A stretch of DNA of 64,000 nucleotides from Pseudorhizobium flavum (GTDB lineage: Bacteria > Pseudomonadota > Alphaproteobacteria > Rhizobiales > Rhizobiaceae): the NCBI RefSeq assembly GCF_902502825.2, contig NZ_LR723670.1, forward strand, positions 3,882,001-3,946,000, read 5' to 3'. The notes under the pieces are model-generated. The model was not told the origin of the DNA, made no database searches, and was given only the letters and a program-made list of their open reading frames with translations. Of this stretch, positions 1-64,000 are shown in pieces. A program made the position numbers and the translations under genes. Every line of letters begins with the position of its first letter. Within the stretch, counting starts at the first letter, position 1.

Positions 1-464
1 GACCTGACACGGATCAGCAGTCCGTCGGGCGCTGCCGGTTCGTCGCCATTCATTATGGCAAGAGTGCCCCGACCACGTCCTCTTCTACAAAGAAGTCCTG
101 CCCGGAATGTTTCTCACGCCCGGGGCCAGCCCGTCGCTCCGCACGAACTTCTCTGGAGCGGTGACACCCTTCCATCCATGCAGGCAACAACCGACGACCG
201 TATCCTTCTTCTTGAGCATTACCGTTAGCAGTGCATCGCTAAACAGCGGTCACTTCGAGCACGGCATTCTCGATGTGGCGAGAATTCTTGCTCTTTGTTA
301 AGCCAGGATGCAGCTGTGGTCAGCGTATCGTACGGGTCCGGAGTAACGAGCGGCGTCTGATGACGACGGACGAGCCAACCAACTACAGCTCCAGCCGCAC
401 TCGGCGGCTCCGCCGGTATCAGGATGCCCTCCTGACGGGCTGCGTTACGCCGGGGCGCCCCGAC
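1..464. other. No gene recognised (window start)
   Basis: Short open frames occur on both strands here, but none shows a signal peptide, a domain or a convincing ribosome site. The stretch may hold the decayed end of a gene that lies to the left of the window. Confidence 0.4.
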
Positions 465-1001
465 TTACTTAGCCTTTACGCGGCCGAATGGAACGGCACC
501 CACTGGCTCCTCAAAGCATGGGGAGCTGAAATGGCCAACAAGGTAACGCCCAGGATGCGGCGCGAAACCGGAGTCGAAGCTATAGCTGTTGCCACTCGCG
601 GGGTCGACGGCTGCGATGTTGACGCCGCCATTGTCCAGCACTCGATCCCGGGTAATCGTCCAGCCCCGCTCCCGCCAGTCGTCGAGCACTGTGAGAATTA
701 TGCGATCCGCGTCGTTCATTTCGGCAACGAGCCGAGTGCCGATCCAGACGGCGTAGATGTTGTCTCTCATCTCACCCCGAGCGCCCTCGCAACGATTGAT
801 CCGGATTTCGAAGTGCTCTCGCGTCGTCGGCAACATTCCGATGATCTCCTCCACATTATCGGCAAATGCGGTTGCAGCCTGCCGGCTGTTTCGCGGCAGG
901 ATGTCCGACTGGCCGACGGCTGCGGTGATCGGCAAGCAAAGCGCTATGTAGAGGCCGAGTAGCCCGGCTCCGCTACGCCCAAGGTGAGATGAGGCGGTCA
1001 T
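465..1001 (-). CDS. Hypothetical exported protein
   Basis: This is a 178-residue protein with a clear N-terminal hydrophobic segment (about residues 10-30, ending near TAAVGQ) that reads as a Sec signal peptide. The mature part has no family I recognise. It has two cysteines (in NRCEG and SSPCFEE) that could form a periplasmic disulfide. It lies opposite an unrelated long plus-strand frame that lacks any protein signature, which is why the minus-strand reading is preferred. It is the first of several small exported unknown proteins in the left 7 kb. Confidence 0.6.
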   Translation of the reverse strand: MTASSHLGRSGAGLLGLYIALCLPITAAVGQSDILPRNSRQAATAFADNVEEIIGMLPTTREHFEIRINRCEGARGEMRDNIYAVWIGTRLVAEMNDADRIILTVLDDWRERGWTITRDRVLDNGGVNIAAVDPASGNSYSFDSGFAPHPGRYLVGHFSSPCFEEPVGAVPFGRVKAK

Positions 1002-1175
1002 GGTCTTGTCCCTATGTCGGCACGCGTGGGCGTGGTTTGGTGCTCAATAGGACGACGGGGTGAGCGCAACGCTTGGCTCTGCGGCTGCATTTTTTTCTGA
1101 GCACTCTCGTCGGGAATACCAATATCCTAGCCTCCAAAGACGTCTCATCTCTGAACCCTCTAGGGAGGCAAGCTC

Positions 1176-1787
1176 ATGGCTGCTTTGCATTCGAAAGCCC
1201 GACCAACGAGTCAGAGAATCGTCGTCCAGGCAACGGTGACGATCGCCGCGTTGCTGGTTGTAGGCTCTGGACAGGCGAAAGAGGAAAGCTGGCAAGGGCT
1301 TGCGCTCCAGCGAGCAGTCTTCCACCATCAGTCGAGCCGGCCAGAAGTTTGCGACGCCAAAGACGCTCCACCGGAGAGCTACAGCCTGCGGCTGGGTGAG
1401 GAGACTGCCGCCCGCGGCGCGCTGCTGGTGGCATTTGCCTGTCGCAAGCTCGACAACGGCCAGAGCTTCGTCTTCGTGCTGTCTGATCAATATGGGACCG
1501 TATCGGATGAAGTCTTCCCCACGCCCGTAATTGCATCGGGAGTCGACGCCGATATCGATGAGACTGCCATAGCATTGCAGGACCGTAAGGAAGTGTTCAA
1601 TGCGGAATACGAACCCGATGGCCGCACCATGATCGCAATCGAAAGCTGGCCCGACACCGACGAGATCCGCACCAGGACCCAGTGGGGCTACTATCTCGGC
1701 CTGTTCAGACTAATTCGTTTTGAAGTCGATGCGGCCGCTGACGGACAGCAGGACTTAAAAGTGCTGGTCGAGAATGATATTTGGTGA
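1176..1787 (+). CDS. Hypothetical exported protein
   Basis: This 203-residue protein starts 8 bases after a GGGAGG ribosome site. A hydrophobic stretch near residues 16-34 (VQATVTIAALLVVGSGQAK) looks like a signal peptide or anchor. Two cysteines (EVCDAK and AFACRK) lie about 30 residues apart. No domain is recognised. The following exported protein begins just downstream or slightly overlapping on the same strand, so the two probably form a pair. Confidence 0.6.
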   Translation: MAALHSKARPTSQRIVVQATVTIAALLVVGSGQAKEESWQGLALQRAVFHHQSSRPEVCDAKDAPPESYSLRLGEETAARGALLVAFACRKLDNGQSFVFVLSDQYGTVSDEVFPTPVIASGVDADIDETAIALQDRKEVFNAEYEPDGRTMIAIESWPDTDEIRTRTQWGYYLGLFRLIRFEVDAAADGQQDLKVLVENDIW

Positions 1788-1821
1788 CTCCGAGGGAACC
1801 ATCTCGCATCGGAAACAAGCT

Positions 1822-2664
1822 ATGAGACAGCGTCTCGCCTGCGTGGCAGCAGCATGGGTGTGGTGGAGCCCAGCCATTGTGAACGGAGCCTCAGCCGCCT
1901 CCGCAACCTTTGAGACGGGCGGGCTTGTCACGACCCCCCTGACGCGGCTACCCCCGCCGACTCAGCCAGTCGAGGCTGACCTATGCGCCCATCTAATGAT
2001 CCAGCCGCAAACCGCAGGCGGAAGGTTGGCTACAGCTCTCGGCTGGGCAGTGACCGGAGAGGTCTCCCTGGATGGCATGGATGTGGTGAGCTTCGTCGGT
2101 GGCTTCGCGCCGGGCACCAGCGGATCCTGCCAGATGACCGACGGCAATGTGGGTCTCTTCGACGATGACCAGTTGCACTGGCTGGTCTATGGCGAAAAGG
2201 AATCATCTACACGCATCGGTAGCGTCCAACTCTTCGAGAAGGCGGCTATCCGGATCTGGAGCGGAGACTTTCTTCCTCAGCCAGTTGTCGATATGCATGT
2301 TGACGCAAGCGGCGCGGTTTCCCTTGGTAAGCTGGCCCCGGTTGAGCGCTTTTGCGATCGCAAGGCGTCGGTGCCCAACATCTACGGAATGCCCATTGCC
2401 GAGGCACGCAAGAGGCTGGAATCTGCCGGTTGGGGGCCCGTTCTGGGCATCCGGCCGGGCGAACCGATGGACGTCCGGAGCGACGAGTTGAAAGCGGCGG
2501 GCATTTACGAGGTGCAGTCCTGCTCGGGAACCCAATTTGGCTATTGCAGCTTCGGGTATGCCGGTCAGTTTGCAGAATTGTCGGTCGTCACAGTGGGTGA
2601 AGGAGAGTCGTTGTCCACCCCGCAGGTCGCCCGCTACAGCGTATCGTGCGCGATTCCGGATTAG
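1822..2664 (+). CDS. Exported protein with a PASTA-like C-terminal module
   Basis: About 280 residues. The ATG at 1822 puts a normal signal peptide (MRQRLACVAAAWVWW) at the N-terminus; an in-frame ATG at 1774 would add 16 residues and overlap the upstream gene by 14 bases. Residues from about 195 (VPNIYGMPIAEARKRLESAGW) resemble the VPN-x-G-x2-x2-A-x3-L-x2-AGW repeat of PASTA domains, followed by a Cys-rich tail (QSCSGTQFGYCSFGY). Such modules bind cell-wall fragments in other bacteria, but in alphaproteobacterial exported proteins the role is unknown. The start choice is moderate and the module call is by pattern only. Confidence 0.6.
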   Translation: MRQRLACVAAAWVWWSPAIVNGASAASATFETGGLVTTPLTRLPPPTQPVEADLCAHLMIQPQTAGGRLATALGWAVTGEVSLDGMDVVSFVGGFAPGTSGSCQMTDGNVGLFDDDQLHWLVYGEKESSTRIGSVQLFEKAAIRIWSGDFLPQPVVDMHVDASGAVSLGKLAPVERFCDRKASVPNIYGMPIAEARKRLESAGWGPVLGIRPGEPMDVRSDELKAAGIYEVQSCSGTQFGYCSFGYAGQFAELSVVTVGEGESLSTPQVARYSVSCAIPD

Positions 2665-2760
2665 GACACGGGCGCCGGTGGGACTTGGCTGTTGTGGGCA
2701 ACGTCCCCCTCAAGCGGGATGGCTATGCTGCGATGGACGAGTAAACCGGTCTCCGCCGAC

Positions 2761-3219
2761 TTAGTCGGCCGAGACCCTACCCGTTAAGTACTCGTCCCGC
2801 GGGCCGGTGCACTGGCCGAGGACGTTTCTGTCCCCGCTGGCATCATAGGCCGATCCGAGCGTTTCGATGATTTCGCCATCAAGGGTTTCGTAGGCGTAGT
2901 ATTTGATGCCTTGGCAATAGCTGGTGTTCCGTGTTGGGCGCAGGCAGCGAAGATAGCGGCTGCCTTCGACATTGGCAGCTTCAATGCTGCAGCGAAAACC
3001 GTTTTCCTCGAGAGTGGCTTGCCGGTCCCTCAGGTCCATATCTGAGGTCAGGAACCGCGAGAAGATGGCCGTCAATGCTGACGCATCGGATGGCGTCGCC
3101 AGCAGTGCTTCGCTGAGTTCCTCTGTCGCCACCGGGTGTTCGCGGGTGCTCAGGTAGAGGCCGGTTCCGCCGAGCGCGGTTGCCACAACGATTGCCATAA
3201 TCATCGTTGTCTTGCGCAT
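2761..3219 (-). CDS. Hypothetical membrane-anchored protein
   Basis: This 152-residue protein has an N-terminal hydrophobic segment (MIMAIVVATALGGTGLYL) that fits a signal anchor. The rest is hydrophilic with four cysteines (RCSIE, RCLRP, YCQGI, QCTGP), so an exported disulfide-bonded domain is plausible. I do not recognise the family. It faces the PASTA-like gene, and the two genes end about 97 bases apart. Confidence 0.55.
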   Translation of the reverse strand: MRKTTMIMAIVVATALGGTGLYLSTREHPVATEELSEALLATPSDASALTAIFSRFLTSDMDLRDRQATLEENGFRCSIEAANVEGSRYLRCLRPTRNTSYCQGIKYYAYETLDGEIIETLGSAYDASGDRNVLGQCTGPRDEYLTGRVSAD

Positions 3220-3290
3220 GAAATACCCCGTTCATTCTTGCCCATAGATGCTGCCGACCAAAGGCATTGGTCCAGTGTTTCATGCCTAGA

Positions 3291-3629
3291 TCAGCACTTA
3301 CCGATGATCCGTTCCACTGCGATGACCCTTCCTGAGAACCGCGCTTCGACCAGGGTGCAGCCTTCGAGGTAATCGCTGCGAACACGAGCGAGATCCGCCG
3401 CGTTGCCCGTCATCGGCGGAGGCGTGGGGCCACTCCAGAGAAGATTGTTCGGATGAGCCGCCCGGCTCGCGGGCCATACTCCATTCCAAGGGCACGGGTT
3501 CTTGTAGCAATGGATTTCCGTGCGTCCGACTTTCAGTTGGGTCGAGGGAGCGGCAGTGATTGCAGCCGCCCTACCAGTTGCGGTCAAAATGGCCATAGCG
3601 GCGAAAAGCATCGATACGCGACGGGTCAT
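3291..3629 (-). CDS. Hypothetical exported protein
   Basis: About 112 residues from the ATG at 3629; an in-frame GTG at 3638 is closer to the AGG of the ribosome site and less likely. The first 25 residues (RRVSMLFAAMAILTATG) are a signal peptide. The mature chain has an EIHCYKNPCPWNGVW stretch with paired cysteines. No family is recognised. It is co-oriented with the neighbouring anti-sigma and sigma genes downstream of them, so it could belong to that regulon. Confidence 0.55.
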   Translation of the reverse strand: MTRRVSMLFAAMAILTATGRAAAITAAPSTQLKVGRTEIHCYKNPCPWNGVWPASRAAHPNNLLWSGPTPPPMTGNAADLARVRSDYLEGCTLVEARFSGRVIAVERIIGKC

Positions 3630-3689
3630 GGTGGGCACCTCGTGTCTGTCATTGGTAAGACGACGCGAGAGCGACCATTCTTGGCCGGA

Positions 3690-4394
3690 TCAGTCAGCAG
3701 TTCCTGTGGCCGCCAGGCGGTCCTGCACATCCTGCGCGTCCGCTGCGTCCCATATGATGCGGCTAAGCGCAGGCGAAAGCGCAAAACCAGACTGACCCTT
3801 CACGAAGGCATCCCAGCGCTGCAGGTCCCCGAAACCGGACCGCACAGATAAGACCTGCTCGCCGTTCCAGTCGGCGAGCATCGCATCGGTAACGCTAATG
3901 GCATCCTGGGTGCCCTTGTTGCCGGACAGGAGTGTCTTTTCGATTCCCTTGTCGTCGACCAGGTAGAGACCGAAACGGTCGTCAACATTGCGAACGCCCA
4001 GTCGCAGATCGCCGAAGGTAGCCGGCTCAAGCGGCGCGATCATGTCGAGATCTGCGGGCCGCATACCCGGTGTCTGGCGCATATCCGTTCGAAAAGCCTC
4101 GGCAGGCAAGGGTTCTGAACCCGGCGGAGGCACAGTAGTGAGGAGAGTTGGCGCAAGGGAAATGGCGATTATCCCCGCCGCCGTGACGAGACCTGCGCCC
4201 AGTATGGCTTCCATCCAGGACCCGGCGAAAAATTGGCGTCGGCCGGCACTGCGCTTGCTGTCCGCCTTGACGGGTTTCCGTGTGAACAGCTGCTGCGCGG
4301 CGGCAACGGTCTCGCTCATCCGAGCCTGGGAGGGCTCCGGGATGCGGTCGGGAGGCAGGTTCATCAGCGGGTCAGTCGGCATGGAATTGATCAT
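3690..4394 (-). CDS. Putative anti-sigma factor, single-pass membrane protein
   Basis: About 234 residues. The ATG at 4394 overlaps the TGA of the sigma factor gene in an ATGA junction, the classic coupling of an ECF sigma factor and its partner. Residues 1-60 are hydrophilic (cytoplasmic side), a transmembrane helix follows (about 62-85, ILGAGLVTAAGIIAISLAP), and a periplasmic domain of about 140 residues completes it. No zinc-binding anti-sigma motif (HxxxCxxC) is present. The role is inferred from topology and position; a longer in-frame start at 4436 would read into the sigma gene. Confidence 0.6.
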   Translation of the reverse strand: MINSMPTDPLMNLPPDRIPEPSQARMSETVAAAQQLFTRKPVKADSKRSAGRRQFFAGSWMEAILGAGLVTAAGIIAISLAPTLLTTVPPPGSEPLPAEAFRTDMRQTPGMRPADLDMIAPLEPATFGDLRLGVRNVDDRFGLYLVDDKGIEKTLLSGNKGTQDAISVTDAMLADWNGEQVLSVRSGFGDLQRWDAFVKGQSGFALSPALSRIIWDAADAQDVQDRLAATGTAD

Positions 4395-4939
4395 AGCAGG
4401 TCTCGCAATGCCTTGCGCGCATTGTGCAGGTGCCACGCAACGGTGACCTTCTGGCAGGACATGATCCGCGCCGCCTCTTCCTGGCTCAGGCCTTCGCCGT
4501 GAACAAGGATCACGGCATCCCGCTGCTTTTCCGGCAGGCTCCGGATGATGTTCCAGATATCGTCGAGCTGGCGCCCCGCTTCCTGTTCGGCTTCAGCGTA
4601 GTCCGGCGCGAAAGCTGCTACCCCGTCGGCCAGATTCTGCCGGCGCTTCTGGGACCGCTGCAGGTCTCGGGCGGCATTGATGGTGATGCGATATAGCCAA
4701 CTAGAAAAGCTGGCCCCCCGGTTGAAACTGGAAAGGGCCGTTGCGAGGCGCATGCAAACCGTCTGAGTGACATCCTCGGCATCGCTCTTGTGGCCCAGCA
4801 CACGGAATGCCACCCGAAAGATGAAGCGATACTGCTCGGTGATCAGCCTGTTGAAAGCTTGCTGGTCGCCGCCTTGCGCACGCAACACCAAGTCTTCCAC
4901 ATCATTCCGCGCAACCGTCGCCGTTTCCCCCCGCATCAT
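4391..4939 (-). CDS. ECF-type RNA polymerase sigma factor
   Basis: This 182-residue protein has the two-domain ECF layout. Region 2 lies at about residues 25-95 (FRVAFRVLGHKSDAEDVTQTV and SSWLYRITINAARD, which fits the region 2.3-2.4 pattern). Region 4 lies at about residues 120-180 (LPEKQRDAVILVHGEGLSQEEAA and VAWHLHNARKALR, the HTH that reads the -35 box). It would direct RNA polymerase to a small extracytoplasmic stress regulon. The downstream gene, translationally coupled, is its likely inhibitor. The target promoter cannot be read from one window. Confidence 0.9.
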   Translation of the reverse strand: MMRGETATVARNDVEDLVLRAQGGDQQAFNRLITEQYRFIFRVAFRVLGHKSDAEDVTQTVCMRLATALSSFNRGASFSSWLYRITINAARDLQRSQKRRQNLADGVAAFAPDYAEAEQEAGRQLDDIWNIIRSLPEKQRDAVILVHGEGLSQEEAARIMSCQKVTVAWHLHNARKALRDLL

Positions 4940-5045
4940 CTGTGTCAGTCACCCAATATCGTTGACCAGATCTATGGCATAATAGGTGAAGCAGCGAGCA
5001 TGCAAACCCAAATAGTTGCGGTGGCCGGATAGTACACCTCAAAGG

Positions 5046-5378
5046 CTACTGCGACCGCACCATTTGACCGGCCTCTTGACCAAGTCGGTAGGCTTCCTGG
5101 CTGAGCCATTGATTGGCACTGCGCAGACCATCGCGTTGCACGCGCCGCTCGTACTCGGGCCGCAGCCGTTTCATGTGTTGCGCCTTGAGTGCCTGAACTT
5201 GGGAGGCGCTGTCGCTAGAGTGCTGCTGTCGGGGCCTAGCATTGTTATTCGGCGCGGTCTGCTGCTGCAAGAGTTGGTGCTGATGCTGCTGGAATGCGAA
5301 CCCGCCAGCATCAAAGGCCTTTACGGGGGAGGCCAACGCTGCCGAAGCAGCCAGCAGGGTCAATATGGAAAGCCGCAT
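5046..5378 (-). CDS. Small exported Gln/His-rich protein
   Basis: About 110 residues. The ATG at 5378 is preferred over the ATG at 5384 because GGAG lies 7-8 bases before it. A signal peptide (MRLSILTLLAASAALASPVKA) is followed by a Q/H-rich run (FQQHQHQLLQQQ) and a basic helical tail (ALKAQHMKRLRPEYERR). The His/Gln content suggests possible metal binding, but that is only inference. It lies just upstream of the ECF sigma gene on the same strand. Confidence 0.55.
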   Translation of the reverse strand: MRLSILTLLAASAALASPVKAFDAGGFAFQQHQHQLLQQQTAPNNNARPRQQHSSDSASQVQALKAQHMKRLRPEYERRVQRDGLRSANQWLSQEAYRLGQEAGQMVRSQ

Positions 5379-5570
5379 AAGCATATCTCCAGCTTGGGTC
5401 CATTCACCCTGTTAGACGCCTGGTAAGTCGGTAGTCTTGGTCGCCTCACGCAGTCGAAGTGCAATATCTACCTGTCTGAGATTCACGGCGGTTTCTGGCA
5501 ATCCACTTGCGGTCTCCACGGGCCACCGCGACGAGGCTCTTTTGCCGGCTGCAGAAGAATGGATTTTTGG

Positions 5571-6671
5571 TCACTCCGCCTTGCCGATCTGAAGGGCCAC
5601 GAAGTATTGGCGATACTTGATGAAAGCATCGAAGGTGGGATTGCCAAGGCCGTCCGTGCTGGTGCCGGTCACGTTCAGGGTTGCCGCGCAGAGGCCGCTC
5701 GATGTCTCGAGGGTGGCGTGTTCCATGTCACCGCGTACATCCTCCGGCATAATGCCAGCCAAACGGTCGGCCATTTGCGCGGAAGCACGCTCGGCGGTAG
5801 CGCAGTCGGGATAAGCAAGTGAGATCAGAACGCTCGGCTGGTCCCCCTGAGCGTCGGCGATGAATCCGCCGAGGTAGGAAGGAATGCCTTCGGTTCCAGG
5901 CGCAAGTTCGGCTTCGAGCTTCTCTCGCATGGCGTCGAGGTCTGCCCCAGCATTGAGCAGCATCTCTGTGTCTGCGCCGCCGAGGCCCACGAGTGGGGTT
6001 ATCAGCATGGCTTGTACTAGCGTCCCATCTCCGAGCGCCGCCTCGATACCGCCCAGGGCGGCACTCACGACTTCACTCTCGGCCATATTTGGCTCACCAC
6101 GGAGCGCCGCCTCGACTAGCCTTGGTGCTATCGCTTGAACGATCGCATCACCCTTGGCTGCAAGGAAAGAGCTATGGCGGCCGGCGGAACGCCAGGGGTC
6201 GAAAGCCTCCACTTTGACAGGATCGGGGGCCCCGCCATTGCTGAGCATGCCTTCGGTTCCGACGGCATCGAAGTCGGCGGCGTCGAGAGCAGCGATCGTC
6301 GCTGCGGCAGTATTCTCGCTATCAAAGCCCCAGATCACAGGCTGAAGGCTAGAGGCTGCGAGATAGCGAATGTTTGCCAAATCCACGAGAGACCTTTCAG
6401 CCCAATAGTGCAACCCGCGGGCCCGGAGCGCGACAAAGTGCGGCAGCGCGTCTACCATTATCGCCCGTGCCACTATCCGGGGGTGGAGACCCTCTCCACC
6501 CCCCAGCTTACGCAGCGCCGCCACATCCACGAAGCTGAATTGAACCGGAGAGGGGGTGTTCAGCAAGGGGCTCGGCATCTTGGTCAACGCGTCCCGAACC
6601 TGTTCTACACCTTGCGCATGGGCGGCAACGCTGGCCGTTAGAAAGATGACGAAGGCTGCAGCAATGTGCAT
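5571..6671 (-). CDS. Hypothetical exported protein
   Basis: About 366 residues from the ATG at 6671, which sits 7 bases after GGGAGAG; an upstream in-frame start would add 28 residues without signal character. A signal peptide (FVIFLTASVAAHAQG) precedes a long Ala-rich soluble domain with alternating acidic and hydrophobic segments (SFVDVAALRKLGGGEGL, AALDAADFDAVG). Two Cys (YPDCATAE, SGLCAATL) could pair. No catalytic motif or family is recognised. It is probably a periplasmic protein of a conserved but unnamed family. Confidence 0.6.
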   Translation of the reverse strand: MHIAAAFVIFLTASVAAHAQGVEQVRDALTKMPSPLLNTPSPVQFSFVDVAALRKLGGGEGLHPRIVARAIMVDALPHFVALRARGLHYWAERSLVDLANIRYLAASSLQPVIWGFDSENTAAATIAALDAADFDAVGTEGMLSNGGAPDPVKVEAFDPWRSAGRHSSFLAAKGDAIVQAIAPRLVEAALRGEPNMAESEVVSAALGGIEAALGDGTLVQAMLITPLVGLGGADTEMLLNAGADLDAMREKLEAELAPGTEGIPSYLGGFIADAQGDQPSVLISLAYPDCATAERASAQMADRLAGIMPEDVRGDMEHATLETSSGLCAATLNVTGTSTDGLGNPTFDAFIKYRQYFVALQIGKAE

Positions 6672-6822
6672 GACTGGCTCTCCCGAAGTTTCATTGTGAG
6701 TTAGACGCACGTGCCTGCCGCAGAACTGGCTAGAAGCATTTTGCCGAATTCGCAATGGAGATATCTGGCTGCGCCGGGTCAGCCCCCAGTGGAAATCAAC
6801 GGGGGCACTCCACGAGATGAGG

Positions 6823-7152
6823 TCAGTGGCCTGTGGTGGCCTTTAGAGGTCGAAGTTGTTCCGCTGCTGTACTCTTGAATGCCACTGCCTCCGCAAGGGG
6901 CATCGGCCTTGCGAAGAGGTAACCTGTCCGAAGTCGCAGCCCCAGCTCGCGAGCTTCAGCGCTTCACCCATGGAGATCCTCGATAACAAATGCAGCAAGC
7001 TCGGGTGGGCATTGGGCTGAACAACACTCCACGACGTCGCATGTTCGGGAGCGAGTGTTCAATGGCGTCTTGGCGCAAGAACCCGAAGGTTTCCGATATG
7101 GCCACGTCCACCCCCGGCATTCTTGCGTCCACGCGCTATCCCAGCCGATCAT
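6823..7152 (-). pseudogene. Remnant resembling the C-terminus of an EAL (c-di-GMP phosphodiesterase) domain
   Basis: Reading the minus strand up to the TGA at 6823 gives RELGLRLRTGYLFARPMPL, which matches the end of EAL domains (x-G-x3-x-GYLFGRP-MP). The same frame contains an in-frame TGA just upstream, after FVIEDLHG, and further upstream no frame stays open. This fits a decayed gene rather than a functional enzyme. The match rests on one short motif, so the call is tentative. Confidence 0.35.
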
Positions 7153-7187
7153 GCGAAATCCTTTTGCTGTGTCTTACATAGCCGCCG

Positions 7188-7862
7188 TCAAGGCTGAAGG
7201 CCTGCCGGCCGCTCGAACCTTGGAAACAGTTTTGTATTTTCGAGATAGAGGTGCATGACCAGATCATCGATCAGCTTACGCACCCCGAGGTAAAGCGAGC
7301 GCCATGAGTTGCAAGCGCCTTCGGGTAGGTTAAGTCCCTGGGTGACGTGCTCGATACCACGAATGTCCAGCGCTTCGGTCTCGCATTCTTGCAACGGCAT
7401 GGGTCCGCGGTCATGCACCGTCGCGCCGTCACTGCCCTGCATCATCGGAAACAGGACCTGCTCCTGCTTGCGCATATGCTGCTCAAGATCATGCTGCAAC
7501 TCCTCCAGTGCTGCGGCAAGCCCTACGGGCGCTTCCGGATGTTGGCCATGAACCCGCTCGACCTTCAGTGCAAGCGGAATTAGCCATGCCAGTTCCGCCC
7601 GATGTGTCTCATGATACCGATCCAGTATATGAGAGATCAGCAAGGCTGTCTCTTCAGGAGCATCCCGGCAAGCCCCGTCGATAAGTGCTTGCAGTTCATC
7701 CCGCAGCGTCTCCAAACGCAGACCGGCCTTTTCAGCTGCCTCCTGCAAAGACTGCTCGCCGCCACAACAGAAGCTGATGCCGTGACGGCGGAATACCTCC
7801 GCAGCCCCTGGAAGGGTGGCCGCGAAAGCAGCTACGGTCTGGTTGGTGTCGATATAGCTCAT
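7188..7862 (-). CDS. dnrN: DnrN/RIC (ScdA/YtfE-type) di-iron protein for repair of Fe-S clusters
   Basis: This 224-residue protein repairs iron-sulfur clusters damaged by NO or oxidative stress. The N-terminal DUF542 module carries the paired cysteines (FCCGG, residues 32-33). The hemerythrin-like domain has His84, His129, Glu134, His172, His204 and Glu208, almost the exact ligand spacing of E. coli YtfE. The ATG at 7862 was chosen because the ScdA family starts there; a much longer in-frame extension runs through the nnrS gap and is not supported. It is last in the nnrS unit and has its own NnrR-type box about 90 bases upstream. Confidence 0.9.
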   Translation of the reverse strand: MSYIDTNQTVAAFAATLPGAAEVFRRHGISFCCGGEQSLQEAAEKAGLRLETLRDELQALIDGACRDAPEETALLISHILDRYHETHRAELAWLIPLALKVERVHGQHPEAPVGLAAALEELQHDLEQHMRKQEQVLFPMMQGSDGATVHDRGPMPLQECETEALDIRGIEHVTQGLNLPEGACNSWRSLYLGVRKLIDDLVMHLYLENTKLFPRFERPAGLQP

Positions 7863-7951
7863 TCCTGGACCCCTGATCTCTTGCAAAGTGCCGGATGGAG
7901 CTTTTCCGATCCGCAGCCCCCCGCTTCTAGGACGGCCGTGGTGTCCTGTCT

Positions 7952-7965
7952 TTGTGGCGACGCAA
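7952..7965. promoter_or_regulatory. NnrR-type (CRP/FNR family) box upstream of dnrN
   Basis: The sequence TTGTGGCGACGCAA is an inverted repeat of the form TTGYG-N4-CRCAA, the consensus known for NnrR, the NO-responsive regulator of alphaproteobacterial denitrifiers. Its centre is 96 bases from the dnrN start. If the site sits at -41.5, transcription starts near 7917 and leaves a normal leader of about 55 bases. Confidence 0.65.
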
Positions 7966-7990
7966 GCATGACGAGGCTGCGCCGAGACCT

Positions 7991-9193
7991 TCAGCCTTCT
8001 CGGGCTAGCAGCAAGAACCTGCCATAGATGAAGGCAAAGGAGAGGAAGGCGACAACCCAAGCGAGGCCCGCAAGCGGCAGAAGCTGCATGGTGTATTGCG
8101 GCCAGATCGCGGCGGCGATGCGCGCGATCGATGCCGTGATGATTGCCACGTAGATGCACACGACGGTGGAGGCAGGAGCGTGCAGCGGCTGGCCGCTGTG
8201 ACCCCGCGTCGCCCTCGTCATCAAGGCCAGCGTCATTGTTCCGATGCCACCCACTGTCCAGGCATGAATGCCTGCGGAACGGAGGCCGGGATCGTCCAGG
8301 AGCTGGGCGGCGCCCGTTAAGACGAAGCCGGCCGGCAAGAATAGGAAGGCTGCGTGAAGGATGGTCACCAGAGGCTCCCGAAGGGTGCGATGCGGTGTCC
8401 AGCGCAACTGGCGGAGGAACTGCAAAATACCTGCCGCAAGACAGAACATGCCGCCGGCCGGCGCCACTGGCTCCCAGATGGGCTCCAGCGTCCATATGCC
8501 AAGAGCCGCGCCCGACAGGAGCATTGCCGCCAGGTCAAAGCTGCCAAAGGGGACGGGGAAGCGCCCCGGGTTGTTCTGCTTCAGCCAATTTCCGGTGAAG
8601 GCAGGAATGATGCGCCCGCCGATCACCGTGATCAGCAGGATGATGGCGCTGATCGCCAGCCTGCCTGACACCTCGCTTCGGCCAAACCGGTTGAACTCGT
8701 AGAAGAAGAAGGCTTGCGCAATCGTAAGCAGACAGAGAACGGCCACGACCTTGTAGTTGCGGATGTTTCGGGCAGTCACAAGTTCGCGCAAAACAAGTAC
8801 AGCGAGCACCGGCAGGAAAAGCCCTGCAATCAGGAAGGTCAGCGAGAGACCGATCTTGTCAGATACGGAAACCGCAAGACGTCCCGCAAACCAGAGCCCG
8901 AAGAGCGCGGCAAGCGCCCAGCCGGAGAGGGGGCGTCTTCCCGTCCAGCTAGGAACGGCCGTCAGCAGGAAGCCGGCGATCACCGCCGGTACATATCCGA
9001 ACAGAAGTTCGTGCTGATGCCATCCGGTTGGGGAGAACTCAGTCGGAATTGCGATGAACCCCAAGAACCAGGGAACCCAGAGTGCGATCATGATGGCGGC
9101 GTGCAGCCCACCGAAGAAAAAGAACGGTCGGAAACCGGCGGAAAAGAGGGTGGCGAGGAATGCCGGATAATGATCTGCGCGGCGGGATGTCAT
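7991..9193 (-). CDS. nnrS: NnrS family membrane protein
   Basis: This 400-residue polytopic protein has about 12 hydrophobic segments. NnrS proteins are heme- and copper-containing inner-membrane proteins that relieve nitrosative stress; their exact reaction is unresolved. Family signatures seen here are FSAGFRPFFFFGG near residue 18, the WHQHELLFGY motif near residue 58, and TRATRGHSGQPL near residue 330, with conserved histidines. It starts one base after the stop of the second NnrS gene, and dnrN follows, so it is part of a co-transcribed NO-response set. Confidence 0.9.
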   Translation of the reverse strand: MTSRRADHYPAFLATLFSAGFRPFFFFGGLHAAIMIALWVPWFLGFIAIPTEFSPTGWHQHELLFGYVPAVIAGFLLTAVPSWTGRRPLSGWALAALFGLWFAGRLAVSVSDKIGLSLTFLIAGLFLPVLAVLVLRELVTARNIRNYKVVAVLCLLTIAQAFFFYEFNRFGRSEVSGRLAISAIILLITVIGGRIIPAFTGNWLKQNNPGRFPVPFGSFDLAAMLLSGAALGIWTLEPIWEPVAPAGGMFCLAAGILQFLRQLRWTPHRTLREPLVTILHAAFLFLPAGFVLTGAAQLLDDPGLRSAGIHAWTVGGIGTMTLALMTRATRGHSGQPLHAPASTVVCIYVAIITASIARIAAAIWPQYTMQLLPLAGLAWVVAFLSFAFIYGRFLLLAREG

Positions 9194-9194
9194 G

Positions 9195-10415
9195 TCAGCA
9201 AGTCTCCTTGTCCAAGGTGTCCGGCGACCAGAGCAGAGGCACGTAAGCCTTGAACCATAGCAGCAACGAAAATGACCAGCAGCAGGCGGCGAGGGTGTGG
9301 CTGCCGCCGGGCAGTTCCATCCAGGGTATGAATTCCGGCAGGATCCGCATCAGAACGGCCACGAACATCGCAGCGATCGCGATGCGGGCCGAAAGGGGGA
9401 AGTGGAGCGGCTGCCCGGTATGAAGAAGCCCCGCGATCGACAGCACCGCCAGGACGCCGATCCCTAGCCCGCCCATCAACATCAGATGCAGCCCGCCGAC
9501 AAAGGAGAGCGGCAGGCCGAGCAATGACAGCCCGCAGACGACAAGTCCCGCGCCGCCCAGACCGCTGGATGCGCCAAGGGCCACGATCTCGGTACGCCAC
9601 ATTTCTCGGCCGATGAAGGCCTCCGCCACACGATCGAGGAATGCGCAGCCGGCGGCAATCATAAGATATCCCCGAACCTCACCGGAGGCACCGGCAAACT
9701 CCGCCAGGAGCAGGAGGCCCACCAGTCCTGCCGCAAGGTTTGCGCGACCAGGATGCGGCCGATAAGGGGAGGTCATCTCGCTCGGGTCGAGGATCAGATT
9801 GGTGACGGGGGTGGTGATACGCGCCAGAGCGAGACCCAAAAGGCCGAGAAAGGCGAAAGCCGTGACCCGGATGGCGCTCTCGCCAAGCTGGAAATCCCCG
9901 CTCAGCATCGCCAGTCGTATGGCGCCAGCGCCGCCGGAAAGGGCGGCGAGGAAGAGGATGAAGCCGGTAAGTCCCATGGTGCGGCGGCGCCAGGACAAAA
10001 AGATCGCATAGCCGATGAGAAGGGCGATCCAGATCTGATCGGCGACCGCGGAGATCACAATGAACGCCTCCGCGCCAAGCATCCCGACGATCCGTCCGAC
10101 GGCCCAGATGCCGGCGAGCAGCAGCAGCGGCCACCCGCGCAGCCGAGGCGTGTCCGTCCATTCAGGAAGCGCAGAGGTCAGGAAGCCGATGAGGGCCGCG
10201 CCAAAGGAGCCGATTATCATCTCCTGAGCATGCCATTGGGCCGGGGAGGTGGTCGTGGCAAACGGCAGGTCGAACCCGTAGCCCACGATCCAGAGGAGCG
10301 GCCACAGGGCTGCGTGAAGAGCGGTTATCGGAAAGAAGAGCCGCAGCCCTTCGCCAGTCATCGCCGCGAGGAGCATCCGGTCCTTTCCACGATCCAGCAT
10401 GGATGACGCGCTCAT
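9195..10415 (-). CDS. Second, divergent NnrS family membrane protein
   Basis: This 406-residue polytopic protein keeps the NnrS landmarks in altered form: GEGLRLFFPITALHAALW near the N-terminus, WHAQEMIIGSFGA instead of WHQHE, and LLHTGQPLHFP near residue 330. The first conserved His pair is thus partly replaced (WHAQE). Its start overlaps the ABC ATPase stop as ATGA, and its stop is one base from the next nnrS, so it is translationally linked to both. A specialised paralogue within an ABC-importer operon is a reasonable inference. Confidence 0.8.
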   Translation of the reverse strand: MSASSMLDRGKDRMLLAAMTGEGLRLFFPITALHAALWPLLWIVGYGFDLPFATTTSPAQWHAQEMIIGSFGAALIGFLTSALPEWTDTPRLRGWPLLLLAGIWAVGRIVGMLGAEAFIVISAVADQIWIALLIGYAIFLSWRRRTMGLTGFILFLAALSGGAGAIRLAMLSGDFQLGESAIRVTAFAFLGLLGLALARITTPVTNLILDPSEMTSPYRPHPGRANLAAGLVGLLLLAEFAGASGEVRGYLMIAAGCAFLDRVAEAFIGREMWRTEIVALGASSGLGGAGLVVCGLSLLGLPLSFVGGLHLMLMGGLGIGVLAVLSIAGLLHTGQPLHFPLSARIAIAAMFVAVLMRILPEFIPWMELPGGSHTLAACCWSFSLLLWFKAYVPLLWSPDTLDKETC

Positions 10416-11164
10416 GCGATACTCCGTTCGTCATAGTCGTTCACATGGGCAAACAGCGGGTCCTCGTTGAGGAAAGCGTGGGCGGTCTCGAAAACCATGC
10501 GATCATCGCGCAGGCCCGGTGAAGACGGCACAGGCCGACTACCCGCGATGCCGCGACCACTGCGATCCATAACGGCGATGCGGTGAGCGACCCGGACGGC
10601 CTCCGACAGATCGTGCGTGATGAAGAGGCCGGAGAGGCTCCTGGCGGCGACCGTCTCGATGACGATGTCCTGCATGCGCCGCTTAAGAGCGACATCCAGA
10701 GCAGAGAAGGGTTCGTCGAAGAAGATGAAGTCCGGTTTTGCGATAAGGGCCCGTGCGATCGCCACCCGTTGCCGCATGCCACCTGATAGCTGCGCGGGAA
10801 ATTTGGCGAGATCGGCGGGATTGAGTGCCGCTTGGGCGGCGGCATCCTCCACGCGTTGGCAACAGGCAGCACATCCGAGGCGGCGTTCGGCGACAAGGCC
10901 GAAGGCAATATTCTCGGCTGCCGTTGCCCAGGGCATCAGACGGGGTTCCTGAAAGATGATGCCATGCCGGAAATAGCGGCGGTTGATCCGGCCCCGACGA
11001 GGGTCGATTAGCCCAGCCGCGATGTGTGCAAGAGTGCTTTTTCCACAGCCGGATGGACCAACGAGCGCCACCAGTTCCCCGGCCGCAATTTCGAGATTGA
11101 TCTCGTCCAGCACGGTCCTTCCGAGAAACGCGTGGCCGATCCCGTTAAGTTGCAGCATTGTCAT
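10412..11164 (-). CDS. ABC transporter ATP-binding protein, nitrate/sulfonate/taurine type
   Basis: This 250-residue ATPase has Walker A GPSGCGKST (about residues 37-45), the signature LSGGMRQR, Walker B FIFFDEP and an H-loop FITHDL. It resembles SsuB/TauB of the NitT/TauT family. The ATG at 11164 overlaps the permease stop (ATGA). A Cys-rich insert (LGCAACCQRVE) between the Q-loop and the signature motif is unusual. It powers the importer formed with the next two genes; the substrate is unknown. Confidence 0.85.
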   Translation of the reverse strand: MTMLQLNGIGHAFLGRTVLDEINLEIAAGELVALVGPSGCGKSTLAHIAAGLIDPRRGRINRRYFRHGIIFQEPRLMPWATAAENIAFGLVAERRLGCAACCQRVEDAAAQAALNPADLAKFPAQLSGGMRQRVAIARALIAKPDFIFFDEPFSALDVALKRRMQDIVIETVAARSLSGLFITHDLSEAVRVAHRIAVMDRSGRGIAGSRPVPSSPGLRDDRMVFETAHAFLNEDPLFAHVNDYDERSIA

Positions 11165-11970
11165 CGCTTCACCCCCCATGGGCGAGCAGCCTCGCGCCAG
11201 GTCTCGGCTTCGGCGCGAAGAGGCTGCAGAAGCCCATACTCGACGGTGATCAGGGCCGCGACGGACAGCAGTATCCAGGCAAGGGCTGCGGCAACATCCA
11301 GATTGGCGCGGGCACTTGCGAGTTCGGTCCCCACGCCCCCCGCATTGGTCAAGAGTTCTGCCATGATGGCGGCCTTGAATGCGGTCCCGAGCGCCATTGT
11401 CAGCGCCGGAAAGAGGGAGTTGAGCATCTGCCGCAGGGCGATGCGAACGACCCGGCGAATCGGCCCCAGCCCGAGCGCCCGCGCCATGTCGTCGAGGCCG
11501 CGATCGCGTCCGGCGATCCCCTCGGCGGCGCCTATGAACACCACCGGAATACCAGCCACCGCCGCCGTTGCGGCAACCGTACCCGCGCCATTGCCGAACC
11601 AGATCATCATGAGCACTATCCACGCGATAGGGGGCACGCCGAGCAACAGGGTGATTTGGGGACGTGCCAACCGCATGACGGCCGGATGGTATCCGGCCAG
11701 CACGCCTGAAACGGTCCCGATTGCCGTCGCCGCCGCAAAGCCCGCGAACGCCCGCAGCGACGTGGCCGCGACCAGTTGCCAGCTTCCCGGATCGGCAAGG
11801 ATCGCGGTCATGCTGGCGAGGGTTTCCGACGGTGCCGGCAGGATGAAGCTGCCATAGGCCTCATGAGCCAGCTGCCATGCGGCGGCAAACACCGAAAGGC
11901 CGGCCATTCCTGCCCAGGCGGACCAGAGGAAGCGGCCGGTTCGGGCAGCCCGATCACCGAGTGCGGACAT
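11161..11970 (-). CDS. ABC transporter permease, NitT/TauT type
   Basis: About 269 residues with six predicted membrane segments and the EAA-loop region near EGIAGRDRGLDDMARALG, where ATPases dock. The LLGVPPIAWIVLMMIWFG segment is typical of the SsuC/TauC permease family. The ATG at 11970 was chosen over an upstream in-frame ATG because the added 55 residues are basic and overlap the binding-protein gene. It is coupled to the ATPase by an ATGA overlap and follows the binding protein by 8 bases. Confidence 0.85.
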   Translation of the reverse strand: MSALGDRAARTGRFLWSAWAGMAGLSVFAAAWQLAHEAYGSFILPAPSETLASMTAILADPGSWQLVAATSLRAFAGFAAATAIGTVSGVLAGYHPAVMRLARPQITLLLGVPPIAWIVLMMIWFGNGAGTVAATAAVAGIPVVFIGAAEGIAGRDRGLDDMARALGLGPIRRVVRIALRQMLNSLFPALTMALGTAFKAAIMAELLTNAGGVGTELASARANLDVAAALAWILLSVAALITVEYGLLQPLRAEAETWREAARPWGVKR

Positions 11971-11978
11971 GGCGACTC

Positions 11979-12998
11979 CTAGAGGTAAAAGCCATCGTCC
12001 GGCATTCGGCCACCGATCATCTTGGGCTGCGTCCGGGCGATGGCCTGGAGCAGGGCGTCGATGGCCGGCCGCGCGTCGTGAGCGCGGGTAGCCACGAGGT
12101 TTGAGAAGGGAATGGACTTCTCGATCACCGGCCATGGAAGCTCCAGTGCGGCGGCCGTATGGCTTGCTGCCTGTGAAGGGCTGGCATTGACCGTCGCAGC
12201 GGCTTTCGAGAGCGCGCCGAGCAAAGGCTCAATCTTGTCGCCATGCTCCTCGATGAATGTTGAGCTGAGGGCAAGACCCGCTTGAGGCATTGATGGCCCC
12301 AGGCCCGTGATCTTGCCCCATTCCGCTTGCATGTCGATCACGCGATGGATCTCCTTGCCGGATGCCGCGGCCTTCACCATGGCAGCGGTTGCCGCTGGCT
12401 CTGGCACCACTGCGGTGTCGATGCGGCCGGACAGCAACATCTGGATAGCCTCTATCGGCGAACCAGCCAAATCCAGTTCGACATCCGTGCCGGCAGACAA
12501 GCCGTTCTTGTCCAGGGCGGCACGGAAGACAAGCTCCGGCGTATCACTCGGAAAGGGAACCGTGATCTTGCGGCCTTTGAGATCTGCGAAGCTGCTGATC
12601 GAAGGATCGGTCGAGATGACGTAGAGCAGGCCGTTGGTCATAACGTTGGCAAGCCTGACCCCGAGCCCGCGGGTGTGGAGGTTGGCAGCGGCGGTTACCG
12701 GCATCACCACTGCCTGCATGTTTCCGGAGGTGAGGCCCGCACGCATCTCGTCCGGTGTCCGCCAGACCTTGAAGGAGACCTTGTCGGCGACTTTGCCTAG
12801 CAGGCCGGCGCCGACGGCATAGGCGAGAATGATGGAGGGGCCGGCCGGTGGGCCGTAAAGCGTGAGTTCGGAAAGGGGTGTGGCCTGCGCGGGCCCGACA
12901 AATGGCAGCGCGAAGGTGGCGGCGAGTCCGGTGCACAAGGTGCGGCGGGGGATTGTTGCGTCGGGGATTGGGATCGATGTCGTGTGATCTGCGGTCAT
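11979..12998 (-). CDS. ABC transporter substrate-binding protein with Tat-like signal
   Basis: This 339-residue protein has an IPRRTLCTGLAATFALPF leader that reads as a twin-arginine signal, which suggests folding with a ligand or cofactor in the cytoplasm or fast folding. The mature part follows the SsuA/THI5-like two-lobed fold (SFADLKGRKITVPFPSDTPE, DTAVVPEPAATAAMV). The PEPAA segment is typical of proteins that bind nitrate, sulfonate, thiamine precursors or small metal complexes. Its genomic place, 32 bases after a TonB receptor and before nnrS genes, suggests a ligand tied to denitrification, such as a copper- or heme-related compound. That last point is inference. Confidence 0.8.
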   Translation of the reverse strand: MTADHTTSIPIPDATIPRRTLCTGLAATFALPFVGPAQATPLSELTLYGPPAGPSIILAYAVGAGLLGKVADKVSFKVWRTPDEMRAGLTSGNMQAVVMPVTAAANLHTRGLGVRLANVMTNGLLYVISTDPSISSFADLKGRKITVPFPSDTPELVFRAALDKNGLSAGTDVELDLAGSPIEAIQMLLSGRIDTAVVPEPAATAAMVKAAASGKEIHRVIDMQAEWGKITGLGPSMPQAGLALSSTFIEEHGDKIEPLLGALSKAAATVNASPSQAASHTAAALELPWPVIEKSIPFSNLVATRAHDARPAIDALLQAIARTQPKMIGGRMPDDGFYL

Positions 12999-13030
12999 CA
13001 GATTGTGCCTTTCTCAGGGAAAATAAGTGT

Positions 13031-15312
13031 TCAGAAGCGGCTCTTGACGCCCAGGTAGAAGCCGCGGCCATCGCCCGGCAGAAAGGCTGTCTGGTCCGCC
13101 CTTGCCTGGTCGACGATGAGGGTGGAGGATGCATAGGTTTCGTCGAAGAGGTTCGTGATCTCTCCGTAGACCGAGACGTTCTCGTTGATGCGGTATTCCG
13201 TTCGGAGGTCGACCACCTCGTAGGGATCCGCCCACAGCGTGTTCATGTTGTCCACGGGTGTACGGTCCGGAACCCATTTCAGGCTTGCCGATAGCAACCA
13301 GTCCTCCGTCAGCTGATAGGAGAGCGTTGCGTTGATGATGTGCCGGGGTGCGCCCGCAAGCCGGTTGTTGCCGCGCACGGGATCGTCGTTGAAGCGGAAG
13401 TCCTGATAGGTATAGGCAAGCCGCCCGACCAGGCGATCCGCCAGTCCGGCGGTCAGGCCGAGTTCCACGCCAAAGTGGGTTGTTTCATCCGCATTGATGG
13501 CACCGAGTGAGGCGCCTGTTGCATCTCTCAGGCTGAGAAGCTCATTCTCCACCCATGAGTAATAGGTGGTCACGTCCCAGCTGACTGGTCCATGGCTCGC
13601 ACGCCAGCCGATTTCCGCCGTCGTGGCGGTCTGGGCGTCGAGGTCGGGAGTGGAGAAGGCTGCAGCCGGCAAAGCCGGGTTGGCCGGGTTCGGCCGGCCG
13701 GGGCTGCTGTTCGGGGTGCCGTTGACCGTCGCCAGCAGGTCGTCATGCGTCGGCGGTTCGAAGCTGCGGCTGACGGCTGCAAAGAGAAGATTGTCCGGTC
13801 CCAGTTCATAGGTGACCCCGAGGCTGGGGCTCCAGGCGCTGTAGCTTCGGTCGTAATCCGTGGGGGTTGCCGGCACGGCTCCGTTGGGCAGGCCGCCGGA
13901 AGGGAGCGCCGGGTTGTAGGCGATCGTCGGACGCGTGGCTCCGGAATAAGTATCGTTACTGTCACGCGTGGCACGGGCGTAGGAGATCGCGGGAGAGATC
14001 GTCCATGCGTCAGCCAAGGGAATGTTGAAGCCTGCATAAAGCGACAGGGTCGAGGCATCGAGATCGTTCTTGCCGAAGAGCGCGCCGCGGTCGCCGGACT
14101 GGTTCAGGTAATAGTGACGGTCTGCAGAGCCGACGGTGTACTGGGCAGTGGCTTCGAAGAGCGGCAGGAGTGCCTTTGCGTCGGGCGAATACGCATATCG
14201 CAGCAGACCGGTGACGTCACCGCCGACGGTTTCGCGGATTCCGGAGGAGATCGGAAAACGGAACGTATCGTCGGTATAGGTATATCCAAGCCCGATATCG
14301 ACCTGATGATCACCGAGATCGAAGGTCGTTCGCGATCCGATCAGCGCCTGGCTCGCATCACGCCGGGGCTGGTCGCGGTTGACGTTGGGGCCGGGATTCA
14401 CGATGCCGCCGGGCGTTACCCTCGGGCCGCTCGATACCTGTGACGGATCGGCCTCCAATGCGGCCTTGTTGATCGGGCCGGCCACATCGAAGCCGAGATC
14501 GGTGTAGCTGAAGAACAGACGGCTCGTGACAATGTCGGAAATCTCCGCCTCGACAACGCCGCCAACCTCGATCCGTTGGGAGTCGTTGTAATCCCGGAAA
14601 CCATCTCGCCGGCTGACGTCTACGTGGAAGGCGGCATCGAAGCGATCACCGTCGAAGCCCGTGCGGGCAGAGGCGTTGCGCTGCCCGAAGCTTCCGACGC
14701 CCACCGTGACTTCCGTCGCCGGAGACGTGACTGCCGGGGGCAACATCAGGTTGATCGCGCCGCCGAGCACCGTTGCCCCCAACCGGTTGGCCAGATGGCC
14801 GCGATAAACCTCCATGATATTTGCCGGGCGGGATTGATGAAACCGGCGATGTAAGATCCATCCGCCCGGTTGATCGGCACCCCGTCGCGCAGCACCAGGA
14901 TTCCACGCTCGACGGGGTTCTGCTGCAGTCCGGACCCGCGGATCTGGATTCGGGGCTGGTCATTGCCGCCGAAGAAGTCCTGCAGGACGACGCCCGGAAC
15001 CCCGGCAAGCGCATCGGAGAGCGTCGGTGCGACAGAGCCTGCATAATCCTGGGAGGAAATGGCTGTCGCGCCGCCCGGAAGCGCGCGCAGACTGGCTTTT
15101 ATGATGCCGAGGGACGCCTCCAGGCCGGCGTCGATCACTATCGTCTCGAGCAGTGTTTCCGCCCCGGGCGCTGCAGACTGAGCCCATGCCAAGTCGCCGG
15201 CACCCGCCGTCGATGCGAGCAAAATCCCGACTACCGTCCGATATCCCCTTCTTCGCCGGCCATCGGCTCCCGTGGCGCGGCGCGCGATCCCCTTGCCCCT
15301 CATGCAAAACAT
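13031..15312 (-). pseudogene. TonB-dependent outer-membrane receptor, interrupted by a single-base frameshift
   Basis: The N-terminal part (start ATG 15312) has a signal peptide and a plug domain (SDALAGVPGVVLQDFFGG, RIQIRGSGLQQNP, ILVLRDGVPIN). The C-terminal part, open down to 13031, is a beta-barrel that ends in the outer-membrane signature (GFYLGVKSRF). The two frames meet near 14826, where adding one base to a G run restores the sequence NPAPANIMEVYRG. The total would be about 760 residues, normal for the family. Whether this is a real mutation, phase variation or a sequence error cannot be told here. It heads the ABC/NnrS/DnrN unit and would import a ligand across the outer membrane for that ABC importer. 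Confidence 0.8.
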
Positions 15313-15317
15313 AAAGC

Positions 15318-15365
15318 GTCCTTCCCCAACTTGTGGTGGCGAAGCCGGGCGTCAGCCGGAAGGAC
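15318..15365 (-). promoter_or_regulatory. Leader hairpin that sequesters the receptor's ribosome site
   Basis: On the minus-strand transcript GTCCTTCC (15365-15358) is perfectly complementary to GGAAGGAC (15325-15318), with a 32-base loop. The second arm contains the Shine-Dalgarno sequence of the TonB receptor, 6-7 bases before its ATG at 15312. The fold would hide the ribosome site, as in translational riboswitches or attenuators. It matches no riboswitch class that I recognise. Confidence 0.4.
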
Positions 15366-15492
15366 GAGAACACCTGTGGCAGGCTGATCTCAGCGTTCCA
15401 GCACGCGCGGCCGCCGACAGATGGGCGGACGAAAATAGATTGGCGACAGGTGATCCATATGGCGGCCCTAGCGTGTTTGGGCTCCCATCTCT

Positions 15493-15506
15493 TTGTGCTA
15501 GCGCAA
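15493..15506. promoter_or_regulatory. NnrR-type box upstream of the TonB receptor operon
   Basis: TTGTGCTAGCGCAA is an inverted repeat of the TTGYG-N4-CRCAA type. It lies about 180 bases before the receptor start. With the site at -41.5, transcription would begin near 15458 and give a leader of about 146 bases that contains the hairpin at 15318-15365. It is the same class of site as those at 7952 and 50307. Confidence 0.65.
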
Positions 15507-15557
15507 ACAACCGTAGTGTTCGCTGCAAGGTATCAAGCTTCAGCTGGAGTGTCTCTT

Positions 15558-16526
15558 TTACCGTTGCCGGCCTTTGATAGCTCGCCAGGCAGGCGAGACA
15601 ACGTAGCTGGCAACGGGTATCAGAGCAGCGCCAATCGCCAGCCCCACTATACCGTAGCCGAGGGACTCCACCGCCCACGCAAGCACAGCTGCCGCATTGG
15701 GCACTGCATGCGCAGCTACTTCCGCCCAGTGGTGGATAAACTGCCCTATTCCGGCAAGGCCGAACCCCTCAAGTCCGTGGACGATAATGCCGCCTCCGAC
15801 CCAGATCATGGCGGCGGTGCCCACTACGCTCAGACCGGACATCACCACCGGCATGCCTTTGACCAAGCCACGACCGAAACTCCGAGCAATTCCGTCATTG
15901 TTGGCAGCCAGCAACAGCCCGAAGTCGTCGGCCTTTACGAGCAAGGCGACGACGCCATAGACAGCGAGGGTGATACCGAACGCCACAAGAACCAGAATGA
16001 CAGCCTGAGCGATAAGGCTTTCATTCGGCAGCTCTGCAAGGGCTATGGCCATGATCTCGGCAGAGAGGATAAAGTCTGTCTTGATCGCGCCAGCGACTTT
16101 CTCGTCTTCGAGGGATTTTGGATTAACTGCTGCCGACGCCAGGTGCGTTTCGTGCTCATGCGCCTGGTGTGGAGCCAAGAGGTGATAGACCTTCTCTGCT
16201 CCCTCGTAGCAGAGGTAAGCGCCGCCGATCATCAGCAGCGGCGTGATGGCCCAGGGCAGGAAGTAACCAAGAGCAAGTGCCGCCGGCAGCAGGAACAGGA
16301 GCTTGTTCTTGATCGAGCCCTTGGCGATCTTGAATACGATCGGCAGTTCACGATCGGCGGAAAAGCCTTGGACATAGCGAGGAGTGACGGCGGCGTCGTC
16401 GATGACCGCGCCTGTGGCCTTCATGCCGGCCTTCATTGCCATTCCGGTGACGTCATCAACTGATGCGGCGGCAACTTTCGCAAGACCTGCAACATCGTCC
16501 AAAAGCCCAAGCAACCCGATGCTCAA
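15558..16526 (-). CDS. YedI/DUF808 family inner-membrane protein
   Basis: About 322 residues with the DUF808 layout: the N-terminal SIGLLGLLDDVAGLAKVAA and DDVTGMAMKAGMKA segments, the VVDD/AVTPRYV region and five to seven hydrophobic segments. The function of the family is unknown. Its start is a TTG at 16526, supported by AGGAG 9 bases upstream; the codon overlaps the stop of a small upstream frame. It stands alone and is not obviously linked to the denitrification or FDH genes. Confidence 0.85.
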   Translation of the reverse strand: MSIGLLGLLDDVAGLAKVAAASVDDVTGMAMKAGMKATGAVIDDAAVTPRYVQGFSADRELPIVFKIAKGSIKNKLLFLLPAALALGYFLPWAITPLLMIGGAYLCYEGAEKVYHLLAPHQAHEHETHLASAAVNPKSLEDEKVAGAIKTDFILSAEIMAIALAELPNESLIAQAVILVLVAFGITLAVYGVVALLVKADDFGLLLAANNDGIARSFGRGLVKGMPVVMSGLSVVGTAAMIWVGGGIIVHGLEGFGLAGIGQFIHHWAEVAAHAVPNAAAVLAWAVESLGYGIVGLAIGAALIPVASYVVSPAWRAIKGRQR

Positions 16527-16861
16527 GTGTTTTTCTCCTGAGTGTGCATCACCTGAGCCTCAACGGCCTGCTGCTGTTGCTGTTCCGGTTGATCGATACA
16601 ATCAGACATCTGCGCGACGGGCATCTCAATGATAACCGAAGTGATCCGCCGTGGGGACGGGGTCGCTTCGATCCGACCAGCATTTATGTAAGAACTTGCC
16701 ATAAAAATTGTCTGATCACCGGCTATTGTGATGGCGTGATTGATCGGCAGGTACTGCTTATCCGGTCGACAGCAAGTCTGAACGAAGTCCGAAAGCTGCT
16801 TCAGCTTCTCGGCAAGCGCGCAGCCCCAATAACGGGCCCTCAATTCGTTGACATCGTACAA
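16523..16861 (-). CDS. Doubtful small hypothetical protein upstream of yedI
   Basis: A 112-residue frame ends at the YedI TTG start in a TTGA overlap. Its composition (a Gln run QPEQQQQQ near the end, two Cys in QTCCRPDK) matches no family I know. The YedI ribosome site lies inside its last codons, which is common for coupled genes but also for chance frames. Low confidence. Confidence 0.25.
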   Translation of the reverse strand: MYDVNELRARYWGCALAEKLKQLSDFVQTCCRPDKQYLPINHAITIAGDQTIFMASSYINAGRIEATPSPRRITSVIIEMPVAQMSDCIDQPEQQQQQAVEAQVMHTQEKNT

Positions 16862-16895
16862 CTAAATATCGCGAGCCAGCTGGTGCTTTCGGATG

Positions 16896-17185
16896 CTAAT
16901 GGCACCAGTCAATCTTGCTGCCCTTCCGCCACTCCCTGGCGAAGTCTTCGCGGAGCAGCTCTTTCCCCAGCTCTCGACCATTCGGCAGGTAGACGTTCAC
17001 CAGCGGCCGCCATAGCGGTCAGTGACCATGGCCTTGATCCTAACCTTCTCCCCCTCGATCATCTCCTGCAGTTGGAGGTGGAGGCTTTTTCGGCGATCGG
17101 CCGTAAAGACCGATTGCATCACCAGCAAATCGGGCAACGAACGCCGGTTCCGGCTTCCGGTAGAGCACTTCCGGCGTGCGGACAT
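16896..17185 (-). pseudogene. Decayed thermonuclease (SNase-like) gene
   Basis: Two minus-strand frames together read as the second half of an SNase domain: KVRIKAMVTDRYGG, then after a one-base shift LVNVYLPNGRELGKELL and FAREWRKGSKIDWC, ending at 16896. The DRYG motif and the VYLPNGR strand are characteristic. The frame break is near 17000 (one base missing in a GGCCGC context), and no N-terminal GDT or GIDAPE motif is visible. It is a non-functional remnant. Confidence 0.55.
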
Positions 17186-17375
17186 GCGCTATTCATCCTC
17201 CGACATCGTAGCGACACGGCTTTTGCGCAACCTATATTGGCAGCTTCGTCGAGTGAGAATTAAGCGAGGGCTTCAGCTCCAATAAAGCCGGTAGTTGCGC
17301 TGACTTGACGGGCCGGACCCATTACTGCACTCTGCCAACCTAACCATGATGGCAACCCTCTCTGCGAGGTGACCA

Positions 17376-18248
17376 ATGGCGCCCGATTACATCATTGGAC
17401 CCAATACGCTGGATCCGAGGCTTACTCGTCTGGTTGCCGGTCTTGACCACAAGGGCGAGAAGGTTGAGCTCTCGGTTGTCGAAGAGCGCCCCTTAACCAT
17501 TTACCTCAATTCGCAAGAAATCGTCACCGCAATGACGATTGGAGACTATCCCGAATTCCTTGCGCTCGGATTTTTGCGTAACCAGGGAATGCTCAATCCT
17601 GCAGAAGAAGTCACCGACGTAGAGTTCGACGAGGAGCTTGACGTTGTCGTGGTGAGAACCAGGAGCCGCACGACCTATGAGGAAAAGGTCAAGAAGAAGA
17701 CACGCACCAGTGGTTGTGCGGTGGGTACGGTATTCGGCGACATGATGGAGGGACTGGAAGGTCTGCGCTTACCGACCGCGACAGTTCGCACGTCTTGGCT
17801 CTACAATCTGGCTCGCACGATCAATACGACGCCGAGCCTTTATCTTGAAGCTGGCGCAATTCACGGCACGGTGCTGTGTGAGCGGGATCGACCGCTGGTG
17901 TACATGGAAGATGTTGGTCGCCACAATGCCGTCGATAAGATCGCAGGCTGGATGCTGATCGAGAAGGTCGAGGCGGGAGACAAGATTCTCTACACGACAG
18001 GGCGGCTGACCTCGGAGATGGTAATCAAGACCGCAATAATGGGCATCCCTGTGCTTGCGTCGCGTTCAGGCTTTACAGCCTGGGGCGTAGAAATTGCCCG
18101 CCAGGTAGGATTGACGCTGATCGGACGCATGCGAGGCAAACGCTTTGTATGCCTCGCAGGAGAGGAGCGGCTGGAGTTTGATGCAGACCCCGAGACTGTG
18201 CCTGAAGATGAGAAGCAGCACCGCCGCAAGGGCGCGTTGATTGACTAG
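17376..18248 (+). CDS. fdhD: FdhD, formate dehydrogenase accessory sulfurtransferase
   Basis: This 290-residue protein passes sulfur from IscS to the Mo/W-bis-MGD cofactor of formate dehydrogenase, a step needed for FDH activity. Family motifs include EERPLTIYLN, DVGRHNAVDKIAGW and the STRP-like TTGRLTSEMVIK segment. The usual CxxC sulfur-transfer loop is here SGCAVG, so only the first cysteine is kept. It heads the fdhD-mobA-moeA set; its last 8 bases overlap mobA. The ATG is preceded by GCGAGGTG. Confidence 0.9.
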   Translation: MAPDYIIGPNTLDPRLTRLVAGLDHKGEKVELSVVEERPLTIYLNSQEIVTAMTIGDYPEFLALGFLRNQGMLNPAEEVTDVEFDEELDVVVVRTRSRTTYEEKVKKKTRTSGCAVGTVFGDMMEGLEGLRLPTATVRTSWLYNLARTINTTPSLYLEAGAIHGTVLCERDRPLVYMEDVGRHNAVDKIAGWMLIEKVEAGDKILYTTGRLTSEMVIKTAIMGIPVLASRSGFTAWGVEIARQVGLTLIGRMRGKRFVCLAGEERLEFDADPETVPEDEKQHRRKGALID

Positions 18249-18873
18249 GATCCTTGGCGTCATCTTGGCCGGCGGACGGGCGACCCGGATGGGGGGGCGC
18301 GACAAGGGGTTGCTCCTTCTTGGGGATGCGACGCTGGTTGACCATGTTCATAAACGTCTCGCTCCGCAATGCGACGAAGTTGCAATCAGCGCCAACGGTG
18401 ATCCAGCGCGTTTCTCGCAACTGGGGCTTCCTGTACTTGCTGATACGATCCCGGACTACCCGGGCCCGCTAGCGGGCGTTCTGGCGGGACTTGAATGGGC
18501 CGCGCAGAAAGGTGCCGATGTCGTTGTGACGGCGGCGGCAGACACGCCCTTCTTACCGTCCGATTTGGTGGTCGGATTGCGGCAGGCGGCAGCACGGGAG
18601 AAGGCTGCGATTGCCTTGGCGGCCTCTCCAGATGAGACAGGAGCGCTGCGGCTTCATCCGACCTTTGGACTTTGGCCTGTGGACTTGCGCATGGAGCTTC
18701 ATACCGAGCTTTGCCGCGGATTGCGTAAGATCCTTCTGTGGGTTGAACGGCACGGCGCAGCGACGGCGAGCTTCCCGGCCGAACCCTTCGACCCCTTCTT
18801 CAACGTCAACACCCCACAGGATATGGTGCTGGCGCAAGAGATACGTCAAGGAGGCGCACGCCGTGATTATTAG
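18241..18873 (+). CDS. mobA: MobA, molybdenum cofactor guanylyltransferase
   Basis: This 210-residue nucleotidyltransferase adds GMP to molybdopterin to give the MGD cofactor used by FDH. It has the signature LAGGRATRMGGRDKG near residue 9 and a DTPFLP motif near residue 101 for Mg-GTP binding. The start is a TTG at 18241 that overlaps the fdhD stop; no ATG is available before the LAGG motif. It sits between fdhD and moeA. Confidence 0.9.
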   Translation: MTRILGVILAGGRATRMGGRDKGLLLLGDATLVDHVHKRLAPQCDEVAISANGDPARFSQLGLPVLADTIPDYPGPLAGVLAGLEWAAQKGADVVVTAAADTPFLPSDLVVGLRQAAAREKAAIALAASPDETGALRLHPTFGLWPVDLRMELHTELCRGLRKILLWVERHGAATASFPAEPFDPFFNVNTPQDMVLAQEIRQGGARRDY

Positions 18874-18940
18874 CTGGCCATCAGCCTGTGTGAGCCTTCC
18901 GGCTACCCCTCTTGCCTCTGCAATCGAACAGGTCCGCTGA
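18863..18940 (+). CDS. 25-codon reading frame between mobA and moeA
   Basis: A GTG at 18863 follows a strong AAGGAGG ribosome site 9 bases upstream. The frame ends in a TGATG overlap with the moeA start at 18940. The peptide (VIISWPSACVSLPATPLAS, then six residues) matches no family. It occupies the place where mobB is often found in rhizobial mob/moe clusters, so it may be a deletion remnant, or a short leader that couples translation into moeA. Confidence 0.35.
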   Translation: MIISWPSACVSLPATPLASAIEQVR

Positions 18941-20226
18941 TGTCTCAGTCGCCGCTTGCTCCGCTCATACCGCCGCGATTGAAGAACGATTGTTTTGCAC
19001 TTCCACCGGGCGTTGATTGGACACCAGTGGATGCGGCGCTGGAATTGCTGCGCGCCAACCTTTCCTGCGTTGTCGAGACACAGGAGGTAGCCGTCGCCGA
19101 TGCGCTTGGCCTTGTCCTGGCGCAGAATGCCGTTGCACGTCGTTCCAATCCGCCTGCTGCCAACTCAGCCGTCGATGGATATGGATTTGCTCATGCCGCC
19201 ACCAGTGACGGACCCCAGGTTCTGCCGCTCGCTGATGGGCGCGCGGCAGCAGGTAGGCCATTCAGCGGACGCGTCCCCGTGGGGACGGCAATCCGCATTC
19301 TGACGGGAGCGATCCTGCCTGAAGGCGTCGACACCGTCGTGTTGGAGGAAGACACCACAAGCGACGGCCAGCGCGTTGCCTTCCACGGCCCGATCAAAAA
19401 GCAATCGAATACGCGCAAAGCAGGCGAGGATGTAACTGCCGGTGAGGTTGTGCTGCCAAGCGGGCATCGCCTGCGTCCGGCGGATTTAGCCCTTCTGTCT
19501 GCCGTCGGCATATCCCAGGTGACCGTGTACCGTCAGCTGCGCATGGGCGTATTGTCCACGGGCGACGAGGTCGCAGCTGCCTCCGATGAGGCGCTCTTAG
19601 ATAACAGTCGCATCTATGACGCCAATAGGCCGATGCTGTTGGCAATGGCGTGTCGCTGGAACCACGTGCCTGTAGACCTCGGTCATGTCGGCGACGATCG
19701 CGCAGCGCTTGCCGGCCGGCTAGATCGCGCGGTCCCGCAAGTCGATGTGATCTTCACCTCCGGTGGCGCATCGGCCGGAGACGAGGATCATGTTTCGGCA
19801 CTGCTGCAGGAAGCGGGGGTGTTGCAGAGCTGGCGCATTGCGGTCAAGCCTGGTCGACCTTTGGCGCTGGGTCTGTGGCAGGGTGTTCCCGTCATCGGTC
19901 TGCCGGGAAATCCGGTGGCCGCATTTGTTTGTGCCTTGGTCTTTGGAAGACCAGTGCTTTCGGTGCTGGCCGGCGAAGGCTGGCAGGAGCCCCCCGGCTT
20001 CATGGTCCCGGCCGCGTTTGAAAAGAACAAGCGCGCCGGTCGGCGAGAATATCTGCGGGCGCGGTTGACACCGCAGGGCCACGCGGAAGTGTTTCGATCA
20101 GAAGGGTCAGGACGTATCAGATCGATCTCGTGGGCGAGCGGATTGGTGGAACTTGGCGATGGCGCAAGGCAGGTGGTGCCAGGCGATCTTGTTCGCTTCC
20201 TTCCCTACGCAAGCTTTGGGCTGTAG
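18940..20226 (+). CDS. moeA: MoeA, molybdopterin molybdenumtransferase
   Basis: This 428-residue gephyrin-like enzyme inserts molybdate into adenylated molybdopterin. Motifs in order are NSAVDGYGF, ILTGAILPEGVDTVVLEED, GEDVTAGEVV, STGDEV, the TSGGASAGDEDH active-site loop, VKPGRPLALG and GLPGNPVAAFV. All are intact, so this is the standard MoeA of the window. Its start overlaps the stop of the 25-codon frame, and it closes the fdhD-mobA-moeA unit. Confidence 0.93.
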   Translation: MSQSPLAPLIPPRLKNDCFALPPGVDWTPVDAALELLRANLSCVVETQEVAVADALGLVLAQNAVARRSNPPAANSAVDGYGFAHAATSDGPQVLPLADGRAAAGRPFSGRVPVGTAIRILTGAILPEGVDTVVLEEDTTSDGQRVAFHGPIKKQSNTRKAGEDVTAGEVVLPSGHRLRPADLALLSAVGISQVTVYRQLRMGVLSTGDEVAAASDEALLDNSRIYDANRPMLLAMACRWNHVPVDLGHVGDDRAALAGRLDRAVPQVDVIFTSGGASAGDEDHVSALLQEAGVLQSWRIAVKPGRPLALGLWQGVPVIGLPGNPVAAFVCALVFGRPVLSVLAGEGWQEPPGFMVPAAFEKNKRAGRREYLRARLTPQGHAEVFRSEGSGRIRSISWASGLVELGDGARQVVPGDLVRFLPYASFGL

Positions 20227-20507
20227 TGCGACAAGATATGCGAAGTTGAGATGTTGTCACGACAAGATTTGCTGCAGACCCGGCGCCACAGGATTGTTCG
20301 CCTCGCCTTCGACGGGCTCCTTGACGACTGCATAGCGAGCTGACCTGGCGCGGTTGCAGCGTCTGCCGCACCGAGTGCTCACGACGTTTAGGAACATAAA
20401 CCGGCAGTCACTGGTTATCGTCCCGCTTGCAAGTTGAACGATCATCCCGCATGCTATCGAGGTTATTTCTATAGTCGCGGCCTGATCAACGAGAAAAGGA
20501 GCTGGCG
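20227..20507. other. Intergenic, no gene recognised
   Basis: About 280 bases between moeA and the next exported protein. I see no convincing reading frame, clear terminator or regulator box. An AAAAGGAG ribosome site near the right end belongs to the gene at 20508. Confidence 0.5.
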
Positions 20508-21230
20508 ATGAGAGAATTCGTGCTTGCGGGCGCCTTTACCCTTTCGATTTCGACTTGCTGGGCACAAACTACGACACCACCAGCGTCACCCGCTCCTCAG
20601 GCCCCCGGTCTGGCTGATCCAGCAAGAGTGTTGTCACAAGACGGGCCGGCGAATCTTTGCCAGGAAATTCTTGCCTTCATGAAGGCGCCACCACCGGCAG
20701 ACGCGCCGGCGCCGGCTGCGGCGGCAAAACCGGCGACCGGCATACAGCAGCAGGCAAAGTCTCCCCCGGCGGCCGACAAATCAACGGGGTCGACGGCTTT
20801 AGCTGGTACGACACAAACCGATACTGGCATCAAGAGAGACGCGGCAGGAGACGACGCTTCAAATTCGGCCCAAGCCGTTACCGGGCAGGATGGGGTCGCG
20901 ACCGATGCGCCCGATGAGGAGGATGCCGGTCAGGCGAATTCTGGGTCCGTCGCGAACGCACCTCAAAAAGAGTCGCGAGCAGCACCGGTCCCTCCGGCAG
21001 ACGTGACCAGCACTCCTAAGGAGTCCGTGCTGAGCGTGGAAGAGGCTCAGCAGCTTGTTGACGCCGACGATCTGCCGCGATGCCAGGAAAAGGCGCGCGC
21101 GATGAGGGTGGCGGGCGTCTCTATGCCGCCGCCATTGATTGCCCTAGCGGCATTGGATCTTCGGTATCACCGAAATGCCGGTGCAGGCAGTAACCCCGTC
21201 GGTGCTCCCGATCCGCAAACAGACAACTAG
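20508..21230 (+). CDS. Exported Ala/Pro-rich protein of unknown function
   Basis: This 240-residue protein has a signal peptide (VLAGAFTLSISTCWAQ) and a long low-complexity linker rich in Ala, Pro, Thr and Asp (residues about 60-170). A compact C-terminal segment has a Cys (LVDADDLPRCQEKARAMRVAG); another Cys is in PANLCQEIL. The pattern suggests two small structured ends held by a disordered spacer in the periplasm. It lies between moeA and the FDH operon, but a link to FDH is only by position. Confidence 0.6.
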   Translation: MREFVLAGAFTLSISTCWAQTTTPPASPAPQAPGLADPARVLSQDGPANLCQEILAFMKAPPPADAPAPAAAAKPATGIQQQAKSPPAADKSTGSTALAGTTQTDTGIKRDAAGDDASNSAQAVTGQDGVATDAPDEEDAGQANSGSVANAPQKESRAAPVPPADVTSTPKESVLSVEEAQQLVDADDLPRCQEKARAMRVAGVSMPPPLIALAALDLRYHRNAGAGSNPVGAPDPQTDN

Positions 21231-21312
21231 ATTGCTCGTCTCGGCATCCGGAGACAGCCGGGGGCGGGGATTGAGCGTTGCATCAAAGGGTTAAGGGAAA
21301 AGGAGGTTCGCA

Positions 21313-21525
21313 GTGGGGATGATTGTCACAGGGATAGCCCTTGCGGGAGCCATTGCATTTGGTGCAAGCCTTTATTTCCAGAATCTACAGCCAGCAGAGC
21401 CGGCTTGGCAGGTCTATAGCACTGAGGGCGCGCGCGTCGGGGACCCTGGCCACAACCTCGTCGGAGAAAACTGGTCTGGCAACCCTGACAGCGCCGCGAA
21501 TGCGAGCGAACAAGCACCCTCCTGA
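21313..21525 (+). CDS. Small single-pass membrane protein
   Basis: A 70-residue protein that starts at the GTG at 21313, 6 bases after AGGAGG; the ATG two codons later would be too far from that site. One transmembrane helix (IVTGIALAGAIAFGASLYF) is followed by a short hydrophilic tail with no cysteine. The function is unknown. The strong ribosome site argues that it is expressed. Confidence 0.6.
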   Translation: MGMIVTGIALAGAIAFGASLYFQNLQPAEPAWQVYSTEGARVGDPGHNLVGENWSGNPDSAANASEQAPS

Positions 21526-21684
21526 CCATCATCCGTGTGTTCGCTAAGGGTCAGCGGGACGCGCTGGCGCTCCGTAGTGCAAGTCTGCTTCAGGCAGGGC
21601 GTTGGATGCACGAGAAACGGCCGGCTGGACTGCCGCCCGCGCCTCCCATTCGCGCCGCTCAGGTTGAGCCGATGCTACCGCCGC

Positions 21685-22698
21685 TTATTCCGCGGGTTCG
21701 GCAGCGGTCTGTCCCCGCGGCCGGATCGCACCCTTTCGCTGCTGCTCTTCGACCCAGGCGCTGTGATGTTCCTTCGCCCAGTTGAGGTCCACCGCACCGG
21801 AGCCCATCGCCTGATAGGCACCTTCCATGCCCAGTGTGCCGATATAGATGTGGGCGAGGATGACAGCGACCATGATGATGCCGACGATAGCATGCACATA
21901 TTGGGCCCACTGCATGCCGTTGATATCGGTAAAAGCGAACGGAAATAACAAGTATATCCCGGTGAACGACAAAGAGACCCCGCCCAGGACGACCGACCAA
22001 AAGATTAATTTCTGTCCCGTGTTGAAACGGCCTGACGGCAGGTGTCTTCTATTAGTCCGCTCAAAGAAGCCGCCGGCTGATCTTAGCCATGCCGCATCAT
22101 AGCGGTCGGGAAGATTGTGCCGGATCCAGGCCACGAACATCAATACGACGCCCGCCATGAATGCCCAAGAAACGTAGTGATGGGCATACTTGGCCCAGAT
22201 CGACCACGTCGAGAATGCCTCGGGCCCGATCAGCGGCATCAGCAGGCGCCTTCCGAAGATAAGGTTGAGACCCGTGATCGCAAGGACGATGAACGCCGTT
22301 GCAGTTGTCCAGTGCAGCAAGCGCTCCGCGGCGTTGAAACGCACGATCGTTTGTCCGGACGGATGGGTCTTCAGCCGAATGCGGCCCATGGCGAAGTAGT
22401 AAATTCCGATCAGGAGCAGCATGCCGACGATAACAAAGCCGGCCACCCACGGTAATGCAGTCCGCTCGAAGGTCTGATAGTCCCGGCCCTGTGGCTGTTG
22501 AAGCGTCGTCGCCTTGGGATCGGGGATGCTCACGCGGCCCTGGATCTTGCCAAGCTCGTCGAGAAGCTGTTGCTCGCTCAGCTCCTGTCTCTGGCCTGCT
22601 GGCTCTTGCGCCGCCACCGGCTCGATCAATAGGCCACAGCTTACGATCAGCGCGACAACCGTCGGACAAACCAGTTGATAAAGGCTTAGGTTTCGCAT
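21685..22698 (-). CDS. fdoI: Formate dehydrogenase cytochrome b556 (gamma) subunit
   Basis: This 337-residue membrane subunit passes electrons from the FDH Fe-S subunit to quinone. The ATG at 22698 follows GGAGGAGCAA and gives a signal peptide ending near PVAAQ. Four core helices carry the heme ligands, with candidate histidines at 129 (ERLLHW), 173-174 (YAHHYV), 269 (QYVHAI) and 283 (LAHIYI). It has an N-terminal periplasmic extension of about 60 residues. It is the last gene of the FDH operon, 120 bases after the beta subunit. Confidence 0.9.
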   Translation of the reverse strand: MRNLSLYQLVCPTVVALIVSCGLLIEPVAAQEPAGQRQELSEQQLLDELGKIQGRVSIPDPKATTLQQPQGRDYQTFERTALPWVAGFVIVGMLLLIGIYYFAMGRIRLKTHPSGQTIVRFNAAERLLHWTTATAFIVLAITGLNLIFGRRLLMPLIGPEAFSTWSIWAKYAHHYVSWAFMAGVVLMFVAWIRHNLPDRYDAAWLRSAGGFFERTNRRHLPSGRFNTGQKLIFWSVVLGGVSLSFTGIYLLFPFAFTDINGMQWAQYVHAIVGIIMVAVILAHIYIGTLGMEGAYQAMGSGAVDLNWAKEHHSAWVEEQQRKGAIRPRGQTAAEPAE

Positions 22699-22821
22699 TT
22701 GCTCCTCCTCCCAACCTGTCTCGCGCAAGGCGCTCGTCAGCAATCATCGCGCAAGGCAGCGCGCTCACGTCCCCGTCGTCATCGTGCCGTCGCCGGTTGG
22801 CCTCAGCCGACGGCACATGCA

Positions 22822-23418
22822 CTAGACGTCCACGGTCTCACGATATGCGGTGCGCCAGCCCCATGCGCCTGAGCCATAGCCACGCTGGGTAACCCGTTCC
22901 TTGTAGATCGCAGCGATGATCTCGCCGTCACCCGCCAGCAGCGATTTGGTGGAGCACATTTCAGCACACAGGGGTAGTTTACCCTCGGCCAGCCGGTTGG
23001 CTCCATATTTTGCATATTCAATTTCTGTGGAATCGGCCTCCGGCCCTGCCGCACAAAAGGTGCATTTGTCCATCTTGCCACGGGAGCCGAAATTGCCAAC
23101 GCGCGGATATTGCGGCGCGCCGAACGGACAGGCGTAGAAACAGTAGCCGCAGCCAATACACAGATCCTTGGAATGCAGCACCACGGCATCGGCCGTGGTG
23201 TAGAAACAGTCCACAGGACATACGGCCGCGCAGGGGGCGTCGGTACAATGCATACAGGCCATCGACACAGAGCGCTCGCCCGGCTTGCCGTCATTGATGG
23301 TTACGACCCGGCGCCGATTGATGCCCCAGGGAACGTCGTGTTCATTCTTGCATGCGGTGACACAGGCATTGCACTCGATACAGCGTTCGGCGTCGCACAG
23401 GAACTTCATTCGGGCCAT
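22822..23418 (-). CDS. fdhB: Formate dehydrogenase iron-sulfur (beta) subunit
   Basis: This 198-residue protein carries four [4Fe-4S] clusters. Cys motifs are visible at CIECNACVTACKNEHD (near residue 13), MHCTDAPCAAVCP, CIGCGYCFYACPFG and KCTFC with a later LCAEMC. It links the catalytic subunit to cytochrome b. It is shorter than the E. coli FdnH/FdoH protein and lacks the C-terminal membrane anchor helix. It lies 12 bases after the catalytic subunit gene. Confidence 0.92.
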   Translation of the reverse strand: MARMKFLCDAERCIECNACVTACKNEHDVPWGINRRRVVTINDGKPGERSVSMACMHCTDAPCAAVCPVDCFYTTADAVVLHSKDLCIGCGYCFYACPFGAPQYPRVGNFGSRGKMDKCTFCAAGPEADSTEIEYAKYGANRLAEGKLPLCAEMCSTKSLLAGDGEIIAAIYKERVTQRGYGSGAWGWRTAYRETVDV

Positions 23419-23430
23419 TGTTGCTCCTCC

Positions 23431-26352
23431 CTACACCGCAGCGATCTGGCAAAGTGTCACCTTTGGCTCCTGCATCCCGGTCACCGGATCATAGCCATAG
23501 GTGGTAATACTGTTGGCGCTTTCGCCCAGAACGTAGGGGTCCGTCCCTTCCGGGTAATTTGCGCGCATGTCCTCGCCGCGGAACCATCCACCGAAGTGGA
23601 AGGGCATGAATGCAACGCCCTTACCGACACGTTCGGTGACGAGCGCTTTCACCTTTGCCTTGACGTCGTTTTCCGCGCCGTTCACCCAGACCCAGCCGCC
23701 GTCACTGATCCCTCGCTCAGCTGCATCTCCGGGATTGATCTCGACAAACATGTCCTGCTGCAGTTCGGCAAGCCAGCGGTTCGAGCGGGTTTCCTCGCCG
23801 CCGCCCTCGTACTCGACCAGACGCCCCGTCGTCAGGATGATGGGGAAGGTCTTGGCGATCTCCTTGTCGACGGCCGCCTTTTGCACGCTGAACCCGATAT
23901 TGGGTAGGCGGAATTGCTTGGCATCCGGATAGGTTGGGTATTTGGCGACAAGATCCACCCTCGGCGTGTAGATCGGCTCGCGATGGACCGGCACCGGATC
24001 GGGCAAGTTCCAGGCCAGTGCCCTCGCCTTGCCATTCCCATAAGGATGACAGCCATGGCTGAGCACCACGCGTTGAATGCCCCCGGAAAGATCAGTCGAC
24101 CACGACACCTTGCCGATGTCGCCCATGTCCGCACCAATCTCCTCAATGACGCTCATTTCTTCTGGCGTGAGATCTCGATCCCAGCCGAGTTTCTGAAGCA
24201 CCGCCATCGTAAACTCGGGGTAACCATCGGTAAGTTCTGAACCCTCCGTATAGGAGCCCTCTGCAAGCAGCGTCTCACCGTTACGCTCGACGCCGAACCG
24301 TGCCCGGAACGGACTGCCGCCGTCCATGACATGCAGACCGGTGCTATAGAGGTTCGCAGTGCCCGGATGGCGGACCTCGGGTTTGCCCCAGCATGGCCAG
24401 GGAAGGCCGTAATAGTCGCCCCCGACCTCGGGGTCGTCTTTGGGCGCCCGCAAGGTGACGAGGTCAAACTTGTGCTGGTTGCGCATATGCGCTTTGAGAC
24501 GCTCGGGGGACTGGCCACAATAGCCGGTCGACCAGCTGCCACGGTTCATTTCCCGCAATATGTCCTCGGGCACCGGCCGATCACCTTCGACGGCGATATG
24601 CTTAAACATCCATTCCGCAAGACCAAGCTTCTTGGATAACAGGTATAGGACTTGATAATCATCCTTCTGCTCGAAGCTTGGTGGAACGATCTGCTCGCCC
24701 CACTGGAGAGCGCGATTGGAAGCAACCCGTGATCCCGACGTTTCGAACTGCGTGCACACCGGCAAGAGGTAGGTATTATCCTTCCGCCCTGCCTGAACGG
24801 CGAGAGAGGCCCAGGTCGTCGGATGGGGATCGGCCACGACGAGGAGTTCAAGGCCGGCAAGTCCTTTGAGTGACTCTGGAATGCGCGTGATACTGTTGCT
24901 GGCGTGACCCTGGACGAACATGGATCGCATGACGTCCGGCTGCGCGACGTCTTCGGCCGGCAGGGAAACGGAATCGAACCATCGAGTCAGCGGGATGCCG
25001 GGCGTCTCCATCAGCTCCTTTGACGAGAACTGACCCACCAGATCGTCATAGGGAATTTCCCAAACCCGCGCCCAATGCTTCCACGCACCTTCCGTCAGTC
25101 CGTAGTAGAAGGGTAAGGTGACGACATCGAGCCCGATATCGGTGGCGCCTTGCACATTGTCATGCCCGCGGAAAATATTGGCGCCGGTGCCAGGTTTGCC
25201 GATATTGCCGGTTGCCAGACAGAGGATGCAGCTGGCTCGTGTGTTTGCAGTTCCCACGGTGTGGTGTGTCTGGCCCATACACCAGATGATTGTCGACGGC
25301 TTCTGGGTCGCAAATGTTTCGGCAACGCGCTTCAATTGCTCTCCTGGGACGCCCGTGATCCTCTCCACTTCGTCGGGAGTGTATTTCGCAACTTCCTTGC
25401 GGACCTCATCCATCCCGTAAACGCGCTGGGCGATGAATTCCTTGTCCTCCCAGCCATTTTCGAAGATATGCCACAGCATTCCCCAGATCAGCGCAATGTC
25501 AGTGCCGGATCTGAACCGCACATATTCCGTGGCATGGGCAGCCGTGCGCGTGAAGCGGGGGTCCATGACGATGAAATTGGCGTTGTTGAGCTCCTTGCCT
25601 TCAAGCAGATGCTGCATGGCGACGGGATGTGCTTCGGCCGGGTTGCCGCCAAGGACGAGCATTGTTTTTGAGTTTCGGATGTCATTGTACGAATTGGTCA
25701 TTGCGCCATAGCCCCAGGTATTGGCTACCCCGGCGACGGTGGTTGAATGACAGATCCGAGCCTGATGATCCTGATTGTTCGTTCCCCACAGCGCGGCAAG
25801 CTTGCGAAACAGGTAGGTGCCTTCGTTGGAGAACTTTGCCGACCCCATCCAGTAGGTGGATTCGGGGCCGGATTTTTCGCGGATTTCGAGAAGCTTGTCT
25901 CCAATGCCATTGATGGCATCCTCCCAGGATGTCCTTTCCCATTGGCCGTTGACGAGCTTCATCGGGTATTTCAGGCGGCGGTCGCTATGCACCAGCTCGC
26001 GAACACTTGCGCCCTTGGCGCAATGGGAGCCCCGGTTGAAGGGGCTGTCCCATGACGGTTCCTGACCCGTCCACACGCCATTTTGCACCTCAGCTGTTAC
26101 CGTGCATCCGACCGAGCAATGGGTGCATATGCTCTTTTTCAACTCAATCGGCACGCCAGGTTGTGGAGGGCTGATTGCGGACGCTTTTCTGACAGTGCCA
26201 AGCTGGATTGTGCCGAGTGCCGCCACACCGCCGGCGACGAGGCCGGAACGACGTAGGAATGCTCGGCGGTCCAAAGGCGCCGCCGAAATACTGGCGGCCA
26301 GAGATTGAAGTTGCGTGAGGCCTGCTTGTCGATCCTTGCGCTTCGTCAGCAT
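23431..26352 (-). CDS. fdhA: Formate dehydrogenase catalytic (alpha) subunit, Tat-exported, Mo/W-bis-MGD
   Basis: This 973-residue enzyme oxidises formate to CO2 on the periplasmic side. The ATG at 26352 is preceded by GTGAGG. A twin-arginine signal (DRRAFLRRSG, residues 28-37) leads the mature enzyme. The N-terminal [4Fe-4S] ligands are Cys76, Cys79, Cys83 and Cys111. The catalytic residue is Cys201 (QARICHS), replacing selenocysteine. The C-terminal molybdopterin-dinucleotide domain follows (VLTTGRLVEYEGGGEETRSN). The tungstate transporter nearby suggests W rather than Mo may be used, but the sequence cannot decide this. Confidence 0.93.
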   Translation of the reverse strand: MLTKRKDRQAGLTQLQSLAASISAAPLDRRAFLRRSGLVAGGVAALGTIQLGTVRKASAISPPQPGVPIELKKSICTHCSVGCTVTAEVQNGVWTGQEPSWDSPFNRGSHCAKGASVRELVHSDRRLKYPMKLVNGQWERTSWEDAINGIGDKLLEIREKSGPESTYWMGSAKFSNEGTYLFRKLAALWGTNNQDHQARICHSTTVAGVANTWGYGAMTNSYNDIRNSKTMLVLGGNPAEAHPVAMQHLLEGKELNNANFIVMDPRFTRTAAHATEYVRFRSGTDIALIWGMLWHIFENGWEDKEFIAQRVYGMDEVRKEVAKYTPDEVERITGVPGEQLKRVAETFATQKPSTIIWCMGQTHHTVGTANTRASCILCLATGNIGKPGTGANIFRGHDNVQGATDIGLDVVTLPFYYGLTEGAWKHWARVWEIPYDDLVGQFSSKELMETPGIPLTRWFDSVSLPAEDVAQPDVMRSMFVQGHASNSITRIPESLKGLAGLELLVVADPHPTTWASLAVQAGRKDNTYLLPVCTQFETSGSRVASNRALQWGEQIVPPSFEQKDDYQVLYLLSKKLGLAEWMFKHIAVEGDRPVPEDILREMNRGSWSTGYCGQSPERLKAHMRNQHKFDLVTLRAPKDDPEVGGDYYGLPWPCWGKPEVRHPGTANLYSTGLHVMDGGSPFRARFGVERNGETLLAEGSYTEGSELTDGYPEFTMAVLQKLGWDRDLTPEEMSVIEEIGADMGDIGKVSWSTDLSGGIQRVVLSHGCHPYGNGKARALAWNLPDPVPVHREPIYTPRVDLVAKYPTYPDAKQFRLPNIGFSVQKAAVDKEIAKTFPIILTTGRLVEYEGGGEETRSNRWLAELQQDMFVEINPGDAAERGISDGGWVWVNGAENDVKAKVKALVTERVGKGVAFMPFHFGGWFRGEDMRANYPEGTDPYVLGESANSITTYGYDPVTGMQEPKVTLCQIAAV

Positions 26353-26359
26353 GGCAACC

Positions 26360-26569
26360 TCACTTCTGCTGGGGGTAACGATTGACCCGATAGAAAGCCT
26401 TGACGTGGTCGGTTTCCCGATATCGCTCGCCGGCCTCATCCTCACCCGGCTGGTAGGCCTGTGCTTCGCCGGCACCAAGCGTCACTGCGGCGACGACTGT
26501 GCTGGACGCGCCACCAAATGCCCTGAGGAAGCTGCGCCGGCCGAGGGCCACTTGTCGCTCGTCTTGCAT
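26360..26569 (-). CDS. Small Tat-signal protein of formate dehydrogenase operons
   Basis: A 69-residue protein that starts at the ATG at 26569, 4 bases after AGGAAGGAC. Nearly half of it is a twin-arginine leader (LGRRSFLRAFGGASSTVVAA), followed by a short charged tail (RYRETDHVKAFYRVNRYP). Small proteins of this kind recur just before fdhA in proteobacteria and are thought to be exported partners or leader-like subunits; the function is not established. It ends 7 bases before fdhA. Confidence 0.8.
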   Translation of the reverse strand: MQDERQVALGRRSFLRAFGGASSTVVAAVTLGAGEAQAYQPGEDEAGERYRETDHVKAFYRVNRYPQQK

Positions 26570-26606
26570 GTCCTTCCTCCTCCTTCGGCACCCTGCCGGT
26601 TCGCGT

Positions 26607-27281
26607 CTATGCTGTCTGCCGTGCCTCCATGGCAAAGGCGTCGGTTTCAATGTCGATAAACAGGCGCCCCAGCGCCCCGACCGACCGGTAAAATTCGGCC
26701 GCCCCTGCGCGTTCCAGGTCGCTGAAAAAACGTCCTGCCCAAGGCTCCACATGGCGCTCGAAGAAGTCCTGTTCTTCGCTGTCGGATATCGGGAACCGCT
26801 TGCAGGCAAAGCCGCTCATCATTTCGCATAAGCTTGCGAGATGATCTTCCGGTTCGCAATTGCCTTCCGGGCGTTCCAGCCCCAGTCGGGCCATGTCCGC
26901 GCGCAGGCGCGCAAGCGGTCGCTCGTTGAGGAAGCCAGTCAGATAATAGGATGCGTAGGGAAGCAGCTCTCCGCGCCCCACGCCGATAAACAGGTCGCTG
27001 AATTCTCGACAAACCGCTTCCGGTGCGCATGATGCTGCCGCCTGGGCAAGGCGAGAATGCGCACGGCCAATCGGGGTTTCAGGGTTAAAGTGCAGGCGCG
27101 CCAGATTGGCGAGCAGGTCGCTGCTCGGTGGCCTGATCAGAAGGGCAGCGAGCAGCGCATACTCGTCGGCTCGCGCCTGATCAATTTCGTTGACGACAGC
27201 TGCCGCCGGGCCGACACTTGGAGCATTGGCTCCATCGGGTTGTTCCCAAGCCTCAACTAATAGCAAGTCTGGGTTCATCAT
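26607..27281 (-). CDS. TorD/DmsD-family redox enzyme maturation chaperone
   Basis: A 224-residue all-helical protein. The core motif EFSDLFIGVGRGELLPYASYYLTGF matches the E-x-x-x-LF-x-G-x-G-x2-P-x3-S-x-Y pattern of TorD chaperones, and CEPEDHLASLCEMMSGF matches the second conserved helix (EPEDHLA). Such chaperones guard the Tat signal of a molybdoenzyme until its cofactor is loaded. Lying just before the Tat leader gene and fdhA, its client is almost certainly FdhA. Confidence 0.9.
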   Translation of the reverse strand: MMNPDLLLVEAWEQPDGANAPSVGPAAAVVNEIDQARADEYALLAALLIRPPSSDLLANLARLHFNPETPIGRAHSRLAQAAASCAPEAVCREFSDLFIGVGRGELLPYASYYLTGFLNERPLARLRADMARLGLERPEGNCEPEDHLASLCEMMSGFACKRFPISDSEEQDFFERHVEPWAGRFFSDLERAGAAEFYRSVGALGRLFIDIETDAFAMEARQTA

Positions 27282-27387
27282 ATGACCTGACCATGCTGCA
27301 TCACTGTAAGTTATAGTAACCCACTATCGAATGAATGCAACAGCAGGACAGTTCACGACCATGCTGGAAGATCGCCGAACAGCGCCA

Positions 27388-28113
27388 TCAGCGGGGTAAT
27401 GCACCGCCATGCCGGGACAGCGCGTGACCGTCGGATTGCGGGAAAGAACCCGGTTCTTCGTGTGACGGCGCTTGCGCAGCGGGTGGCTCCGGGGTGGCTT
27501 GAGAGGAGTCTCTATCGACGTCGCCAACCTGCTCCTGGCGAAGGGGTTCAATCTGCGCAAAATCCTCCCGTTCGCGCAGGGACGGAGCTTTCTCCACCGG
27601 CGTTTCAGGATGAGCCTCAACCGGCAAGACCTGCGTTGTTGTAGGCTGATCTTCCTGCGTAACACCCTCAAGTGTGCGCGCAGCCTTCGACAAGAAACCC
27701 ACCACGGTTTCTTTCGCATCGAGCGGGCCGAACCCACCCATCGAACCGGCTTCGTTGAAATCCCAAGCATATTCGGAAGGTCCCACGTAGTCGCGGATTC
27801 CGGGATCGAGCGACCACATCTTTCGCATCGCTGCATGCCTGAGTGCCTTTGGAACTTCTTTCCTCAAGAAGGCTGCTAGGTCGCTTTCGACCGTCAGGTC
27901 CTCTAGACGCGGTAGGGGTTCGGTCACCTCCGGAGCCTCAAGCTCCGACGGATCGGTTTCGACGACGATAGGGTCAGGCGAGGCAGCCGCAACATCCCCG
28001 GCGCGGACATTCGATGCCAGTTCCTTTGCCGGAGAGGGCGCATCACCTGATGTTCGCGCGTTCAGCTTTCGACGTGACCAGCGGGCGATGGGATTGTCGC
28101 GGTCGCTATTCAT
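27388..28113 (-). CDS. DUF3306 domain protein of the FDH operon
   Basis: This 241-residue, mostly hydrophilic protein has a conserved middle segment (LAAFLRKEVPKALRHAAMRKMW and FNEAGSMGG) that marks the DUF3306 family, always reported near formate dehydrogenase genes. The C-terminal third is low-complexity and acidic/Pro-rich. The function is unknown; an assembly or scaffold role is inferred from context. Its start overlaps the DUF3305 gene stop (ATGA). Confidence 0.75.
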   Translation of the reverse strand: MNSDRDNPIARWSRRKLNARTSGDAPSPAKELASNVRAGDVAAASPDPIVVETDPSELEAPEVTEPLPRLEDLTVESDLAAFLRKEVPKALRHAAMRKMWSLDPGIRDYVGPSEYAWDFNEAGSMGGFGPLDAKETVVGFLSKAARTLEGVTQEDQPTTTQVLPVEAHPETPVEKAPSLREREDFAQIEPLRQEQVGDVDRDSSQATPEPPAAQAPSHEEPGSFPQSDGHALSRHGGALPR

Positions 28114-28655
28114 TCCTCTTCGCCCTTGTTGTTGCGGCCGGATAGCTCAGTGTCGCTTTGGGGAAGTCGACGATGATCGCGTCTCGCCATGGCCTCGGGA
28201 TCCGCCCGATCACGTTTGCGTTTGACGAATGCCTGCTCGACATGATGGGCGTCCACGAATGCTGCGAGACGTGTCTGCAATTCGATCGGCATTGCGATCG
28301 CTTCGATGATGTCCGTATTGGTTTCCGTCAGGGATTCGGCTTCAGCCGGATCCGCAGTTACCAAGTTTACCACGATCCCGGGTGCAGCATTCGTCTGTCG
28401 TAGCGAGACCCACAGGCTGGGTTGCCTTGAACGCAGGTTTTCACGGTACATTGTGGTGTCTGTCCCGAAGAATTCGAGCTCGTACGCTCCTGCATAATAT
28501 CGCGTAACCCGAGATGTTTGCTCCAGGACAGTCCATGGTGCAGCAGCCGGCGCCCCGACCAGCACTGCAGTCGGCAACCAGGCATGATCGGCCCACGGGC
28601 TCTGGAGATCTCGCCGCTCCACGATCACACCAACACTTGCTGTTTCCCGCACCAT
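28110..28655 (-). CDS. DUF3305 domain protein of the FDH operon
   Basis: This 181-residue protein starts at the ATG at 28655, where the family begins (VGVIVERRDLQSPWADHAW). This VIVER-x4-PW-x2-xxW pattern is the DUF3305 hallmark. The middle has YYAGAYELEFFGTDTTMYRENL and the end is basic and acidic. A longer in-frame extension to 28811 overlaps DUF6352 and is not supported. Function unknown; it pairs with DUF3306 in FDH loci. Confidence 0.75.
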   Translation of the reverse strand: MVRETASVGVIVERRDLQSPWADHAWLPTAVLVGAPAAAPWTVLEQTSRVTRYYAGAYELEFFGTDTTMYRENLRSRQPSLWVSLRQTNAAPGIVVNLVTADPAEAESLTETNTDIIEAIAMPIELQTRLAAFVDAHHVEQAFVKRKRDRADPEAMARRDHRRLPQSDTELSGRNNKGEEE

Positions 28656-28666
28656 GGCTCGCGCTC

Positions 28667-29683
28667 CTAGCTCGCCAGTGCCGTGGCGTTCAACGGCAGA
28701 CCAGCAATGATATTCTGTGGCTTCATCCGGATCGTCTGATCCGGTGTCATTGCCAGGATCAGCCAGACCGGTTGCGCCCCAACTTCGGCTGTGACTTCCC
28801 CAACATTGCAAAAGCGCAGCTGGAACAGAGCAATGATACGGTCGGCGGAAGCCGCGTCAATTTCCTCGCCCCGCCACAATGCATTGCCGATGCGCGTTGC
28901 TTCAACATCCAGTCCAACGAACCAGGCCCAGTCCTCGTCCACGATCTGATCGATCGGGTTGATCGATACCTTGACGGCGAGCAGATGATGGATCCACGCC
29001 TCCATCGCAGTGGCCAGACCTCGGCGGGCCGAACTGCTGCAGCCACCGAGCCTTAGCACCATCTCAAAGCCGTCGCTTTTGTCGAAATAGCTGCTGCCAT
29101 TGGTCTCGTCGAGGATATCAAGCTCGGTGACGGCCGGGCCGCCGAGCATGCTCAAGAGTGGTGATCTGTGGCGGTTTTGCTCGTGAACCTCTATGGTTTC
29201 GGCGTCCGCGAGCAGCAGTGCTCCATCGTGAAAACTCACGCGCTGGGTACGGAAAAACAGTTCAGCAGCGCGTAGTACGCTGGGCTCCGTCTCGCCGTCG
29301 AGGGCGTTGCGCAGGACGACCTGGGTGAGCTGGTTCATGAGGAGCGGGGGCGTATCGTTCGTCGAACCGAGCGCCAGTTGCAGATAGGCTGCTTCTAGCG
29401 AGGGTGTGGTGAGAAGCCGGTCGCGGAATGCAATCATGAACCGCCAGTTTTCTCGTGCGTCCGGGTCCTCAATTGCCGCGATCTCATCGTGCGTTACCGG
29501 ACGGCGCGGATGATGCATAAGGAGTTCATGGTGCAGGCGCCGTTCGGTCTCACATGCCTCTTGTGGTGGAAGTAATTCAGGACGAGCCAGATAGGCCTTG
29601 AGAAAGGCGTCTGTGACGATAAGGCGGTTGGCCTCGTCCCGGTCAAGAAGATGGTGTCCGGATGAAATCCAAAAATCCTTCAT
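28667..29683 (-). CDS. DUF6352 family protein of the FDH operon
   Basis: This 338-residue soluble protein starts at the ATG at 29683 (MKDFWISSGHHLLDRDEANRL, where the conserved N-terminus lies). It is rich in helices, with NGSSYFDKSDGFEMVLRL near the C-terminal half. The family is found with formate dehydrogenase accessory genes in alpha- and betaproteobacteria; no activity is known. Its ATG overlaps the DUF6505 stop (ATGA), so the two are co-translated. Confidence 0.7.
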   Translation of the reverse strand: MKDFWISSGHHLLDRDEANRLIVTDAFLKAYLARPELLPPQEACETERRLHHELLMHHPRRPVTHDEIAAIEDPDARENWRFMIAFRDRLLTTPSLEAAYLQLALGSTNDTPPLLMNQLTQVVLRNALDGETEPSVLRAAELFFRTQRVSFHDGALLLADAETIEVHEQNRHRSPLLSMLGGPAVTELDILDETNGSSYFDKSDGFEMVLRLGGCSSSARRGLATAMEAWIHHLLAVKVSINPIDQIVDEDWAWFVGLDVEATRIGNALWRGEEIDAASADRIIALFQLRFCNVGEVTAEVGAQPVWLILAMTPDQTIRMKPQNIIAGLPLNATALAS

Positions 29684-30207
29684 CTGTGCCGCTCCGCCAA
29701 TGTGCGGATATCCACGTCTTCCATTGCGTCGCTCTCCGGATCGAATGCGATTGTCATACCCGGTTGGTCGGGCTTGGGGCGAAGCGTGCGAAATGATTCT
29801 CGAATTAGGGTGTCCTCGCTCATGCGATGGAGGGCGAGCAGGGTTCCGCAAGGATGATTGCAAAGCGATTGGGCAAACGCAACTTCCTCTTCAGCGGCCG
29901 GTAGGGCGGTTTGCAGATCAGGGGCGCCACAATGGGTCACTAGCTGTTCGGCCAGACGTTCGACGGCCGCAGCTCTTTCCGCTGCGGTTGCCTCCGTGAC
30001 CACAACCAGCGTCGACCAACCGAAACTGTCGATCCCGAGGAAGCCGCCTCGGAATGCCTGCCGATCCTTGCCGTTCAGCGCGTCCGGTTCAACGCCGATG
30101 AACATGAATGTCCCCGTTACGGCCCATTCCCCAGGCGCGGCGGCGTGGGAATAGACGAACGTGTCGGACGCATCGAAGCGGAGCGTACGTGGCAGCTTCA
30201 AAGCCAT
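29680..30207 (-). CDS. DUF6505 family protein of the FDH operon
   Basis: This 175-residue protein starts at the ATG at 30207 (ALKLPRTLRFDASDTFVY). Conserved features are the PRTLRFDASDTFVYSHAAAPGEWAV-type start, read here in parts, and the FLGIDSFGWSTLVVV strand. No catalytic motif is recognised. It overlaps the ligase-like gene upstream by 10 bases and DUF6352 downstream by 4 bases, which ties all three into one translation unit. Confidence 0.7.
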   Translation of the reverse strand: MALKLPRTLRFDASDTFVYSHAAAPGEWAVTGTFMFIGVEPDALNGKDRQAFRGGFLGIDSFGWSTLVVVTEATAAERAAAVERLAEQLVTHCGAPDLQTALPAAEEEVAFAQSLCNHPCGTLLALHRMSEDTLIRESFRTLRPKPDQPGMTIAFDPESDAMEDVDIRTLAERHR

Positions 30208-30944
30208 GGCATGCCCGTCGCCGGATCTGTCCAGGAGGAGGACAAAAGCGCCTGAGCCAGGCTCCGTGGAGCCAAATTGGCTGCGCTCGATTCTGCGCCA
30301 ACGAGCAGATCGCCCGTATCGTTGAAGTGTGCCATTCCTTCCCGTGATGAGAAGCGGTCCAGCCACCGCCTGGCCAGTGGCCCAGCTCCAATCTCCTGCC
30401 ATTCGTGGAATCCGGCCATGAGATGATGGGAAAAGCTTGAGATGATCACGCTAGCATCCGTGACTTCGAAGCCCAATTCGTCAAGTGCGCCGAACTGCGG
30501 CCGCAGACCGGACTCGCGACCCTGCACCACTGTAAGCCGGATCATGGCCGAGAAGATGAGCCAGGCGGGTACTTCAGTCTCGTCTGTTTGAGCCGGCCAA
30601 CTCAAACGACCGCCACCAACCAAAACTCCGTCGATGCGGATTGCATCCGGCCATTCAAAGGCAACCGGTCGTGATGGCGGGGCATGCGTTGCAAGCGCAT
30701 CGGCCAACGCGTTCATGCCGGCATAATGAGCCAGGCGTGCATGGCTCAGCGACATATCCGGTTCCAGTACGACGGCGAAATCAGCCAGATCATTGCGTCG
30801 CGCCCAAACCAGTGTGCCGGCTCCGTTCCTTTCTGCGAGGGCGTGCGCGTGCGTGCAGGCGTCCTCAACCCCATCCGTCACCACCAGCGTATAAGGCGGG
30901 GGTAGTCGGATGGCGCGGTCTGTGCTGGAAACCTCCTCAAACAT
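30198..30944 (-). CDS. Biotin/lipoate-protein-ligase-like protein (DUF4444 type)
   Basis: This 248-residue protein resembles the LplA/BirA catalytic fold (FEWPDAIRIDGVLVGGGRLSW, with the WP-D-x2-x-DG-x-K/V-GG pattern of biotin ligases) and has a C-terminal part of the DUF4444 kind. The canonical GRGRRGR-type loop is not seen; RNGAGTLVWARRND stands in its place. It is the first gene of the FDH operon. What it would modify or bind in FDH maturation is unknown. Confidence 0.7.
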   Translation of the reverse strand: MFEEVSSTDRAIRLPPPYTLVVTDGVEDACTHAHALAERNGAGTLVWARRNDLADFAVVLEPDMSLSHARLAHYAGMNALADALATHAPPSRPVAFEWPDAIRIDGVLVGGGRLSWPAQTDETEVPAWLIFSAMIRLTVVQGRESGLRPQFGALDELGFEVTDASVIISSFSHHLMAGFHEWQEIGAGPLARRWLDRFSSREGMAHFNDTGDLLVGAESSAANLAPRSLAQALLSSSWTDPATGMPWL

Positions 30945-30984
30945 GATGCCGGTCCATTTGTGATGACGGCGACCCTAATCTCCT

Positions 30985-30990
30985 TATAAT
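30985..30990 (+). promoter_or_regulatory. Possible -10 element for the poly-ferredoxin gene
   Basis: A perfect TATAAT lies 59 bases before the ATG at 31049 in the 104-base divergent region between the FDH operon and the poly-ferredoxin gene. The hexamer 17 bases upstream (GATGAC) is a weak -35, and TTGTGA lies 21 bases away, which is too far. The promoter assignment is therefore tentative. Confidence 0.35.
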
Positions 30991-31048
30991 GGATCCTCAG
31001 TGGAGGCGCCACCGCTCTTGGCGGGGACGCGATGGGGGAGCAACAAAC

Positions 31049-33088
31049 ATGATCCCGGAAAGACCTCGCACCATCTTCGTTTGTTCCTGTGAGCGAAGCA
31101 TGCCAAGTTTCGCCGAAAGTGTCGCCCGAGGAGGACGAGGTGACCATATCACGTCAGGGGATCAATTTTGTGGTGTCGAGCTTGATCGCGTTCGCGCGGC
31201 GTTGAGTGGAGCGGAAGACATCACGATCGCCTGCACGCAACAAGCGCCGCTGTTTCGAGAGGTCGCACAAAGCCTCGGCTTTGCCGGCCAACTGGACTTT
31301 GTCAATATTCGCGAGACGGCCGGATGGTCGACACAAGCTGCTGCGGCGGGACCAAAGGCCGCTGCACTCGTTGCGATGGCGGCAGAGCCGGTAACGGCCC
31401 CTGAAACCGTGACGCTTACGAGCAATGGCGTCGTGCTCGTTTACGGGCGAGATGAAGAGGCGATCGAGGCAGGGCGACGGCTTGCCGACGAGATGAACGT
31501 CACGGTTCTTCTCAGCCGGCCAGGCGATGTTGTTCCCAACCGTGTCTGGGATTTTCCTGTCGTGCAGGGAACGATCCGCAATGCGCGTGGCCACCTTGGT
31601 GCATTCGAGCTGACCATCGACAATTTTGCCTTGCCATCGCCGTCGTCGCGCGAGCGTTTGCGCTTTGGTGTTGCCCGCGACGGCGCGGTGTCCCAGGCAG
31701 ATGTCATTCTCGACCTTTCCGGCGGTTTACCGTTGTTTCCCGGCCACGGGCTGCGCTCCGGTTACGTCCGAGTTGATCCAGCCGATCGCGTCGGCCTCGC
31801 CACTGCGATCGACAGGACGGCGAGTTTCATTGGGGAGTTCGACAAACCAAGATATATCGATTTTAGCGCTAATCTGTGCGCCCATTCGCGCTCGCGTATC
31901 ACTGGCTGTACGCGCTGCATAAACCTCTGTCCCACGGGTGCGATCGTACCGGCAGGCGATCATGTTGCCATTGACGCAGATGTGTGCGCCGGCTGCGGAA
32001 ATTGCGCGGCGGCTTGTCCCACCGGTGCCGCAGCCTACGCGTTTCCCGATTCAGGAGCGCTGCTCAGACGAGTGCGCACGCTGCTGCTTACCTTTCAAAG
32101 GGCAGGGGGACGCGACCCGATCCTTGTGTTCCACGACGACAATCATGGACAGGCTCTCATTGATGCGCTCGCGCGCTTCGGCAATGGACTGCCTGCCAAT
32201 GTGCTGCCCGTTGCGGTCAATGAGATCACCCAGTTGGGTATTGAGGCCTGGACCGCCCCGGTCGCCTGGGGCGCCGTTGCAATCCGGGCGCTTTCGTCGA
32301 CAAAGCCGAGCCATGATCTGGAGGGCCTGGATCGTAACATCACGATTGCCAATCTGCTTGGGCAGTCGCTCGGCTATGGAGCCGACGTCTGCAATATAAT
32401 CTATGAAGACGACCCAGATGGTCTGCAAGTGACACTGGCGCAAATGGAATGGCAGGCCGCCATTCGAAATGCGGCCACGTTCTTGCCGATGGGAGACAAG
32501 CGCAGCTTGTTGAAGAGTTCCGTTATTGCGCTGTATCAGGCTGCACCGACCCCCGTCCAAAGAACACCATTGCCAGCGGCGGCGCCATTTGGCGGACTTG
32601 ATGTTGATGTTGACGGCTGCACGCTTTGCCTGTCCTGCGTATCGGCTTGTCCAACTGGTGCGCTTTCCGACAGTGAAGAGCGCCCGGCGCTTTTCTTTGC
32701 CGAAAGTGCTTGCGTTCAGTGCGGGCTATGTGCTGCGACCTGTCCGGAAAAGGTCATTACACTGGTGCCGCAACTGGATTTCCAGGCCTGGGACCTGCCG
32801 CGAAGGGTGGTCAAGGAGGAAGAGCCCTTTCATTGCATTAGATGCGACACGCCTTTTGGCACGAAAAGCACTGTCGAGCGCATCATTGCCAAGCTGGAGG
32901 GCAGCCATTGGATGTTTTCTGGTGACAATGCGCGGCGGCTTGATGTGGTAAGGATGTGCGATAGCTGCCGTGTCGAAGCCGTCATGAATGAAGGGTTCGA
33001 TCCTTACGAAGGTACCGCCCGCCCTGCTCCGCGGACCACGGAGGATTATCTGCGTGCCCGCGCCGGGTCGACCGACACTTCAGTTTGA
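31049..33088 (+). CDS. Multi-cluster 4Fe-4S (poly-ferredoxin) protein of FDH loci
   Basis: This 679-residue soluble protein begins at the ATG at 31049 (RTIFVCSCERSMP). Four ferredoxin motifs are visible: CTRCINLCP at residues 287-294, CAGCGNCAAACP at 313-324, CTLCLSCVSACP at 524-535 and CVQCGLCAATCP at 555-566. Further pairs CIRC (596-599) and CDSC (637-640) follow. The N-terminal third has HdrA-like cysteine and Rossmann-like features (VVLVYGRDEEAIEAGRRLADE). It is likely a cytoplasmic electron carrier or hub for FDH or its maturation. It runs divergently from the FDH operon and ends 2 bases from the convergent WD40 gene. Confidence 0.85.
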   Translation: MIPERPRTIFVCSCERSMPSFAESVARGGRGDHITSGDQFCGVELDRVRAALSGAEDITIACTQQAPLFREVAQSLGFAGQLDFVNIRETAGWSTQAAAAGPKAAALVAMAAEPVTAPETVTLTSNGVVLVYGRDEEAIEAGRRLADEMNVTVLLSRPGDVVPNRVWDFPVVQGTIRNARGHLGAFELTIDNFALPSPSSRERLRFGVARDGAVSQADVILDLSGGLPLFPGHGLRSGYVRVDPADRVGLATAIDRTASFIGEFDKPRYIDFSANLCAHSRSRITGCTRCINLCPTGAIVPAGDHVAIDADVCAGCGNCAAACPTGAAAYAFPDSGALLRRVRTLLLTFQRAGGRDPILVFHDDNHGQALIDALARFGNGLPANVLPVAVNEITQLGIEAWTAPVAWGAVAIRALSSTKPSHDLEGLDRNITIANLLGQSLGYGADVCNIIYEDDPDGLQVTLAQMEWQAAIRNAATFLPMGDKRSLLKSSVIALYQAAPTPVQRTPLPAAAPFGGLDVDVDGCTLCLSCVSACPTGALSDSEERPALFFAESACVQCGLCAATCPEKVITLVPQLDFQAWDLPRRVVKEEEPFHCIRCDTPFGTKSTVERIIAKLEGSHWMFSGDNARRLDVVRMCDSCRVEAVMNEGFDPYEGTARPAPRTTEDYLRARAGSTDTSV

Positions 33089-33090
33089 CA

Positions 33091-34383
33091 TCATTTGCGG
33101 CCTGTTTCGGCTTCCAGGAAACGGATCAGTGCCGCCCGATCCTTAGGATCAGTAATTGTCTGTTCAGGCATCTTGGTGCCAGGCGTGAATTTGCTTGGTC
33201 CCAGTACAAATAGTTCCGACACGGTTTCCGGTGTCCAGACAATGTCCATCCCTTGGAGCGCGGGAGAATAGGGATAACCATCGACAGTCGCAATCCGGCG
33301 GCCAAAAATGCCGTGCAGCGTTGGCCCGGCACGGTTGCCCTGATCCGGATCAAGCGTATGGCAGGCGATGCAGGCGCGAAAGGACTCTGCATCGGGATTG
33401 TCCGCGAAACCCGCCATGAGATCCAGTTGGCTGGTTGCGAACCTGTCGGCCCGCTGGCCGGTATCAACGTTCCACTCGCCGACAACTGGGTCAGTCCCGC
33501 CGGCCAAAATGGCCCGGCCACCGCCTGTAAAGGCAAGTGCCCACACAGCGGCACCTGCGGTGTTGAGGTTTCGAGCCGGCCTGTGGGTGTACAGGTCAAA
33601 CAGCACGACCCCATCTTTGAGCGCCGAGACAGCGAGATGGCGATTGTCCGCTGCCGTAGCCAGTGCGATCAAAGGGCCGGTGGATACCGCATATTCGCCG
33701 ATCACTGCACCGCTGCGGTCGATCTCGCGGAGCTTTCCATCGCTGCCTGCTCCAAAAAGACGGCCGTCCGCAACCGTCGCGAGCGCATTTACTGGCGTTG
33801 GCATGGATAGTCGCTTGGATGCGACGGTTTCATCAGCCGGCCACAGCATGACCGTCGAATCATAGCCTGCGCTTGCAAGCGTCCCATCTGGCAGGAAGGT
33901 CAACGCATTGATGCTACCATCATGACCTCGCAGCACCCGGGACGAACCTTCGGGCAAGGGCCAAAGTCGAATTGTTGCATCCCGTGAGCCGGAAGCAAGG
34001 GTTTTTCCGTCGGGGGCGAGCGCCAGCGCGACGACCGGTCCGCTATGTCCCCTCAGGACAGAAATCGGTTCGCTGCGGCCGATCTCCCAGATCGCGATGT
34101 TTCCGTCGATTCCGGCGCTCGCATACCGCCCTTCCGGCAGAGCGACCACAACGTCTACTTGGCCCTCGTGGAAGAGCAGCACCTGTCGAGCTTCGCCGGT
34201 CTCCAACGACCAAATGATCGCAGTGGCATCAAAACTGCCGGTGATGGCCGTCTCTGCGTCACTGCTCACGGCAATCGAGCGAACCGCGCCACCGTGCCCC
34301 CGCAGTTCTGCTGCATAGGCTGCTGCTCCGATGATGAAGCAGAGCCCTGTCGAGACACAGCGTAAGGCCCCTATCGCGTTCAT
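33091..34383 (-). CDS. WD40 beta-propeller fused to a c-type cytochrome domain
   Basis: A 430-residue exported protein. A signal peptide (LCFIIGAAAYAAELRG) is followed by about seven WD40-type blades (residues 28-310, e.g. LRGHSGPVVALALAPDGKTLASGSRDATIRLW in part). A C-terminal mono-heme domain follows, with CIACH at 338-342 and a likely axial Met405 (GTKMPEQTI). It probably binds an electron-transfer partner in the periplasm. It lies between the poly-ferredoxin and DUF6494 genes. The ATG at 34383 fits the signal peptide better than a TTG at 34398. Confidence 0.85.
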   Translation of the reverse strand: MNAIGALRCVSTGLCFIIGAAAYAAELRGHGGAVRSIAVSSDAETAITGSFDATAIIWSLETGEARQVLLFHEGQVDVVVALPEGRYASAGIDGNIAIWEIGRSEPISVLRGHSGPVVALALAPDGKTLASGSRDATIRLWPLPEGSSRVLRGHDGSINALTFLPDGTLASAGYDSTVMLWPADETVASKRLSMPTPVNALATVADGRLFGAGSDGKLREIDRSGAVIGEYAVSTGPLIALATAADNRHLAVSALKDGVVLFDLYTHRPARNLNTAGAAVWALAFTGGGRAILAGGTDPVVGEWNVDTGQRADRFATSQLDLMAGFADNPDAESFRACIACHTLDPDQGNRAGPTLHGIFGRRIATVDGYPYSPALQGMDIVWTPETVSELFVLGPSKFTPGTKMPEQTITDPKDRAALIRFLEAETGRK

Positions 34384-34481
34384 TGTGCTTGGAACCAATT
34401 CATGATCGACTAGAAAGACTACCTGTCGCCGGCAGCTATGTTGCCGGTGGCTTTACTGTCCACTCTATTCGAGGCAATGAT

Positions 34482-34688
34482 ATGATCACGAATATGGAAA
34501 CCGACCCCTTCAACGTCTCCATGCGCAAGTTCCTCAAGCAGGTGGGCGTGACCTCGCAACAGGCGATAGAAAAAGCGGTCGATCAGCAGGGCCTGAAAGG
34601 GCAAGGAAAGCTGCTCGTCAGGGCGGTTATCACGTCTGAGGCTGCTGGCCTCAATCACGTCGTAGAAGGCGAGATTGATCTTGGATGA
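34482..34688 (+). CDS. DUF6494 family small protein
   Basis: This 68-residue protein starts at the ATG at 34482 (ITNMETDPFNVSMRKFLKQVG). The FNVSMRKFLKQVGVTSQ segment and the ending HVVEGEIDLG are conserved in a small family found beside FDH and tungstate genes. It looks like a compact helix plus sheet with no cysteines. No function is known. A small inverted repeat (CCGGCA at 34429-34434 and TGCCGG at 34442-34447) lies in its leader. Confidence 0.7.
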   Translation: MITNMETDPFNVSMRKFLKQVGVTSQQAIEKAVDQQGLKGQGKLLVRAVITSEAAGLNHVVEGEIDLG

Positions 34689-34804
34689 GCCCGCCGCTGC
34701 CGTGTGAACCTGCTCGAGAGGGAGGGTTTTGCGTGTCGACCATACCCTTCTCCAGCCATCGTTCACACACGGCCCGAGAGGCGCGTCTGCATGGATAGGG
34801 CGTT

Positions 34805-35680
34805 CTATTTGAAGAACCGGATCTTGCCGGCTGGGCTCACATCATAGCCGGTAAGCTCTGCGGCGCGGTCGCTGAAATCGGTTCGGGTCAGGAAACCCAA
34901 CAGAGCCTGGAATGACGGCTGGAAATAAGTCCGCTGTCGCATGAGAAGGTCGAAGTTTTCCCACACCAGCGGCACGAATGCCAAGCCGGCGCCGCACGCG
35001 GCAGCGCGCGTGGCAATGCCGCAATCGGCTCTGCCGGAACGGATAGCTACCGCAAGATCGGGGCCGGTCAAGCAGGGCGGGTGCACACGATTGAGGTCAG
35101 CCGCAACTGCCCCGGCGCCGGCCAAAAGCACCGACAGCAGCATCTCGGCGCCGGCGCCATGTTGACGCACGGCCATACTGGCGCCGCTGGCCAGTACGTC
35201 TTGAAGGCTGTTTAGGGACTTTGGATTTTCGGGCGGCAGCAACAGGCCCTGTTCGCGGCGCACGAAGCCGACCAGCACTGCATCGTGGAGCCTCGGCATG
35301 GCAGCTGCGGCGGCGATGTTGGCATCCTCGGCTTCGCTATGAAAATGCACCGCCGCAGCTGCCACCTCCCCGCGTAGCAGTCGCCCAACGCCACCTTCGG
35401 TGCCCTCTGCCAGACCGGCCAGGCCCGAGCCTGATTGCCGCAGGCTCCAATCAAGCAGGTCGTCCTGGCTTCCGCCGACGATGGGTGGCGGTTCAGGCGG
35501 CACCATACCGGACGGCCTTACCAGTTCCGACATCACCCAGCGATCGAGCTCATGGCGAGGAAACAGCCACTTTCCGGTCACCTTGCTGCAGGGGATGCGG
35601 CCCTCGGCGACCAGTTCGTAGAGTTTGCGCTCGCCAAGGCGAAGATAGTCAGCAGCTTGCGAAGTCGTCAGCAAATCCAT
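34805..35680 (-). CDS. Excisionase-type HTH regulator with PBP-like effector domain (tungstate/molybdate sensor candidate)
   Basis: This 291-residue regulator has an N-terminal MerR/excisionase HTH (TTSQAADYLRLGERKLYELV and IPCSKVTGKWLFPRHELDRW, residues 4-50). The second part, about residues 75-291, is a periplasmic-binding-protein-like domain of the LysR-substrate/ModA type (GRADCGIATRAAACGAGLAFVPL). Regulators of this build control tungstate and molybdate uptake in several bacteria. It is divergent from tupBCA with a 91-base gap containing repeats. The same effector domain appears at the C-terminus of the MoeA fusion at 39217. Confidence 0.8.
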   Translation of the reverse strand: MDLLTTSQAADYLRLGERKLYELVAEGRIPCSKVTGKWLFPRHELDRWVMSELVRPSGMVPPEPPPIVGGSQDDLLDWSLRQSGSGLAGLAEGTEGGVGRLLRGEVAAAAVHFHSEAEDANIAAAAAMPRLHDAVLVGFVRREQGLLLPPENPKSLNSLQDVLASGASMAVRQHGAGAEMLLSVLLAGAGAVAADLNRVHPPCLTGPDLAVAIRSGRADCGIATRAAACGAGLAFVPLVWENFDLLMRQRTYFQPSFQALLGFLTRTDFSDRAAELTGYDVSPAGKIRFFK

Positions 35681-35682
35681 CC

Positions 35683-35705
35683 TGCATTATTATGCAGATT
35701 TATGC
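35683..35705. promoter_or_regulatory. Candidate operator of the tup locus
   Basis: TGCAT-TATT-ATGCA (35683-35696) is an inverted repeat, and it overlaps a direct repeat TTATGC-N4-TTATGC (35690-35695 and 35700-35705) with a 10-base period. Both lie in the gap between the regulator start (35680) and tupB, where the divergent regulator would be expected to bind. Confidence 0.4.
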
Positions 35706-35724
35706 TGGGTTTCAATAATTTGAC

Positions 35725-35747
35725 TTCTGCGGAGAGTATGCGCAGAA
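35725..35747. repeat. Inverted repeat in the tupB leader
   Basis: TTCTGCG (35725-35731) and CGCAGAA (35741-35747) form a perfect 7-base inverted repeat with a 9-base loop, 25 bases before the tupB start. It could be a second operator half-site pair or a small RNA hairpin. Confidence 0.4.
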
Positions 35748-35771
35748 AGAATCCAGTTGGTGAGGCTGTTC

Positions 35772-36461
35772 ATGGTGGAAACCAGCACTGCATGGCACCT
35801 GATTGCGTCCGGCGATGCAACCTTATTTGCAATCGTTGGCCTGTCGCTGCTCGTCAGCCTGTCTGCCGTGGCCGTCGCGGCGATCATCGCCCTGCCGCTT
35901 GGCGCTATGGTCGCGCTTACCAGCTTTCCCGGCCGCACGACAATCGTGGTGGTGCTCAACGGCTTCATGGGGCTGCCACCGGTTGTGGTTGGTCTGACTG
36001 TTTATCTGTTGCTGTCGCGATCCGGACCGCTGGGACAGTTCGGGCTGCTGTTTACGCCAACTGCCATGGTCATCGCGCAGGCCTTGCTGGTCCTGCCGAT
36101 CATTGCTTCGCTCACGCGCCAGACAATCGAGCAGTTGTGGCTCGAATATCGCGAAGAACTCACAGCGATGGGAATCGGCTGGACTGGCCGGGTCGCGACA
36201 CTCTTGTGGGATAGCCGCTTCAATCTGGTCACTGCCCTGCTTGCCGGATTTGGCCGGGCTGCGGCTGAGGTCGGCACAGTGATGATCGTGGGCGGCAATA
36301 TTGATGGCTTCACCCGCACCATGACGACGACGATTGCGCTTGAAACCTCCAAGGGCAATCTCCCCCTGGCGATGGGACTTGGCATCATCCTCATTTTTAT
36401 CATCCTGCTGATCAATGCGGCCGCCTGGTGCATTCGGTTGCGGGCCGAAGGGACCAGCTAG
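35772..36461 (+). CDS. tupB: Tungstate ABC transporter permease TupB
   Basis: About 229 residues with five to six membrane helices. The motif GFGRAAAEVGTVMIVGGNI is the ATPase-docking loop typical of TupB/ModB-like permeases. The ATG at 35772 has GTGAGG 6 bases upstream; in-frame TTG and GTG codons at 35757 and 35760 are less likely. The next gene (tupC) starts directly after its stop. Confidence 0.9.
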   Translation: MVETSTAWHLIASGDATLFAIVGLSLLVSLSAVAVAAIIALPLGAMVALTSFPGRTTIVVVLNGFMGLPPVVVGLTVYLLLSRSGPLGQFGLLFTPTAMVIAQALLVLPIIASLTRQTIEQLWLEYREELTAMGIGWTGRVATLLWDSRFNLVTALLAGFGRAAAEVGTVMIVGGNIDGFTRTMTTTIALETSKGNLPLAMGLGIILIFIILLINAAAWCIRLRAEGTS

Positions 36462-37202
36462 ATGCGTGCTATCTCAAGCGATCTGCCTATCGTCCTCAAT
36501 GGGGTCTCACTGATGGCTGGTGCGACAACAATACTGGACCAGCTGAACCTGACCATCGGCCGGGGTGGGCCAACGCTGATTGTCGGTCCCAATGGTTCGG
36601 GTAAGACTTCGCTGTTGCGGTTGTGCATGGGCTTGGCCCACCCCGCGCGGGGCCGGGTGAGTTGGGGAGGGCGGACGGATGGCGGACCTGGACGGCGCGC
36701 ATTCCTGTTCCAGAAACCGGTCATGCTGCGACGCTCGGCTGCCGCGAATGTTGCCTACGGGCTTGCGCGTGCCGGCCACCCGAGCGGCTTGCGCCACAGT
36801 CGCGTGCTGGAGTTGCTCGAGACCGTCGGCCTGAGCGAACTTGCGCTGCGGCCCGCGCGCCGCTTGTCGGGTGGCGAACAGCAACGATTGGCACTTGCAC
36901 GTGCCTTGGCGCGCCAGCCCGAAATCCTTCTGCTCGACGAACCAACGGCCAGCCTCGATCCGGCGGCGACCCGCGTGGTCGAGGACATAATTCATGCCAG
37001 CGTTCAATCGGGGACCAAGGTGATCATGACAACGCATGATCTGGGCCAGGTGCGCCGGCTGGCGTCGGACGTGGTCTTTCTCGTTCGCGGGCGTGTTTGC
37101 GAGCATGCCGGCGTAGCCGATTTTTTCGACCGACCCCTAACGCCCCAGGCCGGAGCCTTTGTCCGCGGCGACCTTGTCCTTGATCAACAAGACGGAGATT
37201 GA
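36462..37202 (+). CDS. tupC: Tungstate ABC transporter ATPase TupC
   Basis: This 246-residue ATPase has Walker A GPNGSGKTS, signature LSGGEQQR, Walker B ILLLDEP and H-loop MTTHDLGQVRRLA. It drives the importer with TupB and TupA. It starts immediately after the tupB stop and ends 2 bases before tupA, consistent with an operon in the order tupB-tupC-tupA rather than the usual tupABC. Confidence 0.9.
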   Translation: MRAISSDLPIVLNGVSLMAGATTILDQLNLTIGRGGPTLIVGPNGSGKTSLLRLCMGLAHPARGRVSWGGRTDGGPGRRAFLFQKPVMLRRSAAANVAYGLARAGHPSGLRHSRVLELLETVGLSELALRPARRLSGGEQQRLALARALARQPEILLLDEPTASLDPAATRVVEDIIHASVQSGTKVIMTTHDLGQVRRLASDVVFLVRGRVCEHAGVADFFDRPLTPQAGAFVRGDLVLDQQDGD

Positions 37203-37204
37203 CA

Positions 37205-38035
37205 ATGCTGCTACGCCGGTTGCTTCCCATCATTGCAGTCCATCTGTGCGTCATTGGCATGCCGGCGCTGGCCGAAAACCAGTCGATCCTCGTTGCGTCG
37301 ACAACATCCACTCAAGATTCAGGTCTGTTCGACCACATTCTTCCCTTGTTTGAGAAGAAGACCGGAATCACCGTCAAGGTCGTGGCACAGGGTACAGGTC
37401 AGGCGCTGGACACGGCCCGACGCGGCGATGCGGACGTGGTGCTCGTTCATGCCAAGGCACAGGAAGAGAAGTTTGTCGGCGAGGGATTTGGCGTAAAGCG
37501 CTTTGACGTAATGTATAACGACTTCGTGCTGATCGGGCCAAGCAACGATCCAGCCGGAATCAGCGGCATGAAGGACATCACCGCCGCCCTGGTCGCCATC
37601 GAGGCAAAACAGGCCGCATTTGTCTCGCGCGGCGACAGATCAGGCACCCATGCTGCAGAACTCAAATTGTGGGAGGAGGCCGGCATCGATATCGAGGACG
37701 CAAAGGGGTCATGGTACAAGGATATCGGACAGGGGATGGGAGCTGCGCTAAATGCCGCCTCCTCAATGAGCGCCTATGTCCTGGCCGACCGCGGCACTTG
37801 GCTGTCGTTCAACAATCGTGGTGATCTCGACCTCCTCGTCGAGGGCGACAAGCGGCTCTTCAATCAGTATGGGATCATTCTGGTGAACCCGCAGAAGCAT
37901 CCCGAGGTCAAGGTGGAGGCAGGCACGACCTTCATCAACTGGCTGATCTCGCGCGAGGGCCAGGCAGCGATTGCCGGCTACAGGGTCAACGGGCAGCAGC
38001 TCTTCTTCCCGAATGCAGGCGGGGAACGCATGTGA
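37205..38035 (+). CDS. tupA: Tungstate-binding protein TupA
   Basis: This protein of about 276 residues begins with a signal peptide (LLPIIAVHLCVIGMPALAE). The mature N-terminus has ASTTSTQDSGLFD, the TTTS-like oxyanion motif that sets TupA/WtpA apart from ModA. Other landmarks are SRGDRSGTHAAELKLWEEAGI and ADRGTWLSFNNRGDLDLLV. TupA binds tungstate with very high affinity and discriminates against molybdate. GGAG lies 7 bases before the ATG at 37205. Confidence 0.9.
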   Translation: MLLRRLLPIIAVHLCVIGMPALAENQSILVASTTSTQDSGLFDHILPLFEKKTGITVKVVAQGTGQALDTARRGDADVVLVHAKAQEEKFVGEGFGVKRFDVMYNDFVLIGPSNDPAGISGMKDITAALVAIEAKQAAFVSRGDRSGTHAAELKLWEEAGIDIEDAKGSWYKDIGQGMGAALNAASSMSAYVLADRGTWLSFNNRGDLDLLVEGDKRLFNQYGIILVNPQKHPEVKVEAGTTFINWLISREGQAAIAGYRVNGQQLFFPNAGGERM

Positions 38036-38077
38036 GGGCTGTTGCCAAGCTGCCCGTATCTGCTCCATGATTGATCC

Positions 38078-39208
38078 ATGATGGCAAATCACCACTCGAG
38101 GAGTGCCCTGACCAGCCTGGATGTAGCGCTTGCAACGCTTCTCGATGGAGCAGAGCCGGTCGCGCCCCGTCCGGAGCCGCTTAACCAGGCGCTTGGGAGC
38201 ATTGCCGCAGCGATGCCGGCCAACCTGCCAGCATTCCCCCTGGAAGACACAGCCATCATCGACGGATGGGCCTGTTGTGCCCTTGACCTTGTGGGGGCAT
38301 CTGGATACTCGCCCGTCGCACTTTCGCATGCGCCCGCCTGGGTGAATGCCGGCGATGCCATGCCGCGCGGATGCGACTGTGTCTTACAAGCTGATCTTGT
38401 CGATTGCACGACTTCGGTTGCGCTCGCAGTCGGTGAGGCTGCCCCCGGCCAGGGGGTCCGTCGCGAGGGGGAGGATATGCAAGCCCATCGACCGCCGGTT
38501 CTTGAAGGCCGGACAATTTCTCCTGCCGACCTGCTGATTGCACGCAAGGCAGGACTAAGCCAGATCGCCGTGCGTCGTCCCCGCGTGCGACTCATCGATG
38601 TCGCTGCAGGTGATCGGCAGACCACGTCGCTATGTTTCCTTGTGGAAAGCATGGTGGCCTCGAATGCATCCGTTGTCGCAGTGGAAACCACCTGTCGGGA
38701 TGCTCCGTCGATCGCAGCCGCCCTTGCAGGCGAGGCGTGCGACCTGCTTGTCATGATCGGAGGTACCGGTGACGGGCTTTTTGATGCCACGGCCGAAGCT
38801 CTAAGGCACGCCGGCGCACTGATCGCGCATCGAATTGCTGTACGGCCGGGGGAAACAAGCGCGATCGGCCGGCTCGGCAGCACACCTGTGGTCGCCTTGG
38901 CCGGCGCGCCGGAAAGTGTCCTCGCCGGTTATCTGGTATTTGTTCAACCGCTCCTTGATCGCCTGTCGGGACGTTCTCATCGGCAGGGTCTTCCTATGCC
39001 GCTGGCGCGAAAGATTGCGTCGAAGGTTGGCATCAGTGAGGTCGTTCTGCTCGCAAGAGAGAAGGACATGTGGATGCCGCTGGCGGTCGGCACCTTTCCG
39101 TTGGAGGCTATTCGGCTCGCAGAAGCATGGCTGGTCGTGCCGGGCAATTGCGAGGGATATGACGCCGAAACGGTGGTTGCCGCTATGCCTCTCCGCAACA
39201 TAAACTGA
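38078..39208 (+). CDS. MoeA-like protein with degenerate active-site motifs
   Basis: This 376-residue protein shares the MoeA fold order (EDTAIIDGWAC in place of NSAVDGYA, DAMPRGCDCVLQ, GEDMQAHRPP) but differs at key loops. The TSGG-x-S-x-GDxD loop is reduced to MIGGTGDGLFD. The metal-insertion KPG-x-P motif becomes VRPGETSAIG, and GLPGNPV becomes ALAGAPESV. It may have lost catalysis or changed to another step, such as tungsten handling. It starts 42 bases after tupA and ends 8 bases before the MoeA fusion. Confidence 0.75.
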   Translation: MMANHHSRSALTSLDVALATLLDGAEPVAPRPEPLNQALGSIAAAMPANLPAFPLEDTAIIDGWACCALDLVGASGYSPVALSHAPAWVNAGDAMPRGCDCVLQADLVDCTTSVALAVGEAAPGQGVRREGEDMQAHRPPVLEGRTISPADLLIARKAGLSQIAVRRPRVRLIDVAAGDRQTTSLCFLVESMVASNASVVAVETTCRDAPSIAAALAGEACDLLVMIGGTGDGLFDATAEALRHAGALIAHRIAVRPGETSAIGRLGSTPVVALAGAPESVLAGYLVFVQPLLDRLSGRSHRQGLPMPLARKIASKVGISEVVLLAREKDMWMPLAVGTFPLEAIRLAEAWLVVPGNCEGYDAETVVAAMPLRNIN

Positions 39209-39216
39209 GCCCTCCA

Positions 39217-41166
39217 ATGATCTCATCTCCTTCTTCAAAGACGCAAAGTACTGAGCAAAAGCAATTTTTGACGATCCTGTCGCGCGAGGAGGCCATGGCT
39301 CGGTTCGAGGAGGCTCTGGGTTCATGGCAGGTGTCGACGCAAAGACGCAGCCTGGCCGACGCGCTTGGAATGGTGCTTGCAGAAGATGTCGCCGCGCCAG
39401 TCGATGTTCCACCCTTCGATCGTTCCAATGTGGACGGGTTTGCGGTGCGTGCAGCAGATCTGACAACAGCCTCGGAACTTCACCCCGCTCGGTTGATGCT
39501 GAATCAGGAGACGATTGCCTGTGGCACTGTTCCACAAGTAGCAGTCGTGCCGGGTACAGCCACACCAATCGCCACCGGAGGCCCGCTTCCCAGGGGTGCT
39601 GACGCTGTCGTTATGAGCGAACATAGCCAACCAGCGGAGAATGGAGCCGTCGAGATGTTTCGACCTGCATCTCCGGGGCAATTCATCTCGAGCGCCGGAT
39701 CGGACATGGCCCGGGGAGAAGTCGTCTTGCGGGCCGGATCGATCATTGGCGCCCGCGAGATAGGGATGCTCGCAGCCTGCGGAACCGCGCATGTCACCGT
39801 GGCCTGCAAGTTGCGCGTCGCTGTTGTGTCCACCGGTGATGAACTCGTGCAACCAGGCGAGCCGCTGCGGCCGGCTGGCATCTATGACGCCAACGGAGCG
39901 ATCATCAGTGCCGCAGTCATCGAAAACGGTGGTGAGGCTAGCTTTCTTGGGGCATTTGCGGATGACGAGGAAAAGCTCGAGGCGGCTATGCGCGACGCGC
40001 TCGCCTCGCATGATGTTTTGATCATGTCAGGGGGGACATCCAAGGGAGCTGGAGATATCAGCTACCGGATTATCGAGCGTCTTGGATCCCCGGGCATTAT
40101 TGCCCATGGCGTTGCTCTTAAGCCTGGAAAGCCACTCTGTTTGGCCGTGTGCGATGGCAAGCCTGTCATCATCCTGCCGGGTTTTCCGACGTCGGCGATG
40201 TTCACTTTTCATGACATGATTGTGCCTGTCTTGCGACGTCTGGCGCGCTTGCCGCCGCGTGTCGATATCCAAACGAGTGCGCAACTGCCATTTCGCATCG
40301 CTTCCGAACTCGGGCGCACCGAATATGTCATGGTGTCCTTGGTGCAAGGGCGTGATGGGCTGACTGCTTATGCTTCCGGCAAGGGCTCGGGAGCAATAAC
40401 CGCTTTCACTCAGGCCGATGGCTTCATTCGTATCGATGCACTGGCCGACCACCTGCCGGCAGGTGAGAACGTGCAGGTGACCTTGTTCACGCCGCAGGTA
40501 AGGGTGCCCGATCTAGTCGTTATCGGCAGCCATTGCACAGGCCTTGATCTGGTTGTCAGCAAAATCGTCCAGAAGGGTATTTCCGTGCGATCACTGGCTG
40601 TTGGAAGCCTGGGCGGTCTTGCAGCCGCCAGACGTGGGGAATGCGACCTTGCACCCATCCATCTGCTTGACGCACAGACCGGTGTCTACAACAGACCGTT
40701 TCTGGCTGAAGGGATGGAACTGGTACCCGGCTGGCGGCGCATGCAAGGCATCATATTCCGCTCGGGTGACATGCGATTTGAGGGGCGCAGCGCAGCAGAA
40801 GCGATGAAAGCAGTGCTGGCCGATCCGGAATGCATGATGGTCAATCGTAATCAGGGCGCCGGCACGCGCATCCTGATCGACCAATTGCTCGGCCATGCCC
40901 GCCCTGACGGCTACTGGAACCAGCCCCGCTCGCACACCGCAGTGGCTGCCGCCGTCGAACAGAGACGTGCCGATTGGGGCGTTACCATCGCTCCCATGGC
41001 ACGAGCAGCGGGCCTCGGCTTCATACCGTTGACGGAGGAGCACTATGATTTTGTAGTGGTCGCAGAGAGCCGGGAGCGCGAACCGGTCCAGGCCTTCCTT
41101 GAAGCGCTCTCGTCAAGCTCCATGCAGGACGCGTTGGAGCAAGCCGGCTTCAGTCGCGCTGGCTGA
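39217..41166 (+). CDS. MoeA fused to a PBP-like (LysR-substrate/ModA type) domain
   Basis: A 649-residue fusion. Residues about 20-420 are a MoeA domain (FDRSNVDGFAVRAADL, STGDELVQPGEPL, MSGGTSKGAGDISY, LKPGKPLCLAVCDG, ILPGFPTSAMF). Residues about 430-649 are a periplasmic-binding-like domain (SHCTGLDLVVSKIVQKG, NQGAGTRILIDQLL, EQRRADWGVTIAPMARAAGL). The second domain is the same type as the effector domain of the tup-locus regulator. It may sense or deliver the oxyanion for cofactor metallation; that is inference from domain pairing and tup linkage. Confidence 0.85.
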   Translation: MISSPSSKTQSTEQKQFLTILSREEAMARFEEALGSWQVSTQRRSLADALGMVLAEDVAAPVDVPPFDRSNVDGFAVRAADLTTASELHPARLMLNQETIACGTVPQVAVVPGTATPIATGGPLPRGADAVVMSEHSQPAENGAVEMFRPASPGQFISSAGSDMARGEVVLRAGSIIGAREIGMLAACGTAHVTVACKLRVAVVSTGDELVQPGEPLRPAGIYDANGAIISAAVIENGGEASFLGAFADDEEKLEAAMRDALASHDVLIMSGGTSKGAGDISYRIIERLGSPGIIAHGVALKPGKPLCLAVCDGKPVIILPGFPTSAMFTFHDMIVPVLRRLARLPPRVDIQTSAQLPFRIASELGRTEYVMVSLVQGRDGLTAYASGKGSGAITAFTQADGFIRIDALADHLPAGENVQVTLFTPQVRVPDLVVIGSHCTGLDLVVSKIVQKGISVRSLAVGSLGGLAAARRGECDLAPIHLLDAQTGVYNRPFLAEGMELVPGWRRMQGIIFRSGDMRFEGRSAAEAMKAVLADPECMMVNRNQGAGTRILIDQLLGHARPDGYWNQPRSHTAVAAAVEQRRADWGVTIAPMARAAGLGFIPLTEEHYDFVVVAESREREPVQAFLEALSSSSMQDALEQAGFSRAG

Positions 41167-41710
41167 CGTAAACCGCAGAACCTCCATGATCACGTAAGAC
41201 ATTGGGCCCCGGAGCGTGAGCTTTGTGAATAGCCAAGGGGGAAATCAACTGCTGAAGATACGGTCGAGTCGAGGCGCTCGCTGACAGCGCGCAAGTGAGA
41301 AGCACAGCTCTTGTCAAAAGGGGACGCTGTCCCGGCCGAACCATCGTTAGACTGGCGCCGCTATGCGAGTTCCTTCTGGACAGCTACCTGCTGCTCGCGA
41401 GCAGGCAACCAATGGCGACAGACAGCAGTTCTTGAAGAAATATGCTGGAGCCGTTGAGAACCTTGTAAGCTGTTCGGATGATCGGCCAACTTGGCTGAAC
41501 CTTCCAGTACCTCCTGCGGATCGACAATGCCAGTTCCGGTGCTAATGCGCCTTTGGGAGGGCATAGCTTAGCGCCTTTGCCAATCAGCCGAATGAAGGAC
41601 CGGACGACAGCGGCGCCGAAGGTGAAGTTCAGCGCGGTCGATCCCCGAAATCGTCGACGAAACCCGCGACTATGCCGCCCGGTCCCAGATTGTGTACTCG
41701 AGAACCGAGC
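41167..41710. other. Intergenic, no gene recognised
   Basis: About 540 bases between the MoeA fusion and nirK. Short frames on both strands match no family. No strong hairpin plus T-run is visible. It may contain the transcription ends of the two converging units. Confidence 0.5.
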
Positions 41711-42868
41711 TTATGAAAGCTCCTCGAATACCTCCGGGTTCTCCTCTCCCTCAACGTCGATCCAGCCTGCTAGGCCGCGTTCGACCCTGGACAGAGAGTG
41801 GTCGACCAGAACATAGCGCCCCGGCACTTCCGGCTGGAATTCCACGATCGTGGCGCCTCCTGCCGGTACAACAACAGTCTGCACCTCTTCCTGGGGCGGC
41901 TGTGTGACGCTGCCATTGATGTAGACCCTGTCGAAGATTTCCCCGATTACGTGGAAAGACGACACATGATTGGGGCCACCGACGCCAAAGAAGATGCGGA
42001 TAGTCTCACCCACCGCTGCCTTCATTGGATAATGGTCCGTCAGGGCACCAACGTGGCCATTGAGCACAAAATATTCTGGCCGCTCATTCAGAAGCTTTTC
42101 GTAGTCCTCTGTCAGGAGGCCTTCCGATCCGAAAGGCTCGGCGGTGTAGATCTCTCCTTGCATCACGTAGAACTCGCGGTCGACAGGGGGCAATCCCTCC
42201 TCTGGCTCCACAAGGATCATCCCGTACATCCCATTCGCAATATGCATCGCTACAGGCGGAACCGCGCAGTGGTAGACATAGAGCCCCGGATGCCGAGCCT
42301 TGAACTTGAAAGCCTTTTCTTCACCGGGTGCGCAGTTCGTAGCCTCGGCGCCACCGCCGGGGCCCGTAACCGCATGGAAGTCAACATTGTGCATCATCCA
42401 GCTATCTTCCGAGTTTTTAAGGTGTACCTCGACGGTATCCCCGACCCGGACACGCACCATCGGCCCCGGGACTGTTCCATTGAAGGTCCAGAAGCGGAAG
42501 GTCGCCCGCTGATCCAGCCTCGCTTCAACTTCCCGGGTCTCCAGGTCGACGCGAATGGTCTCAGGCTCACGCTTCCCGACGGGCGGCGGCACGGATGAGG
42601 GATCATGTGAGATATCATTGGCGACAGGTGTCGGCACGGAGTAAGCGCGTTGGCTGAGGCTGCCGACCGCGTTGCTGTGGGACGCAGCACGAGTGGTGTT
42701 GCCTGCCGCGCCATGAGGATGTTCTGCCGCGGCCTCGTGGGCTATTCCCACGGAACTGAGCGCCAGTCCGGCGGAGCCGGCGAGCAATGCGCGGCGCGAG
42801 ACAGTGCCGCCTTTGATATCTTCGGCGTGATTGTCGGTGCTATTGATCGTGTGACGTGTACGGTTCAT
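41711..42868 (-). CDS. nirK: Copper-containing nitrite reductase NirK, Tat-exported
   Basis: This 385-residue periplasmic enzyme reduces nitrite to NO. The ATG at 42868 follows GGAGAA by 7 bases, and a Tat leader (VSRRALLAGSAGLAL, near residue 23) precedes the mature part. The type 1 copper ligands are His160, Cys201, His209 and Met214. The type 2 site is His165, His200 and His357, with catalytic Asp163 and His306. The GGTVSRRALLAG leader and the mature layout fit class I NirK. It lies 38 bases after pseudoazurin in the same orientation, its electron donor. Confidence 0.95.
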   Translation of the reverse strand: MNRTRHTINSTDNHAEDIKGGTVSRRALLAGSAGLALSSVGIAHEAAAEHPHGAAGNTTRAASHSNAVGSLSQRAYSVPTPVANDISHDPSSVPPPVGKREPETIRVDLETREVEARLDQRATFRFWTFNGTVPGPMVRVRVGDTVEVHLKNSEDSWMMHNVDFHAVTGPGGGAEATNCAPGEEKAFKFKARHPGLYVYHCAVPPVAMHIANGMYGMILVEPEEGLPPVDREFYVMQGEIYTAEPFGSEGLLTEDYEKLLNERPEYFVLNGHVGALTDHYPMKAAVGETIRIFFGVGGPNHVSSFHVIGEIFDRVYINGSVTQPPQEEVQTVVVPAGGATIVEFQPEVPGRYVLVDHSLSRVERGLAGWIDVEGEENPEVFEELS

Positions 42869-42906
42869 TGCAGAGTTCTCCATCGCTTTCCGATTTGCAC
42901 ACGTCG

Positions 42907-43347
42907 TTAGCTGCCGCTGACTTCCCCGAGCAGCTCATCCATTCGCGTTCTGGCTTTGCCCGGTAGCTTCGCAGCTTTGATTTCGTCGATATTGTCGGTG
43001 CTATCACCCACCTGGATCACACCGACCATACCCATTCCGAGGTGCGGCAGGCATTTATACCCATAGACTCCCTCGACATCGAAAGTGACTTTGATCTCCT
43101 CATTGATCTTGCCCTTCCAGGGTTCCGCTCCCTCGGGGATCATGCCTTTGATCGATTCCGAATTGTGTCCTTTGTCCGCATTGACGAAAGTGACGGTGTC
43201 GCCTGGCGCGACTGCGAGGAATGCGGGCTCAAACTGCATCGCACGCCCTTCGGCATCCTTGTTCACCATCTTGACCTGATGGTCTGCGGCCAGGCTGTGA
43301 GTGGATAGGCTCAGAATGCCGAGCGCAGCGAGCGTGAGGAACTTCAT
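42907..43347 (-). CDS. paz: Pseudoazurin
   Basis: This 146-residue blue copper protein passes electrons to NirK. A signal peptide ([18 protein letters not shown]) gives a mature chain of about 125 residues. The ligands are His61, Cys99, His102 and Met107 ([13 protein letters not shown]), equal to His40, Cys78, His81 and Met86 of mature pseudoazurins. The ATG at 43347 has GGAGAG 7-8 bases upstream. It is upstream of nirK, so a paz-nirK operon is likely. Confidence 0.93.
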
Positions 43348-43388
43348 GTGTCTCTCCTTCGTCTTTGGCGGGGATCGACAGGCCAACC

Positions 43389-43402
43389 TTGAACCGAAGC
43401 AA
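43389..43402. promoter_or_regulatory. Weak CRP/FNR-like site upstream of paz-nirK
   Basis: TTGAACCGAAGCAA reads as TTGCT-N4-TTCAA on the minus strand, 8 of 10 positions of the FNR consensus TTGAT-N4-ATCAA. Its centre is only 48 bases from the paz ATG, so a standard -41.5 position would put the start site inside the ribosome site. It is therefore a weak candidate. Confidence 0.3.
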
Positions 43403-43635
43403 AGGTTCCAGTGATGCGTCTGCGTACGCTGAAAGTGTGCCCACGGCCCGCGATGCGACAAAAGGCGCCACCCCGCAGCACGAGAAAGAAAAGATGAGCG
43501 GGTATCGGAGGTTTGTCCCCCGGTTCCCTTTGCTGCATGATGGTCCCTATGGGGTTGCCGCCAACTTGCAGTGATCTAGGTGAGGACGAGGGGGCTGCCG
43601 CATGCTCCCGAGCAGCAGGAAGGGGAGGGCCGAGG

Positions 43636-45285
43636 ATGATCGGACAACTAACTGCCGGAGAAAGACAGCTTTCGGTTGTTATCCTGATAGCGCTGGTGAT
43701 CATCGGTATCGCCATGGCAGCCGCCGGCCGCTTCGATCCGCTCGGCATACACGGCGTTGTCGTTCTCTTGTGCAGCGGCGTGCTTTTGGCGCGGCTGCTG
43801 TCGTCGCTCTTCGAGCCGGAGCCGCATCCGGAGCGCCTGTCGAAGTATTACGATGATCCGATCAAGGTGGGCATTGTCTTCACGATGATCTGGGCCGTCT
43901 TCGGCATGTTCGTCGGCGTCTGGGCAGCCGCGCAACTTGCCTGGCCGTCGTTGAACTTCGATACGTCGTGGACGAGCTTCGGAAGGATCAGGCCGGCCCA
44001 CACGACGGGCGTCATCTTCGGATTTGGGGGCAATGCCCTCATTGCAACCTCATTCCACGTCGTCCAGCGGACGTCGCGAGCCCGACTGGCTGACCAGTTC
44101 AGCCCCTGGTTCGTCCTCTTCGGCTACAATCTCTTCTGCCTGGTCGCGGTTACCGGCTATCTCATGGGTGTGACCCAGTCCAAGGAATATGCCGAGGCGG
44201 AATGGTATGCCGATCTCTGGCTGGTTATTGTCTGGGTCACCTACTTCGTTCTCTACATACGGACGCTCGCGCGCCGGAAGGAGCCGCACATCTATGTGGC
44301 CAACTGGTACTACATGGCCTTCATCCTGGTCGTCGCGATGCTGCACATCGTCAACAACATCGCGATCCCGATCTCGCTCAGCCATGCGAAGAGCTACACG
44401 GTGTGGCCAGGCGTCCAGGATGCGATGGTTCAATGGTGGTACGGGCACAATGCCGTGGCCTTCTTCCTCACGGCAGGCTTTCTCGCCATGCTGTACTACT
44501 ATCTTCCCAAGCGCGCCGATCGTCCGATCTTTTCCTACAGGCTGTCGATCCTGAGCTTCTGGGGTATCACTTTCTTCTACATGTGGGTGGGGTCGCACCA
44601 CCTGCACTATACGGCGCTTCCACATTGGGTTCAGAACCTTGGGATGACCTTCTCGGTCATGTTGCTCGTCCCCTCCTGGGCCTCCGCGGGCAACGCACTT
44701 CTGACCTTGAACGGTGCCTGGCACAAGGTTCGCGATGATGCCACCCTCCGGTTCATGTTCATCGCGGCTATCTTCTACGGCCTCTCCACGTTCGAAGGTT
44801 CGTTCCTTGCGATCCGGCCCGTGAACTCTCTGTCCCATTACACCGACTGGACCGTGGGTCACGTCCATGCGGGCGTTCTCGGTTGGGTCGCCATGATCAC
44901 GTTCGGGGCTCTTTACACCCTCGTCCCTAGCCTTTGGCGTCGGGAGCGAATGTATTCCTCGATGCTGGTGGAGGCTCATTTCTGGCTCGCCCTTGCCGGG
45001 ACGCTGATCTACATCTTCGCGATGTGGAACTCCGGTATCATCCAGGGCCTGATGTGGCGGACCTACACCGAGCAGAACACGCTCACCTATTCCTTCATCG
45101 ACTCCCTGGTGGCGATGTATCCCTACTACATCGCGCGTACATTCGGCGGCCTGCTCTTTCTGATCGGTGCGATCATCGGTTCGTACAACATCTGGATGAC
45201 GGCGCGGGGAGCACCCGTCTCACGCGCTGAACAGGATCTGCCTGTCGTCGACGGCCCTGTCTCGCCAGCGACCCCAGCGGAGTAA
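43636..45285 (+). CDS. ccoN: cbb3-type cytochrome c oxidase subunit I (CcoN)
   Basis: This 549-residue, 12-helix heme-copper oxidase core reduces O2 at very low concentrations. The ATG at 43636 follows GGGAGGGCCGAGG. Landmarks are MVQWWYGHNAVAFFLTAGF, SHHLHYTALPHWVQNLGM, FSVMLLVPSWASAGNALLTL and HYTDWTVGHVHAGVLGW, all characteristic of CcoN and not of NorB. It heads ccoNOQP and is divergent from paz-nirK. Confidence 0.95.
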   Translation: MIGQLTAGERQLSVVILIALVIIGIAMAAAGRFDPLGIHGVVVLLCSGVLLARLLSSLFEPEPHPERLSKYYDDPIKVGIVFTMIWAVFGMFVGVWAAAQLAWPSLNFDTSWTSFGRIRPAHTTGVIFGFGGNALIATSFHVVQRTSRARLADQFSPWFVLFGYNLFCLVAVTGYLMGVTQSKEYAEAEWYADLWLVIVWVTYFVLYIRTLARRKEPHIYVANWYYMAFILVVAMLHIVNNIAIPISLSHAKSYTVWPGVQDAMVQWWYGHNAVAFFLTAGFLAMLYYYLPKRADRPIFSYRLSILSFWGITFFYMWVGSHHLHYTALPHWVQNLGMTFSVMLLVPSWASAGNALLTLNGAWHKVRDDATLRFMFIAAIFYGLSTFEGSFLAIRPVNSLSHYTDWTVGHVHAGVLGWVAMITFGALYTLVPSLWRRERMYSSMLVEAHFWLALAGTLIYIFAMWNSGIIQGLMWRTYTEQNTLTYSFIDSLVAMYPYYIARTFGGLLFLIGAIIGSYNIWMTARGAPVSRAEQDLPVVDGPVSPATPAE

Positions 45286-45290
45286 TCACG

Positions 45291-46043
45291 ATGAGAGAGC
45301 TCTTTCACCGGAAGCTGGAACGCACCGCACTCGGGTTTGTCTTCGCCATCATCGCTGCTGCCAGCGTCGGCGGCATTGTCGAGATCGCGCCGCTGTTCAC
45401 CATCGACGAGACCGTCGAAGACGTTCCCGACATGCGTCTTTACACGCCCCTGGAGCTGGCCGGCCGAAACATCTACGTCCGCGAGGGCTGCTATGCCTGC
45501 CACAGCCAGATGATCCGCACACTCAGAGATGATGTCGAGCGCTACGGACCTTATTCGCTGGCAGTTGAATCCAAGTATGACCGGCCCATGCTGTGGGGTT
45601 CGAAGCGGACGGGACCTGACCTGGCGCGTATCGGAGGCAAGTATTCTGATTTCTGGCACGTGGCACATCTGACCAATCCTCGCGAGGTCGTGCCGGAATC
45701 AAATATGCCTGCCTATCCCTGGCTTGCTCGAAACGAACTGGACCTTGCAGATCTCGGGCTTCACCTGAAGGCCCAGCAGTCTCTGGGTGTTCCGTATACC
45801 GACGAGATGGTCGAGAATGCTGCACGGGACGCCTATGGTCAGGCTTCACCCGATACCGATTTCGCCTCAGGCGTGACGGAACGCTACGGGGAACGGACGC
45901 AGGTCAGTACCTTCGATGGCGTGACGACGCAGGTGACCGAGATGGATGCTCTGGTGGCTTATCTTCAGGTACTTGGACGCCTCACGGACGCCGCCTACCA
46001 GGGAACGGCTGCGGAGGAATTGCCTCTGGACGCAAGCAACTGA
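45291..46043 (+). CDS. ccoO: cbb3 oxidase subunit II (CcoO), mono-heme cytochrome c
   Basis: This 250-residue membrane-anchored cytochrome has one N-terminal helix (TALGFVFAIIAAASVGGIVE) and a heme c site CYACH (near residue 65). Typical CcoO features are NIYVREGCYACHSQMIRT, SKYDRPMLWGSKRTGPDLAR and SNMPAYPWL with the axial Met. It starts 5 bases after ccoN. Confidence 0.95.
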   Translation: MRELFHRKLERTALGFVFAIIAAASVGGIVEIAPLFTIDETVEDVPDMRLYTPLELAGRNIYVREGCYACHSQMIRTLRDDVERYGPYSLAVESKYDRPMLWGSKRTGPDLARIGGKYSDFWHVAHLTNPREVVPESNMPAYPWLARNELDLADLGLHLKAQQSLGVPYTDEMVENAARDAYGQASPDTDFASGVTERYGERTQVSTFDGVTTQVTEMDALVAYLQVLGRLTDAAYQGTAAEELPLDASN

Positions 46044-46062
46044 CGGAAAGTGGAGCATTTCC

Positions 46063-46233
46063 ATGGACCTCGACCATGACACACTCGTCTTCTTCTCCAA
46101 GAGCTGGGGGCTTTTCTATCTCATCGCCTTTGCGGTCGGCGTCCTGATCTACACCTTCTGGCCCTCGAACAAGAAGCGATTTGACAAGGCGAAGAAGGAC
46201 ATTCTCGACAAGGAAGACAGGCCATGGACGTAG
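46063..46233 (+). CDS. ccoQ: cbb3 oxidase subunit CcoQ
   Basis: This 56-residue single-helix protein (SWGLFYLIAFAVGVLIYTFW) is the CcoQ-type small subunit that stabilises the complex. The ATG at 46063 lies 19 bases after the ccoO stop, and its last 10 bases overlap ccoP. Confidence 0.9.
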   Translation: MDLDHDTLVFFSKSWGLFYLIAFAVGVLIYTFWPSNKKRFDKAKKDILDKEDRPWT

Positions 46234-47105
46234 AGGAAGTCGATCCCGTCAGCGGTCGAAAGACGACCGGTCACGAATGGAACGGCATCAAGGAACTGGA
46301 CACACCGGTGCCGCGCGGTGTCCTGATCTTCCTGGTCGTGACGCATCTGTTCGCCCTGCTTTGGTGGATACTGATGCCGACATGGCCGCTCGGCACGACC
46401 TATACGAAAGGCGTGCTGGGCACTGACCAGCGGCAGAGGATCGAAGAGGATCTCGCTCAGAGCCAGACCGCTCGTTCGCAATGGACGGCAGCCATCGAAA
46501 CGCGCAGCTATGACGAGATCATGGCCGACGAATCCCTCATGGAGTTTGTCCGCGCCTCCGGTCGCCAGTTGTTCGGCGACAACTGCGCGGCCTGTCATGG
46601 CACCGACGGCACGGGACGGTTCAACTATCCGGACCTGACCGATGACGACTGGCTCTGGGGCGGGGGGGCGGAGAACATAGCAGAGACCCTTCGCGTCGGT
46701 ATCAATGCAGCCCATGACGAGACAAGAGTGGCGGAAATGCCTGCCTTCGGACGCGACCAGATGCTTGACCGCACCGAGGTCCGGCAGGTGGCGCTATATG
46801 TTCACTCGCTGACCAATCCAGCGACCTCCACGCCGCAGAATGCGACGGAGATACAGGCGGGCAGGGAGGTCTTCCTTTCGACTTGCGCTGCCTGCCACGG
46901 AGAAGATGCCGGCGGCAGCCAAGACATGGGAGCGCCCAATCTCGCCGACAACTACTGGGTCTATGGTGGCGACATGCAGACGCTTATCACCACGATCCAT
47001 GGCGGCCGCCGCGGGCATATGCCGACATGGGACGAGCGACTGACCGAAGTCGAGATAAAGACGCTTGCGCTCTATGTGAACGACCTGGCCCTGGAGAAAC
47101 GCTGA
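46224..47105 (+). CDS. ccoP: cbb3 oxidase subunit III (CcoP), di-heme cytochrome c
   Basis: This 293-residue protein has an N-terminal cytoplasmic segment (GIKELDTPVPRGVLIFLVVTH), one membrane helix and two c-type heme sites, NCAACHG near residue 119 and TCAACHG near residue 220. It passes electrons from cytochrome c to CcoO and CcoN. Its stop overlaps the next small gene by one base. Confidence 0.95.
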   Translation: MDVEEVDPVSGRKTTGHEWNGIKELDTPVPRGVLIFLVVTHLFALLWWILMPTWPLGTTYTKGVLGTDQRQRIEEDLAQSQTARSQWTAAIETRSYDEIMADESLMEFVRASGRQLFGDNCAACHGTDGTGRFNYPDLTDDDWLWGGGAENIAETLRVGINAAHDETRVAEMPAFGRDQMLDRTEVRQVALYVHSLTNPATSTPQNATEIQAGREVFLSTCAACHGEDAGGSQDMGAPNLADNYWVYGGDMQTLITTIHGGRRGHMPTWDERLTEVEIKTLALYVNDLALEKR

Positions 47106-47281
47106 TGTCTGCGCGTCAATGGCCACTGTGGACGCTGGTTGGGATTGCGGTTGCCGTCTTCGTCGCCGCCAACGCCCATCTTGTCTACATTGCAGTCGCG
47201 AGTGACCCGGGCTGTGTAAGCCATCTGAAAACGGCAGGATTGGGTGAGGGCCAGTATCGTGCAGCAAAATCTGCCTGTTAG
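47105..47281 (+). CDS. Small membrane protein after ccoP
   Basis: This 58-residue protein has one transmembrane helix (WTLVGIAVAVFVAANAHLVYIAVA), followed by an outside tail with two cysteines (PGCVSHLK and KSAC) that could pair. It begins at a TGATG overlap with ccoP and so is translated with it. Its position, where ccoG or ccoH is usual, suggests a role in cbb3 assembly, but I see no real similarity to FixH. Confidence 0.65.
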   Translation: MSARQWPLWTLVGIAVAVFVAANAHLVYIAVASDPGCVSHLKTAGLGEGQYRAAKSAC

Positions 47282-47299
47282 CCCTTCAGGGAGGGACGA

Positions 47300-48139
47300 A
47301 TGAAGACGCCTGGCAAAACCTATGGGCTTCTCAGCGAGACCTCGACGATCGAGGAAACGCGCAATCCCCTCTTCAAGAGGAACCTGTCTGCGCACGCGCC
47401 TCTGCAATGGCTTTCAAGAGGCTGGTCCGATCTATGGATACAGCCGGTACTGAGCTTGGGCTACGGCCTTGGGGTTTTCCTCCTGTCGGTGATTTTCGTG
47501 TGGCTGCTGTTTATCGGCCAGCGCGACTACTACCTGTTTCCGGCTATGGCCGGGTTTCTGATCATTGCGCCTCTGCTGGCGGCGGGCCTCTATGCCAAGA
47601 GCCGCGCCATCGAGGGGGGCGAACGGATCAGCGCCCGGCGGATGCTGCTCATCCGTGCGGAAACCGGGGCGCACATTTTCTTCACCGGTCTGCTGCTTGT
47701 TCTGTTGTTTCTCCTCTGGATGAGAGCGGCGGTTCTGATCTATGCGCTGTTTTTCGGAGTAAGCCCATTTCTCGGTTTCTCGCAGATTGTGCAGGTCCTG
47801 CTGACGACGCCGACGGGCTGGGCCATGCTTCTGGTGGGTGGCTTCGTCGGTTCGCTGTTTGCCGGCTTTGCCTTCGGCGTGAGCGTGTTCTCCATCCCGA
47901 TGCTTCTCGATAGGCGGGTCGATACCCTGACCGCCATGGGGATCAGCATGGCGCTGGTCTGGAACAATCTAAAGCCGATGCTGGCCTGGGGCGCGATCGT
48001 GCTGAGCCTGTTCCTGGCGTGCCTGGCGACTGGATTGGCGGGGCTGGTCATCGTCTTCCCCTTGCTCGGTCATGCCACCTGGCACGCCTATAGGGAGATG
48101 GCCGGAGGAGCTGCCGATGATGATGCGCCGCTCAAGTGA
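47300..48139 (+). CDS. DUF2189 family membrane protein
   Basis: This 279-residue protein has about six hydrophobic segments (GLGVFLLSVIFVWLLF, LLAAGLYAKSRAIEGGER, ALVWNNLKPMLAWGAIVLS). The LLAAGLYAKSR loop and the LVWNNLKPM region mark the DUF2189 family, which often lies after ccoNOQP or near nir genes. The function is unknown. It lies 18 bases after the small membrane protein gene. Confidence 0.8.
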   Translation: MKTPGKTYGLLSETSTIEETRNPLFKRNLSAHAPLQWLSRGWSDLWIQPVLSLGYGLGVFLLSVIFVWLLFIGQRDYYLFPAMAGFLIIAPLLAAGLYAKSRAIEGGERISARRMLLIRAETGAHIFFTGLLLVLLFLLWMRAAVLIYALFFGVSPFLGFSQIVQVLLTTPTGWAMLLVGGFVGSLFAGFAFGVSVFSIPMLLDRRVDTLTAMGISMALVWNNLKPMLAWGAIVLSLFLACLATGLAGLVIVFPLLGHATWHAYREMAGGAADDDAPLK

Positions 48140-48221
48140 GGGAACCGTAGGCCCCACGGGATCATTCCCGTTTGAGGGATACCCACACGGCATCGACGAC
48201 CGCAACAGAAGGTAGCCTGCA

Positions 48222-48368
48222 ATGAGCCTTTTCCTGGTTCTCGTCCCGATCTCGATCCTCATGGGAGCGGTTGGCCTTGGCGCCTTCCTGTGGTCGATGA
48301 AGGATGGCCAGTATGAGGATCTTGATGGCGCAGCCGTTCGCGTCCTCCTGGATGATGAGGATGAGTAG
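48222..48368 (+). CDS. ccoS: cbb3 oxidase assembly protein CcoS (FixS)
   Basis: This 48-residue protein has one N-terminal helix (LVLVPISILMGAVGLGAFLW) and the conserved SMKDGQYEDLDGAA motif and acidic end of CcoS, required for maturation of the heme and copper sites. It is the last recognised cco gene; ccoG, ccoH and ccoI are not in the window. Confidence 0.92.
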   Translation: MSLFLVLVPISILMGAVGLGAFLWSMKDGQYEDLDGAAVRVLLDDEDE

Positions 48369-48434
48369 GGATAAAGGCCTTGAAGGGAGCAGCATGGTCT
48401 TAGCTTATCGTGATAGATCGTCGTGGAGGATCCG

Positions 48435-48935
48435 ATGCCAACGGTAGCCGCTCTGTTCAAGGATCTTGAAGCCGCCCAACTGGCTGCTGAAAAACTTTCC
48501 TCTTCTGGCGTCCCGGAGGAGGATATCAGTATCATTTCCAATCAGAGCGAACACCTCACAACCGACATCGACCCTGTCGAAAGCACGACAGCCGGAGCCA
48601 GTATCGGTGCCGTCGGAGGTGGAGCTCTCGGTCTCGTCGCCGGGCTTGCCCTTGTGCCTGTCTCGGGCCTGGGCCTTGTGGGAGTGCTGGGATGGCTTGC
48701 CACAAGCCTTGCCGGAGCCTCGGCGGGCGTCGTAGCGGGCGCAACGGCCGCAAGCGTCTATGACATCTTACGCACCAGCGGCGCGCCGGAAAAAGAGGCG
48801 CACTTCTATACGGAGGGGTTGCGCGCTGGAGGTACCCTGGTCGCCGTCAAAGCGGCTGGGGATTTAGATAGCATTGGGAAGATACTGCGCTCCGCCGGCG
48901 GCGCCTTCGCCGTTCCTGAGGAGGACAACTCATAG
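48435..48935 (+). CDS. DUF1269/GsiB-like protein with glycine-rich core
   Basis: This 166-residue protein has an N-terminal MPTVAALFKDLEAAQLAAEKL ferredoxin-like fold segment. A glycine/alanine-rich zipper (GASIGAVGGGALGLVAGLAL and LAGASAGVVAGATAASVYD) follows, then a short alpha/beta end (GTLVAVKA). Proteins of this build (general-stress-17M/DUF1269 type) are common but uncharacterised. The ATG at 48435 follows GGAGGA by 4 bases. Confidence 0.7.
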   Translation: MPTVAALFKDLEAAQLAAEKLSSSGVPEEDISIISNQSEHLTTDIDPVESTTAGASIGAVGGGALGLVAGLALVPVSGLGLVGVLGWLATSLAGASAGVVAGATAASVYDILRTSGAPEKEAHFYTEGLRAGGTLVAVKAAGDLDSIGKILRSAGGAFAVPEEDNS

Positions 48936-49037
48936 CGGTAAATGGCCGGTCATTCACTATCCGACCTTGAAATTGAGTGACGCAGACCGTCTGATGCCGC
49001 TGGCGTTCGATCTAGCAGGTGTGCTGGTGGCCGCTTT

Positions 49038-49051
49038 TTGATATGCCTCAA
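49038..49051. promoter_or_regulatory. FNR/FixK-type box upstream of a small protein
   Basis: TTGATATGCCTCAA matches TTGAT-N4-ATCAA at 9 of 10 positions. With the site at -41.5, transcription would start near 49086, just before the gene at 49100. It suggests low-oxygen control of that gene. Confidence 0.5.
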
Positions 49052-49099
49052 CTGATTTCCTCAGCCATCATCTAATGTTGGCAAAGAGGAGATGGAGCA

Positions 49100-49330
49100 A
49101 TGACAAGATTTCATCCAGGCGCGTTTGTCGATGAGCAGATTCTTATTTACCGTGGTCTTATTGACACCCTCGAGCAGGGAGAGCGGACGGAAGACGTGAC
49201 ACGCCAACTAGTCAATCTTTACGCGTCTGTAACTGCCCTGTCGAAGCTCAAGCGAAAACAGTCTTCGGAAACCTGCGATCCGGCTACCCAGAAGATAGAC
49301 GAGGCGGAGAGAAATTGGCAATCAACATAG
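49100..49330 (+). CDS. Small hypothetical protein
   Basis: This 76-residue charged helical protein (VDEQILIYRGLIDTLEQGER and LYASVTALSKLKRKQSS) has one cysteine (ETCDPATQ). It follows GAGGAGATGGAG at 5-10 bases and lies below an FNR-type box. The family is not recognised. Confidence 0.55.
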   Translation: MTRFHPGAFVDEQILIYRGLIDTLEQGERTEDVTRQLVNLYASVTALSKLKRKQSSETCDPATQKIDEAERNWQST

Positions 49331-49477
49331 GGAACACGGATCCGCCAGAGCTTGCAGAAGGACCAGGAGTCTAGCAACTCGAAGGCGGATTTTACGTCAG
49401 ACATTCCGCAGAGCTTGAATGTCCGACACACCTCCTGCTCTTCATTTTTGGCCTGCGCAGTTTTTGAAGATGGATCG

Positions 49478-49942
49478 CTAGGAGAAGATAGGGCGCTTTT
49501 CTGCTTCCGACGATAAAAGCGCCTCGATAACTAGTTTTTCGGAATTGATATGACGACGCAGCGACTCCGCGAATCCCCTCAGAAGGTGGCGGGCCGGTTC
49601 GATCGCGGCAGTATTGTTTCTAATCGATCTCAGCACCGCTAAGGCATCGGCGGCGGCGGCCAGATCACAACGGTGTTCCGCCTTTAGTTCCTGCGTGAAA
49701 TGCGTACCGAAAGTTGACTCTGTAGCGGCCGCAAATTGTTCAAAAAGGGCTTGCTCTTCGAGCTGCTGCGTCTGCCGCAAGAGAGGAAGAAGGTCTGCTT
49801 CGAGCCTATCACACGTAGCGGCTTCGATCTCCTCTGAGCTTGAGGCGGACAGTTCCTCCAGCTTCAAGCAGAGATCAAGGAGGGCTTGGTGGTTCATCTC
49901 CAGGGTCGCCAGGTTACGAGCAGAGAGCGGCTGCATTGCCAT
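49478..49942 (-). CDS. Hemerythrin-like domain protein
   Basis: This 154-residue four-helix protein has histidines and acids spaced as in bacterial hemerythrins: NHQALLDL, EEQALFEQF, AEHRCDLAAA and RRHINSEKLVIEAL. Hemerythrin-like proteins bind a di-iron site for O2 or NO sensing or storage. One usual ligand is less clear here. It lies 31 bases after the DUF6522 gene, which starts near an NnrR-type box, so the two may form an NO-responsive pair. Confidence 0.7.
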   Translation of the reverse strand: MAMQPLSARNLATLEMNHQALLDLCLKLEELSASSSEEIEAATCDRLEADLLPLLRQTQQLEEQALFEQFAAATESTFGTHFTQELKAEHRCDLAAAADALAVLRSIRNNTAAIEPARHLLRGFAESLRRHINSEKLVIEALLSSEAEKRPIFS

Positions 49943-49973
49943 TTTGCTGGTCCTTTGATTGTTCGCTGCAAGA

Positions 49974-50258
49974 TTATGGCGTCGAACGGAGCGGAGTGAC
50001 TACTCGAACGACGCGCCTTTCCTGGTGAACGATATCTCCATGCTCTACCACCGCCTGCCAGATGCGGTTGCCGACCCGGACTGTAACGCGCGTCTTCCCA
50101 AGGTCACTGTCTTCACCGCGTTCGACCGTGCTCGCGACGAGACCCATGCGGAGATAGCGCCGGAGAGCGTCGGCCGAGAGTTGGAATTCGCGCGCTAGCT
50201 CATCGGGATCAAGGCCGATATCACCGGATTCGTTGTACTCGATCCTCACTCCGAACAT
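49974..50258 (-). CDS. DUF6522 family protein
   Basis: This 94-residue protein (GLDPDELAREFQLSADALRRYL and VERGEDSDLGKTRVTVRVGN) matches the pattern of DUF6522, small proteins that occur near denitrification and NO-stress genes. It has a short winged-helix-like start and a beta-rich end. It is preceded by a perfect NnrR-type palindrome about 50 bases upstream. Confidence 0.7.
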   Translation of the reverse strand: MFGVRIEYNESGDIGLDPDELAREFQLSADALRRYLRMGLVASTVERGEDSDLGKTRVTVRVGNRIWQAVVEHGDIVHQERRVVRVVTPLRSTP

Positions 50259-50306
50259 CCTCGGTTGGGAAACTAATTAACTCTAGCAGGTTGGGCGCCT
50301 AACAGT

Positions 50307-50320
50307 TTGCGAAAACGCAA
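50307..50320. promoter_or_regulatory. Perfect NnrR-type palindrome between DUF6522 and gdhA
   Basis: TTGCGAAAACGCAA is an exact TTGCG-N4-CGCAA palindrome. At -41.5 it would place a start site near 50272 for the DUF6522 gene (14-base leader) or near 50355 for gdhA (40-base leader). It is the best of the three NnrR-type boxes in the window. Confidence 0.7.
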
Positions 50321-50379
50321 ATTGGAAGACCAGGGAGTTCATAAACTGCCATCAACAAGCGTATGCCGAAGCTGTATGA

Positions 50380-51756
<1,377 letters not shown>

Positions 51757-51940
51757 GTCAACTGGCAAAACGGCCAAGCGCGCTGTAGATTAAGATGCCC
51801 GGTTATCAGCTAGGAGGTTTGGCTTCCATTGCAGCTGACATCATAAAAACGATGTTGCCTCCTGATTAGAGCCGCGGTTCGCTTGTCCTGATGTCACGAA
51901 GGGTGCGCTATCAGCGCATTGAAGGGGAACTGGCTTTGTG

Positions 51941-51967
51941 AAAGCTCGTTTCGCTCATGAGAGCTTT
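51941..51967 (+). repeat. Hairpin before ilvD
   Basis: AAAGCTC (51941-51947) and GAGCTTT (51961-51967) form a perfect 7-base stem with a 13-base loop. It ends at the ribosome site GGAGGGAG of ilvD and could affect its translation. The rest of the 205-base gdhA-ilvD gap shows no recognised box. Confidence 0.35.
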
Positions 51968-51981
51968 GGAGGGAGCCTGGC

Positions 51982-53655
51982 ATGCCGCACAACGATCGTT
52001 CCAGAAACATCACTGAAGGGATAGCTCGGTCACCGAACCGGGCGATGTACTACGCCCTGGGCTATGCGAAGGAGGATTTCGACAAGCCAATGATCGGCGT
52101 CGCCAATGGTCATTCCACCATCACGCCCTGCAATGCAGGTCTGCAGCCATTGGCCGATGCAGCAGTTGCAGCCATAAAGGCGGCTGGCGCAAACCCCCAG
52201 ATCTTTGGCACTCCCACCATCTCCGATGGAATGGCGATGGGCACGGAAGGCATGAAGTATTCGCTGGTCTCGCGGGAGGTGATAGCCGACTGTATCGAGC
52301 TATCGGTGCAAGGCCAGTGGATGGATGGCGTTCTGGTGCTGGGTGGTTGTGACAAGAATATGCCAGGTGGAATGATCGGCATCCTGCGTGCCAATGTTCC
52401 CGCCATCTATGTCTACGGTGGAACAATCAAGCCAGGCTACTGGAAGGACGAACCGCTTTCCATCGTGTCGGCTTTCGAAGCCGTGGGATCCTATATGGCA
52501 GGGACGATGGCAGCCGAAGATTTTGAAGGCATCGAACGTAATGCCTGTCCGACCACCGGTTCCTGTGGTGGCATGTACACGGCCAACACCATGAGCTCGT
52601 CGTTCGAGGCACTGGGGATGTCCCTCCTCGGATCTGCCAACATGGCAAACCCCGACGAGGAGAAACTGCAAAGCGCTGCCCAATCTGCCACAGTCCTGGT
52701 GGATGCAGTTAAGAACGGTCTCAAGCCTCGTGACATCGTGACCAGAAAGTCCATCGAGAACGCTGTTGCGCTGGTCATGGCGACAGGTGGATCGACGAAC
52801 GCCGTGCTCCACTATCTTGCGATCGCACATGCGGCGGACATTGATTGGACACTGGATGACTTCGAGCGTGTACGGCGCAAGATTCCGGTACTCTGTGACC
52901 TGAAGCCCTCCGGTCGCTACATGGCGGTCGATCTTCATGCGGCAGGCGGGGTTCCACAGGTTCTAAAGGTGCTGCTGAACGCCGGATTGCTGCACGGTGA
53001 CTGTCTGACGATAACTGGCAAGACTCTTGAGGAGGAACTGGCGGGGATCCCGGATCAGCCACGGCTGGACCAGGACGTCATCATGCCGATCGAGCGAGCC
53101 CTCTACCGCGAAGGCCACCTTGCAATCCTGAAGGGAAACCTGGCTGAGGCGGGCGCCGTCGCCAAGATCACAGGGTTGAAGAGCACGAAGATTACAGGTC
53201 CGGCAAGGGTGTTCGACGATGAACAAGCCGCGATGGCGGTCATTCTCGCCGATCAGATTAAGCCTGGAGATGTTCTGGTGTTGCGATATTTGGGCCCGAA
53301 AGGCGGACCGGGCATGCCTGAAATGCTTGCCCCCACTTCAGCCATCATCGGTCGCGGTCTGGGTGACAGTGTCGCCTTGATCACCGATGGGCGCTTTTCG
53401 GGGGGCACATGGGGCCTGGTCGTCGGCCATGTAACGCCAGAAGCTTACGACGGCGGTGCAATTGCCTTGGTGGAAGACGGGGACCTCATCACCATCAATG
53501 CTGAACAGCACCTGCTCAGGCTTGAGCTAGATGAGGGGGAGATCGCAAGGCGACGAGTTTTATGGAAGAAGCCCGAACCTCGGTATACTCGCGGAGTTCT
53601 CGGGAAGTTTGCTATGCTTGCGCGTCCAGCGAATGAAGGGGCCGTGACAGGCTGA
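51982..53655 (+). CDS. ilvD: Dihydroxy-acid dehydratase IlvD
   Basis: This 557-residue Fe-S enzyme makes 2-ketoacids for valine and isoleucine. Motifs are [13 protein letters not shown] (Fe-S Cys), [18 protein letters not shown] (second and third Cys near residues 191-197) and [20 protein letters not shown] near the end. The length is normal. It follows gdhA by 225 bases. Confidence 0.93.
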
Positions 53656-53803
53656 CTGTTGCACTTGCGCAAGCGGAACATACGCTGCTTCTACAGAAAT
53701 ACTCGCTGGTGGACGATCTATAGCGCCGCAGCCCAAGTGTCTGTGACTTGCCGGCGGCTCCTAAGTCAAAGTGTCACGTCGACTTCTTCAAATGGAGGTT
53801 TCT

Positions 53804-53819
53804 GAATAGCCGGCTATTC
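53804..53819. repeat. 16-base perfect palindrome
   Basis: GAATAGCCGGCTATTC is a perfect palindrome with no loop, 160 bases upstream of the CBS gene and after ilvD. It could be an operator or part of a terminator, but no T-run follows. Confidence 0.35.
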
Positions 53820-53963
53820 GTTATGTTAACCACGCCGGTCTGCTGGACAAATCACGTCCGACGCCAAATTTCGCGGAGGCTGCGCCTGGAGCAGTATCTT
53901 GGATATCAAGGCGCAGAGCCTGCGCTGGGTGACACGGCGCCACTCTAGATTAGGAGGTATCTC

Positions 53964-54407
53964 ATGCTCGTTGATCGATTGCTTGCTGACGCTAGCTCAC
54001 GTTTGATCGCTATACCTGAGGATGCACCCGTTACGGAAGCGGCTCTCCTGTTGGGCAATAATAGGTCGGACATGGTTGTCGTCTGCGACAGCCAAGGCGT
54101 TCTTGCCGGCGTCGTAACGAAGTCTGATGTGGTTGCGCAGATCAGCCATTGCTGCGGATCGAGTTGCACTATGGGTGTTGCGGCCGTGATGACGAAAGCA
54201 GTGGCAGATTGTAGCCCCGGCGATCGGCTGAATGAAGTTTGGCAAGCGATGAAGGACAAGAAGCTGAAGAATGTCCCCGTGGTTGACGCGCAACGTCGCC
54301 CACTGGGCGTTCTGGCTGCGCCTGATGTGCTGCAAGCATTGATGGGAGAGGTGGAGCAAGAGGAGGCCCTTTTGCGAGACTACGTGATGTGCATAGGCTA
54401 TCACTGA
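53964..54407 (+). CDS. Tandem CBS-domain protein
   Basis: This 147-residue protein has two CBS modules (ITIS-type IAIPEDAPVTEAALLLGNN and GVAAVMTKAVADCSPGDRL), each ending in the usual VVT/VLA-x-x-DV signature (VVTKSDVV and VLAAPDVL). CBS pairs bind adenosyl ligands and sense energy state. A Cys cluster (SHCCGSSCTMG) between the modules is unusual and could bind a metal. TAGGAGG lies 6 bases before the ATG. Confidence 0.85.
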   Translation: MLVDRLLADASSRLIAIPEDAPVTEAALLLGNNRSDMVVVCDSQGVLAGVVTKSDVVAQISHCCGSSCTMGVAAVMTKAVADCSPGDRLNEVWQAMKDKKLKNVPVVDAQRRPLGVLAAPDVLQALMGEVEQEEALLRDYVMCIGYH

Positions 54408-54448
54408 GGCAACCCGTCGGGCGTCAGAATCGAGTTGGAGAACGTTGA

Positions 54449-54766
54449 ATGGCATTGGCTCATGCGAAACCGGGAGAAGTGATCGGTCTGCGGGATGAAC
54501 AGGTCGGCGCTACGCGTACCGCAGCCCTTGTGAAGACCTCGTCATTCGAAGCGGTCCGGCTTGGCGTTCAAGCGGGACGTGAAATCCCGTGGCACCATGT
54601 TCCAAAAGAGCTAACGCTCTTCTGCATCAGCGGCGACGTGGTTCTTCGCCTTGAGACACGGGAGATCCAGCTAAGGGCGGGCGATTGGGTGTTCCTGGAG
54701 GGCGGGGCCAGACATGCGTTATCGGCTCATGTGGATTCCACGCTGCTGCTAACCATTATGCTTTAG
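54449..54766 (+). CDS. Small cupin-domain protein
   Basis: This 105-residue cupin has the metal-binding-type motifs PWHHVPKELTLFCISGDV and LRAGDWVFLEGGARHAL. Such single-domain cupins bind Fe, Mn or Zn and occur in many stress contexts. It follows the CBS gene by 41 bases on the same strand and may be co-transcribed with it. Confidence 0.8.
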   Translation: MALAHAKPGEVIGLRDEQVGATRTAALVKTSSFEAVRLGVQAGREIPWHHVPKELTLFCISGDVVLRLETREIQLRAGDWVFLEGGARHALSAHVDSTLLLTIML

Positions 54767-54891
54767 GCGCAGTTCTGAGCCCATTCTCATTACAAAGTAC
54801 CGCCCTCGGTTAAGAGCGGGCAGGGCATGCGTGTCATGCGAAGGCGGCTTCCGCATCAAACTCCGGCTCCCATCTCTCGACAGCGGCAGCA

Positions 54892-54899
54892 CGTCCCGA
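54892..54899. repeat. Left target-site duplication of the IS256-family element
   Basis: CGTCCCGA is repeated exactly at 56317-56324 and flanks the element. Eight to nine bases is the usual duplication length for IS256-family insertions. Confidence 0.85.
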
Positions 54900-56316
54900 G
54901 ATCGTGTCCCCCGGCGTGGTGTAGCTTTGGCGGTCGCCGTGCTTCCGGACAGAGCCGGGAATGGATCAGCTTGCGGCTGGCAGGCTGATGAGCGGATCAT
55001 CGCTCATCGTGGCGATTGTCTCAAGTGTCATGTAGCGGGACCGCTGGACGGCCCATTCGTCGTTCTGTTCGAGCAGCAGCGCACCGACTAGGCGCACGAT
55101 GGCGTCGTCGTTTGGGAAGATGCCGACGACCTCTGTGCGTCGCTTGATCTCACCGTTCAATCGCTCAATCGGGTTTGTCGAGTGGAGTTTGGCCCAATGC
55201 TGCTTGGGAAAGGTCATGTAGGCGAGCACGTCTTGCTCGGCACTGTCCATGAGACTGGCGAGTTTGGGCACCTTCGGCCTGATCTGGTCGGCGACGTTGC
55301 GCCATTGGGTACTTGCAGCCTCTGACGTGTCTTGGGCAAAGGCCGTGGCGATGAAGGCAGAGACAACACGGCGTCCGCTCTTCCCGGCATGGGCCAAAGC
55401 ATTGCGCATGAAGTGGACACGGCATCGCTGCCAGGTGGCGGAGAGCACCTTCGATACTGCGGCTTTGATGCCCTCATGGGCATCGGAGACGACGAGCTTG
55501 ACGCCACACAGACCCCGCCTTGTCAGCTTACGCAGGAACTCTGTCCAGATCGCCTCGGCCTCGGATGTGCCGATCTCCATACCGAGCACCTCGCGTCGAC
55601 CGTCGGTGTTGACGCCGACGGCGATGATGACGGCGACGGAGACGATGCGCCCGCCGCGCCGGACCTTGAGGTAGGTCGCATCGATCCAAAGGTAGGGCCA
55701 TTCCCCTTCGATGGGCCTGTCGAGGAAGGCCTTCACCTTCTCGTCGATCTCCTCGCAGAGCCGGGATACCTGGCTCTTGGAGATGCCCGACATGCCCATG
55801 GCCTTAACGAGGTCATCGACGGATCGGGTCGAGACGCCTTGGATATAGGCCTCTTGGATAACTGCCGTCAGGGCCTTCTCTGCCATGCGGCGTGGTTCGA
55901 GAAAGCTCGGGAAATAGCTGCCTGTGCGAAGCTTCGGAATGCGCAGCTCAACGGTGCCCGCCCGTGTCTCCCAGTCCCGGTCGCGATAGCCGTTGCGCTG
56001 GGCCAGTCGGAAGCTATTCTTCTCGCCATAGCCCGCGCCAGTCTTCGTGCTGACCTCCAGCGCCATCAGCTTTTCGGCAGCGAAGCCGATCATCTCGCGC
56101 AGCAAATCGGCGTCGGCGCTCTTCTCAACGAGTGAGCGCAGGTTCATCATGTCGTCGGTCATCGGTGGTGTCCCTCAGGTTGGTCATAAGCAACCCGACC
56201 CTACCGGAAAACACTGGTGACCACCGCTACGCCGCCCGCTCCCTACAGCACCTTGGAGGGTGCACTCGCGAGCGGCTTCGCTATCACCCAGCTACACCAC
56301 TCGGCGGGACACGATC
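54900..56316. mobile_element. IS256-family insertion sequence, 1417 bp, intact
   Basis: The ends are inverted repeats: GATCGTGTCCC and GTGGTGTAGCT at 54900-54926 match the reverse complement of 56290-56316 at 24 of 27 positions. Between them is a full-length transposase. An exact 8-base target duplication (CGTCCCGA) flanks the element. Removing it joins a short open frame on the minus strand. Confidence 0.92.
54966..56162 (-). CDS. IS256-family (mutator-type) transposase
   Basis: This 398-residue DDE transposase has the family signature [25 protein letters not shown] region ([20 protein letters not shown]), a first catalytic Asp in [12 protein letters not shown], a second in [13 protein letters not shown], and the late [21 protein letters not shown] stretch with the Glu. 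Both ends of the element and the length fit an active copy. Confidence 0.95.
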
Positions 56317-56324
56317 CGTCCCGA
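56317..56324. repeat. Right target-site duplication of the IS256-family element
   Basis: The second copy of CGTCCCGA lies directly after the right terminal repeat. Confidence 0.85.
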
Positions 56325-56948
56325 CTGTGCTGCATCGGGGTCGATCAGCTTGTGGGTCGTCGGATTGCAGGTTGTACCTCCTTTCGGATTGGCTAGTGTG
56401 GGTTGGTTACCGCATCCCTTCAAGGCGGAGGCTACGGCAGCTATGCGCCTTCGTGTCGGTCTTGGAAGACGTCGTAGGGCTTTCTCGGAAGCGGACATAG
56501 CTCGGCGAACTGAAGTCGCCACTGGACCGATCGTTGAAAAACTCGCTGGATTGTCTGCTCATCCGCCCATTCCGACCTTTTGGCAGATCAGGTGTGGGAT
56601 ACCACCTCGCGTCACAATGCTAGGTGTCTATCTATGCGCATCAGACGGCAATGACGTTGTGGTGGACTGAGTTTTGTGAGCCTCCTGTGGTTTTGTGCGG
56701 TTGCTGCAACCCGGAAGTCGTCGCGCGCCCTGAACGGTCCTCGAGGATCTAAGACGCACAGCCGAAGCCATGCGCGAACACCATCTCGCGCTGTCCGCTG
56801 CCCCGCACGGTGTTCTAACCCCAGTTGTTCCGCGCAGATAGAGCAAAATTATTCGCCTTTGCTACCTCCTCGAGCAGTTTCTTTTCCTCCCAGCAGTCCT
56901 ATTTTCTGCAATCAAGGGGCAGCAAAATTCGTGGAAAGGACATCGAAT
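56325..56948. other. Intergenic, no gene recognised
   Basis: About 620 bases between the IS element and the amino-acid binding protein. The plus-strand frame that runs into the binding protein gene from 56676 lacks signal or domain before 56949. No tRNA or clear promoter is seen. Confidence 0.5.
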
Positions 56949-57734
56949 ATGAATTTCTCAACGCCCTCCGCCGTGCTCCTTGCCGCCGCTGTTGTCGTGC
57001 AGGCTGCCGTCGCGCTCCCGGCGTTTGCCGGCGAAAATCTTGACAAGATCAAGACCGCTGGCGTGATCCGCATCGGAACGGAAGGTACCTATGCCCCCTT
57101 CACCTTCCATGATGCCTCCGGCAAGCTCGTCGGCTTCGACGTCGAGATCGGTGAGGCGGTCGCAGAAAGGCTCGGCGTCGAAGCCGAGTTCGTGGAGGGC
57201 AAGTGGGACGGCCTCATCGCCGGCCTCGATGCCGACCGCTATGACGCCGTCATCAACCAGGTGGGCATCACCGAGGCCCGCCAACAGAAGTATGCCTTTT
57301 CCGAGCCCTATATCGCCTCAAAGGCGGTCTTGATCGTCCGCGATAACAACGAGGAGATCAAGGGCTTTGCCGATCTGAAGGGCAAGAAAGCCGCCCAGTC
57401 GCTCACCAGCAATTACGGCAAGATGGCCGAGGAGAACGGCGCCGAACTGGTCGGCACCGACGGCTTCGATCAATCGATCCAACTGGTGCTCACCGGCCGC
57501 GCCGACGCGACGCTGAACGACAGCCTCTCCTTCCTCGACTTCAAGAAGCAGAAGCCCGACGCGCCGGTGAAGGTTGTCGCCGAACAGGCCGAAGCCAGCT
57601 ATTCCGGCATCCTGCTGCGCCAGGGCGATGGCGAGCTCGTCGCCGAGGTCAACAAGGCGCTGAAAGCGATCAAGGAGGACGGTACCTACCAGGCGATCTC
57701 CGACAAGTATTTCGGGCAGGACGTGTCGAAGTAA
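56949..57734 (+). CDS. Polar amino-acid (cystine-like) ABC transporter binding protein
   Basis: This 261-residue protein has a signal peptide (LLAAAVVVQAAVALPAFA) and the bacterial SBP type-3 domain (GVIRIGTEGTYAPFTFHD, GFDVEIGEAVAERLG, WDGLIAGLDADRYDAVIN). The sequence is close to FliY/TcyA-type cystine-binding proteins. GGAAAGGA lies before the ATG at 56949. An intrinsic terminator separates it from its permease. Confidence 0.88.
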   Translation: MNFSTPSAVLLAAAVVVQAAVALPAFAGENLDKIKTAGVIRIGTEGTYAPFTFHDASGKLVGFDVEIGEAVAERLGVEAEFVEGKWDGLIAGLDADRYDAVINQVGITEARQQKYAFSEPYIASKAVLIVRDNNEEIKGFADLKGKKAAQSLTSNYGKMAEENGAELVGTDGFDQSIQLVLTGRADATLNDSLSFLDFKKQKPDAPVKVVAEQAEASYSGILLRQGDGELVAEVNKALKAIKEDGTYQAISDKYFGQDVSK

Positions 57735-57750
57735 GCGTCGTTTCTTCCCC

Positions 57751-57768
57751 GTGCCGCCGTGGCGGCAC
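57751..57768. repeat. GC-rich hairpin after the binding-protein gene
   Basis: GTGCCGCC (57751-57758) and GGCGGCAC (57761-57768) pair perfectly with a 2-base spacer, right after the binding-protein stop. It probably stabilises the 3' end of its mRNA. Confidence 0.5.
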
Positions 57769-57784
57769 AAATCCCGGTTGAAAC

Positions 57785-57822
57785 GAAACGTCCGGCGCTT
57801 GTGGTCGGACGTTTCTGTTTTG
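57785..57822 (+). terminator. Intrinsic terminator or attenuator inside the amino-acid importer operon
   Basis: GAAACGTCC (57785-57793) and GGACGTTTC (57807-57815) form a 9-base stem followed by a T-rich run (TGTTTTG). It lies between the binding-protein and permease genes and would let most transcripts stop after the binding protein. Confidence 0.65.
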
Positions 57823-57860
57823 TAAGAACGGTAGCCGAGTTCAAGAGCAGAGGACCGACC

Positions 57861-58541
57861 GTGCCGCACTGGCTTCAACTGATGGTGGATTCACTGCCGG
57901 CGCTCCTGTGGGCCGGCATCCGGTTTACCGTGCCGCTGACCATCCTGTCCTTCGCCTTCGGCCTGGCGCTCGGGCTCCTCACCGCGGTGACGCGCCTCTT
58001 CGCACCGAAGCCGCTTGAGATGATCTCCCGCTTCTATGTCTGGGTCATCCGCGGCACGCCGCTCCTCGTCCAGCTCTTCGTGATCTTCTACGGCTTGCCC
58101 AGCGTCGGCATCCTGCTCGATGCCTTCCCCGCCGCCCTGATCGGCTTTACGCTGAACATCGGCGCCTATTCCTCGGAAATCATCCGTGCCGTCATCTCCT
58201 CCGTACCCAAGGGCCAGTGGGAAGCGGCCTATTCGATTGGCATGACCTGGCGGCAGGCCATGGGTCGCACAATCCTGCCGCAGGCCGCGCGCGTCGCCGT
58301 GCCGCCGCTTTCCAATACCTTCATCTCGCTGGTCAAGGATACCTCGCTCGCCGCCGCCATCACCGTACCGGAACTCTTCCAGTCGGCCCAGCGCATCGTC
58401 GCCACCACCTACGAACCGCTGATACTCTATATCGAGGCGGCCCTGATCTACCTCGCGCTGAGTTCCGTCCTGTCGAACCTGCAGGTCAGGCTGGAACGCC
58501 GCTTCTCCCGCTATGGCGGAACGCTGGAGGTTGCCCGATGA
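57861..58541 (+). CDS. Polar amino-acid ABC transporter permease
   Basis: About 226 residues with five membrane segments and the HisM-type motif GTPLLVQLFVIFYGLPSVG and EAAYSIGMTWRQAMGRTILPQA, the EAA loop. The start is the GTG at 57861, 7 bases after AGAGGA; the longer in-frame ATG at 57759 lies inside the hairpin region. Its stop overlaps the ATPase start (ATGA). Confidence 0.9.
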   Translation: MPHWLQLMVDSLPALLWAGIRFTVPLTILSFAFGLALGLLTAVTRLFAPKPLEMISRFYVWVIRGTPLLVQLFVIFYGLPSVGILLDAFPAALIGFTLNIGAYSSEIIRAVISSVPKGQWEAAYSIGMTWRQAMGRTILPQAARVAVPPLSNTFISLVKDTSLAAAITVPELFQSAQRIVATTYEPLILYIEAALIYLALSSVLSNLQVRLERRFSRYGGTLEVAR

Positions 58542-59296
58542 TCGAGCTTTCCCACCTCTCGAAGAGTTTTGGCGACACCCTTGTGCTCGACGATATCAGC
58601 CTTCAGGTGCCCGAAGGGCGGGTCACGGCGCTGGTTGGCCCATCCGGCGGAGGCAAGAGCACGCTGCTCCGCTGCATCAACCTCCTGGAAATTCCGAGCT
58701 CCGGCACTATATGCCTAGGCGACGCGACGGTGGAATTCAGTCCCGGCGGCAGGCCCGGTTGGGACGCAATACAGAAAATCCGCCGCCAGACGGGTATGGT
58801 CTTCCAGAATTTCCAGCTCTTCCCGCACCGCACGGCACTGGAGAACGTGATGGAGGGCCTACTGACGGTGCTGAAATGGCCGCGCGAGAAGGCGAAAAGC
58901 CATGCAATGGCACTGCTCTCTAAAGTTAATATGGAACACAAGGCTGATACCTGGCCGGCAACGCTTTCCGGCGGTCAGCAGCAGCGCGTGGCGATCGCCC
59001 GCGCGCTCGCCATGTCGCCGCGCGTGCTTCTCTGCGACGAACCGACCTCCGCTCTCGACCCCGAACTCGCGACCGAAGTGGTCGAGGTGCTGGGCAGACT
59101 TGCGGCTGAAGGGACGACCATGATCATTGCGACACATGATCTGAGGCTTGCCTCAAGGGTGGCAGAAGACGTGGTCTTTCTCGAGGCGGGCAAGATCGTT
59201 GAGCAAGGCCCCGCCAGACGCATCTTCCGCGATGCGGAGCAGGAACGGACCCGCCGCTTCGTCTCATCCATCAATACGGCGCAACAGGCGCCATAG
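58538..59296 (+). CDS. Polar amino-acid ABC transporter ATPase
   Basis: This 252-residue ATPase has Walker A GPSGGGKST, signature LSGGQQQR, Walker B VLLCDEP and H-loop IATHDLRLASRVA, and resembles TcyN/GlnQ. It completes a binding protein-permease-ATPase set, probably for cystine or a related amino acid. Confidence 0.9.
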   Translation: MIELSHLSKSFGDTLVLDDISLQVPEGRVTALVGPSGGGKSTLLRCINLLEIPSSGTICLGDATVEFSPGGRPGWDAIQKIRRQTGMVFQNFQLFPHRTALENVMEGLLTVLKWPREKAKSHAMALLSKVNMEHKADTWPATLSGGQQQRVAIARALAMSPRVLLCDEPTSALDPELATEVVEVLGRLAAEGTTMIIATHDLRLASRVAEDVVFLEAGKIVEQGPARRIFRDAEQERTRRFVSSINTAQQAP

Positions 59297-59456
59297 ATTA
59301 GCGCATCCCCACCGCCTTCACTCCCGGCACAAGTACTGGTTCGATGCGCCCTTCATGACTCTCTCCGAGAAGCGCAGAGCCTCCATGTTACGATGACGGT
59401 AAGAACGGCGTTGTCACGTTGTTCGTGGCTTAACGGTTGACGGATAACCGGACGTG

Positions 59457-59669
59457 ATGAGCACGCCGACCATCAGCTACAAGAACCACCGTTTCCCACC
59501 GCATATCATCGCCCATGCCGTCTGGCTGTATTTCCGGTTCCCGTTAAGCCTGCGGCTGGTGGAAGAAATGCTGCTGGAGCGCGGCATTGTCGTGTCCGTT
59601 GCAACGATCCGTACTCTTCGCATCCTCCACGGCGCGCAGGAATGGCCAGACGATTTGCCCAGCAGCTAA
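59457..59669 (+). pseudogene. Truncated IS6-family transposase
   Basis: The first 45 residues (SYKNHRFPPHIIAHAVWLYF and RFPLSLRLVEEMLLERGIVVS) are the start of IS6/IS26-type transposases. After that the sequence departs and stops at 59669, so the DDE core is missing. It is a remnant at the edge of the amino-acid importer genes. Confidence 0.75.
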
Positions 59670-59726
59670 ACCTCGATCACAGTTACTACAACAGCGGGTC
59701 GTAGGTTCGACTCTCATCAAGGCGTT

Positions 59727-61412
59727 CTAGTGCCACTGACGGCACTTCGAGGTTTTGCCAATGCCGGGGTTGAAGGTGTTTGTGGGGTCAAGGCTGCGGT
59801 AGAAATCATGTAGTGCAGGCTTTGCTTCATAAAGATGGCCAACATTGTGTTCGGCCGGATATTCCGCACCGCGTGCGTCCAAAAGCGCGCAGATCTGATG
59901 CTCCAGTGCGGCGCAGTCCACACCCTTTTTCACCAGATACTCCTGGTGCATGACCTGGCACAGGAAATGGCCCACATATATCTTCAGCGCCATCTTGTGC
60001 GAAATCTCGTCTGGCAGCGTCTCGAACCACTCGATGGTGTCACGCGGTAGAGCGACATCAAGGGCAACGATATCTTCCACCGTGCGCCCGTGCACCGCCC
60101 GATAACGCACCACCGCGCTGCCTACGGTGAAACGGTTAAGGAAGGCAGCCTTGCCTTCGGCCTCCGTGCATTCGATGAAATCACCGGCAGCACTGGGGAA
60201 TATCGACGTCAGATAGTCCCGCATTTCTTCGATGCAGGCATCCCCTGCGCGGATCATCAGATGGTGCGGATAGGTGTCGCGGTATGTGATCAGCCGCTCA
60301 GGAATTTGCTCGGGCAGAAAGCGGCTCGCCCATTGCAGCAGGTGGTCGGAAATAGTCTTGCCGAAGCCAAACCGCTCTGTCAGGCCGTCAAACCAACTCT
60401 TGGCCGCAAAGGCGCGGGGCACGTTGACCGTGCCGAACTTTCGTATGAAAAAATAAAGATCCTTTCCCCAGACCTGGGCTGCGCGGAAAGCGTCCGCATG
60501 CATGTATTCCCCTGCGATCGGGAGTGTCTTGAAGTTGGCCAGAATATGCCGGCGGATGGTTTGCAATTCTGCGGGGTCTCGCGTGCCGATGTAGAAGACC
60601 CTTTCCTGCTCGGCCACGGCGAACGTGTCCAGTCGGATGGCAAACACGCCGATTTTGCCCGCGGAGCCTGACGCCTCGTAATGGCGGCGCGGATCGGCGT
60701 TGAAACGGGCAGGGGTGCTGGCTGCAATGTCGCGCACGTGCTCCTTGTATTCGATATCGGAGGCCTGTACTCCTTGAGGGAAGTCCACATCCGTATCCGT
60801 GTAATCACCCGCATCCAGTCGGGTCAGGATGTCCAGCGGCTCGCCGCCAAGTCGGATGCCGAGGTGATTGACGAGATGCAGGCAGCCCTGCGCATCCACC
60901 TGCGCAAACAGGGACAGCTGGGTATAGGCCGGGCCGCGTTGCACGAGTGAGCCGCCGGAATTGTTACAGATGCCCCCCGTCACCGATGCACCGATGCAGC
61001 TGGAACCAATCACGGAATGCGGCTCTCGCCCCAACGGCCTTAACCGCCGCTCCAGCTGATCCAGCGTTGCTCCCGGCAAGCACAGCACCTGTCGTCCATT
61101 GTCGAGCAAATCGATGCGCGTGTTGCGGAGGGTCGAAATGATGACGATCGGGCGATCATAGCCATCGCCGAACGGAGTTGATCCGCCGGTCAAACCTGTA
61201 TTTGCCGCCTGGAATATGATGGCAACATCGGCTGCAACGCATGTCTGAAGCACTTTCCATTGCTCGACCAGCGTCCCAGGCTCGACAGCGGCCAGCACCT
61301 CGCCATCGCCATAACGATAGCCCCTGCGGAAGCGCCGGGTGCCCCGGATACCGGTGTGAACATAGCGGCGGCCAACGATATCCTGCAGCTGTTGGATCAG
61401 GGAGCCGGTCAT
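59727..61412 (-). CDS. dld: Quinone-dependent D-lactate dehydrogenase Dld
   Basis: This 561-residue FAD enzyme oxidises D-lactate to pyruvate and reduces quinone. It has the FAD_binding_4 domain (IIFQAANTGLTGGSTPFGDGYD and GSSCIGASVTGGICNNSGG) and the Dld-type cap and membrane-binding domain (YEASGSAGKIGVFAIRLDTF, AEHNVGHLYEAKPALHDFY). The length agrees with E. coli Dld. It lies next to a TRAP transporter on the same strand. Confidence 0.92.
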   Translation of the reverse strand: MTGSLIQQLQDIVGRRYVHTGIRGTRRFRRGYRYGDGEVLAAVEPGTLVEQWKVLQTCVAADVAIIFQAANTGLTGGSTPFGDGYDRPIVIISTLRNTRIDLLDNGRQVLCLPGATLDQLERRLRPLGREPHSVIGSSCIGASVTGGICNNSGGSLVQRGPAYTQLSLFAQVDAQGCLHLVNHLGIRLGGEPLDILTRLDAGDYTDTDVDFPQGVQASDIEYKEHVRDIAASTPARFNADPRRHYEASGSAGKIGVFAIRLDTFAVAEQERVFYIGTRDPAELQTIRRHILANFKTLPIAGEYMHADAFRAAQVWGKDLYFFIRKFGTVNVPRAFAAKSWFDGLTERFGFGKTISDHLLQWASRFLPEQIPERLITYRDTYPHHLMIRAGDACIEEMRDYLTSIFPSAAGDFIECTEAEGKAAFLNRFTVGSAVVRYRAVHGRTVEDIVALDVALPRDTIEWFETLPDEISHKMALKIYVGHFLCQVMHQEYLVKKGVDCAALEHQICALLDARGAEYPAEHNVGHLYEAKPALHDFYRSLDPTNTFNPGIGKTSKCRQWH

Positions 61413-61484
61413 GAGGTAGCAACTCTTCCAGAGATGGACAAATGGACCTGCCCCGCAGCCGGAGCAGACAGGTTTGGGGGGCCA

Positions 61485-62762
61485 TCAGCGCCCGATCAAG
61501 GAGGGCAGCGTCATGCTGACCGCAGGGACGAAGGTGATCACCAAAAGGCACCCCACGATGACCCCGACGAACACCATCAACGGCTTCAACATCTGGGTTA
61601 CAGAACAACCAGCAATCTGTGCCGCGGCGAAGAGATTGACGCCGAGCGGCGGCGTGATCATGCCAAGTGCTAGATTCACCACCATGACGGTACCGAAGTG
61701 AACCGGCTCGATGCCGACACGCGCGGCGGCATCCTGGAGGATCGGCGCAAGAACGATGATGCTCGCCCCTGTTTCGATGAACATGCCGATGATGAATAGC
61801 ATTGCATTGATTGCCAGCATCAGCGACGCCTGACCGTCGAAGGTGCTTGTCAGCCAAAGCGCTGCAGCATCGGGCACGCCCTGCCGATTAAGCAGGTAAC
61901 CCATCAGGCTGGCAGTGCCGATGATGAACATGATGACGGCGGAGGTGACAACTGACTTGCGGAAGGCGTTTGCCAGATCCCCCCAAGTCATCTCCTTGTG
62001 GAGGGAAAGACCCACCACCATGGCATAGACAACCGCGATGACGCTGGCCTCTGTTGGCGTGGTGACGCCACCATAAATGCCGCCCATGATCAACAAAGGC
62101 ATCAGCAGGGCCCAAACAGCGCGTCTTATGGCAGTGAGGCGTGGCAGACTTCCCTCGCCATCGCGTTTGCCCCAGCCTTTGACGCGGCACCAGATGACAG
62201 CCGTCATCAATAAGGCCCCAGCGATCATCAGGCCCGGCAGAATGCCGGCGAGGAAGAGTTGCGGGATCGAGGTCTGCGTCGCTACGCCGTAAAGGATCAT
62301 CGGGATCGACGGCGGGATGATGACGCCAAGCTCTGCCGAGGTGGCCATGAGAGCGGCGACGAAACCGACCGGATAGCCATACTGGCGCATGGCGGGAATG
62401 AGCACGACGCCGACGGCGAATGTTGTGGCGACGCTTGAACCGGAAATCGCTGAGAACAGCATGCAGGTCAGCACGCAGGTAGCCGCAAGGCCGCCCTGGA
62501 TCTGTCCGACGAAAGCGCGTGCAAACTCGACGAGACGGCGGGACAGGCCGCCAACCTCCATCAGGTTTCCGGCAAGAATGAAGAAGGGGATTGCGGCCAG
62601 CGGGAACTTGTCGAGGGCGATAAAGATCTGCTGGGGCACCACGATGGCGGGCAGGGTGGTGAAACCGAACAGCCCGATCATCGAGGCAAGCCCAATCGCA
62701 ATGGCGATGGGCACCGAAATAGCGAAGAGCACCAGCATTGAGGAGACGAGTGCACCGGTCAT
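61485..62762 (-). CDS. TRAP transporter large permease (DctM family)
   Basis: About 425 residues with 11-12 hydrophobic segments and the DctM motifs (LFGFTTLPAIVVPQQIF, ISGSSVATTFAVGVVLIPAM, ELGVIIPPSIPMILYGVAT and MITPPLGVNLFAA). It is the sodium-coupled carrier of a tripartite importer. The ATG at 62762 overlaps the dctQ stop. The substrate is unknown; the neighbouring dld suggests a hydroxy acid such as lactate. Confidence 0.92.
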   Translation of the reverse strand: MTGALVSSMLVLFAISVPIAIAIGLASMIGLFGFTTLPAIVVPQQIFIALDKFPLAAIPFFILAGNLMEVGGLSRRLVEFARAFVGQIQGGLAATCVLTCMLFSAISGSSVATTFAVGVVLIPAMRQYGYPVGFVAALMATSAELGVIIPPSIPMILYGVATQTSIPQLFLAGILPGLMIAGALLMTAVIWCRVKGWGKRDGEGSLPRLTAIRRAVWALLMPLLIMGGIYGGVTTPTEASVIAVVYAMVVGLSLHKEMTWGDLANAFRKSVVTSAVIMFIIGTASLMGYLLNRQGVPDAAALWLTSTFDGQASLMLAINAMLFIIGMFIETGASIIVLAPILQDAAARVGIEPVHFGTVMVVNLALGMITPPLGVNLFAAAQIAGCSVTQMLKPLMVFVGVIVGCLLVITFVPAVSMTLPSLIGR

Positions 62763-63250
62763 TCTGCTCTCTCCTTTCCGGACTGGATGAACTGCACAAT
62801 CGCTCCAAGGGTCGCGAAGAGCGATCCCACCGGAATGGCGGCATAGCCCCAGGCCATGGAAATCTCCAGACCTGCCATTTCCTGCATCCGGACACGTTGG
62901 GCCGTTGCAATGCCGAACCAAAAGAGGGTGATAAACATGATCAGGCAGGAGACGAGCGTGGTGGCTTCGATGCTTCGGCGCAACCTGCCCGTGGTAGCCT
63001 CTCGCGCCAGATCGATGGCAACGAGCGCGCCTTTGCGCAGAGCAATGGAAATCCCGAGCAGCACCATCCAGACCAAGGCGAGGCGGGTCAGCGCTTCCGA
63101 CCAACTGGAAGGCGTATGGAACAGGAAGCGCCCCATCACCTGCCAGAAGCTGGACGCGACCGCGACGGCTAGCGCAAGGGAGGCGGCAAATGCCACCCCC
63201 CGTGCAACAATCCTGTCCGTGCGGCGGATCAGAGTGGCCGCTGAGCTCAT
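62759..63250 (-). CDS. TRAP transporter small permease (DctQ family)
   Basis: This 163-residue four-helix protein has the DctQ signature (SSFWQVMGRFLF with ARLALVWMVLLGISIALRKG as TRLALVWMVLLGIS). It overlaps dctM by 4 bases and starts at the stop of dctP (ATGA), which shows one operon. Confidence 0.9.
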   Translation of the reverse strand: MSSAATLIRRTDRIVARGVAFAASLALAVAVASSFWQVMGRFLFHTPSSWSEALTRLALVWMVLLGISIALRKGALVAIDLAREATTGRLRRSIEATTLVSCLIMFITLFWFGIATAQRVRMQEMAGLEISMAWGYAAIPVGSLFATLGAIVQFIQSGKERAE

Positions 63251-64000
63251 TGAGCCTTCCAGTCGCGGATGCGCTTCAGGAGGTCGGCGCCGAACTGGCT
63301 TTCGAATCCGGCATTGGCCGATGCCATTGCCTTGCGGTAGGCGTCGCGGTCAGTCACCTCGACCACTTCAATGCCGCGCTTGCGCAGTGTTTCGATACCA
63401 GCGGTCTCGTCCTGCTCCACCCGTGCCCGATTGGCGGCGGATGCGGCCTTGCCGCCATCTTCCACTGCGGCTTTCTGCTCGTCCGTCAGGCCGGCGATGA
63501 AGTCTGGGTTGCAGACGAAGATGCCCGGCGAATAGACGTGGCGGGTTAGGTAGAGGTGCTTCTGCATCATGTCGAGATTGTTCGACAGGATCACCGGGAT
63601 CGGGTTCTCCTGACCGTCGACCGTGCCCTGCTGCAGGGCCGAAGGCAGTTCGGAAAAGGCCATTGGCGTCGGCAAGACGCCGGCGGCCTGCCAAGCCTGC
63701 ATATGCACCTGGTTTTCCATGGTGCGGATTTTCATGCCGCGCAGATCATCCGGCGAATGCACAGCCTTGGAACCTGTCGTCAGATTGCGAAAGCCGTTTT
63801 CCAGCCAGGCAACGCCGTAAAGTCCATGCGCCGGGAAAAGGGCCAGAAGCTCTTGGCCCACGTCCGAATCCAATACGCCGCGCGCGTGCTTGTAACTGTC
63901 GAACAAGAACGGCACATCGAGGACGCGGGTCTCGGCTACGAAATTGCCGAGCGGGCCGGCTGAGCCCATGGCGCACTCCTGAGAGCCGAACTGCACGCTT
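63247..64000 (-). CDS. TRAP transporter solute-binding protein (DctP family), partial
   Basis: The C-terminal 250 residues of a DctP-type binding protein are inside the window; the frame stays open to base 64000, so the signal peptide lies beyond. Motifs include FLFDSYKHARGVLDSDVGQEL, DLRGMKIRTMENQVH, ELPSALQQGTVDGQENPIP and LYLTRHVYSPGIFVCNP. The arginine in GMKIRTM is the conserved carboxylate-binding residue of DctP proteins. Confidence 0.9.
   Translation of the reverse strand, partial: SVQFGSQECAMGSAGPLGNFVAETRVLDVPFLFDSYKHARGVLDSDVGQELLALFPAHGLYGVAWLENGFRNLTTGSKAVHSPDDLRGMKIRTMENQVHMQAWQAAGVLPTPMAFSELPSALQQGTVDGQENPIPVILSNNLDMMQKHLYLTRHVYSPGIFVCNPDFIAGLTDEQKAAVEDGGKAASAANRARVEQDETAGIETLRKRGIEVVEVTDRDAYRKAMASANAGFESQFGADLLKRIRDWKAQ

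What the first reader, a model, noticed from the sequence alone, without database searches (positions are those of the whole stretch)
7188..15506. Putative NO-responsive operon joining a TonB receptor, an ABC importer, two NnrS proteins and DnrN
Seven minus-strand genes run without a break (receptor, binding protein, permease, ATPase, nnrS, nnrS, dnrN), with ATGA overlaps or gaps of 1 to 32 bases except before dnrN. TTGYG-N4-CRCAA boxes stand before the receptor (15493) and before dnrN (7952). NnrS and RIC/DnrN are known NO-stress proteins; a TonB-plus-NitT/TauT importer tied to them suggests uptake of a ligand needed in denitrification, perhaps a copper- or heme-linked compound. The ligand is inference.
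Basis: partly seen in the sequence, partly recalled or inferred. Interest (0 to 1): 0.75.

Follow-up and report, generated by a model that had tools for sequence, protein, structure and literature searches.

The report
NnrS-coupled ABC importer operon beside RIC
Many nitrogen-cycling soil and water bacteria carry a fixed gene set that joins a nutrient importer to its own version of the nitric-oxide protein NnrS; this genome has one copy, with a broken outer-membrane receptor, next to a probably separately controlled iron-sulfur repair gene.

The parts
15493..15506 (-). NnrR/FNR-type palindrome (TTGCGCTAGCACAA on the minus strand), 180 bases before the receptor ATG
   Evidence: the same 14 bases stand 2,507 bases before the binding-protein match in L008 (Neorhizobium xiangyangii), 2,508 here
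14746..15312 (-). TonB-dependent receptor, first piece: N-terminal region and plug domain (188 codons)
   Evidence: PF07715, 43.7 bits
13031..14815 (-). TonB-dependent receptor, second piece: barrel (594 codons), in another frame than the plug piece; gene is broken as read
   Evidence: PF00593, 161 bits; homologues with both domains, up to 95% identical over the piece
11979..12998 (-). Periplasmic substrate-binding protein, NitT/TauT-like, with a twin-Arg signal (R18 R19 invariant in 52 of 52)
11161..11970 (-). ABC permease
   Evidence: PF00528, 75.9 bits
10412..11164 (-). ABC ATPase
   Evidence: PF00005, 100.7 bits; start codon read
9195..10415 (-). NnrS-A: importer-linked NnrS subclass, 12 predicted membrane helices, heme-copper oxidase/NO reductase fold
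   Evidence: (PF05940, 214 bits)
7991..9193 (-). NnrS-B: canonical-type NnrS
   Evidence: PF05940, 345 bits
7952..7965 (-). NnrR/FNR-type box before RIC
   Evidence: 13 of 14 RIC genes have a TTG-N8-CAA box at -84 to -103 from the match start; 11 of the 13 are of strict form
7188..7862 (-). RIC/YtfE-type iron-sulfur cluster repair di-iron protein (ScdA_N + hemerythrin); neighbouring, probably separate transcription unit

Best explanation
The site holds two adjacent transcription units under FNR/NnrR-type boxes. Unit 1 is a conserved import operon: a TonB receptor (broken in this sequence), a NitT-type binding protein, permease and ATPase, and NnrS-A coupled to the ATPase by overlapping codons, followed by a canonical NnrS. 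It most likely works thus: when oxygen falls and NO or nitrite appears, a CRP/FNR-family activator turns it on; the receptor brings a scarce small organic ligand through the outer membrane; the binding protein, exported by its twin-Arg signal, hands it to the ABC importer; NnrS-A, a heme protein of the cytochrome-oxidase/NO-reductase fold with a low-spin-type heme site between helices 2 and 10, acts in the same membrane and depends on, or protects, that uptake. Unit 2 is RIC, which repairs NO-damaged iron-sulfur clusters. Shown: gene content, conservation, pairing of importer and NnrS-A, subclass residues, box enrichment. Predicted: folds. Inferred: two transcripts, Tat export, that the boxes bind NnrR, heme in NnrS-A, that the ligand is an organic cofactor or nutrient rather than bare metal or heme, and how NnrS-A and uptake depend on each other.
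Against: Strict NnrR-type boxes stand before the first gene in only 11 of 87 loci (14 of 87 if the binding-protein start is counted too), and 30 of 87 have no TTG-N8-CAA there. Two of 7 carrier genomes showed no nirK, cytochrome d1 or cNorB hit, and in the 289-genome class sample none of the 4 genomes with a binding-protein match was among the 7 with cNorB. Forty of 84 loci show no receptor. Sister binding proteins with many of the same conserved residues serve other neighbours, [FeFe]-hydrogenase-like genes, so the ligand need not be tied to NO. NnrS shows no significant sequence relation to NorB. No expression data were available, and the receptor here may not be made.
Confidence: 0.62

Rival explanations
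1. The operon is an anaerobiosis or microoxia nutrient importer controlled by a general FNR/FixK activator; NnrS rides along as an anaerobic membrane heme protein and NO is incidental.
For: Most upstream boxes are TTG-N8-CAA of mixed core, not strict NnrR type (57 against 11 of 87); 2 of 7 carriers showed no nirK, cytochrome d1 or cNorB; neighbours in many rhizobial loci are U32, SCP2, UbiD and UbiX genes, which I recall as anaerobic ubiquinone genes; sister importers sit by [FeFe]-hydrogenase-like genes; nnrS is a direct FixK2 target in Bradyrhizobium (PMC6710368, passages).
Against: In the trees and even samples NnrS-A was not seen without the importer; many loci lie beside nor, NnrU, nap or pseudoazurin genes.
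Confidence: 0.25
2. It is a copper or heme acquisition operon that supplies the metal centres of NnrS, NirK and NosZ.
For: NnrS is described as a heme- and copper-containing membrane protein (PMC4417242 and PMC10256816, passages); a TonB receptor is often present; in Cereibacter azotoformans heme-uptake genes and a metal P-type ATPase flank it; Met94 and Met120 are kept in 51 of 52 binding proteins.
Against: No fully invariant His, Cys or Met in the mature binding protein among 52 sequences; the window barrel scores 35 bits with the copper-receptor model (cut-off 472) and 85 with the heme model (cut-off 317) (barrel piece only; three full-length relatives also fail); most of the closest solved relatives with a named ligand bind organic molecules or oxyanions, one (3un6) is named with zinc.
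Confidence: 0.1
3. The ligand is PQQ or a PQQ-like quinone cofactor.
Confidence: 0.07

Closest known systems
NnrS family (PF05940), NO-stress heme-copper membrane protein
   Same: Both proteins match the family well above cut-off (214 and 345 bits); H62, E65, H310, H332 of NnrS-A are shared with canonical NnrS
   Different: NnrS-A is a separate clade tied to an importer; H221 is in 81 of 81 (2 of 74 others), the canonical His at NnrS-B position 280 is in 0 of 81 (70 of 74 others), a Cys in the last four residues is in 60 of 81 (0 of 74)
NitT/TauT ABC importers (SsuABC, TauABC, NrtABCD, SaoXPA)
   Same: Binding protein, permease and ATPase families; fold of SsuA, TauA, CmpA, NrtA, PqqT
   Different: All three components are below the cut-off in every NCBIfam row shown (25 of 186 rows shown for the ATPase); own invariant motifs; fixed NnrS partner
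NnrR regulon of alpha-proteobacteria (Rodionov 2005, PMC1274295, passages)
   Different: 'ABC' and 'TonB' occur 0 times in that main text, so no importer or receptor is named as such
Heme-copper oxidase superfamily: cbb3 CcoN and NO reductase NorB
   Different: No significant sequence relation to NorB (hhalign probability 1.1% and 0.2%, with a shallow NorB alignment); no His column shared by both NnrS groups for a CuB/FeB site in helices 6-7
RIC/YtfE
   Same: ScdA_N plus hemerythrin domains
   Different: Below the RIC, YtfE, ScdA and DnrN equivalog cut-offs

Membership tests
NnrS (PF05940) | Profile match above curated cut-off | tested here: met
   214.1 and 345.4 bits, cut-off 28
NnrS (PF05940) | Canonical conserved His set (NnrS-B H59, H61, H280, H310, H332) | tested here: inconclusive
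   The window's NnrS-B has all five; the NnrS-A clade keeps three in 81 of 81, the H61 equivalent in 38 of 81 and the H280 equivalent in 0 of 81. That these define the family is my reading of the alignment
NnrS (PF05940) | Binds heme and copper; counters NO damage | not testable with these tools
   Needs protein work
NitT/TauT ABC importer | Binding protein, permease and ATPase of the right families | tested here: met
   PF13379/PF09084, PF00528, PF00005
Named NitT/TauT families (SsuA, TauA, SaoX) | Binding protein above equivalog or subfamily cut-off | tested here: not met
   Best 53.3 bits of 163.5 needed (SsuA family)
NnrR regulon | TTGCG-N4-CGCAA-like site upstream | tested here: met
   15493-15506 and 7952-7965; strict site in 11 of 87 loci, half-site palindrome in 57 of 87, window included
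NnrR regulon | NnrR- and NO-dependent expression | not testable with these tools
   No expression data
RIC/YtfE | ScdA_N plus hemerythrin domains | tested here: met
   72.1 and 58.8 bits, both above cut-off
RIC/YtfE | NCBIfam equivalog cut-off | tested here: not met
   189.3 of 204.7 (TIGR03652), 207.2 of 254 (YtfE)
Heme-copper oxidase superfamily | 12-helix oxidase/NOR fold | tested here: met
Heme-copper oxidase superfamily | CuB/FeB-site histidines in helices 6 and 7 | tested here: not met
   In residues 170-245 no column carries His in most sequences of both groups: 183 (25 of 81; 2 of 74), 221, a loop (81; 2), 226 (17; 0)
TonB copper, heme, B12 or PQQ receptors | Equivalog or subfamily score | tested here: not met
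   Barrel piece far below those cut-offs; three full-length relatives likewise (L002, L003, second receptor of L004)

The most novel reading that the evidence does not exclude
NnrS proteins are offshoots of the cytochrome-oxidase/NO-reductase fold that kept a low-spin heme site but not the usual second metal site, and the NnrS-A subclass is an integral, NO- or redox-sensing partner of one importer family: the importer runs, or is kept running, through NnrS-A. The ligand is a cofactor needed when NO attacks iron-sulfur or heme enzymes, and a sister importer feeds [FeFe]-hydrogenase-like enzymes with the same kind of ligand.
Probability: 0.22. Interest if true: 0.82.

Novelty: new variant of a known kind. 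Interest (0 to 1): 0.6.

Why it matters
NnrS has been known as an NO-response protein for two decades without, as far as I recall, a settled biochemical function. A subclass that always appears with one importer in the loci seen, and a predicted NO-reductase/oxidase fold, give two handles to find that function: identify the ligand, and test NnrS as a heme protein of that fold. If the ligand is identified, it would also show what many denitrifying bacteria scavenge when they make NO and N2O.

Tried and rejected
One seven-gene operon: rejected, because RIC has its own box and is distant in relatives. Copper, heme, B12 or PQQ receptor by family score: cut-offs not met. Ligand by solved relatives: no discrimination; 3hn0 leads and its ligand is not told by the tool. 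NnrS to NorB by profile-profile alignment: no significant match, with a shallow NorB alignment. No solved structure matched NnrS by sequence at E up to 1. Sigma-70 promoters and terminators: no more than in shuffles. Two class-sample hits (L087, L088) have no importer or NnrS partner found and gave no ligand clue. Near-identical plasmid DNA: none covering the locus. Literature: eight searches with NnrS among the terms and passages of ten papers showed no description of an importer-NnrS operon or of an oxidase fold for NnrS; one search listed 40 of 170 papers, and the library lacks most subscription journals, so this is no proof of absence. One further search was on PqqT.

Corrections made on the way. 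NnrS labels A and B were first given by order on stop-to-stop frames; L011 came out swapped and was corrected from its coordinates. The lone NnrS set held wrongly chosen frames and was replaced. The box count (52 and 9 of 87) used wrong starts for receptors matched by the barrel alone; one search gives 57 and 11 of 87, with the random background still that. The permease was counted in 77 of 78; in L025 it was found but outside the counting limit. The 80 loci are the best of 123 confirmed; 43 were not seen. L030 is named as an Arenimonas MAG although it resembles rhizobial loci, perhaps a binning error.

Full report
What is there. The window is rhizobial: its binding protein is identical to a database entry named Pseudorhizobium flavum (lineage), and no whole genome is held for it. 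The minus strand carries, in order, a TonB receptor, a NitT-type binding protein, a permease, an ATPase, two NnrS and a RIC-type gene. Both boxes exist; the window has three such boxes in all, against 0.34 expected, and 0 of 100 shuffles reached three. The third stands at 50307, between a short DUF6522 gene next to a hemerythrin gene and a glutamate dehydrogenase gene.

Two corrections. The receptor is read in two overlapping pieces in different frames: plug 14746-15312, barrel 13031-14815. Of 120 homologues listed (723 found), 119 carry both plug and barrel domains, the closest 95% identical over the barrel. Whether the break is real or a sequencing error cannot be told here. And RIC is a separate matter: of 14 RIC genes found in the 87 loci (window included), 13 have a TTG-N8-CAA palindrome 84-103 bases before the match, 11 of the 13 in the strict NnrR form; L009 has none. 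In the other 13 loci RIC lies 2.3-4.8 kb from the nearest gene of the cluster; only here does it follow NnrS by 128 bases.

Conservation. Six plasmid records read with their annotation and 80 named loci from a genome scan that used only the binding protein (the best 80 of 123) were searched for neighbours. Of the 87 loci including the window, 78 hold over 6.5 kb downstream; all 78 have the ATPase and at least one NnrS there, and 46 have two NnrS. The permease was counted in 77 of 78; in the other (L025) it was found, but outside the counting limit. The remaining 9 loci hold less DNA. Between ATPase stop and NnrS start, 57 of 80 loci measured overlap by 4 bases, 17 are 2 bases apart, 1 is 19 apart, and 5 gave no start within the limits. 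By record titles the carriers are mostly alpha-proteobacteria (rhizobia, Azospirillum, Paracoccus, Hyphomicrobium and others), with two Burkholderiales MAGs and one MAG named Arenimonas.

The receptor. A receptor of the window's family (44 hit, window included, 40.7-100% identity, median 60.5%) was found in 44 of 84 loci with enough upstream DNA. It stands before the binding protein, or in Azospirillum between permease and ATPase, or on the other strand. Forty loci show none in the DNA held, so it is a frequent but dispensable neighbour.

A distinct NnrS. In a tree of 155 NnrS sequences, those directly behind the ATPase form one clade of 81, support 1.0. Counted by clade: H62, E65, H221, H310 and H332 occur in 81 of 81. 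H221 occurs in 2 of the 74 others. The His at NnrS-B position 280 occurs in 70 of 74 others and 0 of 81 here. A Cys among the last four residues occurs in 60 of 81 here and 0 of 74 others. This set was chosen through the importer, so genome samples were used as a check. Of 249 genomes of the order of G004, 18 have a binding-protein match at E under 1e-60, of which 3 exceed 400 bits; NnrS-A at E under 1e-60 occurs in exactly those 3, beside the importer. G004 itself is one of the 3 and was chosen as a carrier (L038), so the unselected count is 2 of 248. In the 289-genome class sample NnrS of any kind was common (77 genomes) and the binding protein rare (4 genomes; 2 over 400 bits, G004 again and G168); both of those carry NnrS-A beside it. 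Five divergent NnrS of that sample not placed behind the importer's ATPase fell outside the clade. The numbers are small.

Regulation. Before the first gene (350 bases upstream to 40 inside), 57 of 87 loci have TTG-N8-CAA and 11 the strict TTGYG-N4-CRCAA, against 9.7% and 1.4% of random stretches of the same length and loci. Thirty loci have no such box. The loci are related, so these are not independent counts. The pattern fits control by the CRP/FNR family; NnrR in particular is an inference. Rodionov et al. (PMC1274295, passages) derive the alpha-proteobacterial NnrR consensus ctTTGcgnnnncgCAAag from nir, nor, nos and nnrS regions; 'ABC' and 'TonB' occur 0 times in that text. In Bradyrhizobium, nnrS is a direct FixK2 target (PMC6710368, passages), so FNR-like control without NO is a live rival.

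Link to denitrification. Many loci lie by nor, NnrU, hemerythrin, nap or pseudoazurin genes, and the window holds a Cu-oxidase-domain gene (41711-42883) that I read as nirK, with a plastocyanin/azurin-family gene and COX1/FixO/FixP genes. But of 7 carrier genomes searched, 3 have cNorB, 2 nirK, 2 cytochrome d1 (nirS or its relatives), and 2 (G004, G168) none of these.

Judgement. The conserved unit is importer plus NnrS-A, with the receptor and second NnrS as frequent members and RIC as a neighbour. It is a new variant of a known kind: known families, in a fixed combination with a distinct NnrS subclass.

Noticed in passing
L114, L115, L117, L119-L122, L127: Sister binding-protein importers lie beside a divergent gene pair (8 of 14 sister loci fetched); in L120, the only one read, it is like an [FeFe] hydrogenase and a glutamate-synthase-type flavoprotein.
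   Followed up: partly
L118:4466-5686, L125:9455-10669: Two sister importers carry a more divergent NnrS directly behind the ATPase (PF05940, 211 and 201 bits), so importer-NnrS pairing may be older than NnrS-A.
   Followed up: partly
window 41711-50258: Cu-oxidase-domain gene (nirK by my reading), plastocyanin/azurin-family gene, COX1/FixO/FixP genes, a DUF2189 gene, a hemerythrin gene and a DUF6522 gene.
   Followed up: partly
window 50307-50320: Third strict TTGYG-N4-CRCAA box, between a DUF6522 gene and a glutamate dehydrogenase gene.
   Followed up: no
window 21685-27281 and 35757-41166: Molybdopterin oxidoreductase with Fe-S, cytochrome b561 and NarJ-like genes (formate-dehydrogenase-like by my reading); further on a PBP_like_2 binding protein with apparent transporter partners and two MoeA-domain genes, one fused to a PBP-like domain. 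That the transporter is for tungstate is a guess.
   Followed up: partly
window 54966-56162: Mutator-family (IS256-like) transposase.
   Followed up: no
L027 and similar rhizobial nor-linked loci: The importer operon sits between nor/hemerythrin/NnrU and a block of UbiX, UbiD, SCP2, two U32 peptidases and RIC, an island repeated almost unchanged in many rhizobial loci.
   Followed up: partly
window 15558-16526: DUF808 membrane-protein gene directly upstream of the receptor, same strand.
   Followed up: no
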